This document shows, in pieces, positions 1-64,000 of a DNA stretch of 64,000 nucleotides. The position numbers and the translations under genes are program-made. The first letter of the stretch is position 1, and each line of letters begins with the position of its first letter. The DNA is from Craterostigma plantagineum (taxonomy: Eukaryota; Streptophyta; Magnoliopsida; Lamiales; Linderniaceae), in NCBI GenBank assembly GCA_027422505.1, contig JAPQWV010000735.1, positions 1 to 64,000 on the forward strand, given 5' to 3'. The notes beneath the pieces are model-generated. The model worked only from the letters and a program-made list of their open reading frames with translations, was not told the origin of the DNA and did not search any database.

Positions 1-148
1 TGAAGTGAAATAAATACCTTAAATGCAGCAATAGGTTTCGAGAACAGATACCAGCCACTGGATTAAGATATCAGAAAGCGAGAGAAACTTTTTAGTGATA
101 TTTTACGCACAACAAAACATTAAAGCTTTAGTTTTGGCAATAAATCAC

Positions 149-1095
149 CTATTTCCCGAAGGAGGTACAGAGCAAACAAGAACTGCTCCAGCAAGATGTG
201 GATGTGAGCATTCCCTGTCTGAAAATGAGCTCAAAACAGAAACACACAGAAGAAATCGCAAATGAAGCAACTGATCATCTTTTAATACCACTGCAAAAAA
301 ATATGATTCTGCTTTTCCGTATAAAAAAATCAGTGATTTTTCATTTCCCACCTCCAAGATAGTACTGAACTATCAGGCCACCAAAAGAGTGCCCCAACAA
401 CACCGGAGGTATTTGAATCTCCTTCTCGATGAAGTCAGCCACATCAGAGGCGTAAGTCTACTGCACAATAAAGAGTCACTTTCATCATTAAGAAGTTACA
501 TATTTCCATGAAAGCTGATTCAAATTTCTTCCTCCTCCTTGTGGAATTTGTTGTTCTGGGAAGAAAATGCATACCTGAAGTGTGCCTGCAACAACGAGAA
601 GGCGAATCACTTTCTCCCTGAAATGTTTTGCATCAACGTGACCAAACAACCAATAATTAACACCACACGATTGATGATAGAAAATAGTCACAATCGCAAA
701 ATTCAGTGACGGCAGACTAACAGATGAAGAGTCGATTTCAGAATATTTACCTGACCGAGCAAGCTAAGAGCATAGCAATCGTAGCCTTGTTGAGAGAAGT
801 AGGGCAACCAGTGCTCAGCCCAGCACCAAGCAGCGTGGAAACTCCCATGGACAAAAATTAAGGGCGGTTTCGTTGTGGGTAGAGCATCGCACCTCCCTTG
901 GAAGATGGATGACTTCCATGGCTAAACCCGATGGGAGCTTGTGGAAATTACGAGACTGCCCCTGCTTCAGGTCGAATGGGACCCGCATTTTATGGTATAG
1001 CTCGCCAGGGCCGTACGGGGCAGTACAGTCATTTTGGTGAGAGGAGAAGTATGTAATGCGGTGCTTACCGTTAAGCTGCGGCCGAGAGCCACCAT
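149..1095 (-). pseudogene. alpha/beta-hydrolase gene, 5' exons, frameshifted and cut by the window edge
   Basis: Alpha/beta-hydrolase fold gene (serine hydrolase/lipase-like) read right to left. Visible exons are about 751-1095, 575-617, 352-457 and 149-218, each with GT/AG borders; the rest lies beyond base 1. Exon 1 has the oxyanion-loop region HGSFHAAWCW. Exon 3 has the nucleophile elbow GHSFGG with its catalytic serine. Exon 4 ends in AGAVLVCSVPPSGN, typical of plant members. A possible start is the ATG at 1095. The frame is broken at about 990 (between a transit-like N-terminus and the MRVPFDLK block), by a GGAT insertion near 907, and within the 43-bp exon 2. With these breaks it is probably a pseudogene. 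Substrate is unknown. The family call rests on conserved blocks. Confidence 0.75.
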
Positions 1096-1136
1096 TGTCG
1101 TCTTGGAGTGAAACGATATGTCTAAAGTTGAATTAT

Positions 1137-1200
1137 ACACGGTGTTATCTTTTTTTTTTTTTCAAAAGACACGGTGTTATCTTCTTTTTTTTTGAAAACA
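1137..1200. repeat. short tandem duplication with T-rich spacers
   Basis: The word acacggtgttatctt occurs twice about 31 bp apart, each time followed by a T-run. It lies between the hydrolase start and the RNase H gene and looks like replication slippage. No gene is visible in 1096-1214. Confidence 0.7.
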
Positions 1201-1214
1201 ACAGATCAACCACT

Positions 1215-1915
1215 TTATAAAAGATCTGAAGATAACAGGTTTGCTAACGTTTGAGTAGGCGGTGAACGACCCTCGCCATTGTACCCAAGACCTTTAGCGA
1301 GATAGTGAGCGACCTCATTACAAGTGCGTTTAACGAAAGAAAACGAAACTGAAGAAAAAGATTTCATAAGGCAGATGCAATCCTCGAGGATTGCTCCAAT
1401 TAGCGCTGAGTCAGACGATTTCTTCGACAGCTTCTCCACCACTGAAAGACAGTCCCCTTCGAACATCGCGGATGACCAGTTCCTTCTTATCGCAAAATGC
1501 ATCGCCCAGTATACAGCCATTGCTTCAATAACCTCTGGGTCGAAAGAGCCTCGAAAGAATCTTGTGCACCATCCACAACAAGCACCTGAAACGTCTCTAG
1601 CGATAAATCCGATAGAAGCACCTCCCCGTTGTGCATGAATGGCACCGTCGAAATTAATTTTCATAAAACCCGCAGGGGGGCAACTCCATCTAGCTGGTGA
1701 GGGAAGTCCACCTTGATCTGTCGAAATCCTTGGAGTATCGGGCCATACCGTGATAGCATCCACTTTCCTAATAGAGATATGAGGTGGAATAGCATTGCCT
1801 TCCATAGTAAACTTATTCCTAGAGTCCCAGATTGTCCAGAGTATGTTGAGGCACATAGCAAATCCGCTTGGGTCCAACAAATCAGCAGCCTCGCGGAGTC
1901 CACATAAATCCGCTT
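1215..1915 (-). pseudogene. RNase H-like (RVT_3-type) domain protein, 5' end cut
   Basis: An open frame of over 220 codons encodes a plant reverse-transcriptase-like RNase H domain. Ordered motifs are KINFDGAI (first catalytic Asp), DPEVIEAMAVYWAM (Glu), FEGDCLSVVEKL (second Asp) and TCNEVAHYLAKGL near the C-terminus, where the late Asp is usually replaced in this family. An LNILWTIWDSRNKF block precedes it, typical of the linker in LINE-derived RNase H proteins. No ATG begins the frame. It stays open rightwards to 1915, where the arm of the foldback element begins, so the N-terminal part is missing or displaced. It is either a 3' fragment of a LINE ORF2 or a domesticated stand-alone RNase H gene; sequence alone does not decide. 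Confidence 0.75.
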
Positions 1916-2223
1916 CGTCATGGAATAAGGAATAAATTGGTGTTATTTATTTATTTTTACCATATAAATCACATGAAATAACTACGCATTTATGATTTGG
2001 TGGAATAAGGGTATTTTGGTCTTTTGATAATTAATATGGGGTATGGACTGGTTATCTTACCCAAAACCACACGATGAATTATATGGAATTTGTTAGGTAA
2101 AAGTAGCGGGCTATTGTTTCCTAGCGAGCTTTATACTGTTGTATTTTATTTGAAGTGAATGGAATTATGTGTGATAAATTTACTTTATCCAGGGTACAAC
2201 TAAACGCAGCCCAAAAGAATACA
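1916..2223 (+). repeat. foldback left arm
   Basis: Left arm of the 308-bp inverted repeat. It includes the short word caactaaacgcagcc near its inner end, which also occurs outside the element near 3101-3115, so an older MITE terminus may lie within the arm. Confidence 0.85.
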
Positions 2224-2257
2224 TAGTGAAGATAATTCCATTCGACCTGAAGCAGGG

Positions 2258-2495
2258 TCAGAATATTTACCTGACCGAGCAAGCTAAGAGCATAGCAATC
2301 GTAGCCTTGTTGAGAGAAGTAGGGCAACCAGTGCTCAGCCCAGCACCAAGCAGCGTGGAAACTCCCATGGACAAAAATTAAGGGCGGTTTCGTTGTGGGT
2401 AGAGCATCGCACCTCCCTTGGAAGATGACTTCCATGGCTAAACCCGATGGGAGCTTGTGGAAATTACGAGACTGCCCCTGCTTCAGGTCGAATGG
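2258..2495 (-). pseudogene. captured copy of the alpha/beta-hydrolase first exon
   Basis: Near-identical to 738-979, including the exon-1 splice donor and a few intron bases. It lacks the GGAT insertion present in the donor, so its frame is uninterrupted through LPSGLAMEVIFQGRC, HGSFHAAWCW and YALSLLGQ. The other exons are absent, so it cannot make a hydrolase. A 25-bp piece of the same exon (2235-2260) also appears inverted at the other end of the loop, making an extra inner stem. Confidence 0.85.
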
Positions 2496-2535
2496 ATAAA
2501 GTTATGAGGTCCAACAAATCAGCAGCTTGGGAGCT

Positions 2536-2843
2536 TGTATTCTTTTGGGCTGCGTTTAGTTGTACCCTGGATAAAGTAAATTTATCACACATAATTCCAT
2601 TCACTTCAAATAAAATACAACAGTATAAAGCTCGCTAGGAAACAATAGCCCGCTACTTTTACCTAACAAATTCCATATAATTCATCGTGTGGTTTTGGGT
2701 AAGATAACCAGTCCATACCCCATATTAATTATCAAAAGACCAAAATACCCTTATTCCACCAAATCATAAATGCGTAGTTATTTCATGTGATTTATATGGT
2801 AAAAATAAATAAATAACACCAATTTATTCCTTATTCCATGACG
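2536..2843 (-). repeat. foldback right arm
   Basis: Reverse complement of 1916-2223. Its outer end ccatgacg pairs with cgtcatgg at the left boundary. Confidence 0.85.
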
Positions 2844-3170
2844 ATCAAATTGAGATCCATATCTTATATTTTTAATATTCATAAGAATAGTTATATTTGT
2901 AAACTAAGTTTTGATGATATAAAGGTTACAAATGTATTTTATAAATAATACAAAGATAAAAATTTTGTTATCTTGTATCTTAAACAAGATAATAATAGAA
3001 TGTGGGGTTGTTAAAATTACAAAGTAAACACCTAAGCTGTATAAACGAATAGATTATAATCTTGAAATAAATTTATATGACGTTTTCTTAGATAGGCAAC
3101 TAAACGCAGCCTTGGGATTTCTAATTCCTTTTCAATTGTATAATGATGATTTAAAGAAAAATATCTAACT
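2844..3170. other. AT-rich intergenic stretch with MITE-like terminus
   Basis: No reading frame of interest. It contains ggcaactaaacgcagcc at about 3098-3115, similar to plant MITE ends and to the inner part of the foldback arms. It ends in atatctaact (3161-3170), the apparent target-site duplication of the MULE. Confidence 0.5.
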
Positions 3171-3385
3171 GGATTGCTATTCACCGCCCCCTTTTTCCTA
3201 CTCACCGCCCCCTAAAGGGCTGAAAAAAGACGATTTTGCCCTTTTCAATTTAAATTTCTATTTAAAGTCCTTTTCCATACAACACTTTTGATGTCACAAT
3301 CACACATCCAAATCAGAGTCAAACATAACAAAAAAAAAAATGAAATCGCAATGAATCGTCTATTTGGGAAAGGGAAAGGTCAAAA
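3171..3385 (+). repeat. MULE left terminal inverted repeat
   Basis: Matches the reverse complement of about 16900-17147 with small indels. Shared blocks include the doubled accgcccc motif, the ctaaagggctg word, tttctatttaaag, acacatccaaatcag, and the gaaaggg run at the inner edge. Confidence 0.8.
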
Positions 3386-3489
3386 GAAATGGTCTATTGG
3401 CATGGATGGTAAGCAAATTTTCGTAAATTTCGTTCGTATGGACGTGAATTCTCGAACATCGATCGGATTCGATCGAAAATTTATTGCCA

Positions 3490-3551
3490 GACCGAAGCAC
3501 AATTTCGGTCCACACAAGGGGTGACCGAAAAACAATTTCGGCCACTCCTTG
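3490..3551. repeat. MULE left subterminal palindromic array, part 1
   Basis: Two units of a ~33-bp repeat, each a short palindrome of the form gaccgaa...ttcggtc. The array is cut here by the LTR retrotransposon and resumes at 14505 with the same phase. See 14510-14700 and 16498-16775. Confidence 0.8.
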
Positions 3552-6500
3552 TGTGACGACCCGCCATCTACTACTATTTTCTTACGCTAACTTACGTGAC
3601 TAAATAAAATATAAAATATATTACATAGGAAACATCGATAGAATTTTTTCGATTTTACAAAGCACACCACACCCAACTATTTTACAATACAAACATTGTT
3701 CAGATTTTACATACAATATAAACGTATTTTACAAAAACACACATAATTAAACATAACGCCCGCCGCACAGGTCGCATCCATGTACACACCACCCTCAAAA
3801 GTCACCGGAAGTTCCAGAAGGACCAGCCTCGTCATCTAAACATTTACGTACCGGATTCGCTACGTCTACAACACATAAAAACATGGGATGAGCTATAAAG
3901 CTCAGTAAGTGGAAATATGCATGTATGCACATGCCAAAATAGCAAAGGCATCCGCGCCAGTGCTTTCTAATACTATCCTCACATCATACTCATTCGTTTC
4001 TCATTTTCATCAGGGTCCATAGCTACTTACTAACCGCACCATCATATCATGAGCTCAAATCCTCTTCGGATAAAAATACGATAGTGGCCCACACTGGCTA
4101 GGATAAAATTAGGGTTTATCTCCAATCTTATCATTTACCAGGTCGCCCCTCTATCAAATTACTTTCCTGGCACTATAGTTATACTACGTGCCTTCCCAAT
4201 ACCTAAATAATTTAGGTAAATATACTCGACGGTTTTACCCCCGTCATGGTGCCTTTGTAGAAGTAGCTATATTCTCATCTATTTCCATTACATATAATTC
4301 GCTTTCCACTCGAGTAACATAATGCACGCTCATTCCTCAAAATACTCAATATGATTCGTGCGTGCACATGATCATGATGCATAAATAATGCAGCAATAAA
4401 TATTCCAAACAATCGCATATAACAGATAATTCACATACCATGTATTCATCGAAGCAATTAGTCATGTAGTAATACACATATCAATCAATTTATGTGTTGC
4501 AGGTGAAATTCCCACTTACCTGATATCCTTAGCTTATCGTACGGTTAAATCGCTAACCTTCAAACCCTAATTATAGAAACATATAAAATTAGAGGTTGTT
4601 AATTTAATTATAATTTCATAAAATTAGCTTAATTTGAAAACCCTAATTTCGACTTTTATAAATTTCGAAACCCTAAAATTTATAACTCGACCTAAATTGG
4701 GAAATACCATTTCAGAGATAGATCTCTACATTATACATAAATCTCGATATCATTAATAAAATAAATGTCGATATATATATGTACAAAGGTTCGACATCTT
4801 ACTCGAGATTACCATTTAAAATTCATATAACTCAAAAGCACTTCGAAATCCTCGCATCATACAACCACCTCGAGATTTCATGTCGAAATCTTTGTAAATG
4901 TCGAAATCACTTGACATCAACATCTCGACATTTATATATATAAGGATCTCAATATTCATTGTTTGGATAGATATCGACATTTTCAGAATAACACTCGACA
5001 TTTCATATAAGGTCTCGACATTTCTAAAAAACTCGAAGCAATATATGTCGATACCCCACAACAAAATGTCGATATCCCATGTATTATAAATGTCGAAACA
5101 ACTCACACCATATATCGACATTTTAATTTTTCTACTCGATATTCTCATTCGACTTTATCAACTTCAAATGACCCAAGTCGATATATATATATATATATAT
5201 ATATCCATCGAGATTATAACTTCTCAAAACATGTCGACATTTACTTAAGATCCCACCTCAAACAACAATAACATGTCGACATTTAAAAAATTCTAAAGAC
5301 ACATATCGACATCTTGTCTCAAACTCCCACACAAAAATCTCGAAACAATCCCACACACACATGTCGACATTTCTTTCGAATTCCTACTCGATATCTTCAA
5401 GACAAATATCAAGATCCCACACAACAAATATCGAACTCCTCTTATACAAGCACTCGACATCTTCTTCGAAATTCCACTCGATATCTTCAACTACACAAAA
5501 TACCTAACACTCATGTCGACATCTTATTTCACTCAAGATCCCATGTTATATCATAACTCGAGATTTCCACTTCTCAAAAATGTCGACATCTTCTATACTA
5601 TTCCACTTATCATAATATATCGACATCTTCATTTAATTCAACATTCACAACTACACCAACACTCGACATTAAACAAACCCTACTCTTCCCAAATTATAAA
5701 CACTATTTCTTCCTAAACTCTCAAATCTTTCGATCAAAACCTTATCTATCAAGAACACCTTAAATATCATATTCACTTTAAATGGTGTTCATTCTTTTCA
5801 AAACTCAAAACCCTAAAGAACATAAACTTACGTGATTTTCAAGCTTAATAACTCTTAGATAAACCAAAACCTAATTAAAAATATAAAGATTATAGTAAGA
5901 ACTCTTACCAAATTCCAAATTGCGTTATGAATGATTATGAGTTGTATTCTTCGCCTTCTCTCAAACTTATTCTTTTCGCCTAATAACTTCTTTCTTTCCG
6001 TATTGTTATCATAAAGTTTCCAATTATTGTTATTATTTAAGTCTTAAATTACTTTAGGTTTTGTCTTTAGCTTTTGAAATTTGGATTCATCCTCCCATCA
6101 TTATCGTGTATTGACTTCTAAAGAATAATAATCCTTACCTAATACCATCACAAACCAATTATTAGTATTTTATTCCTTGTATTAATTATTCTTTATAATA
6201 AAACCTCATGATCTATCCTAAAAATCTCGAATCCACTTCCACCAAAAGTCGAGCTATGTTTGTAAAAATTTCAAGATATATATCTATATAAGATGTCGAT
6301 ATATATTACATTGTAGAGAAGATGTCGATATATATATATATATATATATATATAATGTCGAATTAAGCTTCTAACTTCCTAAGGATTTCGAAAATATTTC
6401 CATACAAAAATCCTTATAGATATCGACATCACCTCATATCACATCTCGACATTCTATTTCATTGTCATCTCGACATCTTTCCATAAAGAAACCCTAAATT

Positions 6501-6698
6501 TCTTAATTATCACCTTTCGAAATTATTTTACTCACACAACCTAGTTTCAAAATTCCTCAAACTCAATATCTAATTTCCAAATAATGTTAGATATCATGTA
6601 GTCACGAAATTAAATAAATACAAGATATAAAATCATATAAACACATAATATGCATGCAAATTTATTGGCCAACTTACGCACGGGACCCGGGTATTACA
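3552..6698 (-). repeat. 3' LTR of the Tekay-type element
   Basis: 3,147 bp. On the minus strand it runs TGTAATACCCGGG to GGTCGTCACA. It contains dozens of copies of tcgacat/atgtcga words (4750-5660 and 6290-6480) and TA microsatellites near 5181-5203 and 6329-6354. Short open frames inside are translations of these repeats, not genes. Confidence 0.93.
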
Positions 6699-6710
6699 TT
6701 CTCCCCCCTT
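6699..6710 (-). promoter_or_regulatory. polypurine tract of the Tekay-type element
   Basis: Reads AAGGGGGGAGAA on the minus strand, directly abutting the TGTAATACC start of the 3' LTR. It is the expected plus-strand primer for reverse transcription. Confidence 0.9.
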
Positions 6711-6732
6711 AAAGAGGATTTCGCCCTCGAAA

Positions 6733-6996
6733 TCAGATTGGTTGAAACAATTCTGGGTACCGACTTGTCATATCATCTTCACGTTCCCACGTAGCTTCTT
6801 CAGTTGACTGCCATAACACTTTTACCAACGAAATCTCTTTATTTCGAAGTCTCTTCACTTCATGCATCAAAATCTCCACCGGCTTCTCTTCATAACTTAA
6901 ATCTGGCTTAAGCTGTTGATATAGAAATTCATTTCTCAAGACATGATTCGGGGTCAGCGACATATTTTCGCAATGTCGATACATGGAAAACATCAT
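6733..6996 (-). pseudogene. Tekay-type pol C-terminus with chromodomain, out of frame with integrase
   Basis: C-terminal end of the polyprotein. The stretch RLRNKEISLVKVLW followed by EEATWEREDDM and YPELF is the chromodomain of Tekay/Del elements, which in relatives targets integration to heterochromatin through histone marks. The upstream part of this frame overlaps the end of the integrase frame. A small frameshift near 6945 separates the two just after the KYVADP block. Confidence 0.85.
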
Positions 6997-7711
6997 GAAC
7001 TTGTGCCAATGAGGATGGTAGTTCCAGTTGATAAGCTACTTCACCGACTCTTTTAATTATTCTAAAAGGTCCAATGTATCTTGGACTCGATTTACCCTTT
7101 CGCCCAAACCGTTTCACGCCTTTCATCGGAGATACTTTGATAAATACCCAGTCATCTATTTCAAATTCCAACGGTCTGCGTCTTTGGTCTGCATAACTCT
7201 TTTGTAGACTTTGAGCCGTTTGCATTCTTTCTCGTATTTTTGCGATTGCCTCAGTCATCTCTTGAACCATGTCAGGTCCCAACATCGCACGTTCACCAAC
7301 TTCATCCCAATGTATGGGAGATCGACATTTGCGTCCATACAAGGCTTCATACGGTGCCATCCCAATAGTTGCATGATAACTATTATTATAAGAAAACTCG
7401 ATTAGTGGCAAATATTTGCTCCAGTTTCCTTTAAAATCCAAAACACATGCTCGTAACATGTCTTCCAAAGTCTGGATAGTTCGTTCTGACTGCCCATCAG
7501 TCTGAGGATGATAAGCCGTACTGAAAGACAACTTAGTCCCCATTGCTTTCTGCAGACTCTTCCAAAAGTTTGATAAGAATCGCGAATCTCGATCCGAAAT
7601 AATTGATAATGGAATCCCGTGGAGTCGAACAATTTCTTGTATATATATTTCTGCATATCGCTCCAGGGAAAACATCGAGCTTATGGGTAGAAAATGAGCA
7701 GACTTAGTCAA
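6929..7711 (-). pseudogene. Tekay-type integrase catalytic core
   Basis: Continues the frame of the preceding RT/RNase H segment after a TGA in place of an expected Arg codon (CGA to TGA fits C-to-T). The integrase core shows IISDRDSRF (second catalytic Asp), YHPQTDGQSERT (Glu), and GMAPYEALYGRKCRSP further on. It then runs through the GPF.I..RVGEVAYQLELP C-terminal module typical of Ty3-gypsy before losing frame near 6945. Confidence 0.9.
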
Positions 7712-9130
7712 TCAATCGACTATAACCCAAATAGCATCATAACCTTTTACAGTCTTTGGTAGGCCAACAACGAAATCCATAGTAATATGATCCCACTTCC
7801 ACTCAGGTATTGGCAAAGGCTGTAATGTCCCTGCTGGTCTTTGATGTTCCGCCTTTATTTGTTGGCAAGTTAGACATTGACTTATAAATGTCGCAATGTC
7901 TCTTTTCATCCCCGGCCACCAATAATTTATTCGAAGGTCTCGATACATTTTTGTAGCTCCTGGATGTACTGAATATGCCGTCGCATGTGCTTCTGCCATT
8001 ACTATTCTTCGAATCTCCGCATCATCAGGTACGTATAAACGGTCCTTGTAATATAGACTTCCATCTTCTTGTATTTTGAAATCAGTTGAAGTTTGATTCG
8101 TCTGTTCGTCTTTGATTTTCAGATATAACTCATCATTTTCTTGCACCCGTTTGATTTGTTCCAGTATCGTAGGTTGTAGAGTTAATGCTGCCAACTTTGC
8201 TTCGACTTCTCCCAATTGCACTACCTCCACTTCCAATAATTGTAACTCCGCGCTTACCGCTTTTCGACTTAATGCATCAGCCACCACATTTGCTTTGCCT
8301 GGATGATAACTAATTACACAATCATAGTCCTTAACAAGTTCTAACCACCGTCTTTGCCTCATATTTAATTCCTTCTGAGTGAAGAAATACTTCAGACTCT
8401 TGTGATCCGTGAAAATTTCGCATCGTTCCCCATATAAGTAATGCCTCCAAATTTTTAGAGCAAAAACCACAGCAGCTAACTCCAAATCATGAGTCGGATA
8501 ATTCTTTTCATACTCCTTCAATTGCCGAGAGGCATATGCAATTACTTTTCCATGTTGCATCAATATACATCCCAGACCATTTCGTGACGCATCGCTATAA
8601 ACTGAAAATCCTCCAGTCCCTGATGGTATTGTAAGAACTGGAGCTGAAGTGAGTCTCTTCTTTAATTCTTGAAAACTTTGCTCGCACTCCTCACTCCAAT
8701 GAAATGGAACATTCTTCCTTGTTAACTTAGTCAGTGTTGATGCAATCTTTGAAAAGTCCTTAATAAACTTTCTGTAGTATCCAGCTAAGCCAAGAAAACT
8801 CCGTACTTCTGTCACATTGGTTGGTTGAGGCCAATTGTTGATAGCTTCAATTTTGCTAGGATCCACAGAAATTCCTTCTCCAGAAACAATGTGGCCCAAA
8901 AATGCGACTTGACTCAACCAGAACTCACATTTCTTGAACTTGGCATATAATTTATTTTCTCGTAATATCTCAAGAACTATCCTCAAATGTTGCTCATGTT
9001 CTTCCTTCGTCTTCGAGTAAATAAGAATGTCATCAATGAACACAATGACAAACTTGTCCAAAAATTGTTTGAACACTCGATTCATTAGATCCATAAATGC
9101 CGCTGGCGCATTAGTTACCCCGAAAGGCAT
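7712..9130 (-). pseudogene. Tekay-type RT C-terminal half, RNase H and integrase N-terminus
   Basis: 472 open codons. It begins at [12 protein letters not shown] and carries the RT active site FIDD (residues ~31-34), the connection domain, RNase H blocks FSVYSDAS and [10 protein letters not shown], and the LSRKA region. The integrase HHCC zinc domain follows ([12 protein letters not shown] then CLTCQQ), then MDFVVGLP with the first catalytic Asp. It is separated from the upstream RT half by a one-base loss near 9140. Confidence 0.92.
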
Positions 9131-9132
9131 AA

Positions 9133-10341
9133 CTAAAATTCGTAGTGTCCATATCTGGTCCTGAACGCCGTCTTCGGAATGTCTTCTTTTCGAACCTTCA
9201 ATTGATGATATCCCGATCGTAAATCTATTTTTGAAAATACCGTTGCACCTTGTAGTTGATCAAATAAATCATCAATTCTGGGTAATGGATATTTATTCTT
9301 GATTGTTATCTTGTTCAGCTCTCTGTAGTCAATGCATAGTCGCATCGACCCATCCTTCTTTCGCACGAACAGAACTGGCGCTCCCCAAGGAGAAAAACTG
9401 GGTTGGATAAATCCCTTCTGTAACAGATCGTCCAACTGTTCTCTTAACTCTTTTAATTCAGTTAGCGCTAACCGATAGGGAGTCTTAGAGATTGGAGCAG
9501 ATCCCGGAATTAAGTCAATTGTAAATTCAATTTCTCGATCTGGTGGTAATCCTGGTAAATCTTCAGGAAATACGTCAAGAAAATCACACACCACTGACAC
9601 ATCCTCTAATTTCGGAGATGAACGTTCCTCTGATTTCACTGCGAAGACTAGATAAACTTCGCATCCCGCCTTAATTAGACGTTGTGCTTTTGTCGCTGAA
9701 ATTCTAAAAACATTTCTTTCTTTGTTTGTTCCCACAAAAATAGAAGACTCATTCTCTTCTGTTTTAAATGTAACTGTCTTGCGATTGCAGTCAATAACAG
9801 CTCCATATTTCGAGAGCCAATCCATTCCAAGAATCACCTCATAGTCGTTCATTGGAATAACTATTAAATCAACGGACAATTCTCTTCCATTAATTAACAC
9901 CGGAGAATTCCGTAATATCAGATTGGTTCGCATCGCAACTCCGTGTGGAACAGTCACATTATATTCACAATCAGATAGGGTAGGTGTAATCCCGAGTCTC
10001 GTCACATATTTAGTGGATGCAAATGAATGCGTAGCTCCTGAATCTACTAAAATGCATGTCGGAAGTTTGTGAATAAGTATAATACCTGCCACCACAGACG
10101 GATTAGCTTTTGCTTCCCCCGCAGTCAAAGTATACACGCGTGCTGGCACCGTTGGTGGTTTCGTTTGAGCCATAGCTTGATTTCCTAGTGTTTTATCTGA
10201 ACATGATCTTGCGTAATGCCCTGTCTTTCCGCATTTGTAACAGATAGCATTTTGTGAAAAACAGATACCCGAATGATGTCGTCCACATCTTGGGCAAGCT
10301 GGCATTGAAACTGGGGGTCTCCATTGATTAGGATTTTGTTG
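9133..10341 (-). pseudogene. Tekay-type zinc knuckles, protease and RT N-terminal half
   Basis: Carries [12 protein letters not shown] and the CCHC knuckle [14 protein letters not shown], then protease [11 protein letters not shown] (active Asp near residue 88). RT blocks [25 protein letters not shown] and [12 protein letters not shown] follow. The upstream TAG at 10339-10341 separates it from gag in the same frame and fits a CAG-to-TAG change. The frame is lost at the RT block ending in YGHYEF. Confidence 0.92.
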
Positions 10342-11193
10342 CTAAGGTGGTCCAGGCCTATTCTGAAAATTTGGCTTCCCACCTTTTAGAAAGAACTGTC
10401 GTTTCTGATTACCCCCACTCCACTTTGCTCCTTGCACAAACTTTCGCTTTGCCTCTTGAGCACGAATAATTCTTGTCTCAGCTTGTTCTGCAACCATCGC
10501 CCGCTCAGCTACTTGAGCATATGAGGCTCCTTGTAGTCCGGCCATATTAACGTCACGATACAACTCCGGCTTTAGACCTTCAAGGAATCGTTCAACCTTC
10601 AGAGCATCAGTACTCACCATGTGTGTGGCGAACCTTGACAGTTGTTCAAATTTTCTGATATATTCCGCCACAGTCATCGCCCCTTGTTTGAGATTTATAA
10701 ACTCATTCAGGCGTTGGGCTCGCACAGGTGCAGTGAAGTATTTATTTCGGAACAGTTCCTTGAAACGTTCCCAACTCATGTTGATTGGATCCTCGATCGC
10801 CAAAATAGTGTCCCACCAATGCCCTGCACTTCCTCGCAGTAGAAATGCAGCACACAGAACTTTCTCATTCTCAGGAATTCTGCTATATTGAAACATACTC
10901 TCTAATTTTCTGAGCCAATCTTCAGCAGATGTTGGATCAATAGCATCCTCAAAAATCGGTGGATTCAGTTTACGAAATCTTTCACCCACTGCTTCAACCC
11001 TATCAAACTGAGAGATTCCGTTGTTTCTTGTCCCCTCAGAGTTTTGCTGCTGAATCAATTCCCGAATCTGTTGAGACTGCTGACGTACCAATTCAGTAAG
11101 CTGAAGGATAGCCGAATCACGATTGTCAGTCGGGTTTACATTTTCGCCTTCATGATTGTTACCTCCACTGCCTTCTCCTCTAGTTCTAACCAT
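10342..11193 (-). pseudogene. Tekay-type gag
   Basis: 283 codons from an ATG at 11193, about 145 bp downstream of the primer site. It contains the retrotransposon gag capsid fold with FLLRGSAGHWWDT, MSWERFKELFRNKYF and MTVAEYIRKFEQLSRF, and a glutamine-rich coiled N-terminus. It ends at a TAG that most simply derives from CAG, because the zinc knuckles continue in the same frame. A related, much more decayed gag lies at 59789-60500. Confidence 0.9.
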
Positions 11194-11337
11194 GTTGTCT
11201 CTCTTACCCTATCAGTCCCTAAGGCCAATAAATTATACAATGCAAGAAATTCATAATATCACATAACTTACAAGCCAGGCTGTCTTCCGCGCTTTTGAGT
11301 GTGTGTACATGGACAGTCTACAGAAACTGCAACCGAA

Positions 11338-11349
11338 GCTCTGATACCA
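11338..11349 (-). promoter_or_regulatory. primer binding site, initiator tRNA-Met
   Basis: Reads TGGTATCAGAGC on the minus strand, complementary to the 3' end of tRNA-iMet, three bases inside the 5' LTR boundary. The 11194-11337 leader shows nothing else. Confidence 0.92.
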
Positions 11350-11352
11350 ACC

Positions 11353-14128
11353 TGTGACGACCCGCCATCTACTACTATTTTCTTACGCTAACTTACGTGA
11401 CTAAATAAAATATAAAATATATTACATAGGAAACATCGATAGAATTTTTTCGATTTTACAAAGCACACCACACCCAACTATTTTACAATACAAACATTTT
11501 TCAGATTTTACATACAATATAAACGTATTTTACAAAAACACACATAATTAAACATAACGCCCGCCGCACAGGTCGCATCCATGTACACACCACCCTCAAA
11601 AGTCACCGGAAGTTCCAGAAGGACCAGCCTCGTCATCTAAACATTTACGTACCGGATTCGCTACGTCTACAACACATAAAAACATGGGATGAGCTATAAA
11701 GCTCAGTAAGTGGAAATATGCATGTATGCACGTGCCAAAATAGCAAAGGCATCCACGCCAGTGCTTTCTAATACTATCCTCACATCATACTCATTCGTTT
11801 CTCATTTTCATCAGGGTCCATAGCTACTTACTAACCGCACCATCATATCATGAGCTCAAATCCTCTTCGGATAAAAATACGATAGTGGCCCACACTGGCT
11901 AGGATAAAATTAGGGTTTATCTCCAATCTTATCATTTACCAGGTCGCCCCTCTATCAAATTACTTTCCTGGCACTATAGTTATACTACGTGCCTTCCCAA
12001 TACCTAAATAATTTAGGTAAATATACTCGACGGTTTTACCCCCGTCATGGTGCCTTTGTAGAAGTAGCTATATTCTCATCTATTTCCATTACATATAATT
12101 CGCTTTCCACTCGAGTAATATAATGCACGCTCATTCCTCAAAATACTCAATATGATTCGTGCGTGCACATGATCATGATGCATAAATAATGCAGCAATAA
12201 ATATTCCAAACAATCGCATATAACAGATAATTCACATACCATGTATTCATCGAAGCAATTAGTCATGTAGTAATACACATATCAATCAATTTATGTGTTG
12301 CAGGTGAAATTCCCACTTACCTGATATCCTTAGCTTATCGTACGGTTAAATCGCTAACCTTCAAACCCTAATTATAGAAACATATAAAATTAGAGGTTGT
12401 TAATTTAATTATAATTTCATAAAATTAGCTTAATTTGAAAAACCTAATTTCGACTTTTATAAATTTCGAAACCCTAAAATTTATAACTCGACCTAAATTG
12501 GGAAATACCATTTCAGAGATAGATCTCTACATTATACATAAATCTCGATATCATTAATAAAATAAATGTCGATATATATATGTACAAAGGTTCGACATCT
12601 TACTCGAGATTACCATTTGAAATTCATATAACTCAAAAGCACTTCGAAATCCTCGCATCATACAACCACCTCGAGATTTCATGTCGAAATCTTTGTAAAT
12701 GTCGAAATCACTTGACATCAACATCTCGACATTTATATATATAAGGATCTCAATATTCATTGTTTGGATAGGTATCGACATTTTCAGAATAACACTCGAC
12801 ATTTCATATAAGGTCTCGACATTTCTAAAAAACTCGAAGCAATATATGTCGATACCCCACAACAAAATGTCGATATCCCATGTATTATAAATGTCGAAAC
12901 AACTCACACCATATATCGACATTTTAATTTTTCTAATCGATATTCTCATTCGACTTTATCAACTTCAAATGACCCAAGTCGATATTTATATATATATATA
13001 TATATATCCATCGAGATTATAACTTCTCAAAACATGTCGACATTTACTTAAGATCCCACCTCAAACAACAATAACATGTCGACATTTAAAAAATTCTAAA
13101 GACACATATCGACATCTTGTCTCAAACTCCCACACAAAAATCTCGAAACAATCCCACACACACATGTCGACATTTCTTTCGAATTCCTACTCGATATCTT
13201 CAAGACAAATATCAAGATCCCACACAACAAATATCGAACTCCTCTTATACAAGCCCTCGACATCTTCTTCGAAATTCCACTCGATATCTTCAACTACACA
13301 AAATACCTAACACTCATGTCGACATCTTATTTCACTCAAGATCCCATGTTATATCATAACTCGAGATTTCCACTTCTCAAAAATGTCGACATCTTCTATA
13401 CTATTCCACTTATCATGATATATCGACATCTTCATTTAATTCAACATTCACAACTACACCAGCACTCGACATTAAACAAACCCTACTCTTCCCAAATTAT
13501 AAACACTATTTCTTCCTAAACTCTCAAAATCTTTCGATCAAAACCTTATCTATCAAGAACACCTTAAATATCATATTCACTTTAAATGGTGTTCATTCTT
13601 TTCAAAACTCAAAACCCTAAAGAACATAAACTTACGTGATTTTCAAGCTTAATAACTCTTAGATAAACCAAAACCTAATTAAAAATATAAAGATTATAGT
13701 AAGAACTCTTACCAAATTCCAAATTGCGTTATGAATGATTATGAGTTGTATTCTTCGCCTTCTCTCAAACTTATTCTTTTCGCCTAATAACTTCTTTCTT
13801 TCCGTATTGTTATCATAAAGTTTCCAATTATTGTTATTATTTAAGTCTTAAATTACTTTAGGTTTTGTCTTTAGCTTTTGAAATTTGGATTCATCCTCCC
13901 ATCATTATCGTGTATTGACTTCTAAAGAATAATAATCCTTACCTAATACCATCACAAACCAATTATTAGTATTTTATTCCTTGTATTAATTATTCTTTAT
14001 AATAAAACCTCATGATCTATCCTAAAAATCTCGAATCCACTTCCACCAAAAGTCGAGCTATGTTTGTAAAAATTTCAAGATATATATCTATATAAGATGT
14101 CGATATATATTACATTGTAGAGAAGATG

Positions 14129-14162
<34 letters not shown>

Positions 14163-14504
14163 GTCGAATTAAGCTTCTAACTTCCTAAGGATTTCGAAAA
14201 TATTTCCATACAAAAATCCTTGTAGATATCGACATCACCTCATATCACATCTCGACATTCTATTTCATTGTCATCTCGACATCTTTCCATAAAGAAACCC
14301 TAAATTTCTTAATTATCACCTTTCGAAATTATTTTACTCACACAACCTAGTTTCAAAATTCCTCAAACTCAATATCTAATTTCCAAATAATGTTAGATAT
14401 CATGTAGTCACGAAATTAAATAAATACTAGATATAAAATCATATAAACACATAATATGCATGCAAATTTATTGGCCAACTTACGCACGGGACCCGGGTAT
14501 TACA
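11353..14504 (-). repeat. 5' LTR of the Tekay-type element
   Basis: 3,152 bp, nearly identical to 3552-6698, with the same tcgacat-rich zones and TA runs (about 12984-13008 and 14132-14160). Its right 2,334 bp (from 12171) are part of the tandem duplication and recur at 19074-21398. Confidence 0.93.
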
Positions 14505-14509
14505 CCTTG

Positions 14510-14700
14510 TGACGGCCGAAAAAACATTTCGGTCATCCTCTGAGGTGACCGAAATATTTGGTCGGCCGTGGCTGTCCCAGCCGAATTTGTTGTCCGACTG
14601 GGTACAGTTTCGGCCGAAATCAGATTTCGGCTCACTTGGAGGTGGCCGAAATCTATTTTCGGTTGCCTCTTAGAAGGGTCGAAATACTGTTTCGGCTCGG
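14510..14700. repeat. MULE left subterminal palindromic array, part 2
   Basis: Six units at about 32-33 bp spacing (starts near 14515, 14548, 14580, 14612, 14645, 14678), each built as ggccgaaat...atttcgg. Phase continues from 3490-3551, so the retrotransposon landed inside a pre-existing array. Confidence 0.82.
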
Positions 14701-14719
14701 GTTAAATTTTTTTTTCCAG

Positions 14720-15850
14720 ACTTGGAGAGGGTCCCGGAGGATTCCACGGGCGACATGATAAACTACAGTGAGCATTTCCACGAAGGAGGACGATTTCCGA
14801 CCGACGTGGAAGCCATTAACTGGGCGAAGGCGTCGCTATTGCTCTTGGTTTCGAGGTGATTATTTCGTCGCATAAGAAATGCGGCACAAAAAAATTGAAT
14901 AGATGTTCTCGCGGAGAACGTTATAGAGGCAAGGAGGTTGAATTGGAGAGGCTGTCGAAGTCTAACAAGTGCAGGTGTCCGTTTGTAGTCATAGCCCAGC
15001 AGGATCCAGCTACTAGGGAATTGTACATTCGTACGGGCCCACCTGAAAAATCCACTCACAATCACCCTCTGATACAGTATCCCGAGGGACACCGCCAGAC
15101 GAGTGGGTTTAGCAGCCAGGCAAAGAAGGTCGTAGAGGAAATGACTGCTGCGCAAGCGAAACCAGCACATATCCTCTCAGCGATGAGGGCTCGACACGCA
15201 GAAGATAACGCAACGATCCGACATGTATATAATTACAGAGATCATTTGATGAAGCAATATTCTGAGGGTCGAGACGTGATAAGCCAGTTGATACACCAGG
15301 CGACAGAGTCCGGATATTTTATTGAAGCGCTGAGAGACGAGGAGACTAATGTGCTGACACATGTCTTTCTCGCACACCCGGAGTCACTCGCACTGCTGAG
15401 GACGTATCCTTATTTTATTGGATTGACTCGACGTACAAGACCAATAGATATAAGATGCCTCTATTTGAGATTATAGGATGACTCCCTGTAATCACAACTT
15501 TCTGTGTGGGTTTGCCGTCATGGAGGACGAGACGGAGAGAAGTTACAGGTGGATGTTGCAGTCTATCAGGGCTATTCTAGGGCCAAGTGTCCACCCGTCG
15601 GCGATTGTGACTGATCGTGAGTTGGGCCTTGTTCGACCGGTACATATGGTATTTCCCCATTCTCACCATCTGCTGTGCACGTGGCATATTTATAAAGATG
15701 TGGAGAACAAAGTTTATTGGTTGGGGGGAAGAGCAAAAAGACCGCAGCCCACTTCACGCACAAGTCCTGGAAAGCAGTCGTGGAAAGCAGTCCTGGAAAG
15801 CAGTCGTGGAAGAGGCTGGTCCAAGTGTACCAGCATGGCATCTGTGAGGT
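14720..15850 (+). pseudogene. MULE transposase (FAR1/MURA type), frameshifted and 3'-truncated
   Basis: A probable splice acceptor (tttttccag) precedes the coding block at 14720. The first frame holds GGRFPTDVEAINWAKA. After a shift near 14832 comes LGFEVIISSHKKCG, then a WRKY-GCM1/FAR1-type zinc finger (CRCPFVV ... THNHPL) that in relatives binds terminal repeats. Further shifts near 15416 and 15476 flank the first catalytic Asp region. The next frame carries TPCNHNFLCGFAVMEDETE, SAIVTDRELGL (second Asp) and HLLCTWHIYKDVENK. Near 15755-15815 a ~24-bp tandem repeat (tggaaagcagtc words) interrupts it, and no third catalytic Glu or SWIM zinc finger follows. Both tandem copies share the breaks. 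Confidence 0.82.
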
Positions 15851-16466
15851 GTAAAAGGCCTGTGCCATCGATCTCGCTCTGCGTCTCCGGCGGGAATTGG
15901 CAGTACCACTACTTCAGCGACCGAAGCACTAACGCACGCTGCTCGCACTTCAGCAGGGGCCTCTCCTCCTCACCCATCCAGATGCGGGGCGCGATGTGCC
16001 CCAAGTAACTTAGGATCACCTCGCCATCTTGTGGACCACCTGGCTGTGGCCCCTGCACCCTCCAGGAATCGTCATCTACGACCCTGGAGCGCTTGCTCCC
16101 TATTTTATTTTTTACGAATACCCCATAAATAAATTTAATATGGTACATATATTAAGACACGACATCGCAAGTCAGATGATAATGGAGAAGGGAATTACCT
16201 GAGGAGACCGGTATCGCATTGTCGTCGGATGACTCAAACGATGCCGCATCGTAGGGCACCTCCTCATCCGCATGCGCCTCCTCATCTGCATGCGGATCGT
16301 AATCCGCATATACGGAATGAGAATCACCCGCTCGCTGCCGCCTCTCCTCCTCCCGTTCCCTACGAACGGATGCATCAACGCCGCGCGCCCTCGTATGACG
16401 CTCTACAGATCCCTCCAACGGGGGGGGGGGGGGATCTGCTGCTCCCTCCGAGTAGGGACTTCTCAC
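15825..16466 (-). pseudogene. plant mobile domain (MAIN/MAIL-like) gene fragment, two exons
   Basis: Antisense to the transposase. Exon 1 (about 16199-16466) is acidic and low-complexity and ends at a GT donor. Exon 2 starts at 16099 after an AG acceptor; phases match across the ~99-bp intron. Exon 2 carries PGGPQDGEVILSYLGHIAPRIW followed by LLKCEQRALVL, the signature start of the plant mobile domain (MAIN/MAIL, also in long-form PP7 phosphatases). A TAG at 15909-15911 stops it, but family-like sequence (TGLLHLTDAMLVHLDQ) continues to about 15825. In Arabidopsis, MAIN-type proteins act in transposon silencing. This is a 5' fragment only. The start is uncertain because a poly-G run crosses exon 1. 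Confidence 0.7.
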
Positions 16467-16497
16467 CCTTGGCGGGCAATTAGATATTTATTAAAAA

Positions 16498-16775
16498 AAA
16501 CGACCGAAACCTAAATTCGGCCGGACCATGACCCGACCGCAATCCGACTTCGGTCTGACTACGGCCGGCCGAAATCGAGGTTCGGTCGCCGAGGATCCGA
16601 CCAATATCGGATTTCGGTTCTGACGGACCCGACCGAAACACGATTTCGGCCGAATCCCCGGCGATCGGCGAACGGTTTCTGTCTGCCAAGTCACGACCGA
16701 AACCGAATTTCGGTCGGTCCTGACTCGACCGAAATCACGTTTCGGTCGTGACTTGGCCGGCCAAAATTTCGCTTC
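16498..16775. repeat. MULE right subterminal palindromic array
   Basis: Eight or nine units at 31-33 bp spacing (near 16503, 16534, 16567, 16598, 16630, 16662, 16695, 16727, 16758). The common core is gaccgaaa, then 3-5 variable bases, then atttcggtc. The unit matches the left array but lies at the other end of the element. Confidence 0.85.
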
Positions 16776-16899
16776 GACCGTGCCGTTTTTCGCCCTATTT
16801 TGCGTCCGATCGACCGTTTTTCAGCCTATTTCGACCCATTTTCGACAATCTATCTACATACGAATGAATTTTACGACAATTTTCTTATCAATCGTGGCA

Positions 16900-17147
16900 G
16901 CGCCCCCTTTCCCTTTCCCTTTCCTTGTCGTCGATCCATTGCGATTTGCAAAATTCTCTGTTTTTTTGTCTGATTTGGATGTGTGATTTGAAAAGTGTTG
17001 CGTAGTAAAGGTCTTTAAATAGAAATTCTTACTTTTTATTATATTTTACCTTTTTAAATTAATTTAAGTAACATAGGGGCAAAAATGTCTTTTTCCAGCC
17101 CTTTAGGGGCGGTAACAAGTAAAAAGGGGCGGTAAATAGTAACTCCC
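16900..17147 (-). repeat. MULE right terminal inverted repeat
   Basis: Inverted counterpart of 3171-3385, ending ggtaaatagtaactcc just before the atatctaatt flank. Confidence 0.8.
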
Positions 17148-17427
17148 ATATCTAATTGTATAAAAATTTGCAAGTCATATATCCATGTCAGAAATTTTTT
17201 CACATAAGTACCCGTTCGACTGCGTGTACCATTTCCTATCTTGGCGTACCTTTTTATATGTGTATTGTGTACCACGTCACACATTTATATGCTACCCATA
17301 TATGGTATCTATATACTACCTTGCTGCTGACCTGTATGATGTACTATTTTTTCTTACTGTACTATGTACCACAATACGTTTTAATGGTACCTAAATATGG
17401 ATGTACGTTGCGGCGGGCAGGTATCAA
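17148..17427. other. MULE flank, no gene seen
   Basis: AT-rich sequence between the MULE and the Copia-type LTR. I recognise nothing in it beyond the target-site duplication at its left edge. Confidence 0.5.
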
Positions 17428-17655
17428 TGTTGCCTAGGTTTGAGTTGTTTGCTCAGACTTTGAGCTTTTGTCTCCTTTGGTAATTGCATGTATTGCCAAA
17501 GAGAAATGAGACAACACGCTATAGTTTGAAAAAAAAATTAAGATAGTAGTCTTGAGATTTCGTGCTCTTTGCTCTTGTTCTTCTCTCTTGGACTCTCTTT
17601 GAATGTGTGCTTGTTTGCTCTAGGATCCTTGTGTTTTTCTGCCCTTCTAGTGTGT

Positions 17656-17662
17656 ATTTATA
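17656..17662 (-). promoter_or_regulatory. TATA box of the Copia-type LTR
   Basis: Reads TATAAAT in the context GGGAGGCTATAAATACAC on the minus strand, in the expected position between U3 and R. It recurs in the copy near 24546-24552 and in the LTR fragment at 26668-26853. Confidence 0.65.
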
Positions 17663-17799
17663 GCCTCCCAAACTTGATATAGCTATTAGACATATTAAAC
17701 TAGCCGTTGGAAGCTTTTGTCTTCATATGGTCAATGATGTCATTGCTTGTACTTGCTGCAGTAAGGGGCTTATACCTCAGTGCAGTAGTTGACCACTCA

Positions 17800-18060
17800 A
17801 TCCAGTAATTGACCGGACCAGTCTGAGATCGTACTAGTCAGATACCGGGCCAGTCCAGACTGAGATCGGCCACTCCAGTCTGGGACCGAACAGTCAGTCT
17901 GAGACAGGCCAGTCTGGACCGAAATCAGACCAGTCCAGACTGAGACCGACCAGTCCAGAGTGAGACCGACCAGTCCAGACCGAGATCGGTCATTCCAGTC
18001 CAGTCCAGTCCAGTCTGAGACCAGGACCGAGACCGAGACTGGGTGGACTATCAGTTGACC
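17800..18060. repeat. minisatellite in Copia-type LTR U3
   Basis: About ten degenerate ~22-bp units of the type gaccagtccagactgagacc, with a local 5-bp ccagt expansion near 17995-18015. Its open frame on the minus strand is low-complexity and not a gene. The U3 position suggests binding sites or slippage-driven growth. Confidence 0.8.
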
Positions 18061-18234
18061 GCGTTGACTAGGGTTGACCGGCAGTTGACCGACCCGATTT
18101 TGTCGTCCTGAGCTCATATTTGATATCTGTTTTTTCGGACCGAGCTCATCTACACACTTAATTAAATATGTTATTAACACAATAATAAGTTTTATGTTCG
18201 ACAAAACTAGATTGCTAGATATTATAATCCAACA

Positions 18235-19073
18235 ATCTCCCCCTTTTTTATTTACGCAAAATTTTGAAATGAAAGCATGTCTACCAACATTCTCCCCCTT
18301 TTTGTGATAAATAAAGAACCATTTTTCTCATTAAAAAATAAAGGCGCTCGCCCTCTCAAAAATAAATAGAGCTCCACCTAAATCTATTAACGATTTGAAA
18401 CCGGTTCATAGTGAAAGCGTGAAGAAAAATAAATGAATGAAGTTTATACTTTCATCCTCACATCTCAAAAGATATAAAATCAAGATGGCTTTTATTAAAA
18501 AAATGGTTCAACACAAAAGCAAGAGTTATATTAAATTCAAACTGGGGCGGAACGCAATGCTGAACTTCGTCGAATAAACTGCTTTCATCCGGGACAAACT
18601 AGACTGTAAAATTTATACCAGTGCGTTTCTCTGCGAATCCAGTTTCTGATAACAATGATGTACCAGAATTTAGATGTATGAGCACAAAGCAATTCCGTTT
18701 CTTGCGAAACTGCTGCAGTAGACGTTGGTTGAACTTCAGCGAATAAACTGCTTTTCTCCAAGCATGACCGGACATTGATTTCATATAGTTGCGATCACCT
18801 ACAAGTCTAGTTTGCACAGAAATTTAGAAATCGGAATTTGGACATCTGAGCAAGAAGTTATATCATTTCCCCAATCTTGTGCAATCTGCCAAAACTTCAA
18901 CTTTGCATATAAGGGTTAAACATGATTTTTTAGAAATGATTTTTCGAACCTAAACTGATCTAAATGCTTTTGCAAGAACAGCCTGCTCTTATAACTCTTG
19001 TTAGGATCATTTTATGCGTTTAAATGGGGTGGATAAACACTTTTGAAAACTTTTAAGATACTTCAGTTGCAAT
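18235..19073 (-). mobile_element. Copia-type internal 3' remnant, noncoding
   Basis: Sequence internal to the 3' LTR. No pol motif is readable; it resembles the long 3' untranslated zone of SIRE-like elements. The region ends at the duplication junction. Confidence 0.45.
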
Positions 19074-21398
19074 GATCATGATGCATAAATAATGCAGCAA
19101 TAAATATTCCAAACAATCGCATATAACAGATAATTCACATACCATGTACTCATCGAAGCAATTAGTCATGTAGTAATACACATATCAATCAATTTATGTG
19201 TTGCAGGTGAAATTCCCACTTACCTGATATCCTTAGCTTATCGTACGGTTAAATCGCTAACCTTCAAACCCTAATTATAGAAACATATAAAATTAGAGGT
19301 TGTTAATTTAATTATAATTTCATAAAATTAGCTTAATTTGAAAAACCTAATTTCGACTTTTATAAATTTCGAAACCCTAAAATTTATAACTCGACCTAAA
19401 TTGGGAAATACCATTTCAGAGATAGATCTCTACATTATACATAAATCTCGATATCATTAATAAAATAAATGTCGATATATATATGTACAAAGGTTCGACA
19501 TCTTACTCGAGATTACCATTTGAAATTCATATAACTCAAAAGCACTTCGAAATCCTCGCATCATACAACCACCTCGAGATTTCATGTCGAAATCTTTGTA
19601 AATGTCGAAATCACTTGACATCAACATCTCGACATTTATATATATAAGGATCTCAATATTCATTGTTTGGATAGATATCGACATTTTCAGAATAACACTC
19701 GACATTTCATATAAGGTCTCGACATTTCTAAAAAACTCGAAGCAATATATGTCGATACCCCACAACAAAATGTCGATATCCCATGTATTATAAATGTCGA
19801 AACAACTCACACCATATATCGACATTTTAATTTTTCTAATCGATATTCTCATTCGACTTTATCAACTTCAAATGACCCAAGTCGATATTTATATATATAT
19901 ATATATATCCATCGAGATTATAACTTCTCAAAACATGTCGACATTTACTTAAGATCCCACCTCAAACAACAATAACATGTCGACATTTAAAAAATTCTAA
20001 AGACACATATCGACATCTTGTCTCAAACTCCCACACAAAAATCTCGAAACAATCCCACACACACATGTCGACATTTCTTTCGAATTCCTACTCGATATCT
20101 TCAAGACAAATATCAAGATCCCACACAACAAATATCGAACTCCTCTTATACAAGCCCTCGACATCTTCTTCGAAATTCCACTCGATATCTTCAACTACAC
20201 AAAATACCTAACACTCATGTCGACATCTTATTTCACTCAAGATCCCATGTTATATCATAACTCGAGATTTCCACTTCTCAAAAATGTCGACATCTTCTAT
20301 ACTATTCCACTTATCATGATATATCGACATCTTCATTTAATTCAACATTCACAACTACACCAACACTCGACATTAAACAAACCCTACTCTTCCCAAATTA
20401 TAAACACTATTTCTTCCTAAACTCTCAAAATCTTTCGATCAAAACCTTATCTATCAAGAACACCTTAAAATCATATTCACTTTAAATGGTGTTCATTCTT
20501 TTCAAAACTCAAAACCCTAAAGAACATAAACTTACGTGATTTTCAAGCTTAATAACTCTTAGATAAACCAAAACCTAATTAAAAATATAAAGATTATAGT
20601 AAGAACTCTTACCAAATTCCAAATTGCGTTATGAATGATTATGAGTTGTATTCTTCGCCTTCTCTCAAACTTATTCTTTTCGCCTAATAACTTCTTTCTT
20701 TCCGTATTGTTATCATAAAGTTTCCAATTATTGTTATTATTTAAGTCTTAAATTACTTTAGGTTTTGTCTTTAGCTTTTGAAATTTGGATTCATCCTCCC
20801 ATCATTATCGTGTATTGACTTCTAAAGAATAATAATCCTTACCTAATACCATCACAAACCAATTATTAGTATTTTATTCCTTGTATTAATTATTCTTTAT
20901 AATAAAACCTCATGATCTATCCTAAAAATCTCGAATCCACTTCCACCAAAAGTCGAGCTATGTTTGTAAAAATTTCAAGATATATATCTATATAAGATGT
21001 CGATATATATTACATTGTAGAGAAGATGTCGATATATATATATATATATATATAATGTCGAATTAAGCTTCTAACTTCCTAAGGATTTCGAAAATATTTC
21101 CATACAAAAATCCTTGTAGATATCGACATCACCTCATATCACATCTCGACATTCTATTTCATTGTCATCTCGACATCTTTCCATAAAGAAACCCTAAATT
21201 TCTTAATTATCACCTTTCGAAATTATTTTACTCACACAACCTAGTTTCAAAATTCCTCAAACTCAATATCTAATTTCCAAATAATGTTAGATATCATGTA
21301 GTCACGAAATTAAATAAATACTAGATATAAAATCATATAAACACATAATATGCATGCAAATTTATTGGCCAACTTACGCACGGGACCCGGGTATTACA
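19074..21398 (-). repeat. truncated Tekay LTR created by the duplication
   Basis: A copy of 12171-14504 ending at the same LTR terminus and followed by CCTTG (21399-21403). It has no partner LTR or internal region, so it is not an independent insertion. Confidence 0.92.
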
Positions 21399-21613
21399 CC
21401 TTGTGACGGCCGAAAAAACATTTCGGTCATCCTCTGAGGTGACCGAAATATTTGGTCGGCCGTGGCTGTCCCAGCCGAATTTGTTGTCCGACTGGGTACA
21501 GTTTCGGCCGAAATCAGATTTCGGCTCACTTGGAGGTGGCCGAAATCTATTTTCGGTTGCCTCTTAGAAGGGTCGAAATACTGTTTCGGCTCGGGTTAAA
21601 TTTTTTTTTCCAG

Positions 21614-22744
21614 ACTTGGAGAGGGTCCCGGAGGATTCCACGGGCGACATGATAAACTACAGTGAGCATTTCCGCGAAGGAGGACGATTTCCGACCGACG
21701 TGGAAGCCATTAACTGGGCGAAGGCGTCGCTATTGCTCTTGGTTTCGAGGTGATTATTTCGTCGCATAAGAAATGCGGCACAAAAAAATTGAATAGATGT
21801 TCTCGCGGAGAACGTTATAGAGGCAAGGAGGTTGAATTGGAGAGGCTGTCGAAGTCTAACAAGTGCAGGTGTCCGTTTGTAGTCATAGCCCAGCAGGATC
21901 CAGCTACTAGGGAATTGTACATTCGTACGGGCCCACCTGAAAAATCCACTCACAATCACCCTCTGATACAGTATCCCGAGGGACACCGCCAGACGAGTGG
22001 GTTTAGCAGCCAGGCAAAGAAGGTCGTAGAGGAAATGACTGCTGCGCAAGTGAAACCAGCACATATCCTCTCAGCGATGAGGGCTCGACACGCAGAAGAT
22101 AACGCAACGATCCGACATGTATATAATTACAGAGATCATTTGATGAAGCAATATTCTGAGGGTCGAGACGTGATAAGCCAGTTGATACACCAGGCGACAG
22201 AGTCCGGATATTTTGTTGAAGCGCTGAGAGACGAGGAGACTAATGTGCTGACACATGTCTTTCTCGCACACCCGGAGTCACTCGCACTGCTGAGGACGTA
22301 TCCTTATTTTATTGGATTGACTCGACGTACAAGACCAATAGATATAAGATGCCTCTATTTGAGATTATAGGATGACTCCCTGTAATCACAACTTTCTGTG
22401 TGGGTTTGCCGTCATGGAGGACGAGACGGAGAGAAGTTACAGGTGGATGTTGCAGTCTATCAGGGCTATTCTAGGGCCAAGTGTCCACCCGTCGGCGATT
22501 GTGACTGATCGTGAGTTGGGCCTTGTTCGACCGGTACATATGGTATTTCCCCATTCTCACCATCTGCTGTGCACGTGGCATATTTATAAAGATGTGGAGA
22601 ACAAAGTTTATTGGTTGGGGGGAAGAGCAAAAAGACCGCAGCCCACTTCACGCACAAGTCCTGGAAAGCAGTCGTGGAAAGCAGTCCTGGAAAGCAGTCG
22701 TGGAAGAGGCTGGTCCAAGTGTACCAGCATGGCATCTGTGAGGT
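21614..22744 (+). pseudogene. MULE transposase remnant, second copy
   Basis: Same blocks as the remnant at 14720-15850 (zinc finger CRCPFVV...THNHPL, SAIVTDRELGL, LLCTWHIYKDVENK) and the same three frameshifts. It was therefore already broken when duplicated. Amino acid differences include an Ala-to-Val (AAQVKPAH) and an Ile-to-Val change. Confidence 0.82.
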
Positions 22745-23369
22745 GTAAAAGGCCTGTGCCATCGATCTCGCTCTGCGTCTCCGGCGGGAATTGGCAGTAC
22801 CACTACTTCAGCGACCGAAGCACTAACGCACGCTGCTCGCACTTCAGCAGGGGCCTCTCCTCCTCACCCATCCAGATGCGGGGCGCGATGTGCCCCAAGT
22901 AACTTAGGATCACCTCGCCATCTTGTGGACCACCTGGCTGTGGCCCCTGCACCCTCCAGGAATCGTCATCTACGACCCTGGAGCGCTTGCTCCCTATTTT
23001 ATTTTTTACGAATACCCCATAAATAAATTTAATATGGTACATATATTAAGACACGACATCGCAAGTCAGATGATAATGGAGAAGGGAATTACCTGAGGAG
23101 ACCGGTATCGCATTGTCGTCGGATGACTCAAACGATGCCGCATCGTAGGGCACCTCCTCATCCGCATGCGCCTCCTCATCTGCATGCGGATCGTAATCCG
23201 CATATACGGAATGAGAATCACCCGCTCGCTGCCGCCTCTCCTCCTCCCGTTCCCTACGAACGGATGCATCAACGCCGCGCGCCCTCGTATGACGCTCTAC
23301 AGATCCCTCCAACGGGGGGGGGGATCTGTTGCTCCCTCCGAGTAGGGACTTCTCACCCTTGGCGGGCAA
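22719..23369 (-). pseudogene. plant mobile domain gene fragment, second copy
   Basis: Copy of the two-exon fragment at 15825-16466, with the same intron and TAG. The poly-G run is four bases shorter, so upstream of it the exon-1 frame reads differently (MPAKGEKSLLGG). The original start therefore cannot be decided. Confidence 0.7.
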
Positions 23370-24317
23370 TTAGATATTTATTAAAAAAAACGACCGAAAC
23401 CTAAATTCGGCCGGACCATGACCCGACCGAAATCCGACTTCGGTCTGACTACGGCCGGCCGAAATCGAGGTTCGGTCGCCGAGGATCCGACCAATATCGG
23501 ATTTCGGTTCTGACGGACCCGACCGAAACACGATTTCGGCCGAATCCCCGGCGATCGGCGAACGGTTTCTGTCTGCCAAGTCACGACCGAAACCGAATTT
23601 CGGTCGGTCCTGACTCGACCGAAATCACGTTTCGGTCGTGACTTGGCCGGCCAAAATTTCGCTTCGACCGTGCCGTTTTTCGCCCTATTTTGCGTCCGAT
23701 CGACCGTTTTTCAGCCTATTTCGACCCATTTTCGACAATCTATCTACATACGAATGAATTTTACGACAATTTTCTTATCAATCGTGGCAGCGCCCCCTTT
23801 CCCTTTCCCTTTCCTTGTCGTCGATCCATTGCGATTTGCAAAATTCTCTGTTTTTTTGTCTGATTTGGATGTGTGATTTGAAAAGTGTTGCGTAGTAAAG
23901 GTCTTTAAATAGAAATTCTTACTTTTTATTATATTTTACCTTTTTAAATTAATTTAAGTAACATAGGGGCAAAAATGTCTTTTTCCAGCCCTTTAGGGGC
24001 GGTAACAAGTAAAAAGGGGCGGTAAATAGTAACTCCCATATCTAATTGTATAAAAATTTGCAAGTCATATATCCATGTCAGAAATTTTTTCACATAAGTA
24101 CCCGTTCGACTGCGTGTACCATTTCCTATCTTGGCGTACCTTTTTATATGTGTATTGTGTACCACGTCACACATTTATATGCTACCCATATATGGTATCT
24201 ATATACTACCTTGCTGCTGACCTGTATGATGTACTATTTTTTCTTACTGTACTATGTACCACAATACGTTTTAATGGTACCTAAATATGGATGTACGTTG
24301 CGGCGGGCAGGTATCAA

Positions 24318-25124
24318 TGTTGCCTAGGTTTGAGTTGTTTGCTCAGACTTTGAGCTTTTGTCTCCTTTGGTAATTGCATGTATTGCCAAAGAGAAATGAG
24401 ACAACACGCTATAGTTTGAAAAAAAAATTAAGATAGTAGTCTTGAGATTTCGTGCTCTTTGCTCTTGTTCTTCTCTCTTGGACTCTCTTTGAATGTGTGC
24501 TTGTTTGCTCTAGGATCCTTGTGTTTTTCTGCCCTTCTAGTGTGTATTTATAGCCTCCCAAACTTGATATAGCTATTAGACATATTAAACTAGCCGTTGG
24601 AAGCTTTTGTCTTCATATGGTCAATGATGTCATTGCTTGTACTTGCTGCAGTAAGGGGCTTATACCTCAGTGCAGTAGTTGACCACTCAATCCAGTAATT
24701 GACCGGACCAGTCTGAGATCGTACTAGTCAGATACCGGACCAGTCCAGACTGAGATCGGCCACTCCAGTCTGGGACCGAACAGTCAGTCTGAGACAGGCC
24801 AGTCTGGACCGAAATCAGACCAGTCCAGACTGAGACCGACCAGTCCAGAGTGAGACCGACCAGTCCAGACCGAGATCGGTCATTCCAGTCCAGTCCAGTC
24901 CAGTCTGAGACCAGGACCGAGACCGAGACTGGGTGGACTATCAGTTGACCGCGTTGACTAGGGTTGACCGGCAGTTGACCGACCCGATTTTGTCGTCCTG
25001 AGCTCATATTTGATATCTGTTTTTTCGGACCGAGCTCATCTACACACTTAATTAAATATGTTATTAACACAATAATAAGTTTTATGTTCGACAAAACTAG
25101 ATTGCTAGATATTATAATCCAACA
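24318..25124 (-). repeat. Copia-type LTR, duplicated copy
   Basis: Copy of 17428-18234, including the minisatellite (about 24690-24950), TATA box and adjoining polypurine tract. Confidence 0.75.
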
Positions 25125-26667
25125 ATCTCCCCCTTTTTTATTTACGCAAAATTTTGAAATGAAAGCATGTCTACCAACATTCTCCCCCTTTTTGTGATAA
25201 ATAAAGAACCATTTTTCTCATTAAAAAATAAAGGCGCTCGCCCTCTCAAAAATAAATAGAGCTCCACCTAAATCTATTAACGATTTGAAACCGGTTCATA
25301 GTGAAAGCGTGAAGAAAAATAAATGAATGAAGTTTATACTTTCATCCTCACATCTCAAAAGATATAAAATCAAGATGGCTTTTATTAAAAAAAATGGTTC
25401 AACACAAAAGCAAGAGTTATATTAAATTCAAACTGGGGCGGAACGCAATGCTGAACTTCGTCGAATAAACTGCTTTCATCCGGGACAAACTAGACTGTAA
25501 AATTTATACCAGTGCGTTTCTCTGCGAATCCAGTTTCTGATAACAATGATGTACCAGAATTTAGATGTATGAGCACAAAGCAATTCCGTTTCTTGCGAAA
25601 CTGCTGCAGTAGACGTTGGTTGAACTTCAGCGAATAAACTGCTTTTCTCCAAGCATGACCGGACATTGATTTCATATAGTTGCGATCACCTACAAGTCTA
25701 GTTTGCACAGAAATTTAGAAATCGGAATTTGGACATCTGAGCAAGAAGTTATATCATTTCCCCAATCTTGTGCAATCTGCCAAAAACTTCAACTTTGCAT
25801 ATAAGGGTTAAACATGATTTTTTAGAAATGATTTTTCGAACCTAAACTGATCTAAATGCTTTTGCAAGAACAGCCTGCTCTTATAACTCTTGTTAGGATC
25901 ATTTTATGCGTTTAAATGGGGTGGATAAACACTTTTGAAAACTTTTAAGATACTTCAGTTGCAATAACTTGAGCTCTCAAAAATATTTGAGCATCAAGAG
26001 ATTAGGCGAGTTTGGATTTTAAACCAAGCGGAAAATACTCGACTTAATCCTCTTTAATCGGTTTTATGAAAGATAGTTAAAAACACTTCAAAACAATGAT
26101 AGTTGAAAATCGGTTTTAGTTGAAGCATTTTATCGAACACTCAAAATACTTCAATAATGCATATGCTATATGCATGAATGCAATGCAAGGGACACACGAC
26201 TTGTTATGGATGTTAGGATTCTCAATACTCCTACGTCTCCCCCTTCCCCGTGAGGAAGGCTCTTACTAAAAGACTCGGTTTACATACTGCGATGTACAAC
26301 CTTCCATAGCTAGACTTACACAATATCACCTCCTAAGCTATATTGCGCTAACTAAACTTCCTAACTCAACCGCCGACGGCCTTTTAGAGTCCACCGTCAT
26401 CGGCCAATATTAAAGTCGACTGGAACCTCTCTCTACCTTTAGCTTTTTCAAGTACACCAATAGAGTCATTTCGCTCTATGAATGGTATACGAAAGGCACT
26501 TCTTTTATGTCTATGTGCAAAGACTAGAAACACATAGTTTTACGTCTTTGTGCATAGTCTCTCACTCAACTTATCTACTTAAGCTCATCTCTCTTTTGTG
26601 TGAGTGCGTGTGTGGGTTTGAACATTGTTGCCCTCTCTTTTATAACCCACACACTTGGAAGAACGCT
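25125..26667 (-). mobile_element. Copia-type internal remnant and unassigned sequence
   Basis: The first 840 bp duplicate 18235-19073. From 25966 the sequence is single-copy. It has no readable pol motif and includes a pyrimidine-rich zone near 26230-26270 (ctcccccttccccgtg). I see no gene. Confidence 0.4.
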
Positions 26668-26853
26668 CTTGATTTTGTACTCTTTGCTGTTGTTCTTCTC
26701 TCTTGAATCTTTCTTTGAATGTGTGCTTGTTTGCTCTAGGATCCTTATGTTTTACTGCCCTTCTAGTGTGTATTTATAGCCTCCCAAACTTGATAAAGCT
26801 GTTAGACACATTAAACTAGCCATTGGAAGCTTTTGTCTTCATATGGTCAATGC
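26668..26853 (-). repeat. fragment of the Copia-type LTR, interrupted by Athila
   Basis: Similar to 17553-17733 (tgtgtgcttgtttgctctagg, tatttatagcctcccaaac, cttcatatggtcaatg), with several substitutions. The match stops exactly where the Athila LTR begins, with aatgc as a possible target site. Confidence 0.7.
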
Positions 26854-28253
26854 TGTTGATAGATGTATTTTAATGCGTTTATCATAGTATTTATTTGGGG
26901 TATAATAGAACTTTAGCAATGAATTATGCATTTATTCGGCATATTTACACTTATTCTTATGTTAAAGGAGCTTAGGACGAGTTTTGTGCGAAAACGAGCG
27001 AAAACGAGGCAAAACGGTGCAAAAATGAAGAACACTGCCGGGTGTCACGGCCGTGACACCCTATGCATTTGGCCATGACACCCACCAGAGGCCGAAGTAG
27101 AAGACACTGCCTAAGGTCACGGCCGTGACAGACCTTGCACCAAGCCGTGACAGGAGGCAGAGAGTTCGATAGATGATGGTCACGACCGTGACAGACCTTG
27201 CACCAAGCCGTGACACTTGGCAGAGAGTCGAGCGATTTGAGTCGGCGATGGTCACGGCCGTGACGGCCCATGTCCCAGGCCGTGACCTTGACGTGAATTG
27301 TTATAAAAAGCCCAAATTCAACCCAGAAAGGGCACAACTTACCAGAGATCAATTCCCAGCCATCCAGAGACGAAAATAGGGTGAAAAGAACAGGAAACCC
27401 CGTCCCCGAGCGCAAGAGACGGATCAACGAAGAATTCACGCCGAATTAACGAAGAACGAAGATCTTGCCACGAGATCACCTCAGATTTATCAGTAGGAAA
27501 GATCATGAGTTCTTCATCTTTATCTTCTAATTCTCTAGTTGTTTCTCCTTCAATTATGAGTAGCTAAATCCCTTTTGTGTTTGGGATTGGATAAACGCTA
27601 GGATATTTCATAGTTAAGACGTATATTATCGTGACTTTGTGTTTTTGACTATTTATCGTTCTATGAATATGTTTCGTCGCTTTAATATGTCTATGTGTTA
27701 AAGTGATCGTGTGGAAAAACGTTTAGGGCGACAGCTAAACAACGTTTAGGCCGTTCATAGAAGATAGGATTCGAGTATAGGGCGAAAGCAAATACTCGAT
27801 CCTCGCCGTTAGTAATTATTGAATTTTAGATCCCCGCGAGCGTTTAGGGCGACAGCAAATTCGCGAGCGGGTAGGAAATTACTGCGACTTAGTCTTAATC
27901 ACTTAGGAGCGATTTTATTGTCTTAGCCGATACTACCTAGCGGGATTCGAATCCCGAGCACGTCTTTATCATCTGAAACTCTCGCATCAGTTAGTCGCGT
28001 TCTTTGAATTTCTGGTTGATTTAGGAGCGATCTGTTAGGTTAAGTCGTCAAACAATTTGCGTATTTTCTTTAGGTTAAATATCGAGTCGCTAGGTCATTA
28101 CTGGTACTTGATTTATTCCTCGTGTTCGATACTCATTTACTCACTTTACTACACTACAAACGATAGGTCCACTGCCTATCGCACGTCAGTAATTTAGTAT
28201 TCGTTTTAATTATTACTTGTCGCACTTTTCATTCACACACCACGTGTCGATCA
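26854..28253 (+). repeat. Athila-type 5' LTR
   Basis: 1,400 bp from TGTTGATAGATG to GTGTCGATCA, followed by a six-base spacer and the primer site. It contains the palindrome array at 27034-27290. Confidence 0.82.
27034..27290. repeat. array of GTCACGGCCGTGAC palindromes
   Basis: Three perfect copies (a 20-bp perfect palindrome at 27041-27060, then near 27116 and 27251) and one with a single change (near 27179), spaced 63-72 bp. They alternate with half-sites such as caagccgtgaca. Repeat units also share agaccttgcacc and ggcagagagt. Confidence 0.88.
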
Positions 28254-28259
28254 AGTTTT

Positions 28260-28277
28260 TGGCGCCGTTGCCGGGGA
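28260..28277 (+). promoter_or_regulatory. primer binding site, tRNA-Asp type
   Basis: TGGCGCCGTTGCCGGGGA, six bases inside the LTR. It is complementary to the plant tRNA-Asp 3' end and typical of Athila elements. Confidence 0.85.
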
Positions 28278-28479
28278 ATAAATTGATATTAGGAACACCG
28301 TAGTTCGGTACTTTAGCCACTGTGATTTTGACGTTTTCTTTGTTTTTACTGTTTGCGTTATTTGTGTTATTTGCATTAGTTATTTTCCTGCGTCGTTATT
28401 GATTTCGTATTCTTATTCGGCGTATTTGTTTACTTTTTGGCTAATTTTAATTTCTCACTCATTGAAGGTACGATTCAGC

Positions 28480-30180
28480 GGTGAATGACCCGAAGCCATT
28501 CTCGGGTCCCATCGTTGACGCAGACCCGGATTTCGAGCGGAAGTTACGAAGGAAACTTAAGTACGATACCGAAGGAGCATCCACCAGCTCTCAGGATCCG
28601 TTAGTTTGTTATTCAGAGGATAGTTCGCAGTAATCCATCCAAAACTCACGTGTAGAGACAGCCGTAGATAGCCCAAACACGAAAGTAACAATGGCGGACC
28701 ACTGAGTGCCCGTCCACAACATTCCAGAGGAGGAACCATCGCTTCAGGACCTCCTCAAGAATGCCGCGCTAGGCGGTACGGAATCGGCAATTGTCATCCC
28801 GCCGATCGAGAACAACAATTTTGAACTGAAGCATTCTTGGCTTCAGATGATTTTCCAGACGGCCCAGTTCGAGGGCAACCCCGATGACGATCCTTACTCC
28901 CATCTGAAGGCATTTCTGACGGTGACCGACACCATCAAAATCAATGGTGTTCCGGGCGACGCGATTAAGCTCATGTTATTCTCGTTCTCTTTGAAGTTCA
29001 GAGCCAAGGATTGGCTTGAGATGTTACCACCTCGCTCGATCACCACCTGGGAGGAGCTGCGAGCCGCGTTTATCGGCCACTACTTCCCACTGTCGAAGGT
29101 GCTACGATTGAAGACATAAATATCTTTATTCCATCAGAAGGAGTCTGAAAATCTTTACGAGGTGTGGGAGCGTTATAAGGCGCTACTAAAGAGGTGTCCA
29201 CAGCACGGAATGTCGAAGGCAGCCCAGATCAACCGATTTCACGAGGGGCTCAATGACCAGACGGTCCATATGTTAGACGGAGCCGCCGGAGGAGGACTTG
29301 TGAAGCTCAACGCGACCGACGCTTGGTACCTCATTGAGGACTACTCGAGGAACAGTTTCATGAGGGGCAATACCAGGATGAAGACGACAGGCGTATTTGG
29401 AGTGAGCGAGGAGACGGCCACTAACGCTAAGATCGAGGCGCTCCAGCAACAAATCGCCTCGATGAACTCTCAGTTGCAGACGGTGATTGGTGCATTGCTT
29501 CGCAAGTCCGGGCAGACTCAGCCCGTGACCGCCGTGGCCACCACCACACCGACACAGCACACGCCTTACGTACCATTGTGCGGGATTTGCGGCGCAGCTC
29601 GCGAGACCTCAGATTGCCAACTTGGGCAGTCGCTGGAACACGTAGATTATATGGGAAATTACCAAGGCGGCCAGCGAAGTTTCCAGCCTCGGGCACATCC
29701 AAACCTGGCGTACGGGAATCAGAACCATCAGAGCCAAGGACCGCCGGGATTTCAGCCCAGACCTTCCGAATTCCAAAACGGGCCACCACGACAGTACCAG
29801 AACGCGCCCGCGGGAGGATCCGACGACATGAGGGAGATGAAGGACATGATGAAGACACTCCTCACGAATTTCAGTAGCACCACCACAGCCCACGAGAGCC
29901 GTATGACGAAGATGGAGGAGTACATGGAGGCGAACGACTTGCGTGCTCAGAACACAGATGCCTCGCTCAAAAAGCTGGAGCAGCAGATGGGCCAGATGGC
30001 GAAGCAGTTGGTGGGGCGTACTCAGGGATCGCTCCCAAGCTACACCGAGCCGAATCCTAAGGAGTACTGCAAGGCGGTGACGCTGAGGAATGGGTGAGAA
30101 TTGCAAGAAGTGCCCGCCAAATAGAAGGCCAAGGAGAATGCCAACTTTGAGAGCCACGACGAGCCCGAAGTTGAGGAGAT
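28480..30180 (+). pseudogene. Athila-type gag with several nonsense codons
   Basis: Retrotransposon capsid domain with NNFELKHSWLQMIFQTAQFEG, DWLEMLPPRSITTWEELRAAF and LYEVWERYKALLKRCPQHG, then a proline/glutamine-rich tail and a coiled C-terminus ending VTLRNG. Stops interrupt a single frame at about 28632, 28703, 29117, 30097 and 30121. Each is explained by one C-to-T change from CAA, CAG or CGA. A one-base shift near 30178 separates it from pol. There is no CCHC knuckle, consistent with Athila. Confidence 0.85.
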
Positions 30181-30183
30181 CAG

Positions 30184-32106
30184 GGCGACGATGTCGAGAA
30201 GGCCGACGCTGAGAAGGAGAAGGTCGAGCCCGAGAAGGAAAGAGTGACGGAGACCCAGCGGCCACCAGTGAAGCCATACCAGCCGAAGATCCCATACCCG
30301 GCTCGACTGAAGAAGGACAAGAACGAGGTGCAGTTTGGTAAATTTATGGGTATGTGTAAAGAGTTGCATATTAACTTACCTTTCGTTGAAGCTATTACGC
30401 AGATGCCCGGCTTCGCCAAGTTCTTGAAGGACCTGCTGACGAACAGAAGGAAGCTCGAACACGTCTCCACCGTTTGCCTACGAGGAGAGTGCTCAGCGAT
30501 TCTCCAAAGCAAGATCCCTAAGAAGCTCAAGGATCCACGGAGTTTCATTATTCCCTGTCTTATAGGAGATCTAGTGATTGAGCGTGCGTTAGCAGACCTA
30601 GGCGCTAGCATTAATCTTATGCCGTATTCTATGTTTAAGCGTTTAGGATTAGGTGAGCCACGACCCACTAGAATGAGTCTCCAACTAGCTGATAGGTCGT
30701 TGAAGTACCCTCGAGGTGTTATCGAGGATGTCTTAGTTAAAGTTGATAAGTTTGTGATTCCCGCAGATTTCGTTATTTTAGATATGGAGGAAGACGAGAA
30801 TGTTCCCTTGATCTTAGGTAGACCGTTCTTAGCGACGGGGGAGACCATGATAGACGTTAGGAATGGGACTTTGACCCTGACAGTAGACGGCGAGAAAGTT
30901 ACTTTTAATATGGCCGACTCGATGAAAAAGAGCGGCGAGCAAGATGATTAATGTTACTTTTTGGACGTATTTGACCACGACTTTCTCTTTTCCATGGAAG
31001 GTCTGTCACAGGTCGATGATCATGACATGCATACACTTATGACGATTGATGAGTGTGGTGAAGAGGTCGACGAGCCGATCATAGCTATCGACGAGAGCAG
31101 CGAAGAGGACAAGGAAAAGAGCTCGATCGAGGAGCCACCGGTCCTGGAATTGAAGCCGCTGCCCGACCACCTCGAGTACGCGTTTCTGAGCAACAATGGA
31201 GGGCTGCCGGTCATCATCTCGTCGAACCTCAACGACGGACAGAAGGGCCAGCTCTTAGACGTGTTGAAGGCGCACAAGAAGGCGTTGGCGTGGAAGATAT
31301 CCGACACAAGGGGTATCAACCCGAGCTATTGCACGCACAAGATCCTCATGGAGGACGATTTCAAGCCGGTCGCTCAACGCCAACGGTGGCTCAACCCCAA
31401 CATGAAGGACGTGGTAAAGAAGGAGGTGATCCAATTGCTAGACGCGGGAATGATCTATCCCATTTCAGATAGCGCATGGGTCAGCCCGGTCCAAGTAGTT
31501 CCAAAGAAAGGAGGCATGACGGTCGTCACCAACGACAAGAACGAACTGATCCCGACGAGGACCGTGACCGGATGGCGCGTCTGCATCGACTACAGGAAGT
31601 TGAACGATGCCACGCGAAAGGATCATTTCCCTTTACCATTTATTGATCAAATGTTAGAAAAGTTAGCGGGTCACACATTTTATTGTTTCCTTGATGGTTT
31701 ATCAGGTTATCTACAGATTCCCATAGCACCTGAGGACCAGGAGAAGACCACGTTTACGTGCCCCTTCGGAACGTTCGCGTACCGAAGGATGCCTTTCGGC
31801 CTCTGCAATGCCCCAGCCACCTTCCAGCGATGCATGATGGCCATATTCGACGAACTGGTAGGTGAGGTAGTTGAGGTATTTATGGACGATTTTTCTGTGT
31901 TCGGTTCCTCGTTTGATGCATGTTTGTCAAATCTGAAGCTCGTACTCGCACGATGCGAGGAAACGAACTTGGCAGTTAATTGGGAAAAGTGCCACTTCAT
32001 GGTTCGAGAGGGTACAAGGGAGAAGGAACAGATAAGAAGGCAGTCCTCGGTCACAAGATCTCCTCTAAAGGAATCGAAGTTGACCGGGCCAAGTTGGAAA
32101 ATATAG
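30184..32106 (+). pseudogene. Athila-type protease and reverse transcriptase
   Basis: The protease region ADLGASINLMPYSMFKRLGL has an A-D-L-G-A active-site block, the Athila form of D-T/S-G. A TAA at 30949 (CAA to TAA fits) precedes the DVFDHDFLF linker. RT shows VCIDYRKLNDATRKDHFPLP, CFLDGLSGYLQIPIA, GTFAYRRMPFGLCNAPATFQ and the catalytic VFMDDFSVFG. The frame is lost near 32012, where about 30 extra bases precede the LGHKIS block. Confidence 0.9.
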
Positions 32107-33092
32107 AAAAATTGCCCGTCCCCTCGAACGTGAAGTCAATTAGAAGCTTTCTAGGACATGCAGGATTTTATCGTAGGTTTATTAAGGTTCTCTAAGATCG
32201 CAAGACCCATGTCTAGGTTGCTAGAAAAAGATGCCCCGTTCGATTTTAATGACGAGTGTCTGCATGCTTTTAATTTGCTTAAGGAGCGATTAGTCACAGC
32301 ACCGATTATGGTAGTCCCTGATTGGGGGCTGCCCTTTGAACTAATGTGCGATGCTAGTGACTATGCAGTTGGGGCCGTGCTAGGGCAGCGTAAGGACAAC
32401 CACTTCAGACCGATCTACTACGCAAGTAAGACGCTAGACGCAGCCCAGGCCAATTACACGACCACCGAAAAGGAGCTGTTGGCCGTCGTTTTCGCTTTCG
32501 ACAAGTTCAGGTCATATCTGATTCTATCTAAAGTTATTGTTTTTACTGACCACTCTGCTCTTAAGTACTTGTTAGCAAAGCCCGATGCCAAGCCATGGCT
32601 AATTAGGTGGATCCTGCTACTGCAAGAATTCGACATCGAGATCCGCGATAAGAAAGGTGCGGAGAACCTAGCGGCGGATCACCTCTCTCGACTAAAGGAG
32701 TCCGAGATATACCAGAAGGACGAAAGGGCGATACACGATCGGTTCCCAGACGAGCACCTCTACGCAATATATGTGGTAAGTGACGACACCCCTTGGTTTG
32801 CAGATTACGCTAACTATCTCGTTGCGAGGGTCCTACCGAAGGAATACACCAGTCAACAAAAGAAGAAATTCTTTTCTGATCTGAAGTACTACTTTTGGGA
32901 AGATCCGTATCTTTTCAGGCGATGTGCAGACCAGGTAATACGGTGATGCGTGGCGGCCCCAGAATCGACACAGATCCTTAGACATTGTCACAATGGACCG
33001 ACCGGAGGACACTACGCAGCAAACAGAACCGCTCAGAAGGTGTTGGAGAGTGGATTTTACTGGCCCACGATCTTCAAGGACGCCCAAAGGTA
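32060..33092 (+). pseudogene. Athila-type RNase H and integrase N-terminus
   Basis: Starts at the LGHKISSKGIEVDRAK block in a shifted frame, shifts again near 32190, then runs open through RNase [32 protein letters not shown] and [12 protein letters not shown]. It then reaches [15 protein letters not shown] at 32944 (CGA to TGA fits) is followed by the integrase zinc motif ([11 protein letters not shown]). Similarity ends at about 33092, so the integrase core is missing. Confidence 0.9.
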
Positions 33093-33355
33093 CGTCTACA
33101 TAAAAATACCCTAACCTCACGACCAAGCGTGAAGTACTAAATCGCGGGAAGACAACCGCTACGGTTTCTCACCTCGTCGCTTACGCCGAACCGCTCGTAA
33201 TGAGACGGTCCCGACCATGCAAGCAATCAGTTTGCAAACTCAAACTGAGATCGACTCATGCTATGACGCTCGAGCGATTCAGTGACTTGCACAACCGAGT
33301 TCATTCGAGTCCATTTATGTCATTTCTTAAAATCGAGCCTAGCTCTGATACCACT
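33093..33355 (-). mobile_element. 5' leader of a second LTR retrotransposon
   Basis: Sequence between the truncated Athila integrase and a minus-strand primer site. No coding motif is readable. The abrupt change near 33092 marks either truncation of Athila or insertion of this element. Confidence 0.55.
33343..33354 (-). promoter_or_regulatory. primer binding site, initiator tRNA-Met
   Basis: TGGTATCAGAGC on the minus strand, one base from the LTR end CCCAACA. Confidence 0.88.
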
Positions 33356-34172
33356 GTTGGGCGAGTGAATTTCAAAAATTTTCTCACCGCCGTTACTAAG
33401 ACCGTGCTCAGTATAATAAAGAAAACATGCATGTACAACACATAATAGAGTATAAGGGATACCCTCGTAGCGAAGATCCCTAGCTCCCGGTTGTAGTAAA
33501 CCGTTCCACGCTTCCACGAGCCGCGCCGAAGAGAGTCACGCCGACCCCGGGACGTATCACAAACCAAGTCCCTCCTAAGGATGGCTAGAGAGGGAATGAA
33601 GTTGTTTTAAGAGATATATTTTCCCCAAAATTTCCTCTAAGGATGGTACTTATTTTTCTCTCTCAAAAGTAAAAAATACACATGAAAACTTAAGTATTTC
33701 ACTATGAAAAACTTATGTATTTTATAGGCCACGAAAATTACAAAGAAAATACCATATTTTCAAGCTTTGGAAATGATTTTTACCATACAAATAAATATGT
33801 CAAAACATAATGGCCTACCTTTGAAAAAAAAAATTCACTAAGGGTTAATATTGCTTAAAAATATTTTTGGCATTTAATACAAAAATTAAAAGAATAAAAA
33901 ACAACACTGCATTTCACATGAATCATGCCATAAATATATATTTTTTTATTTATAAATTTCGAAAATTAAAAAATAAAATACCATTTTACCCTTGTGTTAA
34001 AAGTTAGGCCAATAAATTAAGCCCAATAGCTAATAAAGGCTTAATATTATTATTAATAAATTAAGCCCAATATCTAATAAATGTTTAATATTATTTTGGT
34101 AGAAAAATAAATTAAGCCCAATATCTAATAAATGCTTAATATTATTTTCAGCCCAAAGCCCACACTTAAATA
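33356..34172 (-). repeat. 5' LTR fragment, same family as the nested solo LTRs
   Basis: About 815 bp homologous to the first part of the 1.85-kb solo LTRs at 41356 and 49720 (shared tgttggg.cgag end and ctcaccgccgttactaagaccg). It stops at the poly(T) of the inserted LINE copy, and the remaining ~1 kb is not found to the right. The adjoining primer site fixes polarity. Confidence 0.82.
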
Positions 34173-35870
34173 TTTTTTTTTTTTTTGGGAAATGGTCACT
34201 AAAATAAAAAGGAAAGCAGTACATGTGGTTCTCTCAAGGAGCACATACCAACTGGTAACAAGCTACCAGCTCACAAGGACACAACCAAATCCACAGAAAC
34301 AACCCTCAAACAACAAGCCAAAGGAAAGGCGGCAAAGACAGCCAAACACATGCAGAAATCCAAATCCGACCAAGTAAAACCACAATTCAAGCGGCGAGCG
34401 ACGATCAGGGGTCTCCAGTGTCGTGGCTAGCTATAGGATCTTGGGTGCTCTTGTTCGTCGCCTCATGGGCAGCCTCGAGGTCAGCAAGAGCCTCAAACAT
34501 GTTATGATCCGGGTGGTGGTACGACGTCCCAACGCCTTTGGTGGTGGGGGCATCCGCCGAGCTAGGATGAGTTGGCCGAGTCCTGCGATCGAAGGAATGT
34601 TTGGCCGGCGTTGCTTGCCTTCCCCATCGAGGCCAGCCATGGTGGCCTCCTTATGAACGACGCCTTTACCCTTGGATTCCATACGACTCCATGCACGCAC
34701 TTATGGTGCCACCGTAGTCGGACGTGGCGGCGGTTTGTAAGGCTGCATGGGCGCGGCGACCGTGAGGGCCCTAGCCGAGCTGTTAGGACGCGGGTGGGTC
34801 TTGGCCGAGCTTTTAGGCGGCTGTTGCGGCCGGTTTTTGGGGCAAGTCGTGATACTATGGGCCCAAGAGTCACATGACGAGCATTTTTTTGGTCGCCACT
34901 CATATTCGACATTAACGGGTACGATCCCCGAGGAGCTACCATCCTGAGTTGGAATGTGGATATTGAATCGCTCGACTAAAGGTTCCGTCGGTGTTATTTC
35001 AATACAGACCCTAGCATACTCAAGACGTTCCGCGCGAGCCGTCGCTGCGTTCGCAAACAAGGGCTTCCCGAGCACACTAGCAACGATTCCTAAGCCGGCT
35101 TGTGTCCAGTATTCCGTTGGGACGTTTCGGAGTCTAACCCAAAGCGGAATAGTCGGATGCTGTTTCTTTTCAAAAGAAAAACCCATATGCCAAGCCTCAA
35201 GGAAGATCGGCTACCCCTGCAAGAGCGAAGGTCCACCTTCCAAGGCCGCAGCTGCCGCCTCCTCCGAGGTAAAACGGAACTTGAAAAATCCATTGATCGT
35301 CGATCTTACTTCGACAAGGTTCTTCCAAATAGATCGGACGAAGCGTTCAACATGTGGGAAGTACGGGCGCTTCCCAATAAAATACCCGACGAGCGTATGA
35401 TCCCACCGTGTGACACCTTGCTGAGCAACTTCCCACGAAGGCCGGGCAGCAGCGACTCCATCAATGACACTAGGCTTCGTGTAAGTTAGAGAGATGCGTG
35501 GTGAGCTAGCCCTTCCTCGGTTTTTGTTGATGCCAGAGACAATATCAGAGAATGAAGGTCCCGAACTATGAATTCCCAGTGGTGGAACCTCCTCAGGCAG
35601 CCTAGTGCGCGAATCTGTATTGCCGGCGCATGAGGGAAAGGTAGCTATTATGGGAGAATCCTTGGAAGAATCGTTAGGCCCATGAATAGTGGATATAACC
35701 TCATCCTCGTCATGTGTAGGCCCATTAAGGGTGGTAGTGGCTTTCTCCACATGTCCAGGCCCAAAAGGGGTATCCGGCCCAACAGTGTTGGGGTAAGTAT
35801 CCAACACAAATTCAGGGCCCTTTAGAGTGTTGGGGTAAGTATCCAACACAAATGATATTGACGATGCACG
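34173..35870 (-). mobile_element. LINE-derived ORF1 copy with poly(A) tail
   Basis: On the minus strand an ORF1-type coding region is followed by about 240 bp of apparent 3' UTR and a 14-base A-run (34173-34186). It has landed in the LTR fragment. No endonuclease or reverse transcriptase follows, so it resembles a retroposed ORF1-only transcript. I did not find a target duplication at the other end. A 41-bp-spaced duplication (tgttggggtaagtatccaac at about 35786 and 35829) lies at its 5' end. Confidence 0.72.
34431..35849 (-). pseudogene. LINE ORF1-like protein, DUF4283 plus zinc knuckle
   Basis: One frame with two stops (near 35211 and 34701). After a low-complexity N-terminus comes a PSFSDIVSG segment, then the DUF4283 core: LVGYFIGKRPYFPHVERFV, FFKFRFTSEEAAAAALEGG and LWVRLRNVPTEYW. 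The CX2CX4HX4C knuckle CSSCDSWAHSITTC and a proline-rich basic tail follow. In plant L1 elements this protein binds the element RNA. Of the stops, one lies between LLQG and PIFLEAW where family members are continuous. Confidence 0.82.
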
Positions 35871-35953
35871 AGGTAGAATTTGCTTGTCTAATTAGGGTGC
35901 AAATTCGAAAAATAATGGTAAATCGAATCTAGATGTCGATATAAATTGCAAGT

Positions 35954-36765
35954 AATCGGTGTAAATTCGAGGTACCCATGAGAAATCGAGGTCTATTTTA
36001 CCTTATTGAGTCAATAACATCGGGATTTATGCAGTTTTCATCCGTTTTTAGTGTCGTTTGTGACTTTCGTTGTATTTCCCCGATCCATTGGTTGAATACA
36101 GAATGTGTTATTTACGACACACATAGCGTTATTACCTTTCAGCGACGTGTTACTTCTAAGTTTACATTTGTTATTAACCATAAGATATTTGTTATTTTTT
36201 GCTATGTTGTAAGTATTTCTTTTATACACGATTTAGGGAATATAATATCCGTTTCTTGCAACTAATCGATATACATTCGAGGTACCCATGAGAAATTGAG
36301 GTTTATTTTACCTTATTGAGTCAATAACGACGTGATTTATGCAGTTTTCATCTGTTTTTTAGTGGCGTTTGTGATTTTAGTTCTTTCTATCCCGATCCAT
36401 TATTTGTATACAGAATGTGTTATTTACGACAAACGAGGCGTTATTACCATTCAGCGACATGTTACTTCTAAGTCTACATTTGTTATTAACCATAAGATAT
36501 TTGTTATTTTTGCTATGTTATAAGTATTTCTTTTTTACACAATTTAGGGAAAATATAATATCCGTTTTTTGCAACAAATCGGTATAAATTCGAGGTACCA
36601 TGAGAAATTGAGGTATATTTTACCTTATTGAGTCAATAACGACGTGATTTATGCAGTTTTCATCTGTTTTTAGTGTCGTTTGTGATTTTAGTTCTTTCTA
36701 TCCCGGTCCATTACTATACAGAATGTGTTATTTACAACAAACGAGGCGTTATTACCATTCAGTGA
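35954..36765 (+). repeat. ~310-bp tandem repeat array, left block
   Basis: About 2.6 direct units starting near 35954, 36264 and 36573. Each unit carries aattcgaggtacccatgag, ttattgagtcaataacg, gcagttttcatctg, gaatgtgttatttacgac and aatataatatccgtt. Small open frames inside are not conserved in reading and are unlikely to be genes. Unit A of duplication 2 begins inside the first unit. Confidence 0.9.
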
Positions 36766-37867
36766 CTCGATTTGGGTTTATCACATGTAATAATATTGAT
36801 AGTTGTCTAGGTTAAACCCATTTATAAATTAATATTGATTTCTCTGTTGCGGATCTCACGAGCGCGACGGTGTCGTCTCACCAGCGCTAGGGTTTTTGGG
36901 TAGTTTTTGAGGTTTAGGACTTACGGTTCGAGGTTAAGATTAAGGGTTTACGACATGAAATTTTTGGAGAACGATCCACGACTTGTGCAGGTATTTCTAC
37001 AACCTTAAAAATATTTTGGGGTTCGGGATTTAGGATTTAGGGTTTAGGGTTTCGGACCTCGGATTTAGGGTTTTGAGCTTAGTATTTTGTGTTTGTGGTC
37101 TATAAATGTTATTAGTACTTTAATGTTGATGTTTGAACATGTTCGTGGTGCAATTCATAATGTTATGTTCCATTGAAAGATGTGATAGTCTATGTTTTGC
37201 AATGGAGGACTATATATTTATATATGTATTGAGATCAATATTCGTCAATTGACATCAAATTTCGCTTATTGTGTCTTTTAAAGGAATGTTGTGATTAAAC
37301 TTCATCAAATTATATATTTACATGAACATCCATATTACACATCCAAAATAAAAGTGTATTTTTGTACGAATTAATCGAATTAGTGACGTGGTACTGAACA
37401 TCATTTATGAGGTATCAGTATTGATCAATGTGTTATTAGTTGAGTTCGTGTTATTTTTCTTTACCTAACATGTGTTATTATTTCCAATTAATGTAGTACA
37501 ATTTTGAGAAAGTCCTGTAAATATCTCTGACAATTCAGTTAAATTCTCTGACGGTCCAGAAGCTTCTAGAATATTCTCAATGAAGTGTTTTTTTACATGT
37601 ATATGTGTTATATTTGTTGGGTAAAATGTTACTCACTTAAAAACGTTTTAGTCTCAGAGAAAGCTAAATTCTCTCAATTTCACAGTTATCGACTTACTTT
37701 TTTCTTTTAATATTAAGACTCGTTTGATTCGATTTTATCTTATTCAGTCGCTTTTACCTTGTTCGGCCGTTGAAGTCGATATTGAATTGGTTTCTAAACG
37801 AAATTTTTGATTTGGGGGTGGAAGCACGAATTCACTCGATACATAAAAAATGTGTCTTTATTAGTAA
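36766..37867. other. spacer between 310-bp blocks with telomere-like boxes
   Basis: Single-copy within the unit. It contains tttagggtttaggg at 37034-37047 and further ttaggg words nearby, plus stretches resembling a plant 5' UTR. No convincing open frame. The telomere-like words are too few to be a true telomere. Confidence 0.5.
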
Positions 37868-39025
37868 GACCCATCTGAAATTGAGGACGAAAAAACTTTA
37901 TTCAGTCACAAACGCTAAGATTATGCAGTTTTCATCTGTTTTTAGTGTCGTTTGTGATTTCGTTTTATCCATTTCGATCCATTACTTGTATACAGAATGT
38001 GTTATTTACGACAAAGAAGGCGTTATTACCTTTCAGTGACGTGTTACTTCTAAGTCAACATTTGTTATTAACCTAAGACATTTGTTATTTTTGGCTATGT
38101 TATAAGTATTTCTTTTTACACGATTTAGAGAAAATATAATATCCGTTTCTTGCAACTAATCGGTATAAATTCGAGGTACCCATGAGAAATTGAGGTCAAT
38201 TTTACCTTATTGAGTCAATAACGCGGAGATTTATGCAGCTTTCATCTGGTTTTTAGTGTCGTTTATGATTTTCGTTTTATCCATTTCGATCCATTACTTG
38301 TATGCGGAATGTGTTATTTACGACAAAGAATGCGTTATTACCTTTCAGCGGCGTGTTACTTCTAAGTCAACATTTGTTATTAACCATAAGACATTTGTTA
38401 TTTTTGGCTATGTTATAAGTATTTCTTTTTACACGATTTAGGGAAAATATAATATCCGTTTCTTGCAACTAATCGGTATAAATTTGAGGTACCCATGAGA
38501 AATGGAGGTCTATTTTACCTTATTGAGTCAATAACGTGGAGATTTATGCAGTTTTCATCTGTTTTTTAGTGTCGTTTGTGATTTTCGTTTTATTCATTTT
38601 CGATCCATTACTTGTATACACAATGTGTTATTTACGACACAAGGCGTTATTACCTTCAGCCGTGTGTTACTTCTAAGTCAACATTTGTTATTATCTATAA
38701 TGCATTTGTTATTTTTGGCTATGTTATAAGTATTTCTTTTTACACGATTTAGGGAAAATATAATATCCGTTTCTTGCAACTAATCGGTATAAATTCGAGG
38801 TACCCATGAGAAATGGAGGTCTATTTTACCTTATTGAGTCAATAACGCGGAGATTTATGCAGTTTTCATCTGTTTTTTAGTGTCGTTTGTGATTTTCGTT
38901 TTATTCCTTTCGATCCATTACTTGTATACACAATGTGTTATTTACGACACACAAGGCGTTATTACCTTTCAGCGATGTGTTACTTCTAAGTCAACATTTG
39001 TTATTATCTAATGCATTTGTTTTTT
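37868..39025 (+). repeat. ~310-bp tandem repeat array, right block
   Basis: About 3.7 units (starts near 37868, 38157, 38468, 38782) of the same repeat as 35954-36765. The first unit is the most divergent and the array ends in a T-run. Confidence 0.9.
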
Positions 39026-39599
39026 TTTTTTGCTATATTCGTTATTTCTGACGATTAAAGCTGCAAAATTAGATATACAAATCATACCCACGATCAAATT
39101 AACAATAATTTCAACATATTAGGTCATAAACTTTGATATTTTCGGCTACAGTCGCAACGATTTCTGTTATTTGTATATATCAATTTTTTCTAGCTTCCAT
39201 AAATCTTTTGAAGATTTTTTTCAATCTCAACGATTTATGTTTATCATTTTCGGCTCCATGTCAACGATTTCTGACGATTAAAGCTGCAAATTAGCAATAC
39301 AAATCGAGCTTGAAGTTTTTTTAAGAGGATTCGAGCTTGCAGCGAAAATCGCTCTTTGGAGAAGACGCTGGCAAAGGCTTGTAAATTTCGCATCTGTTAG
39401 AGGGTATATATGTCATATCGCATAGTTTGGGTCTTTTTCTCTAAGAGTTTTGAAAAGTAGGTCCTTAATGCTAAATGAAACTTGATTTGGGTCTGAACAC
39501 TACTTAAACATCTTAACGGGGCCTGACTGATAATTAACCCTTTCTTAATATGAGAGGGAAAGGCTTAGTCATCAACTTGTCCCATCACTCACAAATCCC
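39026..39599. other. AT-rich stretch with a possible transposon terminus
   Basis: A direct repeat of tctgacgattaaagctgcaaa occurs at about 39050 and 39267. Near 39400-39540 the sequence ends cggggcctgactgataattaaccc, which resembles plant MULE or MITE ends, but I found no inverted partner. Confidence 0.4.
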
Positions 39600-42500
39600 T
39601 AAGCTCTAATCCTTATCATAACGATTGATCATCAAAAGAAAAACATAATAAGAAAGAAAACTTTATTAAGCCTAGAAAAAAAGAAAACCCTTGTCACTTA
39701 ACCACAAGAAAGAAGAGGACGAAAGGAACTGGCCAATTAAAGAATCATAGCATCTTTGTTTCGGATTCTTGATAAGAAAAACATTCCTTTGGCAACCTTT
39801 GTGACTTTCGTAATATATAGTCCTTAGCTGCTATATTTCGATAAATCAAGACACTAATAGAAATTAGATGTACCCTAGACGGCAGATTTACTAGTTTAGA
39901 TTATAAAGCATGTTAACATATTTATTTAGTCAAAGAATAACTCGGATGGCATAACATATCTTAAAGACTTATAACCCTAATATAGAACAAATGTTGGTTG
40001 AAGCTAGCGATTTTAGGGTTTGGGTGTAAACCATACCAAAATAGGTGCTTAGAAGTATGTATTTTACGTTTGAGAATGTTAGTAAATTAGGGATTAAATT
40101 TTGGAGTAGAAGGCAGCTTCAAAGTGACTCTCGATCGAATGACAAAAGTTACATGAACGACCGGGCGAATTGAAATGATGAGAAGATCGGGCGATTTGAT
40201 GCTTCGATAGACTCTCGGCGAAACTGAGATGATGGAACGAAACAAATCGATCGAACGCAAAGTTTACAATGCATGGAATCGGGCGACTTTGTGGGGAATG
40301 AAGAGCACAACGAAACTGGGTTAAATGGAGTCGAATCGACTGATTTGTAGGGGTGTAAAAGTCTCGACGAAAGTGGAAATTCCATGCAAGGAATCAGGCG
40401 TTTCTAAAAGGAAATTGAAGCTCGGCAATTTTACTTCGAGCGATTTCAAAAGCCAGCCAATCGAATCACTTGATGATGGAAAAACTCGCCGATTTACACT
40501 TAGCATAAAATGTTCGATCGAAACTCGTTCCATAAGAGCCAATCGGGCGATTTCTTACAATTGAAAGAAGACTCGTCGATTCTTGTATTGAGCCACATCA
40601 CAGTCGATTGAAACTTAACCATATGTTATACCTAATCGATCGAAAGTAAACTTTTAGTGCAGGACAATCAGATGACGTAGAAGCCTACAAGAACCGGGCG
40701 AGGCTTAGATGTCTAATCTTGGACTTAGACTAGAAAGCGAGACTTAGGGCTTAGCAAATTTACATAGCCGAATTAATTATTCTAACCTAGCTATTTAATT
40801 TAGACATGACCCTAAATTTATAATATTTTTTCTAAGGGTCAGAAGAAAGGAATTCACAAGGCAGTAAGCTTATTTAGCACGGACGGCAGGTAAGTGAAAG
40901 TCCCAACTACTACAACATATAATTTTACGTGCATGAATTATATGTCCGCTTCTATGATTTTACGTGACTTCCTACGTGATTTAATTACGTTACATGACGA
41001 CATGACATGCATACTCACGACATGATCATATGCACACACGATTAGTATTAAAGATGGAATGTGAGGGCGTCCATAATATAAGATCACTTGAGAGTGATAA
41101 ATATTCGTCGATATGGGCATCTGATGTCGACTCACAGTTGAGTTACGGCACTTCTAGGCTACCATAGTGACTTTTATGGCGCCAATTTCAAGACATGACA
41201 TGTTCAAGACAAGACATGATACTAGGGCAAATGCCCTCATGACGGAACGCGAATCCTGGAGGATGCGAGCTGGGGGATTAAGCAACACCGAGGGTATCTC
41301 GGGTGTTGGCTACCTTATAATTGGCTATTAGTGTGAAGCGTCCCCGTGACGTATGTGTTGGGGCGAGTAAATTTCAAAATTTTTCTCACCGCCGTTACTA
41401 AGACCGTGCTCGGTATAATAAAGAAAACGTGCATGTATCCACATAATAGAGTATAAGGGATTGCCCTCATAGCGAAGATCCCTAGCTCCCGGTTGTAGTA
41501 ACCGTTCCACGCTTCCACGAACCGCACAAAAGAGAGTCACGCCGACACCCTGAGACGTATCACAAACAAAGTCCCTCCTAAGGATGGCTAGAGAGGGAAT
41601 GGAGTTGTTTAAAGAGATATATTTTCCTTAAAATTTCCTCTAAGGATGATACTTATTTTCTCCCTCAAAGGTAAAAAATACACATGAAAACTTAAGTATT
41701 TCACTATGAAAAACTTATGTATTTTATAGGCCACGAAAATTACAAAGAAAATACCATATTTTCAAGCTTTGAAAATGATTTGTACCATACAAATAAATAT
41801 GTCAAAACATAATGGCCTACCTTCGAAAAAAACTTCACAAAGGGTTAATATTGCTTAAAAATATTTTTGGCATTTAATACAAAAATTAAAGGAATAGAAA
41901 ACAACACTTTGGCATTTTGCATTCCACATTAATCATGCCATAAATATATATTTTCTATTTATAAATTTCGAAAATAAAAAAAAATACCATTTTTACCCTT
42001 GTGTTAAAAGTTGAGCCCATAAATTAAGCCCAATATCTAATAAAGGCTTAATATTATTATTAATAAATTAAGCCCGATATCTAATAAAGGCTTAATATTA
42101 TTTTGGTAGAAAAATAAATTAAGCCCAATATCTAATAAATGCTTAATATTATTTTTCAGCCCAAAGCCCACACTTAAATATTTTTTCAAATACTCACGTA
42201 CCATTATTATGAACTACTCAAAGCTCGTTATATCTCTCTTTGATAGATACTATGTCAGTGATCCATTTTAAGCCCGACTCTCTTGGTTCGTCTCAACCGG
42301 CAAGGGAGGAATCCATGAATTCGGTAAGCACCTAACCAATCCCGCGGTACAGAATAGATCCCGTATTGAGAACGATCTTCATCGTATTCACGAACCGACT
42401 ATAGATTATCGTAGTACGTATAGACCCTTCACTTATGTCCCAGTCGAGTGAGAATCATGGTTACGTCAAACAAACTAACCCGACTCTATGATTAATTCGT

Positions 42501-43782
42501 GAAGGCAAAATTACTAAACTACACTCCACGTCTACGTGAGTTAGTTTATTGCTTTGGCCAAAGACTTTGTACTTTCCCATCACCGAATATGTATAGAACA
42601 TATATCTCGATTACTAAGGAGACCGTGAATCCCTCACGACTGTCTATGACCGGCAATCACCCTTCGTTGTCAAGACCGCATGTCGCAGCCGACCCATGTT
42701 CTACCTCGAACAATGCGGGCCTAGCAAACTAGTGACAAGTCAAGACCCCTGAAGTCAACTCTGTCAAAGACCCTTTGGTCTAAGGTCCACGTACACTACT
42801 ATAGTAAATCGAATGATTATTGACGCTTCCCAAAGTAATAGGCCATGTGATCATCGATTATGAGTCGTGTCCAAATCTAAGTTAATCCCCGTTTCAACTT
42901 CTATTAATGTTACGACCTCCCACTTCCCAAGTGAATGGTTGGCACAACCATTTTGGAGTCATCAACAAATAAGTCATAATCGACATTCAGTCACCCTACT
43001 GAAGTCTAAGACTTATAAACTAATTTAATATCCGAGAATAATAGCTCACCGGTGCCTCCTCTCCCATCCCATGAGAATCGGTAACTAAATTCGTATATAT
43101 GGGATTTATTTATTTACCGTCTTACCGGATGCCAAAATGGTAAATAAATAATAATGCCCTATTCATTTCATCCACGAATGGCATACTGATGGCATATCCT
43201 TAACAGTATGAAACCACCTTGGGATTGAAAAGGCGCCCTAGGGTTAGCCTCTCATGAGTGGGTATTGTCACTTATATATTTTAAATCCCTTGTGGAACGA
43301 GCTCCATGATGGTGCATAGCTTGATAGCCGAGGGCCCTACATGACAAGACAACAAGGAAAATATGAGGTCTAGGAAGCATTGGCACGGATGCCTCTGCGA
43401 AATAAGACACGTGCATGGCATGCATTGCTTTCACTTACTGAGCTTTATAAGCTCATTCCACGTATTTATGTATTGTAGGTTCACAGTATCACGGTACGTG
43501 ATCTTTACGATGGCGAGGTCAAATTTTGAAGCTTCCGGAGGACTTTTGAGGTGGCAGTGTGTACATAGATGCGACCTACGTGGCGGGCTGATAGATCATT
43601 TTTGAACACGCATGCGCACTCACCTATATTTATGTCCCAGAAATATTTTGTAATGTACAGAAGAGTTTCCTTTATATAAAAGAAAAATTTTAGATGCATT
43701 TTCGTAGTTATTATTTTCTTAAATCACATGCAATCACTTAAATTAGTAATAAGAATGGGTGGTAGAAGGCAGGGGCGCCACA
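39600..43782 (+). repeat. Tekay-like LTR (second family), with nested solo LTR
   Basis: Plus-strand LTR related to the one at 3552-6698. Shared order: caggtaagtg, catgatcat.tgcac, cttactgagctttata, ggacttttgaggtgg..gtgtgtaca, gatgcgacct. It ends in ggggcgccaca at 43782, directly against the hAT remnant. The left boundary is not determined; homology is clear only from about 40,900. Repeated tcgggcgattt/actcgtcgatt words at 40130-40700 parallel the tcgacat words of the other LTR. No primer site follows, so it is solo or truncated. Confidence 0.68.
41356..43205 (-). mobile_element. nested solo LTR, target duplication GTATG
   Basis: 1,850 bp from TGTTAAGGATATG to CCCCAACA on the minus strand, flanked by gtatg at 41351-41355 and 43206-43210. 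Removing it rejoins the surrounding LTR. It belongs to the family whose 5' end with primer site is at 33343-34172. There is no internal region, so it arose by LTR-LTR recombination. Short frames inside are not genes. Confidence 0.9.
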
Positions 43783-44399
43783 TGGAAGTCCACTGAGCAG
43801 GGACATCAAGACTCAAGCCCTTAGTGGTCTTTAATTTTCACAGTTTTGGCACATTCCAAATACCATTTTAGTCTACTCGGAGAGTTCCTAATGTATAGAA
43901 AGGCTCTTCTAATACCACAGATGACATCATTTTTTTCTTTCATCCTGTCTTGGACGACAAGATTAATGATAATAGCTATACATCTCATATGAATGTACTT
44001 TCCTCCCACTATTATGTAATGCATTGGCACCATCATTTGATGAAGCATTATCAACTGTAAAAATAAATATCTTATCAATTCCCCAAGTAGGCGTTGCTCG
44101 ATATCATTGGCTACTTCATCACCTTTGCGACCCAAAATCGGGAAAAAGTTCAGTAAATTTCTTTTTAAATTCTAGTCATCATCAATGAAATGGATAGTGA
44201 GACACATATGGTTGATTATCTGAATCGATGTCCATGTGTCCGTCGTAATACAAATGGTTTGTGATTATTTGGCAGTGACTTCAATCTCCCTTCATTCACG
44301 TAGATGTTGTGAATGTCCTTTTGTTAGAGTTTTCCGTGAAAAAACTATAAACATATGACATATAACTGACGAGAAGTGCCTAAAACCCCCGTTCTCAAC
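43783..44399 (-). pseudogene. hAT transposase remnant, truncated at both ends
   Basis: Minus-strand blocks ITTDTWTSIQ (first catalytic Asp), GRKGDEVANDIEQRLLG, KIFIFTVDNASSND (second Asp) and YIHMRC...INLVVQD, then YIRNSPSRLKWYLECAKTVKIK and LSLDVPAQW. Several stops and a shift break it. The C-terminal side is cut by the LTR ending at 43782. The N-terminal side is cut by the duplication junction at 44399, so the BED finger is missing here. Confidence 0.82.
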
Positions 44400-46235
44400 A
44401 GTTTTCATCCGTTTTTAGTGTCGTTTGTGACTTTCGTTGTATTTCCCCGATCCATTGGTTGAATACAGAATGTGTTATTTACGACACACATAGCGTTATT
44501 ACCTTTCAGCGACGTGTTACTTCTAAGTTTACATTTGTTATTAACCATAAGATATTTGTTATTTTTTGCTATGTTGTAAGTATTTCTTTTATACACGATT
44601 TAGGGAATATAATATCCGTTTCTTGCAACTAATCGATATACATTCGAGGTACCCATGAGAAATTGAGGTTTATTTTACCTTATTGAGTCAATAACGACGT
44701 GATTTATGCAGTTTTCATCTGTTTTTTAGTGGCGTTTGTGATTTTAGTTCTTTCTATCCCGATCCATTATTTGTATACAGAATGTGTTATTTACGACAAC
44801 GAGGCGTTATTACCATTCAGCGACGTGTTACTTCTAAGTCTACATTTGTTATTAACCATAAGATATTTGTTATTTTTACTATGTTATAAGTATTTCTTTT
44901 TTACACAATTTAGGGAAAATATAATATCCGTTTTTTGCAACAAATCGGTATAAATTCGAGGTACTCATGAGAAATTGAGGTCTATTTTACCTTATTGAGT
45001 CAATAACGACGTGATTTATGCAGTTTTCATCTGTTTTTTAGTGTCGTTTGTGATTTTAGTTCTTTCTATCCCGGTCCATTACTATACAGAATGTGTTATT
45101 TACAACAAACGAGGCGTTATTACCATTCAGTGACTCGATTTGGGTTTATCACATGTAATAATATTGATAGTTGTCTAGGTTAAACCCATTTATAAATTAA
45201 TATTGATTTCTCTGTTGCGGATCTCACGAGCGCGACGGTGTCGTCTCACCAGCGCTAGGGTTTTTGGGTAGTTTTTGAGGTTTAGGACTTACGGTTCGAG
45301 GTTAAGATTAAGGGTTTACGACATGAAATTTTTGGAGAACGATCCACGACTTGTGCATGTATTTCTACAACCTTAAAAATATTTTGGGGTTCGGGATTTA
45401 GGATTTAAGGTTTAGGGTTTCGGACCTCGGATTTAGGGTTTTGAGCTTAGTATTTTGTGTTTGTGGTCTATAAATGTTATTAGTACTTTAATGTTGATGT
45501 TTGAACATGTTCGTGGTGCAATTCATAATGTTATGTTCCATTGAAAGATGTGATAGTCTATGTTTTGCAATGGAGGACTATATATTTATATATGTATTGA
45601 GATCAATATTCGTCAATTGACATCAAATTTCGCTTATTGTGTCTTTTAAAGGAATGTGGTGATTAAACTTCATCAAATTATATATTTACATGAACATCCA
45701 TATTACACATCCAAAATAAAAGTGTATTTTTGTATGAATTAATCGAATTAGTGACGTGGTACTGAACATCATTTATGAGGTATCAGTATTGATCAATGTG
45801 TTATTAGTTGAGTTCGTGTTATTTTTCTTTACCTAACATGTGTTATTATTTCCAATTAATGTAGTACAATTTTGAGAAAGTCCTGTAAATATCTCTGACA
45901 ATCAGTTAAATTCTCTGACGGTCCAGAAGCTTCTAGAATATTCTCAATGAAGTGTTTTTTTACATGTATATGTGTTATATTTGTTGGGTAAAATGTTACT
46001 CACTTAAAAACGTTTTAGTCTCAGAGAAAGCTAAATTCTCTCAATTTCACAGTTATCGACTTACTTTTTTCTTTTAATATTAAGACTCGTTTGATTCGAT
46101 TTTATCTTATTCAGTCGCTTTTACCTTGTTCGGCCGTTGAAGTGGATATTGAATTGGTTTCTAAACGAAATTTTTGATTTGGGGGTGGAAGCACGAATTC
46201 ACTCGATACATAAAAAAATGTGTCTTTATTAGTAA

Positions 46236-47392
46236 GACCCATCTGAAATTGAGGACGAAAAAACTTTATTCAGTCACAAGCGCTAAGATTATGCAGTTTT
46301 CATCTGTTTTTAGTGTCGTTTGTGATTTCGTTTTATCCATTTCGATCCATTACTTGTATACAGAATGTGTTATTTACGACAAAGAAGGCGTTATTACCTT
46401 TCAGTGACGTGTTACTTCTAAGTCAACATTTGTTATTAACCTAAGACATTTGTTATTTTTGGCTATGTTATAAGTATTTCTTTTTACACGATTTAGAGAA
46501 AATATAATATCCGTTTCTTGCAACTAATCGGTATAAATTCGAGGTACCCATGAGAAATTGAGGTCAATTTTACCTTATTGAGTCAATAACGCGGAGATTT
46601 ATGCAGTTTTCATCTGGTTTTTAGTGTCGTTTATGATTTTCGTTTTATCCATTTCGATCCATTACTTGTATGCGGAATGTGTTATTTACGACAAAGAATG
46701 CGTTATTACCTTTCAGCGGCGTGTTACTTCTAAGTCAACATTTGTTATTAACCATAAGACATTTGTTATTTTTGGCTATGTTATAAGTATTTCTTTTTAC
46801 ACGATTTAGGGAAAATATAATATCCGTTTCTTGCAACTAATCGGTATAAATTCGAGGTACCCATGAGAAATGGAGGTCTATTTTACCTTATTGAGTCAAT
46901 AACGTGGAGATTTATGCAGTTTTCATCTGTTTTTAGTGTCGTTTGTGATTTTCGTTTTATTCATTTTCGATCCATTACTTGTATACACAATGTGTTATTT
47001 ACGACACAAGGCGTTATTACCTTCAGCCGTGTGTTACTTCTAAGTCAACATTTGTTATTATCTATAATGCATTTGTTATTTTTGGCTATGTTATAAGTAT
47101 TTCTTTTTACACGATTTAGGGAAAATATAATATCCGTTTCTTGCAACTAATCGGTATAAATTCGAGGTACCCATGAGAAATGGAGGTCTATTTTACCTTA
47201 TTGAGTCAATAACGCGGAGATTTATGCAGTTTTCATCTGTTTTTTAGTGTCGTTTGTGATTTTCGTTTTATTCCTTTCGATCCATTACTTGTATACACAA
47301 TGTGTTATTTACGACACACAAGGCGTTACTACCTTTCAGCGATGTGTTACTTCTAAGTCAACATTTGTTATTATCTAATGCATTTGTTTTTT
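46236..47392 (+). repeat. ~310-bp tandem repeat array in unit B
   Basis: Counterpart of 37868-39025 with the same unit order; the left block counterpart is 44400-45133. Confidence 0.88.
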
Positions 47393-47959
47393 TTTTTGCT
47401 ATATTCGTTATTTCTGACGATTAAAGCTGCAAAATTAGATATACAAATCATACCCACGATCAAATTAACAATAATTTCAACATATTAGGTCATAAACTTT
47501 GATATTTTCGGCTACAGTCGCAACGATTTCTGTTATTTGTATATATCAGTTTTTTCTAGCTTCCATAAATCTTTTGAAGATTTTTTTCAATCTCAACGAT
47601 TTATGTTTATCATTTTCGGCTCCATGTCAACGATTTCTGACGATTAAAGCTGCAAATTAGCAATACAAATCGAGCTTGAAGTTTTTTTTAAGAGGATTCG
47701 AGCTTGCAGCGAAAATCGCTCGTTGGAGAAGACGCTGGCAAAGGCTTGTAAATTTCGCATCTGTTAGAGGGTATATATGTCATATCGCATAGTTTGGGTC
47801 TTTTTCTCTAAGAGTTTTGAAAAGTAGGTCCTTAATGCTAAATGAAACTTGATTGGGGTCTGAACACTACTTAAACATCTTAACGGGGCCTGACTGATAA
47901 TTAATTTCTTAATATGAGAGGGAAAGGCTTAGTCATCAACTTGTCCCATCACTCACAAA

Positions 47960-50900
47960 TCCCTAAGCTCTAATCCTTATCATAACGATTGATCATCAAA
48001 AGAAAAACATAATAAGAAAGAAAACTTTATTAAGCCTGGAAAAAAAGAAAACCCTTGTCACTTAACCACAAGAAAGAAGAGGACGAAAGGAACTGGCCAA
48101 TTAAAGAATCATAGCATCTTAGTTTCGGATTCTTGATAAGAAAAACATTCCTTTGGCAACCTTTGTGACTTTCGTAATATATAGTGCTTAGCTGCTATAT
48201 TTCGATAAATCAAGACACTAATAGAAATTAGATGTACCCTAGACGGCAGATTTACTAGTTTAGATTATAAAGCATGTTAACATATTTATTTAGTCAAAGA
48301 ATAACTCGGATGGCATAACATATCTTAAAGACTTATAACCCTAATATAGAACAAATGTTGGTTGAAGCTAGCGATTTTAGGGTTTGGGTGTAAACCATAC
48401 CAAAATAGGTGCTTAGAAGTATGTATTTTACGTTTGAGAATGTTAGTAAATTAGGGATTAAATTTTGGAGTAGAAGGCAGCTTCAAAGTGACTCTCGATC
48501 GAATGACAAAAGTTACATGAACGACCGGGCGAATTGAAATGATGAGAAGATCGGGCGATTTGATGCTTCGATAGACTCTCGGCGAAACTGAGATGATGGA
48601 ACGAAACAAATCGATCGAACGCAAAGTTTACAGTGCATGGAATCGGGCGACTTTGTGGGGAATGAAGAGCACAACGAAACTGGGTTAAATGGAGTCGAAT
48701 CGACTGATTTGTAGGGGTGTAAAAGTCTCGACGAAAGTGGAAATTCCATGCAAGGAATCAGGCGTTTCTAAAAGGAAATTGAAGCTCGGCAATTTTACTT
48801 CGAGCGATTTCAAAAGCCAGCCAATCGAATCACTTGATGATGGAAAAACTCGCCGATTTACACTTAGCATAAAATGTTCGATCGAAACTCGTTCCATAAG
48901 AGCCAATCGGGCGATTTCTTACAATTGAAAGAAGACTCGTCGATTCTTGTATTGAGCCACATCACAGTCGATTGAAACTTAACCATATGTTATACCTAAT
49001 CGATCGAAAGTAAACTTTTAGTGCAGGACAATCAGATGACGTAGAAGCCTACAAGAACCGGGCGAGGCTTAGATGTCTAATCTTGGACTTAGACTAGAAA
49101 GCGAGACTTAGGGCTTAGCAAATTTACATAGCCGAATTAATTATTCTAACCTAGCTATTTAATTTAGACATGACCCTAAATTTATAATATTTTTTCTAAG
49201 GGTCAGAAGAAAGGAATTCACAAGGCAGTAAGCTTATTTAGCACGGACGGCAGGTAAGTGAAAGTCCCAACTACTACAACATATAATTTTACGTGCATGA
49301 ATTATATGTCCGCTTCTATGATTTTACGTGACTTCCTACGTGATTTAATTACGTTACATGACGACATGACATGCATACTCACGACATGATCATATGCACA
49401 CACGATTAGTATTAAAGATGGAATGTGAGGGCGTCCATAATATAAGATCACTTGAGAGTGATAAATATTCGTCGATATGGGCATCTGATGTCGACTCACA
49501 GTTGAGTTACGGCACTTCTAGGCTACCATAGTGACTTTTATGGCGCCAATTTCAAGACATGACATGTTCAAGACAAGACATGATACTAGGGCAAATGCCC
49601 TCATGACGGAACGCGAATCCTGGAGGATGCGAGCTGGGGGATTAAGCAACACCGAGGGTATCTCGGGTGTTGGCTACCTTATAATTGGCTATTAGTGTGA
49701 AGCGTCCCCGTGACGTATGTGTTGGGGCGAGTAAATTTCAAAATTTTTCTCACCGCCGTTACTAAGACCGTGCTCGGTATAATAAAGAAAACGTACATGT
49801 ATCCACATAATAGAGTATAAGGGATTGCCCTCATAGCGAAGATCCCTAGCTCCCGGTTGTAGTAACCGTTCCACGCTTCCACGAACCGCACAAAAGAGAG
49901 TCACGCCGACACCCCGAGACGTATCACAAACAAAGTCCCTCCTAAGGATGGCTAGAGAGGGAATGGAGTTGTTTAAAGAGATATATTTTCCTTAAAATTT
50001 CCTCTAAGGATGATACTTATTTTCTCCCTCAAAGGTAAAAAATACACATGAAAACTTAAGTATTTCACTATGAAAAACTTATGTATTTTATAGGCCACGA
50101 AATTACAAAGAAAATACCATATTTTCAAGCTTTGAAAATGATTTGTACCATACAAATAAATATGTCAAAACATAATGGCCTACCTTCGAAAAAAACTTCA
50201 CAAAGGGTTAATATTGCTTAAAAATATTTTTGGCATTTAATACAAAAATTAAAGGAATAGAAAACAACACTTTGGCATTTTGCATTCCACATAAATCATG
50301 CCATAAATATATATTTTCTATTTATAAATTTCGAAAATAAAAAAAAATCCATTTTTACCCTTGTGTTAAAAGTTGAGCCCATAAATTAAGCCCAATATCT
50401 AATAAAGGCTTAATATTATTATTAATAAATTAAGCCCGATATCTAATAAAGGCTTAATATTATTTTGGTAGAAAAATAAATTAAGCCCAATATCTAATAA
50501 ATGCTTAATATTATTTTTCAGCCCAAAGCCCACACTTAAATATTTTTTCAAATACTCACGTACCATTATTATGAACTACTCAAAGCTCGTTATATCTCTC
50601 TTGATAGATACTATGTCAGTGATCCATTTTAAGCCCGACTCTCTTGGTTCGTCTCAACCGGCAAGGGAGGAATCCATGAATTCGGTAAGCACCTAGCCAA
50701 TCCCGCGGTACAGAATAGATCCCGTATTGAGAACGATCTTCATCGTATTCACGAACCGACTATAGATTATCGTAGTACGTATAGACCCTTCACTTATGTC
50801 CCAGTCGAGTGAGAATCATGGTTACGTCAAACAAACTAACCCGACTCTATGATTAATTCGTGAAGGCAAAATTACTAAACTACACTCCACGTCTACGTGA

Positions 50901-52142
50901 GTTAGTTTATTGCTTTGGCCAAAGACTTTGTACTTTCCCATCACCGAATATGTATAGAACATATATCTCGATTACTAAGGAGACCGTGAATCCCTCACGA
51001 CTGTCTATGACCGGCAATCACCCTTCGTTGTCAAGACCGCATGTCGCAGCCGACCCATGTTCTACCTCGAACAATGCGGGCCTAGCAAACTAGTGACAAG
51101 TCAAGACCCCTGAAGTCAACTCTGTCAAAGACCCTTTGGTCTAAGGTCCACGTACACTACTATAGTAAATCGAATGATTATTGACGCTTCCCAAAGTAAT
51201 AGGCCATGTGATCATCGATTATGAGTCGTGTCCAAATCTAAGTTAATCCCCGTTTCAACTTCTATTAATGTTACGACCTCCCACTTCCCAAGTGAATGGT
51301 TGGCACAACCATTTTGGAGTCATCAACAAATAAGTCATAATCGACATTCAGTCACCCTACTGAAGTCTAAGACTTATAAACTAATTTAATATCCGAGAAT
51401 AATAGCTCACCGGTGCCTCCTCTCCCATCCCATGAGAATCGGTAACTAAATTCGTATATATGGGATTTATTTATTTACCGTCTTACCGGATGCCAAAATG
51501 GTAAATAAATAATAATGCCCTATTCATTTCATCCACGAATGGCATACTGATGGCATATCCTTAACAGTATGAAACCACCTTGGGATTGAAAAGGCGCCCT
51601 AGGGTTAGCCTCTCATGAGTGGGTATTGTCACTTATATATTTTAAATCCCTTGTGGAACGAGCTCCATGATGGTGCATAGCTTGATAGCCGAGGGCCCTA
51701 CATGACAAGACAACAAGGAAAATATGAGGTCTAGGAAGCATTGGCACGGATGCCTCTGCGAAATAAGACACGTGCATGGCATGCATTGCTTTCACTTACT
51801 GAGCTTTATAAGCTCATTCCACGTATTTATGTATTGTAGGTTCACAGTATCACGGTACGTGATCTTTACGATGGCGAGGTCAAATTTTGAAGCTTCCGGA
51901 GGACTTTTGAGGTGGCAGTGTGTACATAGATGCGACCTACGTGGCGGGCTGATAGATCATTTTTGAACACGCATGCGCACTCACCTATATTTATGTCCCA
52001 GAAATATTTTGTAATGTACAGAAGAGTTTCCTTTATATAAAAGAAAAATTTTAGATGCATTTTCGTAGTTATTATTTCTTAAATCACATGCAATCACTTA
52101 AATTAGTAATAAGAATGGGTGGTAGAAGGCAGGGGCGCCACA
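47960..52142 (+). repeat. Tekay-like LTR, unit B copy
   Basis: Copy of 39600-43782 ending ggggcgccaca at 52142, again with the nested solo LTR. Left limit is approximate. Confidence 0.68.
49720..51566 (-). mobile_element. nested solo LTR, unit B copy
   Basis: 1,847 bp counterpart of 41356-43205, with gtatg at 49715-49719 and 51567-51571. It was duplicated with the segment, not inserted twice. Confidence 0.9.
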
Positions 52143-53115
52143 TGGAAGTCCACTGAGCAGGGACATCAAGACTCAAGCCCTTAGCGGTCTTTAATTTTCA
52201 CAGTTTTGGCACATTCCAAATACCATTTTAGTCTACTCGGAGAGTTCCTAATGTATAGAAAGGCTCTTCTAATACCACAGATGACATCATTTTTTTCTTT
52301 CATCCTGTCTTGGACGACAAGATTAATGATAATAGCTATACATCTCATATGAATGTACTTTCCTCCCACTATTATGTAATGCATTGGCACCATCATTTGA
52401 TGAAGCATTATCAACTGTAAAAATAAATATCTTATCAATTCCCCAAGTAGGCGTTGCTCGATATCATTGGCTACTTCATCACCTTTGCGACCCAAAATCG
52501 GGAAAAAGTTCAGTAAATTTCTTTTTAAATTCTAGTCATCATCAATGAAATGGATAGTGAGACACATATGGTTGATTATCTGAATCGATGTCCATGTGTC
52601 CGTCGTAATACAAATGGTTTGTGATTATTTGGCAGTGACTTCAATCTCCCTTCATTCACGTAGATGTTGTGAATGTCCTTTTGTTAGAGTTTTCCGTGAA
52701 AAAACTATAAACATATGACATATAACTGACGAGAAGTGCCTAAAACCCCCGTTCTCAACGGTTTTAAAAGGAAACTCATCAACGACAATCATGTAACACT
52801 ATGTGTCGATCGCTTTGCGTTGATCAAATCTCCAAGTGCCAATGTAAAGTCTTGATCATTCACATGTCACCAAGGTAGTTGAAAAGCAAGACGGACTTGA
52901 TTTGTTTGAACTTATTGCGGATTTTTTACAAGACTTAAAGTGATTCATCAGACCTTTGTTTCCATGATTCCTTGGATTGGCTTAAGCTCACTACTAAAAT
53001 ACTTACACCTTGACTTTTGTACTTTGTCAACTTCACAAAAGAATTTGTCGAAGTGTTCTCAATACATTGTTCTAGACGCAACGACATTGTTATTTTTCTT
53101 CCGACTCTTTCGGTT
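52143..53115 (-). pseudogene. hAT transposase remnant with BED finger region
   Basis: Reading leftwards: a degenerate BED-type zinc finger (EHFDKFFCEVDKVQKSRCKYF ... LMNHFKSC; the second Cys is replaced by Phe), then MIVVDEFPFKTVENGGF, ITTDTWTS, TVDNASSND, INLVVQD and LSLDVPAQW. The C-terminal dimerisation domain is absent because the Tekay-like LTR cuts the gene at 52142. Several stops, including one at a Trp position near the BED start, show it is dead. The N-terminus is best preserved here because unit A lost it. Confidence 0.82.
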
Positions 53116-53433
53116 ACCTTCTATCTCCTCCTTAGGCTATGGTCGGCTGGTTGGTGGTTGACGGTGACGGATGATGGCGGCAGGCCAATGAGCTGTGATG
53201 CGAGTATGAGTTTGTGTGTGCGACTGTGTGTACTGGTGGTGAGCGACCTTCAACATTTCAAGTTTTAACTTTACTAGTTATCAATTCTAATTTTTTTTTT
53301 GCATTGGGTTGGGCCTCAGATCTTAGTTACATTAGTATTTTCCTTTTGGGCCGAATCATTAGGTTAATGACAATTATTTAAGTATAGGGCTAAATAATTT
53401 ATTTTCAATTTGCCTGGCGAAGACTTCAGCTAC
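53116..53433. other. spacer, no gene seen
   Basis: Possible 5' flank of the hAT gene, with GT-rich words near 53205-53235 and an 11-T run. No supported feature. Confidence 0.5.
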
Positions 53434-53929
53434 CTGTTACGAATATTTTAGAAGTCTCCAAAATATTTAGTCTAACTAGTTTATTTCTTTGTATTGTGGA
53501 TTGTAGGTTGTAATGGGCCAAGTTAGGGCCCAATGGGTTTAATACCTAATTCAAGCTATTAAACCCTAATCCCTAAAACTTTGAAATCTAAGTTTCCATT
53601 TCTAATATCCTTACACACGTCAAACTCTCTAAGCGTCAAACACTGTTCATCATCTTCTTAAGGCTTTAATCATTTGCCAGTATTAAAGTGTTCTTGGATA
53701 ATCTGGAACATATAAGTGGCTTCAAGCAAGCGTGGGTGAGGAAACTTCATTTCAAACAACATTGAATCGATTTCATGAGTTCTCTTTCAGATGAGCTTTC
53801 GAAGAACATAACAAATACCCATTTTCAGGCTGCTTTCCTTAGTTTTCTGGGTCATTCAAGCTTACACTTAGGAGTTCTATCATTATGAGAATTTCCGAGG
53901 CAGTTTCTACTGTTTTTGACTGTGATCTT

Positions 53930-54540
53930 TCTGGAAAACTTTGTTTTGCGAGTCAAGAACTGCTTGCCGTTCTAAGTTCGTGAACTACACTTCCTTAGGG
54001 TTTGATTCACGGGCTGTTAAGTCGGTTTATGCGAATCCCTGATTTCACATCTCAGTTTCGCGAATTAGGTTCACGAGTTATCAAGGTTTGCGGTTCAGCT
54101 AAAGAAGTAGAGTTTCGCGAGTTGAAAGTTCACAAGCCTTTAGAAATTCAAAACTCAAAATCAACGCTCAATTTTGCGAACCACATTTTACGAGACAGGT
54201 CTGCGGGTTGAGTTCCGCGAACAAGCTTTTAAGGAGAAGAGTTTCGCGAATCAGGGAGAAGAAGCAGAATTTCACGAGTCCAGACTTTTTCGAGAACCCA
54301 GTTTATTTCGAATTGAAATCCCAGGCCAATTCGCGATCCGAACGTTTCGCGAATCCAAGTTCTCATACAAATTCGTGAAATTAAAACTTATACTAGTTCG
54401 TGAACACTGAACGAATTCGCGAACCACGGCTCAATTTGTCGGCAAAGTCAAATTCCAATCCACGAATCAAATTCTTTACCCAATTCGTGAAGCCAACTTT
54501 CAAATTCCAAAGTCAAATCCCAAAACTCAATTTTGACTCA
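53930..54540. repeat. dispersed TTCGCGAA/TTCGTGAA words in the SIRE-type 5' region
   Basis: At least ten exact or one-off copies of the 8-bp palindrome ttcgcgaa or variants such as ttcgtgaa and ttcacgag in 600 bp. They have no fixed spacing. Open frames here are repeat translations. Confidence 0.7.
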
Positions 54541-54605
54541 AAATCTTCGATTCAAAATTTTGTTTTCCTCATATCACACGTCGACGCTCACATCCAAAAC
54601 ACAAA

Positions 54606-54720
54606 AATGGTCAGCTTAGGCATGGGAAATGATCTAAGACCTCCCGTCACCAGACATGACGAGTACGTCGTCTGGAAGAGAAGGTTCGTCAACTTCTGTA
54701 GACCTTTTTGGTCCAAATGA
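54606..54720 (+). pseudogene. Copia gag N-terminus fragment
   Basis: Encodes LGMGNDLRPPVTRHDEYVVW and KRRFVNFC, the opening motif of SIRE-type gag, then stops. A second version of the opening (YSLGNDNRPPILKRG) lies at about 55747, 1.1 kb on, so either a duplication or an insertion separates them. Confidence 0.6.
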
Positions 54721-55740
54721 TTATGAGAGTTTTGATTATTCCAAGTAATTATGTATTATGGGGGGGGGGGGTACAATTTAGAACACTTGATATGTATGAT
54801 TTATGATGTTTAAGTGTGTAAAATTATTCGATTAAGTGTTTAAATGTGATCAAATTGTTAAGATAATTGAATTTGTGTGATCTTGTGATTAACTGGAATA
54901 TTGCTGTGATCACCTAGTTATGAACGTTTCGTATGAATGGAATCTCACTGCGTGCTATATATGGAAAATATATCATGTTGACTGACATGTGAACTGTCTG
55001 CGAGATTGAGTTATTTTAGGAAAGAATATCGCTGTGATCACCCATATATGAATGACTGTATGTTATATATGGAAAAGATATTCTGATTGAGCTGAAAACG
55101 TCATTGAGTTATATTCTGTGATTTTTGCGATAATTTCAATTTTCTCGCTAGGTTCTTCGATCAGATTAATTTCTCGATCGAAAACTCGGCGCCAAAATTT
55201 TTCTCGATCAGAATACAAAGTCCGATATAAAGTCGTCTTTATCAAGAACGACTATAGTAGAAAAATTTCTCGAGCATTACTAAGCGAAAAACTTTTTCGA
55301 CGAAGACCAATTTTGACCTTTGCGCGCGTAAAACGTTCCGCTGAAAAACTTTTTCGGTCAGACTTTCCGAGTTTGACTAAGCGAAAATCACTTGCGTCCG
55401 AGAAACTTTTTCAGTCAACGAATTTATTTTGACTTAGTGAGAAACTTACTAAACGTACTGTTTCTTTGCGATCGAAATAAATTCACGATTAAGAGATTTT
55501 TCTCGACCGAAAGATTTCGAACATATTTTTCGCTCGTAAAGTTTTTCGATGAAAAAAAATAATTTCTCGCACGAGAACAGTAATCAATGCACTTTATTTC
55601 GACACAACCGTAAAGATTGAATCGAAAATAATTCTCGACTACTTTAGAATCAAACTATTTTGAAGCACATAACATCAGTCCATACTATCAAACATAACAT
55701 ACTACAAACGACGATCCTTCATCAACTCAACAAATAAAAG
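54721..55740. other. insert between two gag openings, with repeat words
   Basis: A 12-base G-run at 54760-54771 is followed by a ~125-bp-spaced duplication (gctgtgatcacc ... tatatatggaaaa near 54903 and 55031). From 55110 to 55640 there are many ttctcgatcgaaaa-type words. No gene motif. Confidence 0.55.
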
Positions 55741-55741
55741 T

Positions 55742-57090
55742 GGATGCCTACTCACTTGGAAATGACAATCGTCCTCCGATACTCAAGAGAGGCAAAAAAC
55801 AGTCTGGAGAAGCCGATTTCTAGATTTATCGAGCTAAAAGATCAAGCAGATGACCTTCTCAGTTCACTTGAGCAAGGCCCAGCTCAGTTCGGGATAAATG
55901 TGCCTGGTGACAACATCGCTAATCCTCCGATCCCTGCCTATAGACGACTTAAAGAGCCTAGAGAGTACACAGTAGAGGAAAGAGTGAGAGCAAGGCTAAT
56001 CTAATAGCGAAGAACACCTTAATGCAGGGCATCCCAAATGACATCTATTGACAAATAGACAACATCCCACAGCTAAGGGAATATGGGATGAGCGCATAAG
56101 ATGATGCAACGAACAGAAGTCGGCATCAAGGCCAAAAAGGCAAATATTCTCACGGCCTATGATTCCTTTAGAGCTAAACCGAGGAGTGCTTACATGATCT
56201 TTACCGAAGATATCTCACCCTCCCAAATGAGATGAGGAAAATTGAAATCACGAAGACGAACATGGAAGAAGATATTCGCTCAAATCCGACAAAATAAAAA
56301 CCTTGAGGAGCCGGACAATCTCGCACAGCACGAGGAAGATATTAGCGAGATTCAGAAGGAGCAGAAGGGCAAACTTGTCGACGACTCAGTTGCCCTAGTC
56401 TCGGAGAAGAGAGGCTCAAAACCACAAAAAGAAAAGACCATTAAGCCTCCTAACCCTCAGAGTCTGGAGATGATACAGATTCAGACATGGAGCCTAACAT
56501 GAGAGTGCTGGAAAAACAGTTGGCTTGGAAGATGATGAGCAAACAATACTTCAAAAAGAAGTCCTCATCATCATCCAATCGACTTCGGACCTCAAGCTCT
56601 AGGAACGAAGAACATGTACCTGCGACTTCAGAAGTTAAAGCCTCCAAAGAACCGACCAAGTGCTTTAACTGCGGGAAATATGGTCATTACGCTAGAGAAT
56701 GTACTCTTCCAGAGAAGAGAGACGCTAACTACTACTCCGAGAAGCTTCAACTCACGAAGCAGAAGGAAGCTGGTGTAGCTTTAATGGAAGAACAAGACCA
56801 CTGGCTTGAGGACACCTCAGAAGAGGATAACTTAGCCCTAATGGCCCGCCTGGAGGAGCATTCTGATGTCGAAACCTCATAACAGATGGACGGAGACCAA
56901 GCATCCGAACCTTCTGAGGAGGTAGTTTCTCCTTCCACATTATTGACCATGTTAGAATCGTATCAATTAGCATACACTAACATGAAACGTGAGCGGAAAA
57001 GCATAAAGGAAGTAGAAAAGAAACTAGCTAAGTCTCAGGAGAAAATTCTAGTCTCGAATCAGAACTTAGAAGCTCTAGTTCAAAAATAGA
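55742..57090 (+). pseudogene. SIRE-type Copia gag
   Basis: Frame changes several times. Readable blocks are YRRLKEPREYTVEERVRA, MQGIPNDIY and MRVLEKQLAWKMMSKQYFKKK. The CCHC knuckle CFNCGKYGHYAREC is at 56661-56702, followed by an acidic SEEDNLALMARLE stretch and a coiled KSIKEVEKKLAKSQEK segment typical of SIRE gag. It carries stops and frame changes. Confidence 0.8.
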
Positions 57091-58740
57091 AGAACTTACT
57101 AAGAGCCTACATTCTGGAGAGACTACAAAACCTCAAATAGAGTAGCATGATTCAAGAGTTAAAGAATTAGAAGACAGGCTAGAAAAAAAAACTACAATTG
57201 CTTAGTTAGAAATCTCAATGATAAAGCTAACCTCAATTGTAGGTTAACAGAAGCGACTACTAAGATCACCAACCTAGAAGCCGAATTAGATAAATCTAAT
57301 ACTGAGGGAACTTAGGAAAGATCTGGATGCCTGTGAAGCCGCCAAATTGACGGTAGAAAATAACTTTGCTCAATTAGGAGAAGAGCGTAAAAAGTTATCC
57401 GCTAAAATTAAAAAATTAGATGATCTTATAGTAAAGAAGGGACAATCTGAACAAACTATATTTTTTTTGGGCAGCCCAAGGACTTAGAGTTTTATAATTA
57501 TAAGTATGGCTTAGGTTTTGAAAATCTGTGTCATTTGAACAAAGTTGACTGTAAACAACTCTACGATGTCAAACACATGTGTCTCGGACTAACCTCTATC
57601 ATGGCTTTCACTGGGGAAAAGGAAACTTATGAATTAGAAGAAGCCAAGAGAAAAGCCAAAACCAAAGCTGAAATTCCCTTTTCTATGACGAACTGAATCA
57701 AAGCAACGACACCGGGGAATCTTCCCAAGGGTTGGAGCCTTGAATCAGTTCAAATTTCTGAAGATCCTTCTAAAAATAAGGAAGCTCAAATTCATCATTC
57801 TGAAAATTCTCTCTATATACTCCATATTATTAGAAAAATAGAAGGGTAAGAGTTTCTTTAGAAAAAGAAAGAAGAAGTTTGAAGTTGAAAAGGAAAAATT
57901 CCTAAAAGAGATGGAAAATCTCAAAGCTTCCTCCATCCCACAAGCAATTTCTCACGCATCTCCCTCAACCGAAAATATCATTTTGAAAAGCGTGAAGAAA
58001 GAAAAAACCCCTCAAAAGATCTGAAAAATAAGAATAATACTTTAAAAAAAAATCCTATCTAATAATTAGGTTTCGCTTACGTCTACATGGAGAATAGGGC
58101 GAGCATTAGAGTTGAAGGCGGGAGTGTCTAGTTTAAAAATAGAGAAGGAGCCCGTAGACTTGAACGCATTTAAGAAAATCTCATTCTGTACAAATAAAAG
58201 ACACTCATAGAAATAAAAGAGGTTTCTTCTGTTCAAATAATTACTTCGACATGTTCACTTCAGCTACCACCTTTAGAAGCACCAATTTCGAAACAGGCTC
58301 TACTTCAGTTATAAAAAATAATCATTCTAAGAAAAATGCCTCTAGGAAGACCCGTAAGAACAAGATCCAGCCATAAAGAAAGCATATGGCGCTATTCATG
58401 CTTGTTCTCACCTAGGTATCCCGTTAAGATCGAATCCCCAAAGCACCTTAGGTGACTATCCAATGAAAAGATCTTTTCCACACCCAAGCCTACTAAAGCA
58501 TTTGTCCGAGCTGAAATTAATTTTTCCTGGAAGGTTCAACCTAAATGGGTTCCTAAATCACCGCCTAAAAAGACGAAAGCCAAAATGGCCTTGCCGTATA
58601 CAAAGGACAAACCCAACTCAACTTCTTTGCGAGTAACTTGGGTTGTTAAAGCTCCTGCTAACAATAGTTTAGGAGCCATATCCAAACCTAAGATGAAATC
58701 TGCTAATCTGAGAGGACCCATCTTTAAGTGGGTAGATCCA
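57091..58740 (+). pseudogene. SIRE-type gag/pol linker remnant
   Basis: Lys/Glu-rich coiled-coil-like frames, much interrupted. The segment DLEFYNYKYGLGFENLCHLNK near 57478 occurs in SIRE-like gag extensions from memory. Basic, low-complexity reading continues to the protease. Nothing else is recognised. Confidence 0.5.
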
Positions 58741-58742
58741 TC

Positions 58743-59190
58743 ATGTGTGGTACCATGACTCTGGTTGCTCCACACACATGACGGGAATAAAAGAGCTGCC
58801 GAGCAACTATAAAGACCGACCAAATGGAAAAGTTAGATTCGGGAACAACGACTCAACCCCCATTCTAGGACTTGGGGACGTGATTCTAGAAAATCTAACA
58901 ATCAAGCATGTCTCTTACGTCGAAGGTCTCCGCCAGGTGGTCTTTCATGCTGATCGGTGCAGAATTTGGACAGTCAGAACAAACAACTCTTCTAAGGACT
59001 TCGGAAATCCAATCTTTACACGATTAATCTAACGTCCGTGCGGACCACGACTGCTGTTTGCCTCATCTCTCAAACCACAATTCAGAGGAACGGCTTATGG
59101 CATCAACGTATGGCTTATCTAAACATCAAAGCTCTTCAACGACTATCAATAAAAAAGTTGGTTCAACGACTCTTCAATGTATGCCCGACG
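58743..59190 (+). pseudogene. Copia protease end and GAG-pre-integrase
   Basis: HDSGCSTHMTG carries the D-S-G protease active site, followed by GKVRFGNNDSTPILGLGDV and IKHVSYVEGLRQ. After a frame change the GAG-pre-integrase block LWHQRMAYLNIKALQRL is read near 59092-59180. Sequence then becomes unrelated, so integrase and RT are missing. Confidence 0.8.
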
Positions 59191-59337
59191 CCGATGAGGG
59201 CGGGGAGTCATCGCCGGTGCTAGAGAGGTGCACGGACAAGGACCAGCTCCTGACAGGCTTCTAGGCGAAGGGGTACCATGAACGACCAGATCTGACACCA
59301 GAATGAGAGGGATCCTGAGACTAGCAACGTATGGGCG
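59191..59337. other. junction sequence, unassigned
   Basis: GC-richer sequence between the truncated Copia pol and the 5S-bearing LTR. I do not recognise it. Confidence 0.4.
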
Positions 59338-59642
59338 TGTCATGCTAAGAACCGTATAAGAAAATTTATAGTACTACTCATATCACCAAGGTCGACCTAC
59401 CTTTTCGGGAGTCCATCTATAAGAACTCCGAAGTTAAGCGTGCTTGACTTGGAGCAATCTAGGGATGGGTGACCCCCTGGGAAGATTGCCCAGGGTAGTG
59501 TGAGCGAGGACGAAGCACGCTGAAAGGTTAAATGGTGGTACAGTGGGGCCAGACTATCAGTCGGAGTGTGGTGGGCGCAACTCCACTTGCCTCGATAGGG
59601 ACCGATGCTACAGTGACACTCGGTCTGGGACGGGATGTTACA
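59338..59642 (+). repeat. 5S-bearing LTR (Cassandra-like)
   Basis: Ends GGGATGTTACA at 59642, two bases before a tRNA-iMet primer site, so this is the 3' edge of a 5' LTR. The proposed start TGTCATGC at 59338 gives 305 bp, within the size known for Cassandra TRIM LTRs; the start is uncertain. It contains the 5S-like block at 59410-59484. Confidence 0.72.
59410..59484 (+). other. 5S rRNA-like sequence with Pol III internal promoter elements
   Basis: Matches plant 5S rRNA through agaactccgaagttaagcg and tgcttg (A-box zone) and ggatgggtgacc.cctgggaa (C-box), with a divergent middle. Both 5S ends are missing or altered, so it is not a functional rRNA gene. Cassandra TRIM elements are known to carry exactly this domain in their LTRs. 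Confidence 0.85.
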
Positions 59643-59644
59643 GG

Positions 59645-59656
59645 TGGTATCAGAGC
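59645..59656 (+). promoter_or_regulatory. primer binding site, initiator tRNA-Met
   Basis: TGGTATCAGAGC, two bases after the LTR end. Confidence 0.92.
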
Positions 59657-59788
59657 CTGGGCTTTAGATTCTAAAGACTGTCCATGTACTGCCGCTCAGA
59701 AGCCGGGAGAACCAGGCTTGCCTATAAGTATTACGTGTTTCGGTGTGGCTTTGTGATCTGATATGTGCTCATTTATGTGTAATAGCTA

Positions 59789-60500
59789 GCATTCGGGAAT
59801 GTCGAGTGTTAGACCAAGACGCAAATTTGTATGAGAATCAAGTCGGCGGAACGAACCTGAGTCCCGACTCGTGAACGTGATACCATCCATCGTTTGACTG
59901 AACTGATCCAGCGTTAGTCAGACCAAATCAACGACCTGATCAATCACCGGAGCTCATCTGAGCGCCGATCTTCCCGCAGCCTGATCGTGTTGAAATTATT
60001 GGGGAGAGATTCTGCAAACTTAATCCCCCAACCTTCGCCGACGTCGCTCCCTGTAGTGGCTGAGGATTGGATCGGCACAATAGAAGATCTCTTAGTCTAT
60101 AGTCGGGTGCCGAATAATGAGTAGGCGTTGCGTGCCGTTTCCCTGCTTCGGGGAAGCGCGCGTTTCTGGTGGAACACCGTAAAGTGTTAGCGGATCCCGC
60201 TACTATGACGTGGGAACGCTTCAGGGAACTCTTTTACGACAAGTACTTTACTACTCATGATCAGGAGCAGCGAATGTACGAATTTATGAACCTGAAGTAA
60301 GGTCGTATGCTAGTTGCGGAATATATCCGCAGATTCGAGGAGTTATCACGTTTTGCTCCTCATCTCGTAGCGACGAATACGCTGCAGGTTACGAGGTTTC
60401 TACGGGGACTGAAACTCGAATTCTATCGAGATCTAAGTGTGGCGGGTGTACGACAGCTAGACTTTCGCCAAGCGACTGAACGAGCATTGATAGCGCAGTA
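59789..60500 (+). pseudogene. chromovirus-type gag remnant behind the 5S-bearing LTR
   Basis: About 130 bp after the primer site. Readable blocks, in order: LTELIQR.SDQINDLI, IIGERFCKLNPPTF, EDLLVYSRVPNNE, LLRGSARFWWNTV, MTWERFRELFYDKYF and VAEYIRRFEELSRFAPHLV, then RFLRGLKLEFYRDLSVAG. All align with the intact-looking Tekay gag at 10342-11193. Stops and small indels occur throughout. It ends at about 60500 without zinc knuckle or pol. Confidence 0.85.
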
Positions 60501-60540
60501 GGCGAAAGAGTAGTAGGGAGGGCCCAGGAAGTAGACTTGC

Positions 60541-60572
60541 CCAACCGCCGGTTAACCGTAACCGGCGGTTGG
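60541..60572. repeat. perfect 14-bp hairpin at a segment junction
   Basis: ccaaccgccggtta and taaccggcggttgg pair perfectly around a 4-base loop, 16 bp before the start of the third segment copy. It is flanked by further ggcggtta words. Confidence 0.85.
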
Positions 60573-60587
60573 CGGTTAGTCCATTGG

Positions 60588-63500
60588 AAATTCTCTGACG
60601 GTCCAGAAGCTTCTAGAATATCTCCAATGAAGTGTTTTTTTACATGTATATGTGTATATTTGTTGGGTAAAATGTTACTCACTTAAAACGTTTTAGTCTC
60701 AGAGAAAGCTTAATTCTCTCAATTCACAGTTATCGACTTACTTTTTTCTTTTAATATTAAGACTCGTTTGATTCGATTTTATCTTATTCAGTCGCTTTTA
60801 CCTTGTTCGGCCGTTGAAGTCGATATTGAATTGGTTTCTAAACGAAATTTTGATTTGGGGGTGGAAGCACGAATTCACTCGATACATAAAAAAATGTGTC
60901 TTTATTAGTAAGACCCATCTGAAATTGAGGACGAAAAAACTTTATTCAGTCACAAACGCTAAGATTATGCAGTTTTCATCTGTTTTTAGTGTCGTTTGTG
61001 ATTTCGTTTTATCCATTTCGATCCATTACTTGTATACAGAATGTGTTATTTACGACAAAGAAGGCGTTATTACCTTTCAGTGACGTGTTACTTCTAAGTC
61101 AACATTTGTTATTAACCTAAGACATTTGTTATTTTTGGCTATGTTATAAGTATTTCTTTTTACACGATTTAGAGAAAATATAATATCCGTTTCTTGCAAC
61201 TAATCGGTATAAATTCGAGGTACCCATGAGAAATTGAGGTCAATTTTACCTTATTGAGTCAATAACGCGGAGATTTATGCAGTTTTCATCTGGTTTTTAG
61301 TGTCGTTTATGATTTTCGTTTTATCCATTTCGATCCATTACTTGTATGCGGAATGTGTTATTTACGACAAAGAATGCGTTATTACCTTTCAGCGGCGTGT
61401 TACTTCTAAGTCAACATTTGTTATTAACCATAAGACATTTGTTATTTTTGGCTATGTTATAAGTATTTCTTTTTACACGATTTAGGGAAAATATAATATC
61501 CGTTTCTTGCAACTAATCGGTATAAATTCGAGGTACCCATGAGAAATGGAGGTCTATTTTACCTTATTGAGTCAATAACGTGGAGATTTATGCAGTTTTC
61601 ATCAGTTTTTAGTGTCGTTTGTGATTTTCGTTTTATTCATTTTCGATCCATTACTTGTATACACAATGTGTTATTTACGACACAAGGCGTTATTACCTTC
61701 AGCCGTGTGTTACTTCTAAGTCAACATTTGTTATTATCTATAATGCATTTGTTATTTTTGGCTATGTTATAAGTATTTCTTTTTACACGATTTAGGGAAA
61801 ATATAATATCCGTTTCTTGCAACTAATCGGTATAAATTCGAGGTACCCATGAGAAATGGAGGTCTATTTTACCTTATTGAGTCAATAACGCGGAGATTTA
61901 TGCAGTTTTCATCTGTTTTTTAGTGTCGTTTGTGATTTTCGTTTTATTCCTTTCGATCCATTACTTGTATACACAATGTGTTATTTACGACACACAAGGC
62001 GTTATTACCTTTCAGCGATGTGTTACTTCTAAGTCAACATTTGTTATTATCTAATGCATTTGTTTTTTTTTTTTGCTATATTCGTTATTTCTGACGATTA
62101 AAGCTGCAAAATTAGATATACAAATCATACCCACGATCAAATTAACAATAATTTCAACATATTAGGTCATAAACTTTGATATTTTCGGCTACAGTCGCAA
62201 CGATTTCTGTTATTTGTATATATCAGTTTTTTCTAGCTTCCATAAATCTTTTGAAGTTTTTTCAATCTCAACGATTTATGTTTATCATTTTCGGCTCCAT
62301 GTCAACGATTTCTGACGATTAAAGCTGCAAATTAGCAATACAAATCGAGCTTGAAGTTTTTTTAAGAGGATTCGAGCTTGCAGCGAAAATCGCTCGTTGG
62401 AGAAGACGCTGGCAAAGGCTTGTAAATTTCGCATCTGTTAGAGGGTATATATGTCATATCGCATAGTTTGGGTCTTTTTCTCTAAGAGTTTTGAAAAGTA
62501 GGTCCTTAATGCTAAATGAAACTTGATTGGGGTCTGAACACTACTTAAACATCTTAACGGGGCCTGACTGATAATTAACCCTTTCTTAATATGAGAGGGA
62601 AAGGCTTAGTCATCAACTTGTCCCATCACTCACAAATCCCTAAGCTCTAATCCTTATCATAACGATTGATCATCAAAAGAAAAACATAATAAGAAAGAAA
62701 ACTTTATTAAGCCTAGAAAAAAAGAAAACCCTTGTCACTTAACCACAAGAAAGAAGAGAGGACGAAAGGAACTGGCCAATTAAAGAATCATAGCATCTTA
62801 GTTTCGGATTCTTGATAAGAAAAACATTCCTTTGGCAACCTTTGTGACTTTCGTAATATATAGTGCTTAGCTGCTATATTTCGATAAATCAAGACACTAA
62901 TAGAAATTAGATGTACCCTAGACGGCAGATTTACTAGTTTAGATTATAAAGCATGTTAACATATTTATTTAGTCAAAGAATAACTCGGATGGCATAACAT
63001 ATCTTAAAGACTTATAACCCTAATATAGAACAAATGTTGGTTGAAGCTAGCGATTTTAGGGTTTGGGTGTAAACCATACCAAAATAGGTGCTTAGAAGTA
63101 TGTATTTTACGTTTGAGAATGTTAGTAAATTAGGGATTAAATTTTGGAGTAGAAGGCAGCTTCGAAGTGACTCTCGATCGAATGACAAAAGTTACATGAA
63201 CGACCGGGCGAATTGAAATGATGAGAAGATCGGGCGATTTGATGCTTCGATAGACTCTCGGCGAAACTGAGATGATGGAACGAAACAAATCGATCGAACG
63301 CAAAGTTTACAATGCATGGAATCGGGCGACTTTGTGGGGAATGAAGAGCACAACGAAACTGGGTTAAATGGAGTCGAATCGACTGATTTGTAGGGGTGTA
63401 AAAGTCTCGACGAAAGTGGAAATTCCATGCAAGGAATCAGGCGTTTCTAAAAGGAAATTGAAGCTCGGCAATTTTACTTCGAGCGATTTCAAAAGCCAGC

Positions 63501-64000
63501 CAATCGAATCACTTGATGATGGAAAAACTCGCCGATTTACACTTAGCATAAAATGTTCGATCGAAACTCGTTCCATAAGAGCCAATCGGGCGATTTCTTA
63601 CAATTGAAAGAAGACTCGTCGATTCTTGTATTGAGCCACATCACAGTCGATTGAAACTTAACCATATGTTATACCTAATCGATCGAAAGTAAACTTTTAG
63701 TGCAGGACAATCAGATGACGTAGAAGCCTACAAGAACCGGGCGAGGCTTAGATGTCTAATCTTGGACTTAGACTAGAAAGCGAGACTTAGGGCTTAGCAA
63801 ATTTACATAGCCGAATTAATTATTCTAACCTAGCTATTTAATTTAGACATGACCCTAAATTTATAATATTTTTTCTAAGGGTCAGAAGAAAGGAATTCAC
63901 AAGGCAGTAAGCTTATTTAGCACGGACGGCAGGTAAGTGAAAGTCCCAACTACTACAACATATAATTTACGTGCATGAATTATATGTCCGCTTCTATGAT
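60588..64000 (+). repeat. segmental duplication 2, partial third copy (unit C)
   Basis: Homologous to about 37541-40950 and 45905-49310 and runs off the window. At several sites it agrees with unit B against unit A (for example gattggggtctg, tagtgcttagc, cgctcgttgg), so B and C are closer to each other. Confidence 0.92.
60925..62077 (+). repeat. ~310-bp tandem repeat array in unit C
   Basis: Counterpart of 37868-39025; four units in the same order. The remainder of unit C is the left part of the Tekay-like LTR with its tcgggcgattt words and no gene. Confidence 0.88.

What the first reader, a model, noticed from the sequence alone, without database searches (positions are those of the whole stretch)
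59338..60500. A 5S rRNA-bearing, Cassandra-like LTR drives a coding chromovirus gag
The LTR carries a 5S-like block with A-box and C-box zones, ends TGTTACA, and is followed by a tRNA-iMet primer site, a ~130-bp leader and a Tekay-related gag, all on one strand with normal spacing. Cassandra elements are known as non-coding TRIMs whose protein donor is unresolved. A coding element with this LTR would be a candidate autonomous partner or progenitor. The alternative is an LTR swap or chance insertion; the correct order favours a real element.
Basis: partly seen in the sequence, partly recalled or inferred. Interest (0 to 1): 0.88.

Follow-up and report, generated by a model that had tools for sequence, protein, structure and literature searches.

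The report
Cassandra piece beside broken chromovirus gag
A stretch of plant chromosome holds a Cassandra-type mobile-element end, with its 5S-rRNA-like block, directly upstream of a broken gag gene of the chromovirus kind; it is most likely one old element inserted near the edge of another, rather than the long-sought helper that would move Cassandra.

Summary
The raw observation largely holds. The 5S-like block is real and fits the published Cassandra motif (box A 59432-59443, 18-base gap, box C 59462-59474, PBS 59645-59656), and a chromovirus-type leader and gag follow on the same strand. The coding-Cassandra reading is weak. The gag is broken, with no second LTR after it; a separate repeat starts at 60588. 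Cassandra-unit sequence continues left of the proposed LTR start (59184-59337); in five relatives the same block lies after the PBS, as Cassandra interior. The LTR carries about 57-87 more bases before the PBS than 11 measured relatives; three alignments place them at 59573-59629, others elsewhere. That stretch holds a second LTR-end-like motif, and homology to a neighbouring chromovirus begins at 59626. Of 22 relatives reading past the PBS, none matches the chromovirus leader. Best reading: a Cassandra fragment nested near the end of the 5' LTR of a decayed Tekay-type element. Main rival: a hybrid LTR from template switching. The decisive own-genome copy search was unanswered in 23 attempts.

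The parts
59011..59172 (+). Remnant of a Copia-type element (gag_pre-integrase domain), match ends in mid-domain; left border of the Cassandra-like piece
   Evidence: Pfam gag_pre-integrs E 4.3e-06, residues 6-59 of window:58996-59220, profile 1-51 of 67; 26.9 bits, under the cut-off of 28.4
59184..59337 (+). Cassandra-unit sequence left of the proposed LTR (3' part of the interior, or LTR start; border not resolved)
   Evidence: 9 of 95 LTR-relative proteins match 59150-59340 in antisense translation, best P0055 E 1.6e-10 over 59184-59288; in 5 of them the block lies past the PBS motif
59338..59612 (+). Cassandra-type LTR; start (59316 or 59338, TG by eye) and end (59572 to 59612) are inferred, not proven
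   Evidence: Antisense translation of 59338-59642 matches all 95 relatives, which were found with a query from it
59402..59405 (+). TTTT, about +20 relative to the inferred 5S-equivalent start (59383); would fit the Cassandra Pol III stop in a 3' LTR
   Evidence: Runs of four or more T in 59180-60600 start at 59402, 60232 and 60351 only; start point inferred from a recalled 5S in which box A begins at base 50
59418..59484 (+). 5S rRNA-like block
   Evidence: Score 70 against a shuffle maximum of 27
59432..59443 (+). Pol III box A
   Evidence: Published pattern RGTTAAGYRHGY
59462..59474 (+). Pol III box C
   Evidence: Published pattern RRRATRGGTRACY, 18 bases after box A
59573..59629 (+). 57-base block absent from relatives P0045, P0052 and P0054; other relatives place the extra bases elsewhere between about 59540 and 59636
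   Evidence: Frame-tolerant alignment of 16 chosen relatives; not a copy of the LTR sequence to its left
59604..59612 (+). GATGCTACA, possible true end of the Cassandra LTR
   Evidence: One mismatch to GATGTTACA; 17 of 5000 shuffles of the block do as well (176 of 5000 for the shorter TGTTACA); looked for after the fact
59634..59642 (+). GATGTTACA, LTR end next to the PBS, read here as the chromovirus LTR end
   Evidence: homology to the neighbouring element's LTR end and leader starts at 59626
59645..59656 (+). tRNA-iMet type primer-binding site TGGTATCAGAGC
59645..59760 (+). Chromovirus-type leader
   Evidence: 59631-59729 is 75% identical over 101 columns to the neighbour's leader, E 1.9e-10; 0 of 1000 shuffles reach the score
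59864..60507 (+). Broken gag (Retrotrans_gag)
   Evidence: tblastn with the neighbour's gag, E 2e-45, two frames with stops inside; Pfam Retrotrans_gag 9.1e-06 on the stop-free piece 60301-60498, no family on 60154-60297
60588..64000 (+). Separate repeat, 99.3% identical to 37541-40958 and 45908-49322; the gag piece ends before it
   Evidence: the 80 bases left of this copy differ from those left of the other two
3552..14504 (-). Neighbouring near-complete chromovirus used as yardstick: LTRs 3552-6698 and 11353-14504 (99.4% identical), PBS 11338-11348, gag, protease, RT, RNase H and integrase-end domains in several open frames, weak chromodomain match; no box A-box C pair

Best explanation
The block is most likely a fragment of a Cassandra element (part of its interior plus its 3' LTR) that inserted within the last few dozen bases of the 5' LTR of a now broken Tekay-type chromovirus, so the 5S-bearing LTR would not be the promoter of this gag. 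Shown: Cassandra-type sequence from about 59184 through the 5S promoter core; chromovirus-type sequence from 59626 on (LTR end, PBS, leader, broken gag); and between them more bases than the measured relatives have, with a second LTR-end-like motif at 59604-59612. Inferred: that the Cassandra LTR ended there, that the following GTGAC (59613-59617) would be its right-hand target duplication, and that the left half (5' LTR, left duplication, rest of the chromovirus LTR) was lost where Copia sequence now stands. How each would have worked: Cassandra is reported to be transcribed by Pol III from the 5S block and is thought to be copied by another element's reverse transcriptase; the chromovirus would have used its own Pol II promoter in the lost part of its LTR.
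For: Cassandra-unit homology continues left of 59338 (9 of 95 relatives, best E 1.6e-10), and in five of these (P0038, P0045, P0053, P0054, P0055) that block lies past the PBS motif, as expected for interior followed by a 3' LTR and not for the flank of a fresh 5' LTR. P0053 repeats the KMHLV point at 465 bases with a PBS between, a Cassandra-type tandem unit. The PBS-to-KMHLV distance is 258 here against 171-201 in 11 of 11 measured relatives. P0045, P0052 and P0054 jump from 59572 to 59630, and P0053 and P0057 set their LTR end (VTS) against 59564-59572. GATGCTACA at 59604: 17 of 5000 shuffles do as well. Chromovirus homology begins at 59626, inside the LTR end. None of 22 relatives reading at least 30 codons past a PBS motif matches the window's or the neighbour's leader and gag; the neighbour's antisense frames, as control, do match the window's at that threshold. 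P0035 and P0043 seem to show the same LTR end without a PBS, and P0060 shows it joined to an unrelated frame (by eye; no Pfam family in P0060 or P0043).
Against: No target duplication can be checked, since the left side is gone. Only 5 of the 16 relatives aligned put the end of the shared LTR at 59572; others, such as P0038, P0059 and P0069, align through part of 59573-59629 and leave the gap elsewhere. The bases right after 59572 do not look like a Cassandra end, so an end at 59612 needs an LTR about 30 bases longer than in the compared relatives. The second terminus was looked for after the fact. The window's PBS distance of 170 is within the published range (8 bases in ferns to 173 or more in Brassica, PMC7215508), and other hits (P0066, P0068, P0079, P0086, P0090) have PBS-to-5S distances of 180-192. 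The relatives are antisense reading frames of other plants' DNA, and the control frames were longer than most of the relatives' stretches.
Confidence: 0.55

Rival explanations
1. Hybrid LTR: reverse transcriptase in one particle switched between a chromovirus RNA and a co-packaged Cassandra RNA inside the last part of the LTR, both primed at the same tRNA-iMet site, giving a Cassandra-type LTR with a chromovirus end, leader and gag.
For: Both sides use the same PBS. The switch would fall in the part copied first, between the end of Cassandra homology and 59626. The LTR end at 59634-59642 is directly followed by the PBS.
Against: Does not by itself explain Cassandra-unit sequence left of the LTR at 59184-59337. 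Leaves the LTR-end-like motif at 59604 as chance. A single copy only.
Confidence: 0.2
2. One reading: a coding chromovirus family whose own LTR is Cassandra-like, the autonomous partner or progenitor of Cassandra.
For: Correct order and strand of LTR, PBS, leader and gag; the PBS distance is within the published Cassandra range.
Against: Broken gag, weak pol matches only, no second LTR in the window. Cassandra sequence left of the LTR start. 0 of 22 relatives join this LTR to a chromovirus leader. A Pol III transcript would meet TTTT at 60232 within gag; Kojima 2024 argues that a partner must use a Pol II promoter (passage).
Confidence: 0.13
3. DNA-level crossover between a Cassandra tandem array and a chromovirus at the shared PBS, with a small insertion or an LTR subfamily difference accounting for the extra bases.
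For: PBS and LTR-end motif are shared by both kinds; a tandem unit of this family exists (P0053) and Cassandra arrays are published (PMC7215508, passage); it would explain Cassandra interior on the left.
Against: The extra bases need a separate event; no array is seen in the window (one motif hit).
Confidence: 0.12

Closest known systems
Cassandra TRIM retrotransposons (PMC7215508: passages; PMC10853983: passages and sections 14, 19, 21)
   Same: Box A, 18-base gap and box C; iMet-type PBS within 200 bases; a 5S core of about 70 bases; tandem-unit relative
   Different: Chromovirus leader and gag follow the PBS; extra bases sit before the LTR end; a fragment without a pair of LTRs
Tekay-type chromoviruses (name recalled; yardstick is the near-complete element at 3552-14504)
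   Same: LTR end, PBS, leader and gag homology
   Different: The yardstick's LTR is about 3.15 kb and holds no box A-box C pair; this copy would keep only the last few dozen bases of its own LTR and has a broken gag
TRIMs with larger coding relatives (PMC4717578: passages)
   Same: A TRIM-type LTR beside coding sequence
   Different: There, 11 of 289 TRIM subfamilies had larger complete related elements; here one broken copy

Membership tests
Cassandra | RGTTAAGYRHGY[15-25]RRRATRGGTRACY[5-200]TGGTATCAGAGC | tested here: met
   One hit in the window, 59432-59656; pattern from PMC7215508
Cassandra | 5S block in both LTRs of a short element without coding sequence | tested here: inconclusive
   Only one LTR is present, cut off at the left at about 59172-59184; a coding remnant follows
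Cassandra | LTR of about 200-400 bases with the 5S block near its middle | tested here: inconclusive
   LTR borders not resolved; 59338-59612 would give 275 bases with the block near the middle (lengths, position)
Cassandra | Pol III transcription from the 5S block | not testable with these tools
   Boxes intact; no RNA data
Tekay-type chromovirus (gag piece) | Chromovirus-type gag and leader | tested here: met
   E 2e-45 to the neighbour's gag; leader 75% over 101 columns
Tekay-type chromovirus (gag piece) | Chromodomain at the integrase end | tested here: inconclusive
   The fragment ends in gag, so the region is absent; the neighbour has a weak Chromo match, E 0.006, 16.9 bits against a cut-off of 25.1
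Autonomous partner of Cassandra | Full-length copies with the same LTR on both sides of gag-pol | tested here: not met
   Not met at this locus; copies elsewhere in the genome not tested, the genome search unanswered in 23 tries

The most novel reading that the evidence does not exclude
The LTR is a true hybrid: Cassandra RNA and a Tekay-type chromovirus RNA were copied in the same particle, leaving a fossil joint that names Tekay-type chromoviruses as Cassandra's helper, perhaps with a coding family that shares its LTR.
Probability: 0.25. Interest if true: 0.82.

Novelty: new member of a known kind. Interest (0 to 1): 0.3.

Why it matters
Two papers, seen in passages, say that Cassandra's autonomous partner is unknown (PMC7215508; PMC10886601). 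A coding element with a Cassandra LTR would answer that. This locus most likely does not, but it gives a sharp test: whether the bases between the two LTR-end motifs belong to chromovirus LTRs of the same genome. A nested pair would be ordinary in a plant genome.

Tried and rejected
Separate insertion with its own target duplication between LTR end and gag: no room, since chromovirus homology runs through the LTR end, PBS and leader without a break. The possible insertion edge lies earlier, inside the LTR. A plain 5S gene: the Rfam score is below the gathering score. The 57-base block as a duplication of nearby LTR sequence: not supported (409, 651 and 778 of 1000 shuffles as good). Viral contigs for the 5S pair: 0 matches with two patterns; for the neighbour's gag: 3 stretches, none confirmed. 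Species genomes for the pair: 0; for the neighbour's RT-integrase piece: 22 stretches, none confirmed. These collections are viral and prokaryotic, so absence there says little. Paper searches: in the listings shown (20 of 38; 20 of 39; none found; 4 of 4; 20 of 22; 10 of 16) I saw no title or abstract start naming a coding element with a Cassandra LTR; most subscription papers are not held, and Maiwald 2021 could not be read.

Weak points: the relatives are antisense reading frames, 95 at E up to 10 among 540 candidates, 75 of them without a host name. 23 hold the core SKSSTLN, 25 a KMHLV-like point, 14 both, and 7 look like plain 5S genes. The 16 relatives were picked by me, and its gap costs favour long gaps. 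The PBS counts rest on text patterns that can miss members or take in others (28 of 95 with the pattern; 22 of 95 at 30 codons or more with the wider one). One relative, P0106, weakly matches the neighbour's LTR (E 0.007). After re-reading I lowered the nested reading from 0.57 to 0.55 and raised two rivals by 0.01 each.

Full report
What is there. The window reads as plant DNA rich in mobile elements: named relatives of the neighbouring element's gag are from Striga, Olea, Rehmannia, Andrographis, Paulownia and Ficus (that most of these are Lamiales is recalled). At 59418-59484 lies a block that aligns to a recalled plant 5S rRNA with score 70, against a maximum of 27 in 500 shuffles. The published Cassandra search pattern (PMC7215508, passage) hits the window once, at 59432-59656, with the published 18-base gap and the PBS 170 bases after box C. 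Box A and box C as a pair appear in 0 of 200 shuffled windows, one strand. Rfam scores the block at 21.3 bits, below the family's gathering score of 38, which would fit a core without the outer arms.

After the PBS. The bases from 59626 through the PBS and leader align to the LTR end and leader of a minus-strand element at 3552-14504 (0 of 1000 shuffles reach the score; 75% over 101 columns). That element has two LTRs of about 3.15 kb, 99.4% identical, and gag, protease, reverse transcriptase, RNase H and integrase-end domains spread over several open frames. It has a weak chromodomain match (E 0.006, below cut-off) and no box A-box C pair. The name Tekay is recalled. Its gag finds homology at 59864-60507 in two frames with stops between (E 2e-45); the stop-free piece 60301-60498 is Retrotrans_gag, while 60154-60297 alone gives no family. 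The neighbour's pol pieces find only weak matches in 52000-64000 (E 0.0004 to 0.72). From 60588 the DNA is a separate repeat with two further copies in the window.

Relatives of the LTR. Plant genomes could not be searched, so the antisense reading frame across the 5S block (59397-59663) was used as a protein query: 2 hits, then a three-sequence profile with 95 hits at E up to 10 among 540 candidates. 20 of the 95 carry a host name (Medicago, Lonicera, Dorcoceras, Diospyros, Solanum). 23 hold the LTR core SKSSTLN, 25 a KMHLV-like point, 14 both, and 7 look like plain 5S genes. P0053 repeats the KMHLV point at 465 bases with a PBS between, that is, a short Cassandra-type tandem unit.

What the relatives say. 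All 95 match the LTR stretch from which the query came; 9 of 95 match the stretch left of the proposed LTR start, best P0055 at E 1.6e-10 over 59184-59288; none match the leader and gag of the window or of the neighbour, and one (P0106, E 0.007) weakly matches the neighbour's LTR (small database, E up to 0.01). 22 of 95 read at least 30 codons past a PBS motif; as control, the neighbour's antisense frames match the window's leader and gag at the same threshold, though those frames are longer than most of the relatives' stretches. In five of the 22 (P0038, P0045, P0053, P0054, P0055) the stretch past the PBS holds the very block that lies left of the LTR in the window. So that block is Cassandra interior or the start of the next LTR, and it lies on the wrong side for a fresh 5' LTR of a chromovirus.

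The joint. Sixteen relatives, chosen by me, were aligned with frame changes and long gaps allowed. P0045, P0052 and P0054 put the LTR-end-plus-PBS codons at 59630-59656 and the next codon at 59572, so 57 bases (59573-59629) are extra here; P0053 and P0057 set their LTR end against 59564-59572. The other eleven leave the gap elsewhere or in patches, and P0038, P0059 and P0069 align through part of the block. Independent of alignment detail, the distance from PBS to KMHLV is 171-201 in 11 of 11 relatives in which both were found by pattern, and 258 here with points set by me: 57 to 87 extra bases. The block is not a copy of the LTR to its left. It holds GATGCTACA at 59604-59612, one mismatch from the LTR end GATGTTACA, matched as well in 17 of 5000 shuffles; this was looked for after the fact. 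The left border is a Copia remnant whose domain match ends at 59172.

Reading. The simplest account is one Cassandra element inserted close to the 3' end of a chromovirus 5' LTR, followed by loss of the left half. It explains Cassandra interior left of the LTR, two LTR-end motifs, and chromovirus sequence that starts before the PBS. It does not explain why the bases right after 59572 fail to look like the relatives' LTR end; with an end at 59612 the LTR would have to be about 30 bases longer in this plant. A template-switch hybrid explains the intact LTR end and PBS but not the Cassandra interior on the left. A DNA crossover in a Cassandra array explains the interior but not the extra bases.

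Mechanism. In Cassandra the 5S block gives a Pol III start, and the RNA ends in the 5S part of the 3' LTR (PMC10886601, passage). Here TTTT at 59402 lies about 20 bases after the inferred start point, and the next TTTT is at 60232, inside gag. A Pol III transcript from this LTR would therefore be predicted to stop within gag. That speaks against it as a driver of gag-pol, in line with Kojima's argument that partners need a Pol II promoter. None of this was tested on RNA.

Noticed in passing
3552-14504: A near-complete minus-strand chromovirus with about 3.15 kb LTRs 99.4% identical, which would point to a recent insertion; its coding part is open in several pieces split by stops or frame changes.
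   Followed up: partly
36032-52765 and 60588-64000: An 8.37-kb unit in tandem (36032-44405 and 44399-52765, 99.5% identical), with a further copy of part of it from 60588 to the window end; inside are repeats of about 310 bp.
   Followed up: partly
12164-19073 and 19068-25965: A second large tandem duplication of about 6.9 kb, 99.6% identical.
   Followed up: no
1915-2223 and 2536-2844: A 309-bp inverted repeat with 100% complementary arms, 312 bp apart.
   Followed up: no
29104-29211 (-): Rfam snoR71 match of 37.3 bits, just under its gathering score of 40.
   Followed up: no
60543-60570: A palindrome-like stretch (AACCGCCGGTTAACCGTAACCGGCGGTT) where the gag piece ends; by recall it resembles hAT transposon ends.
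   Followed up: no
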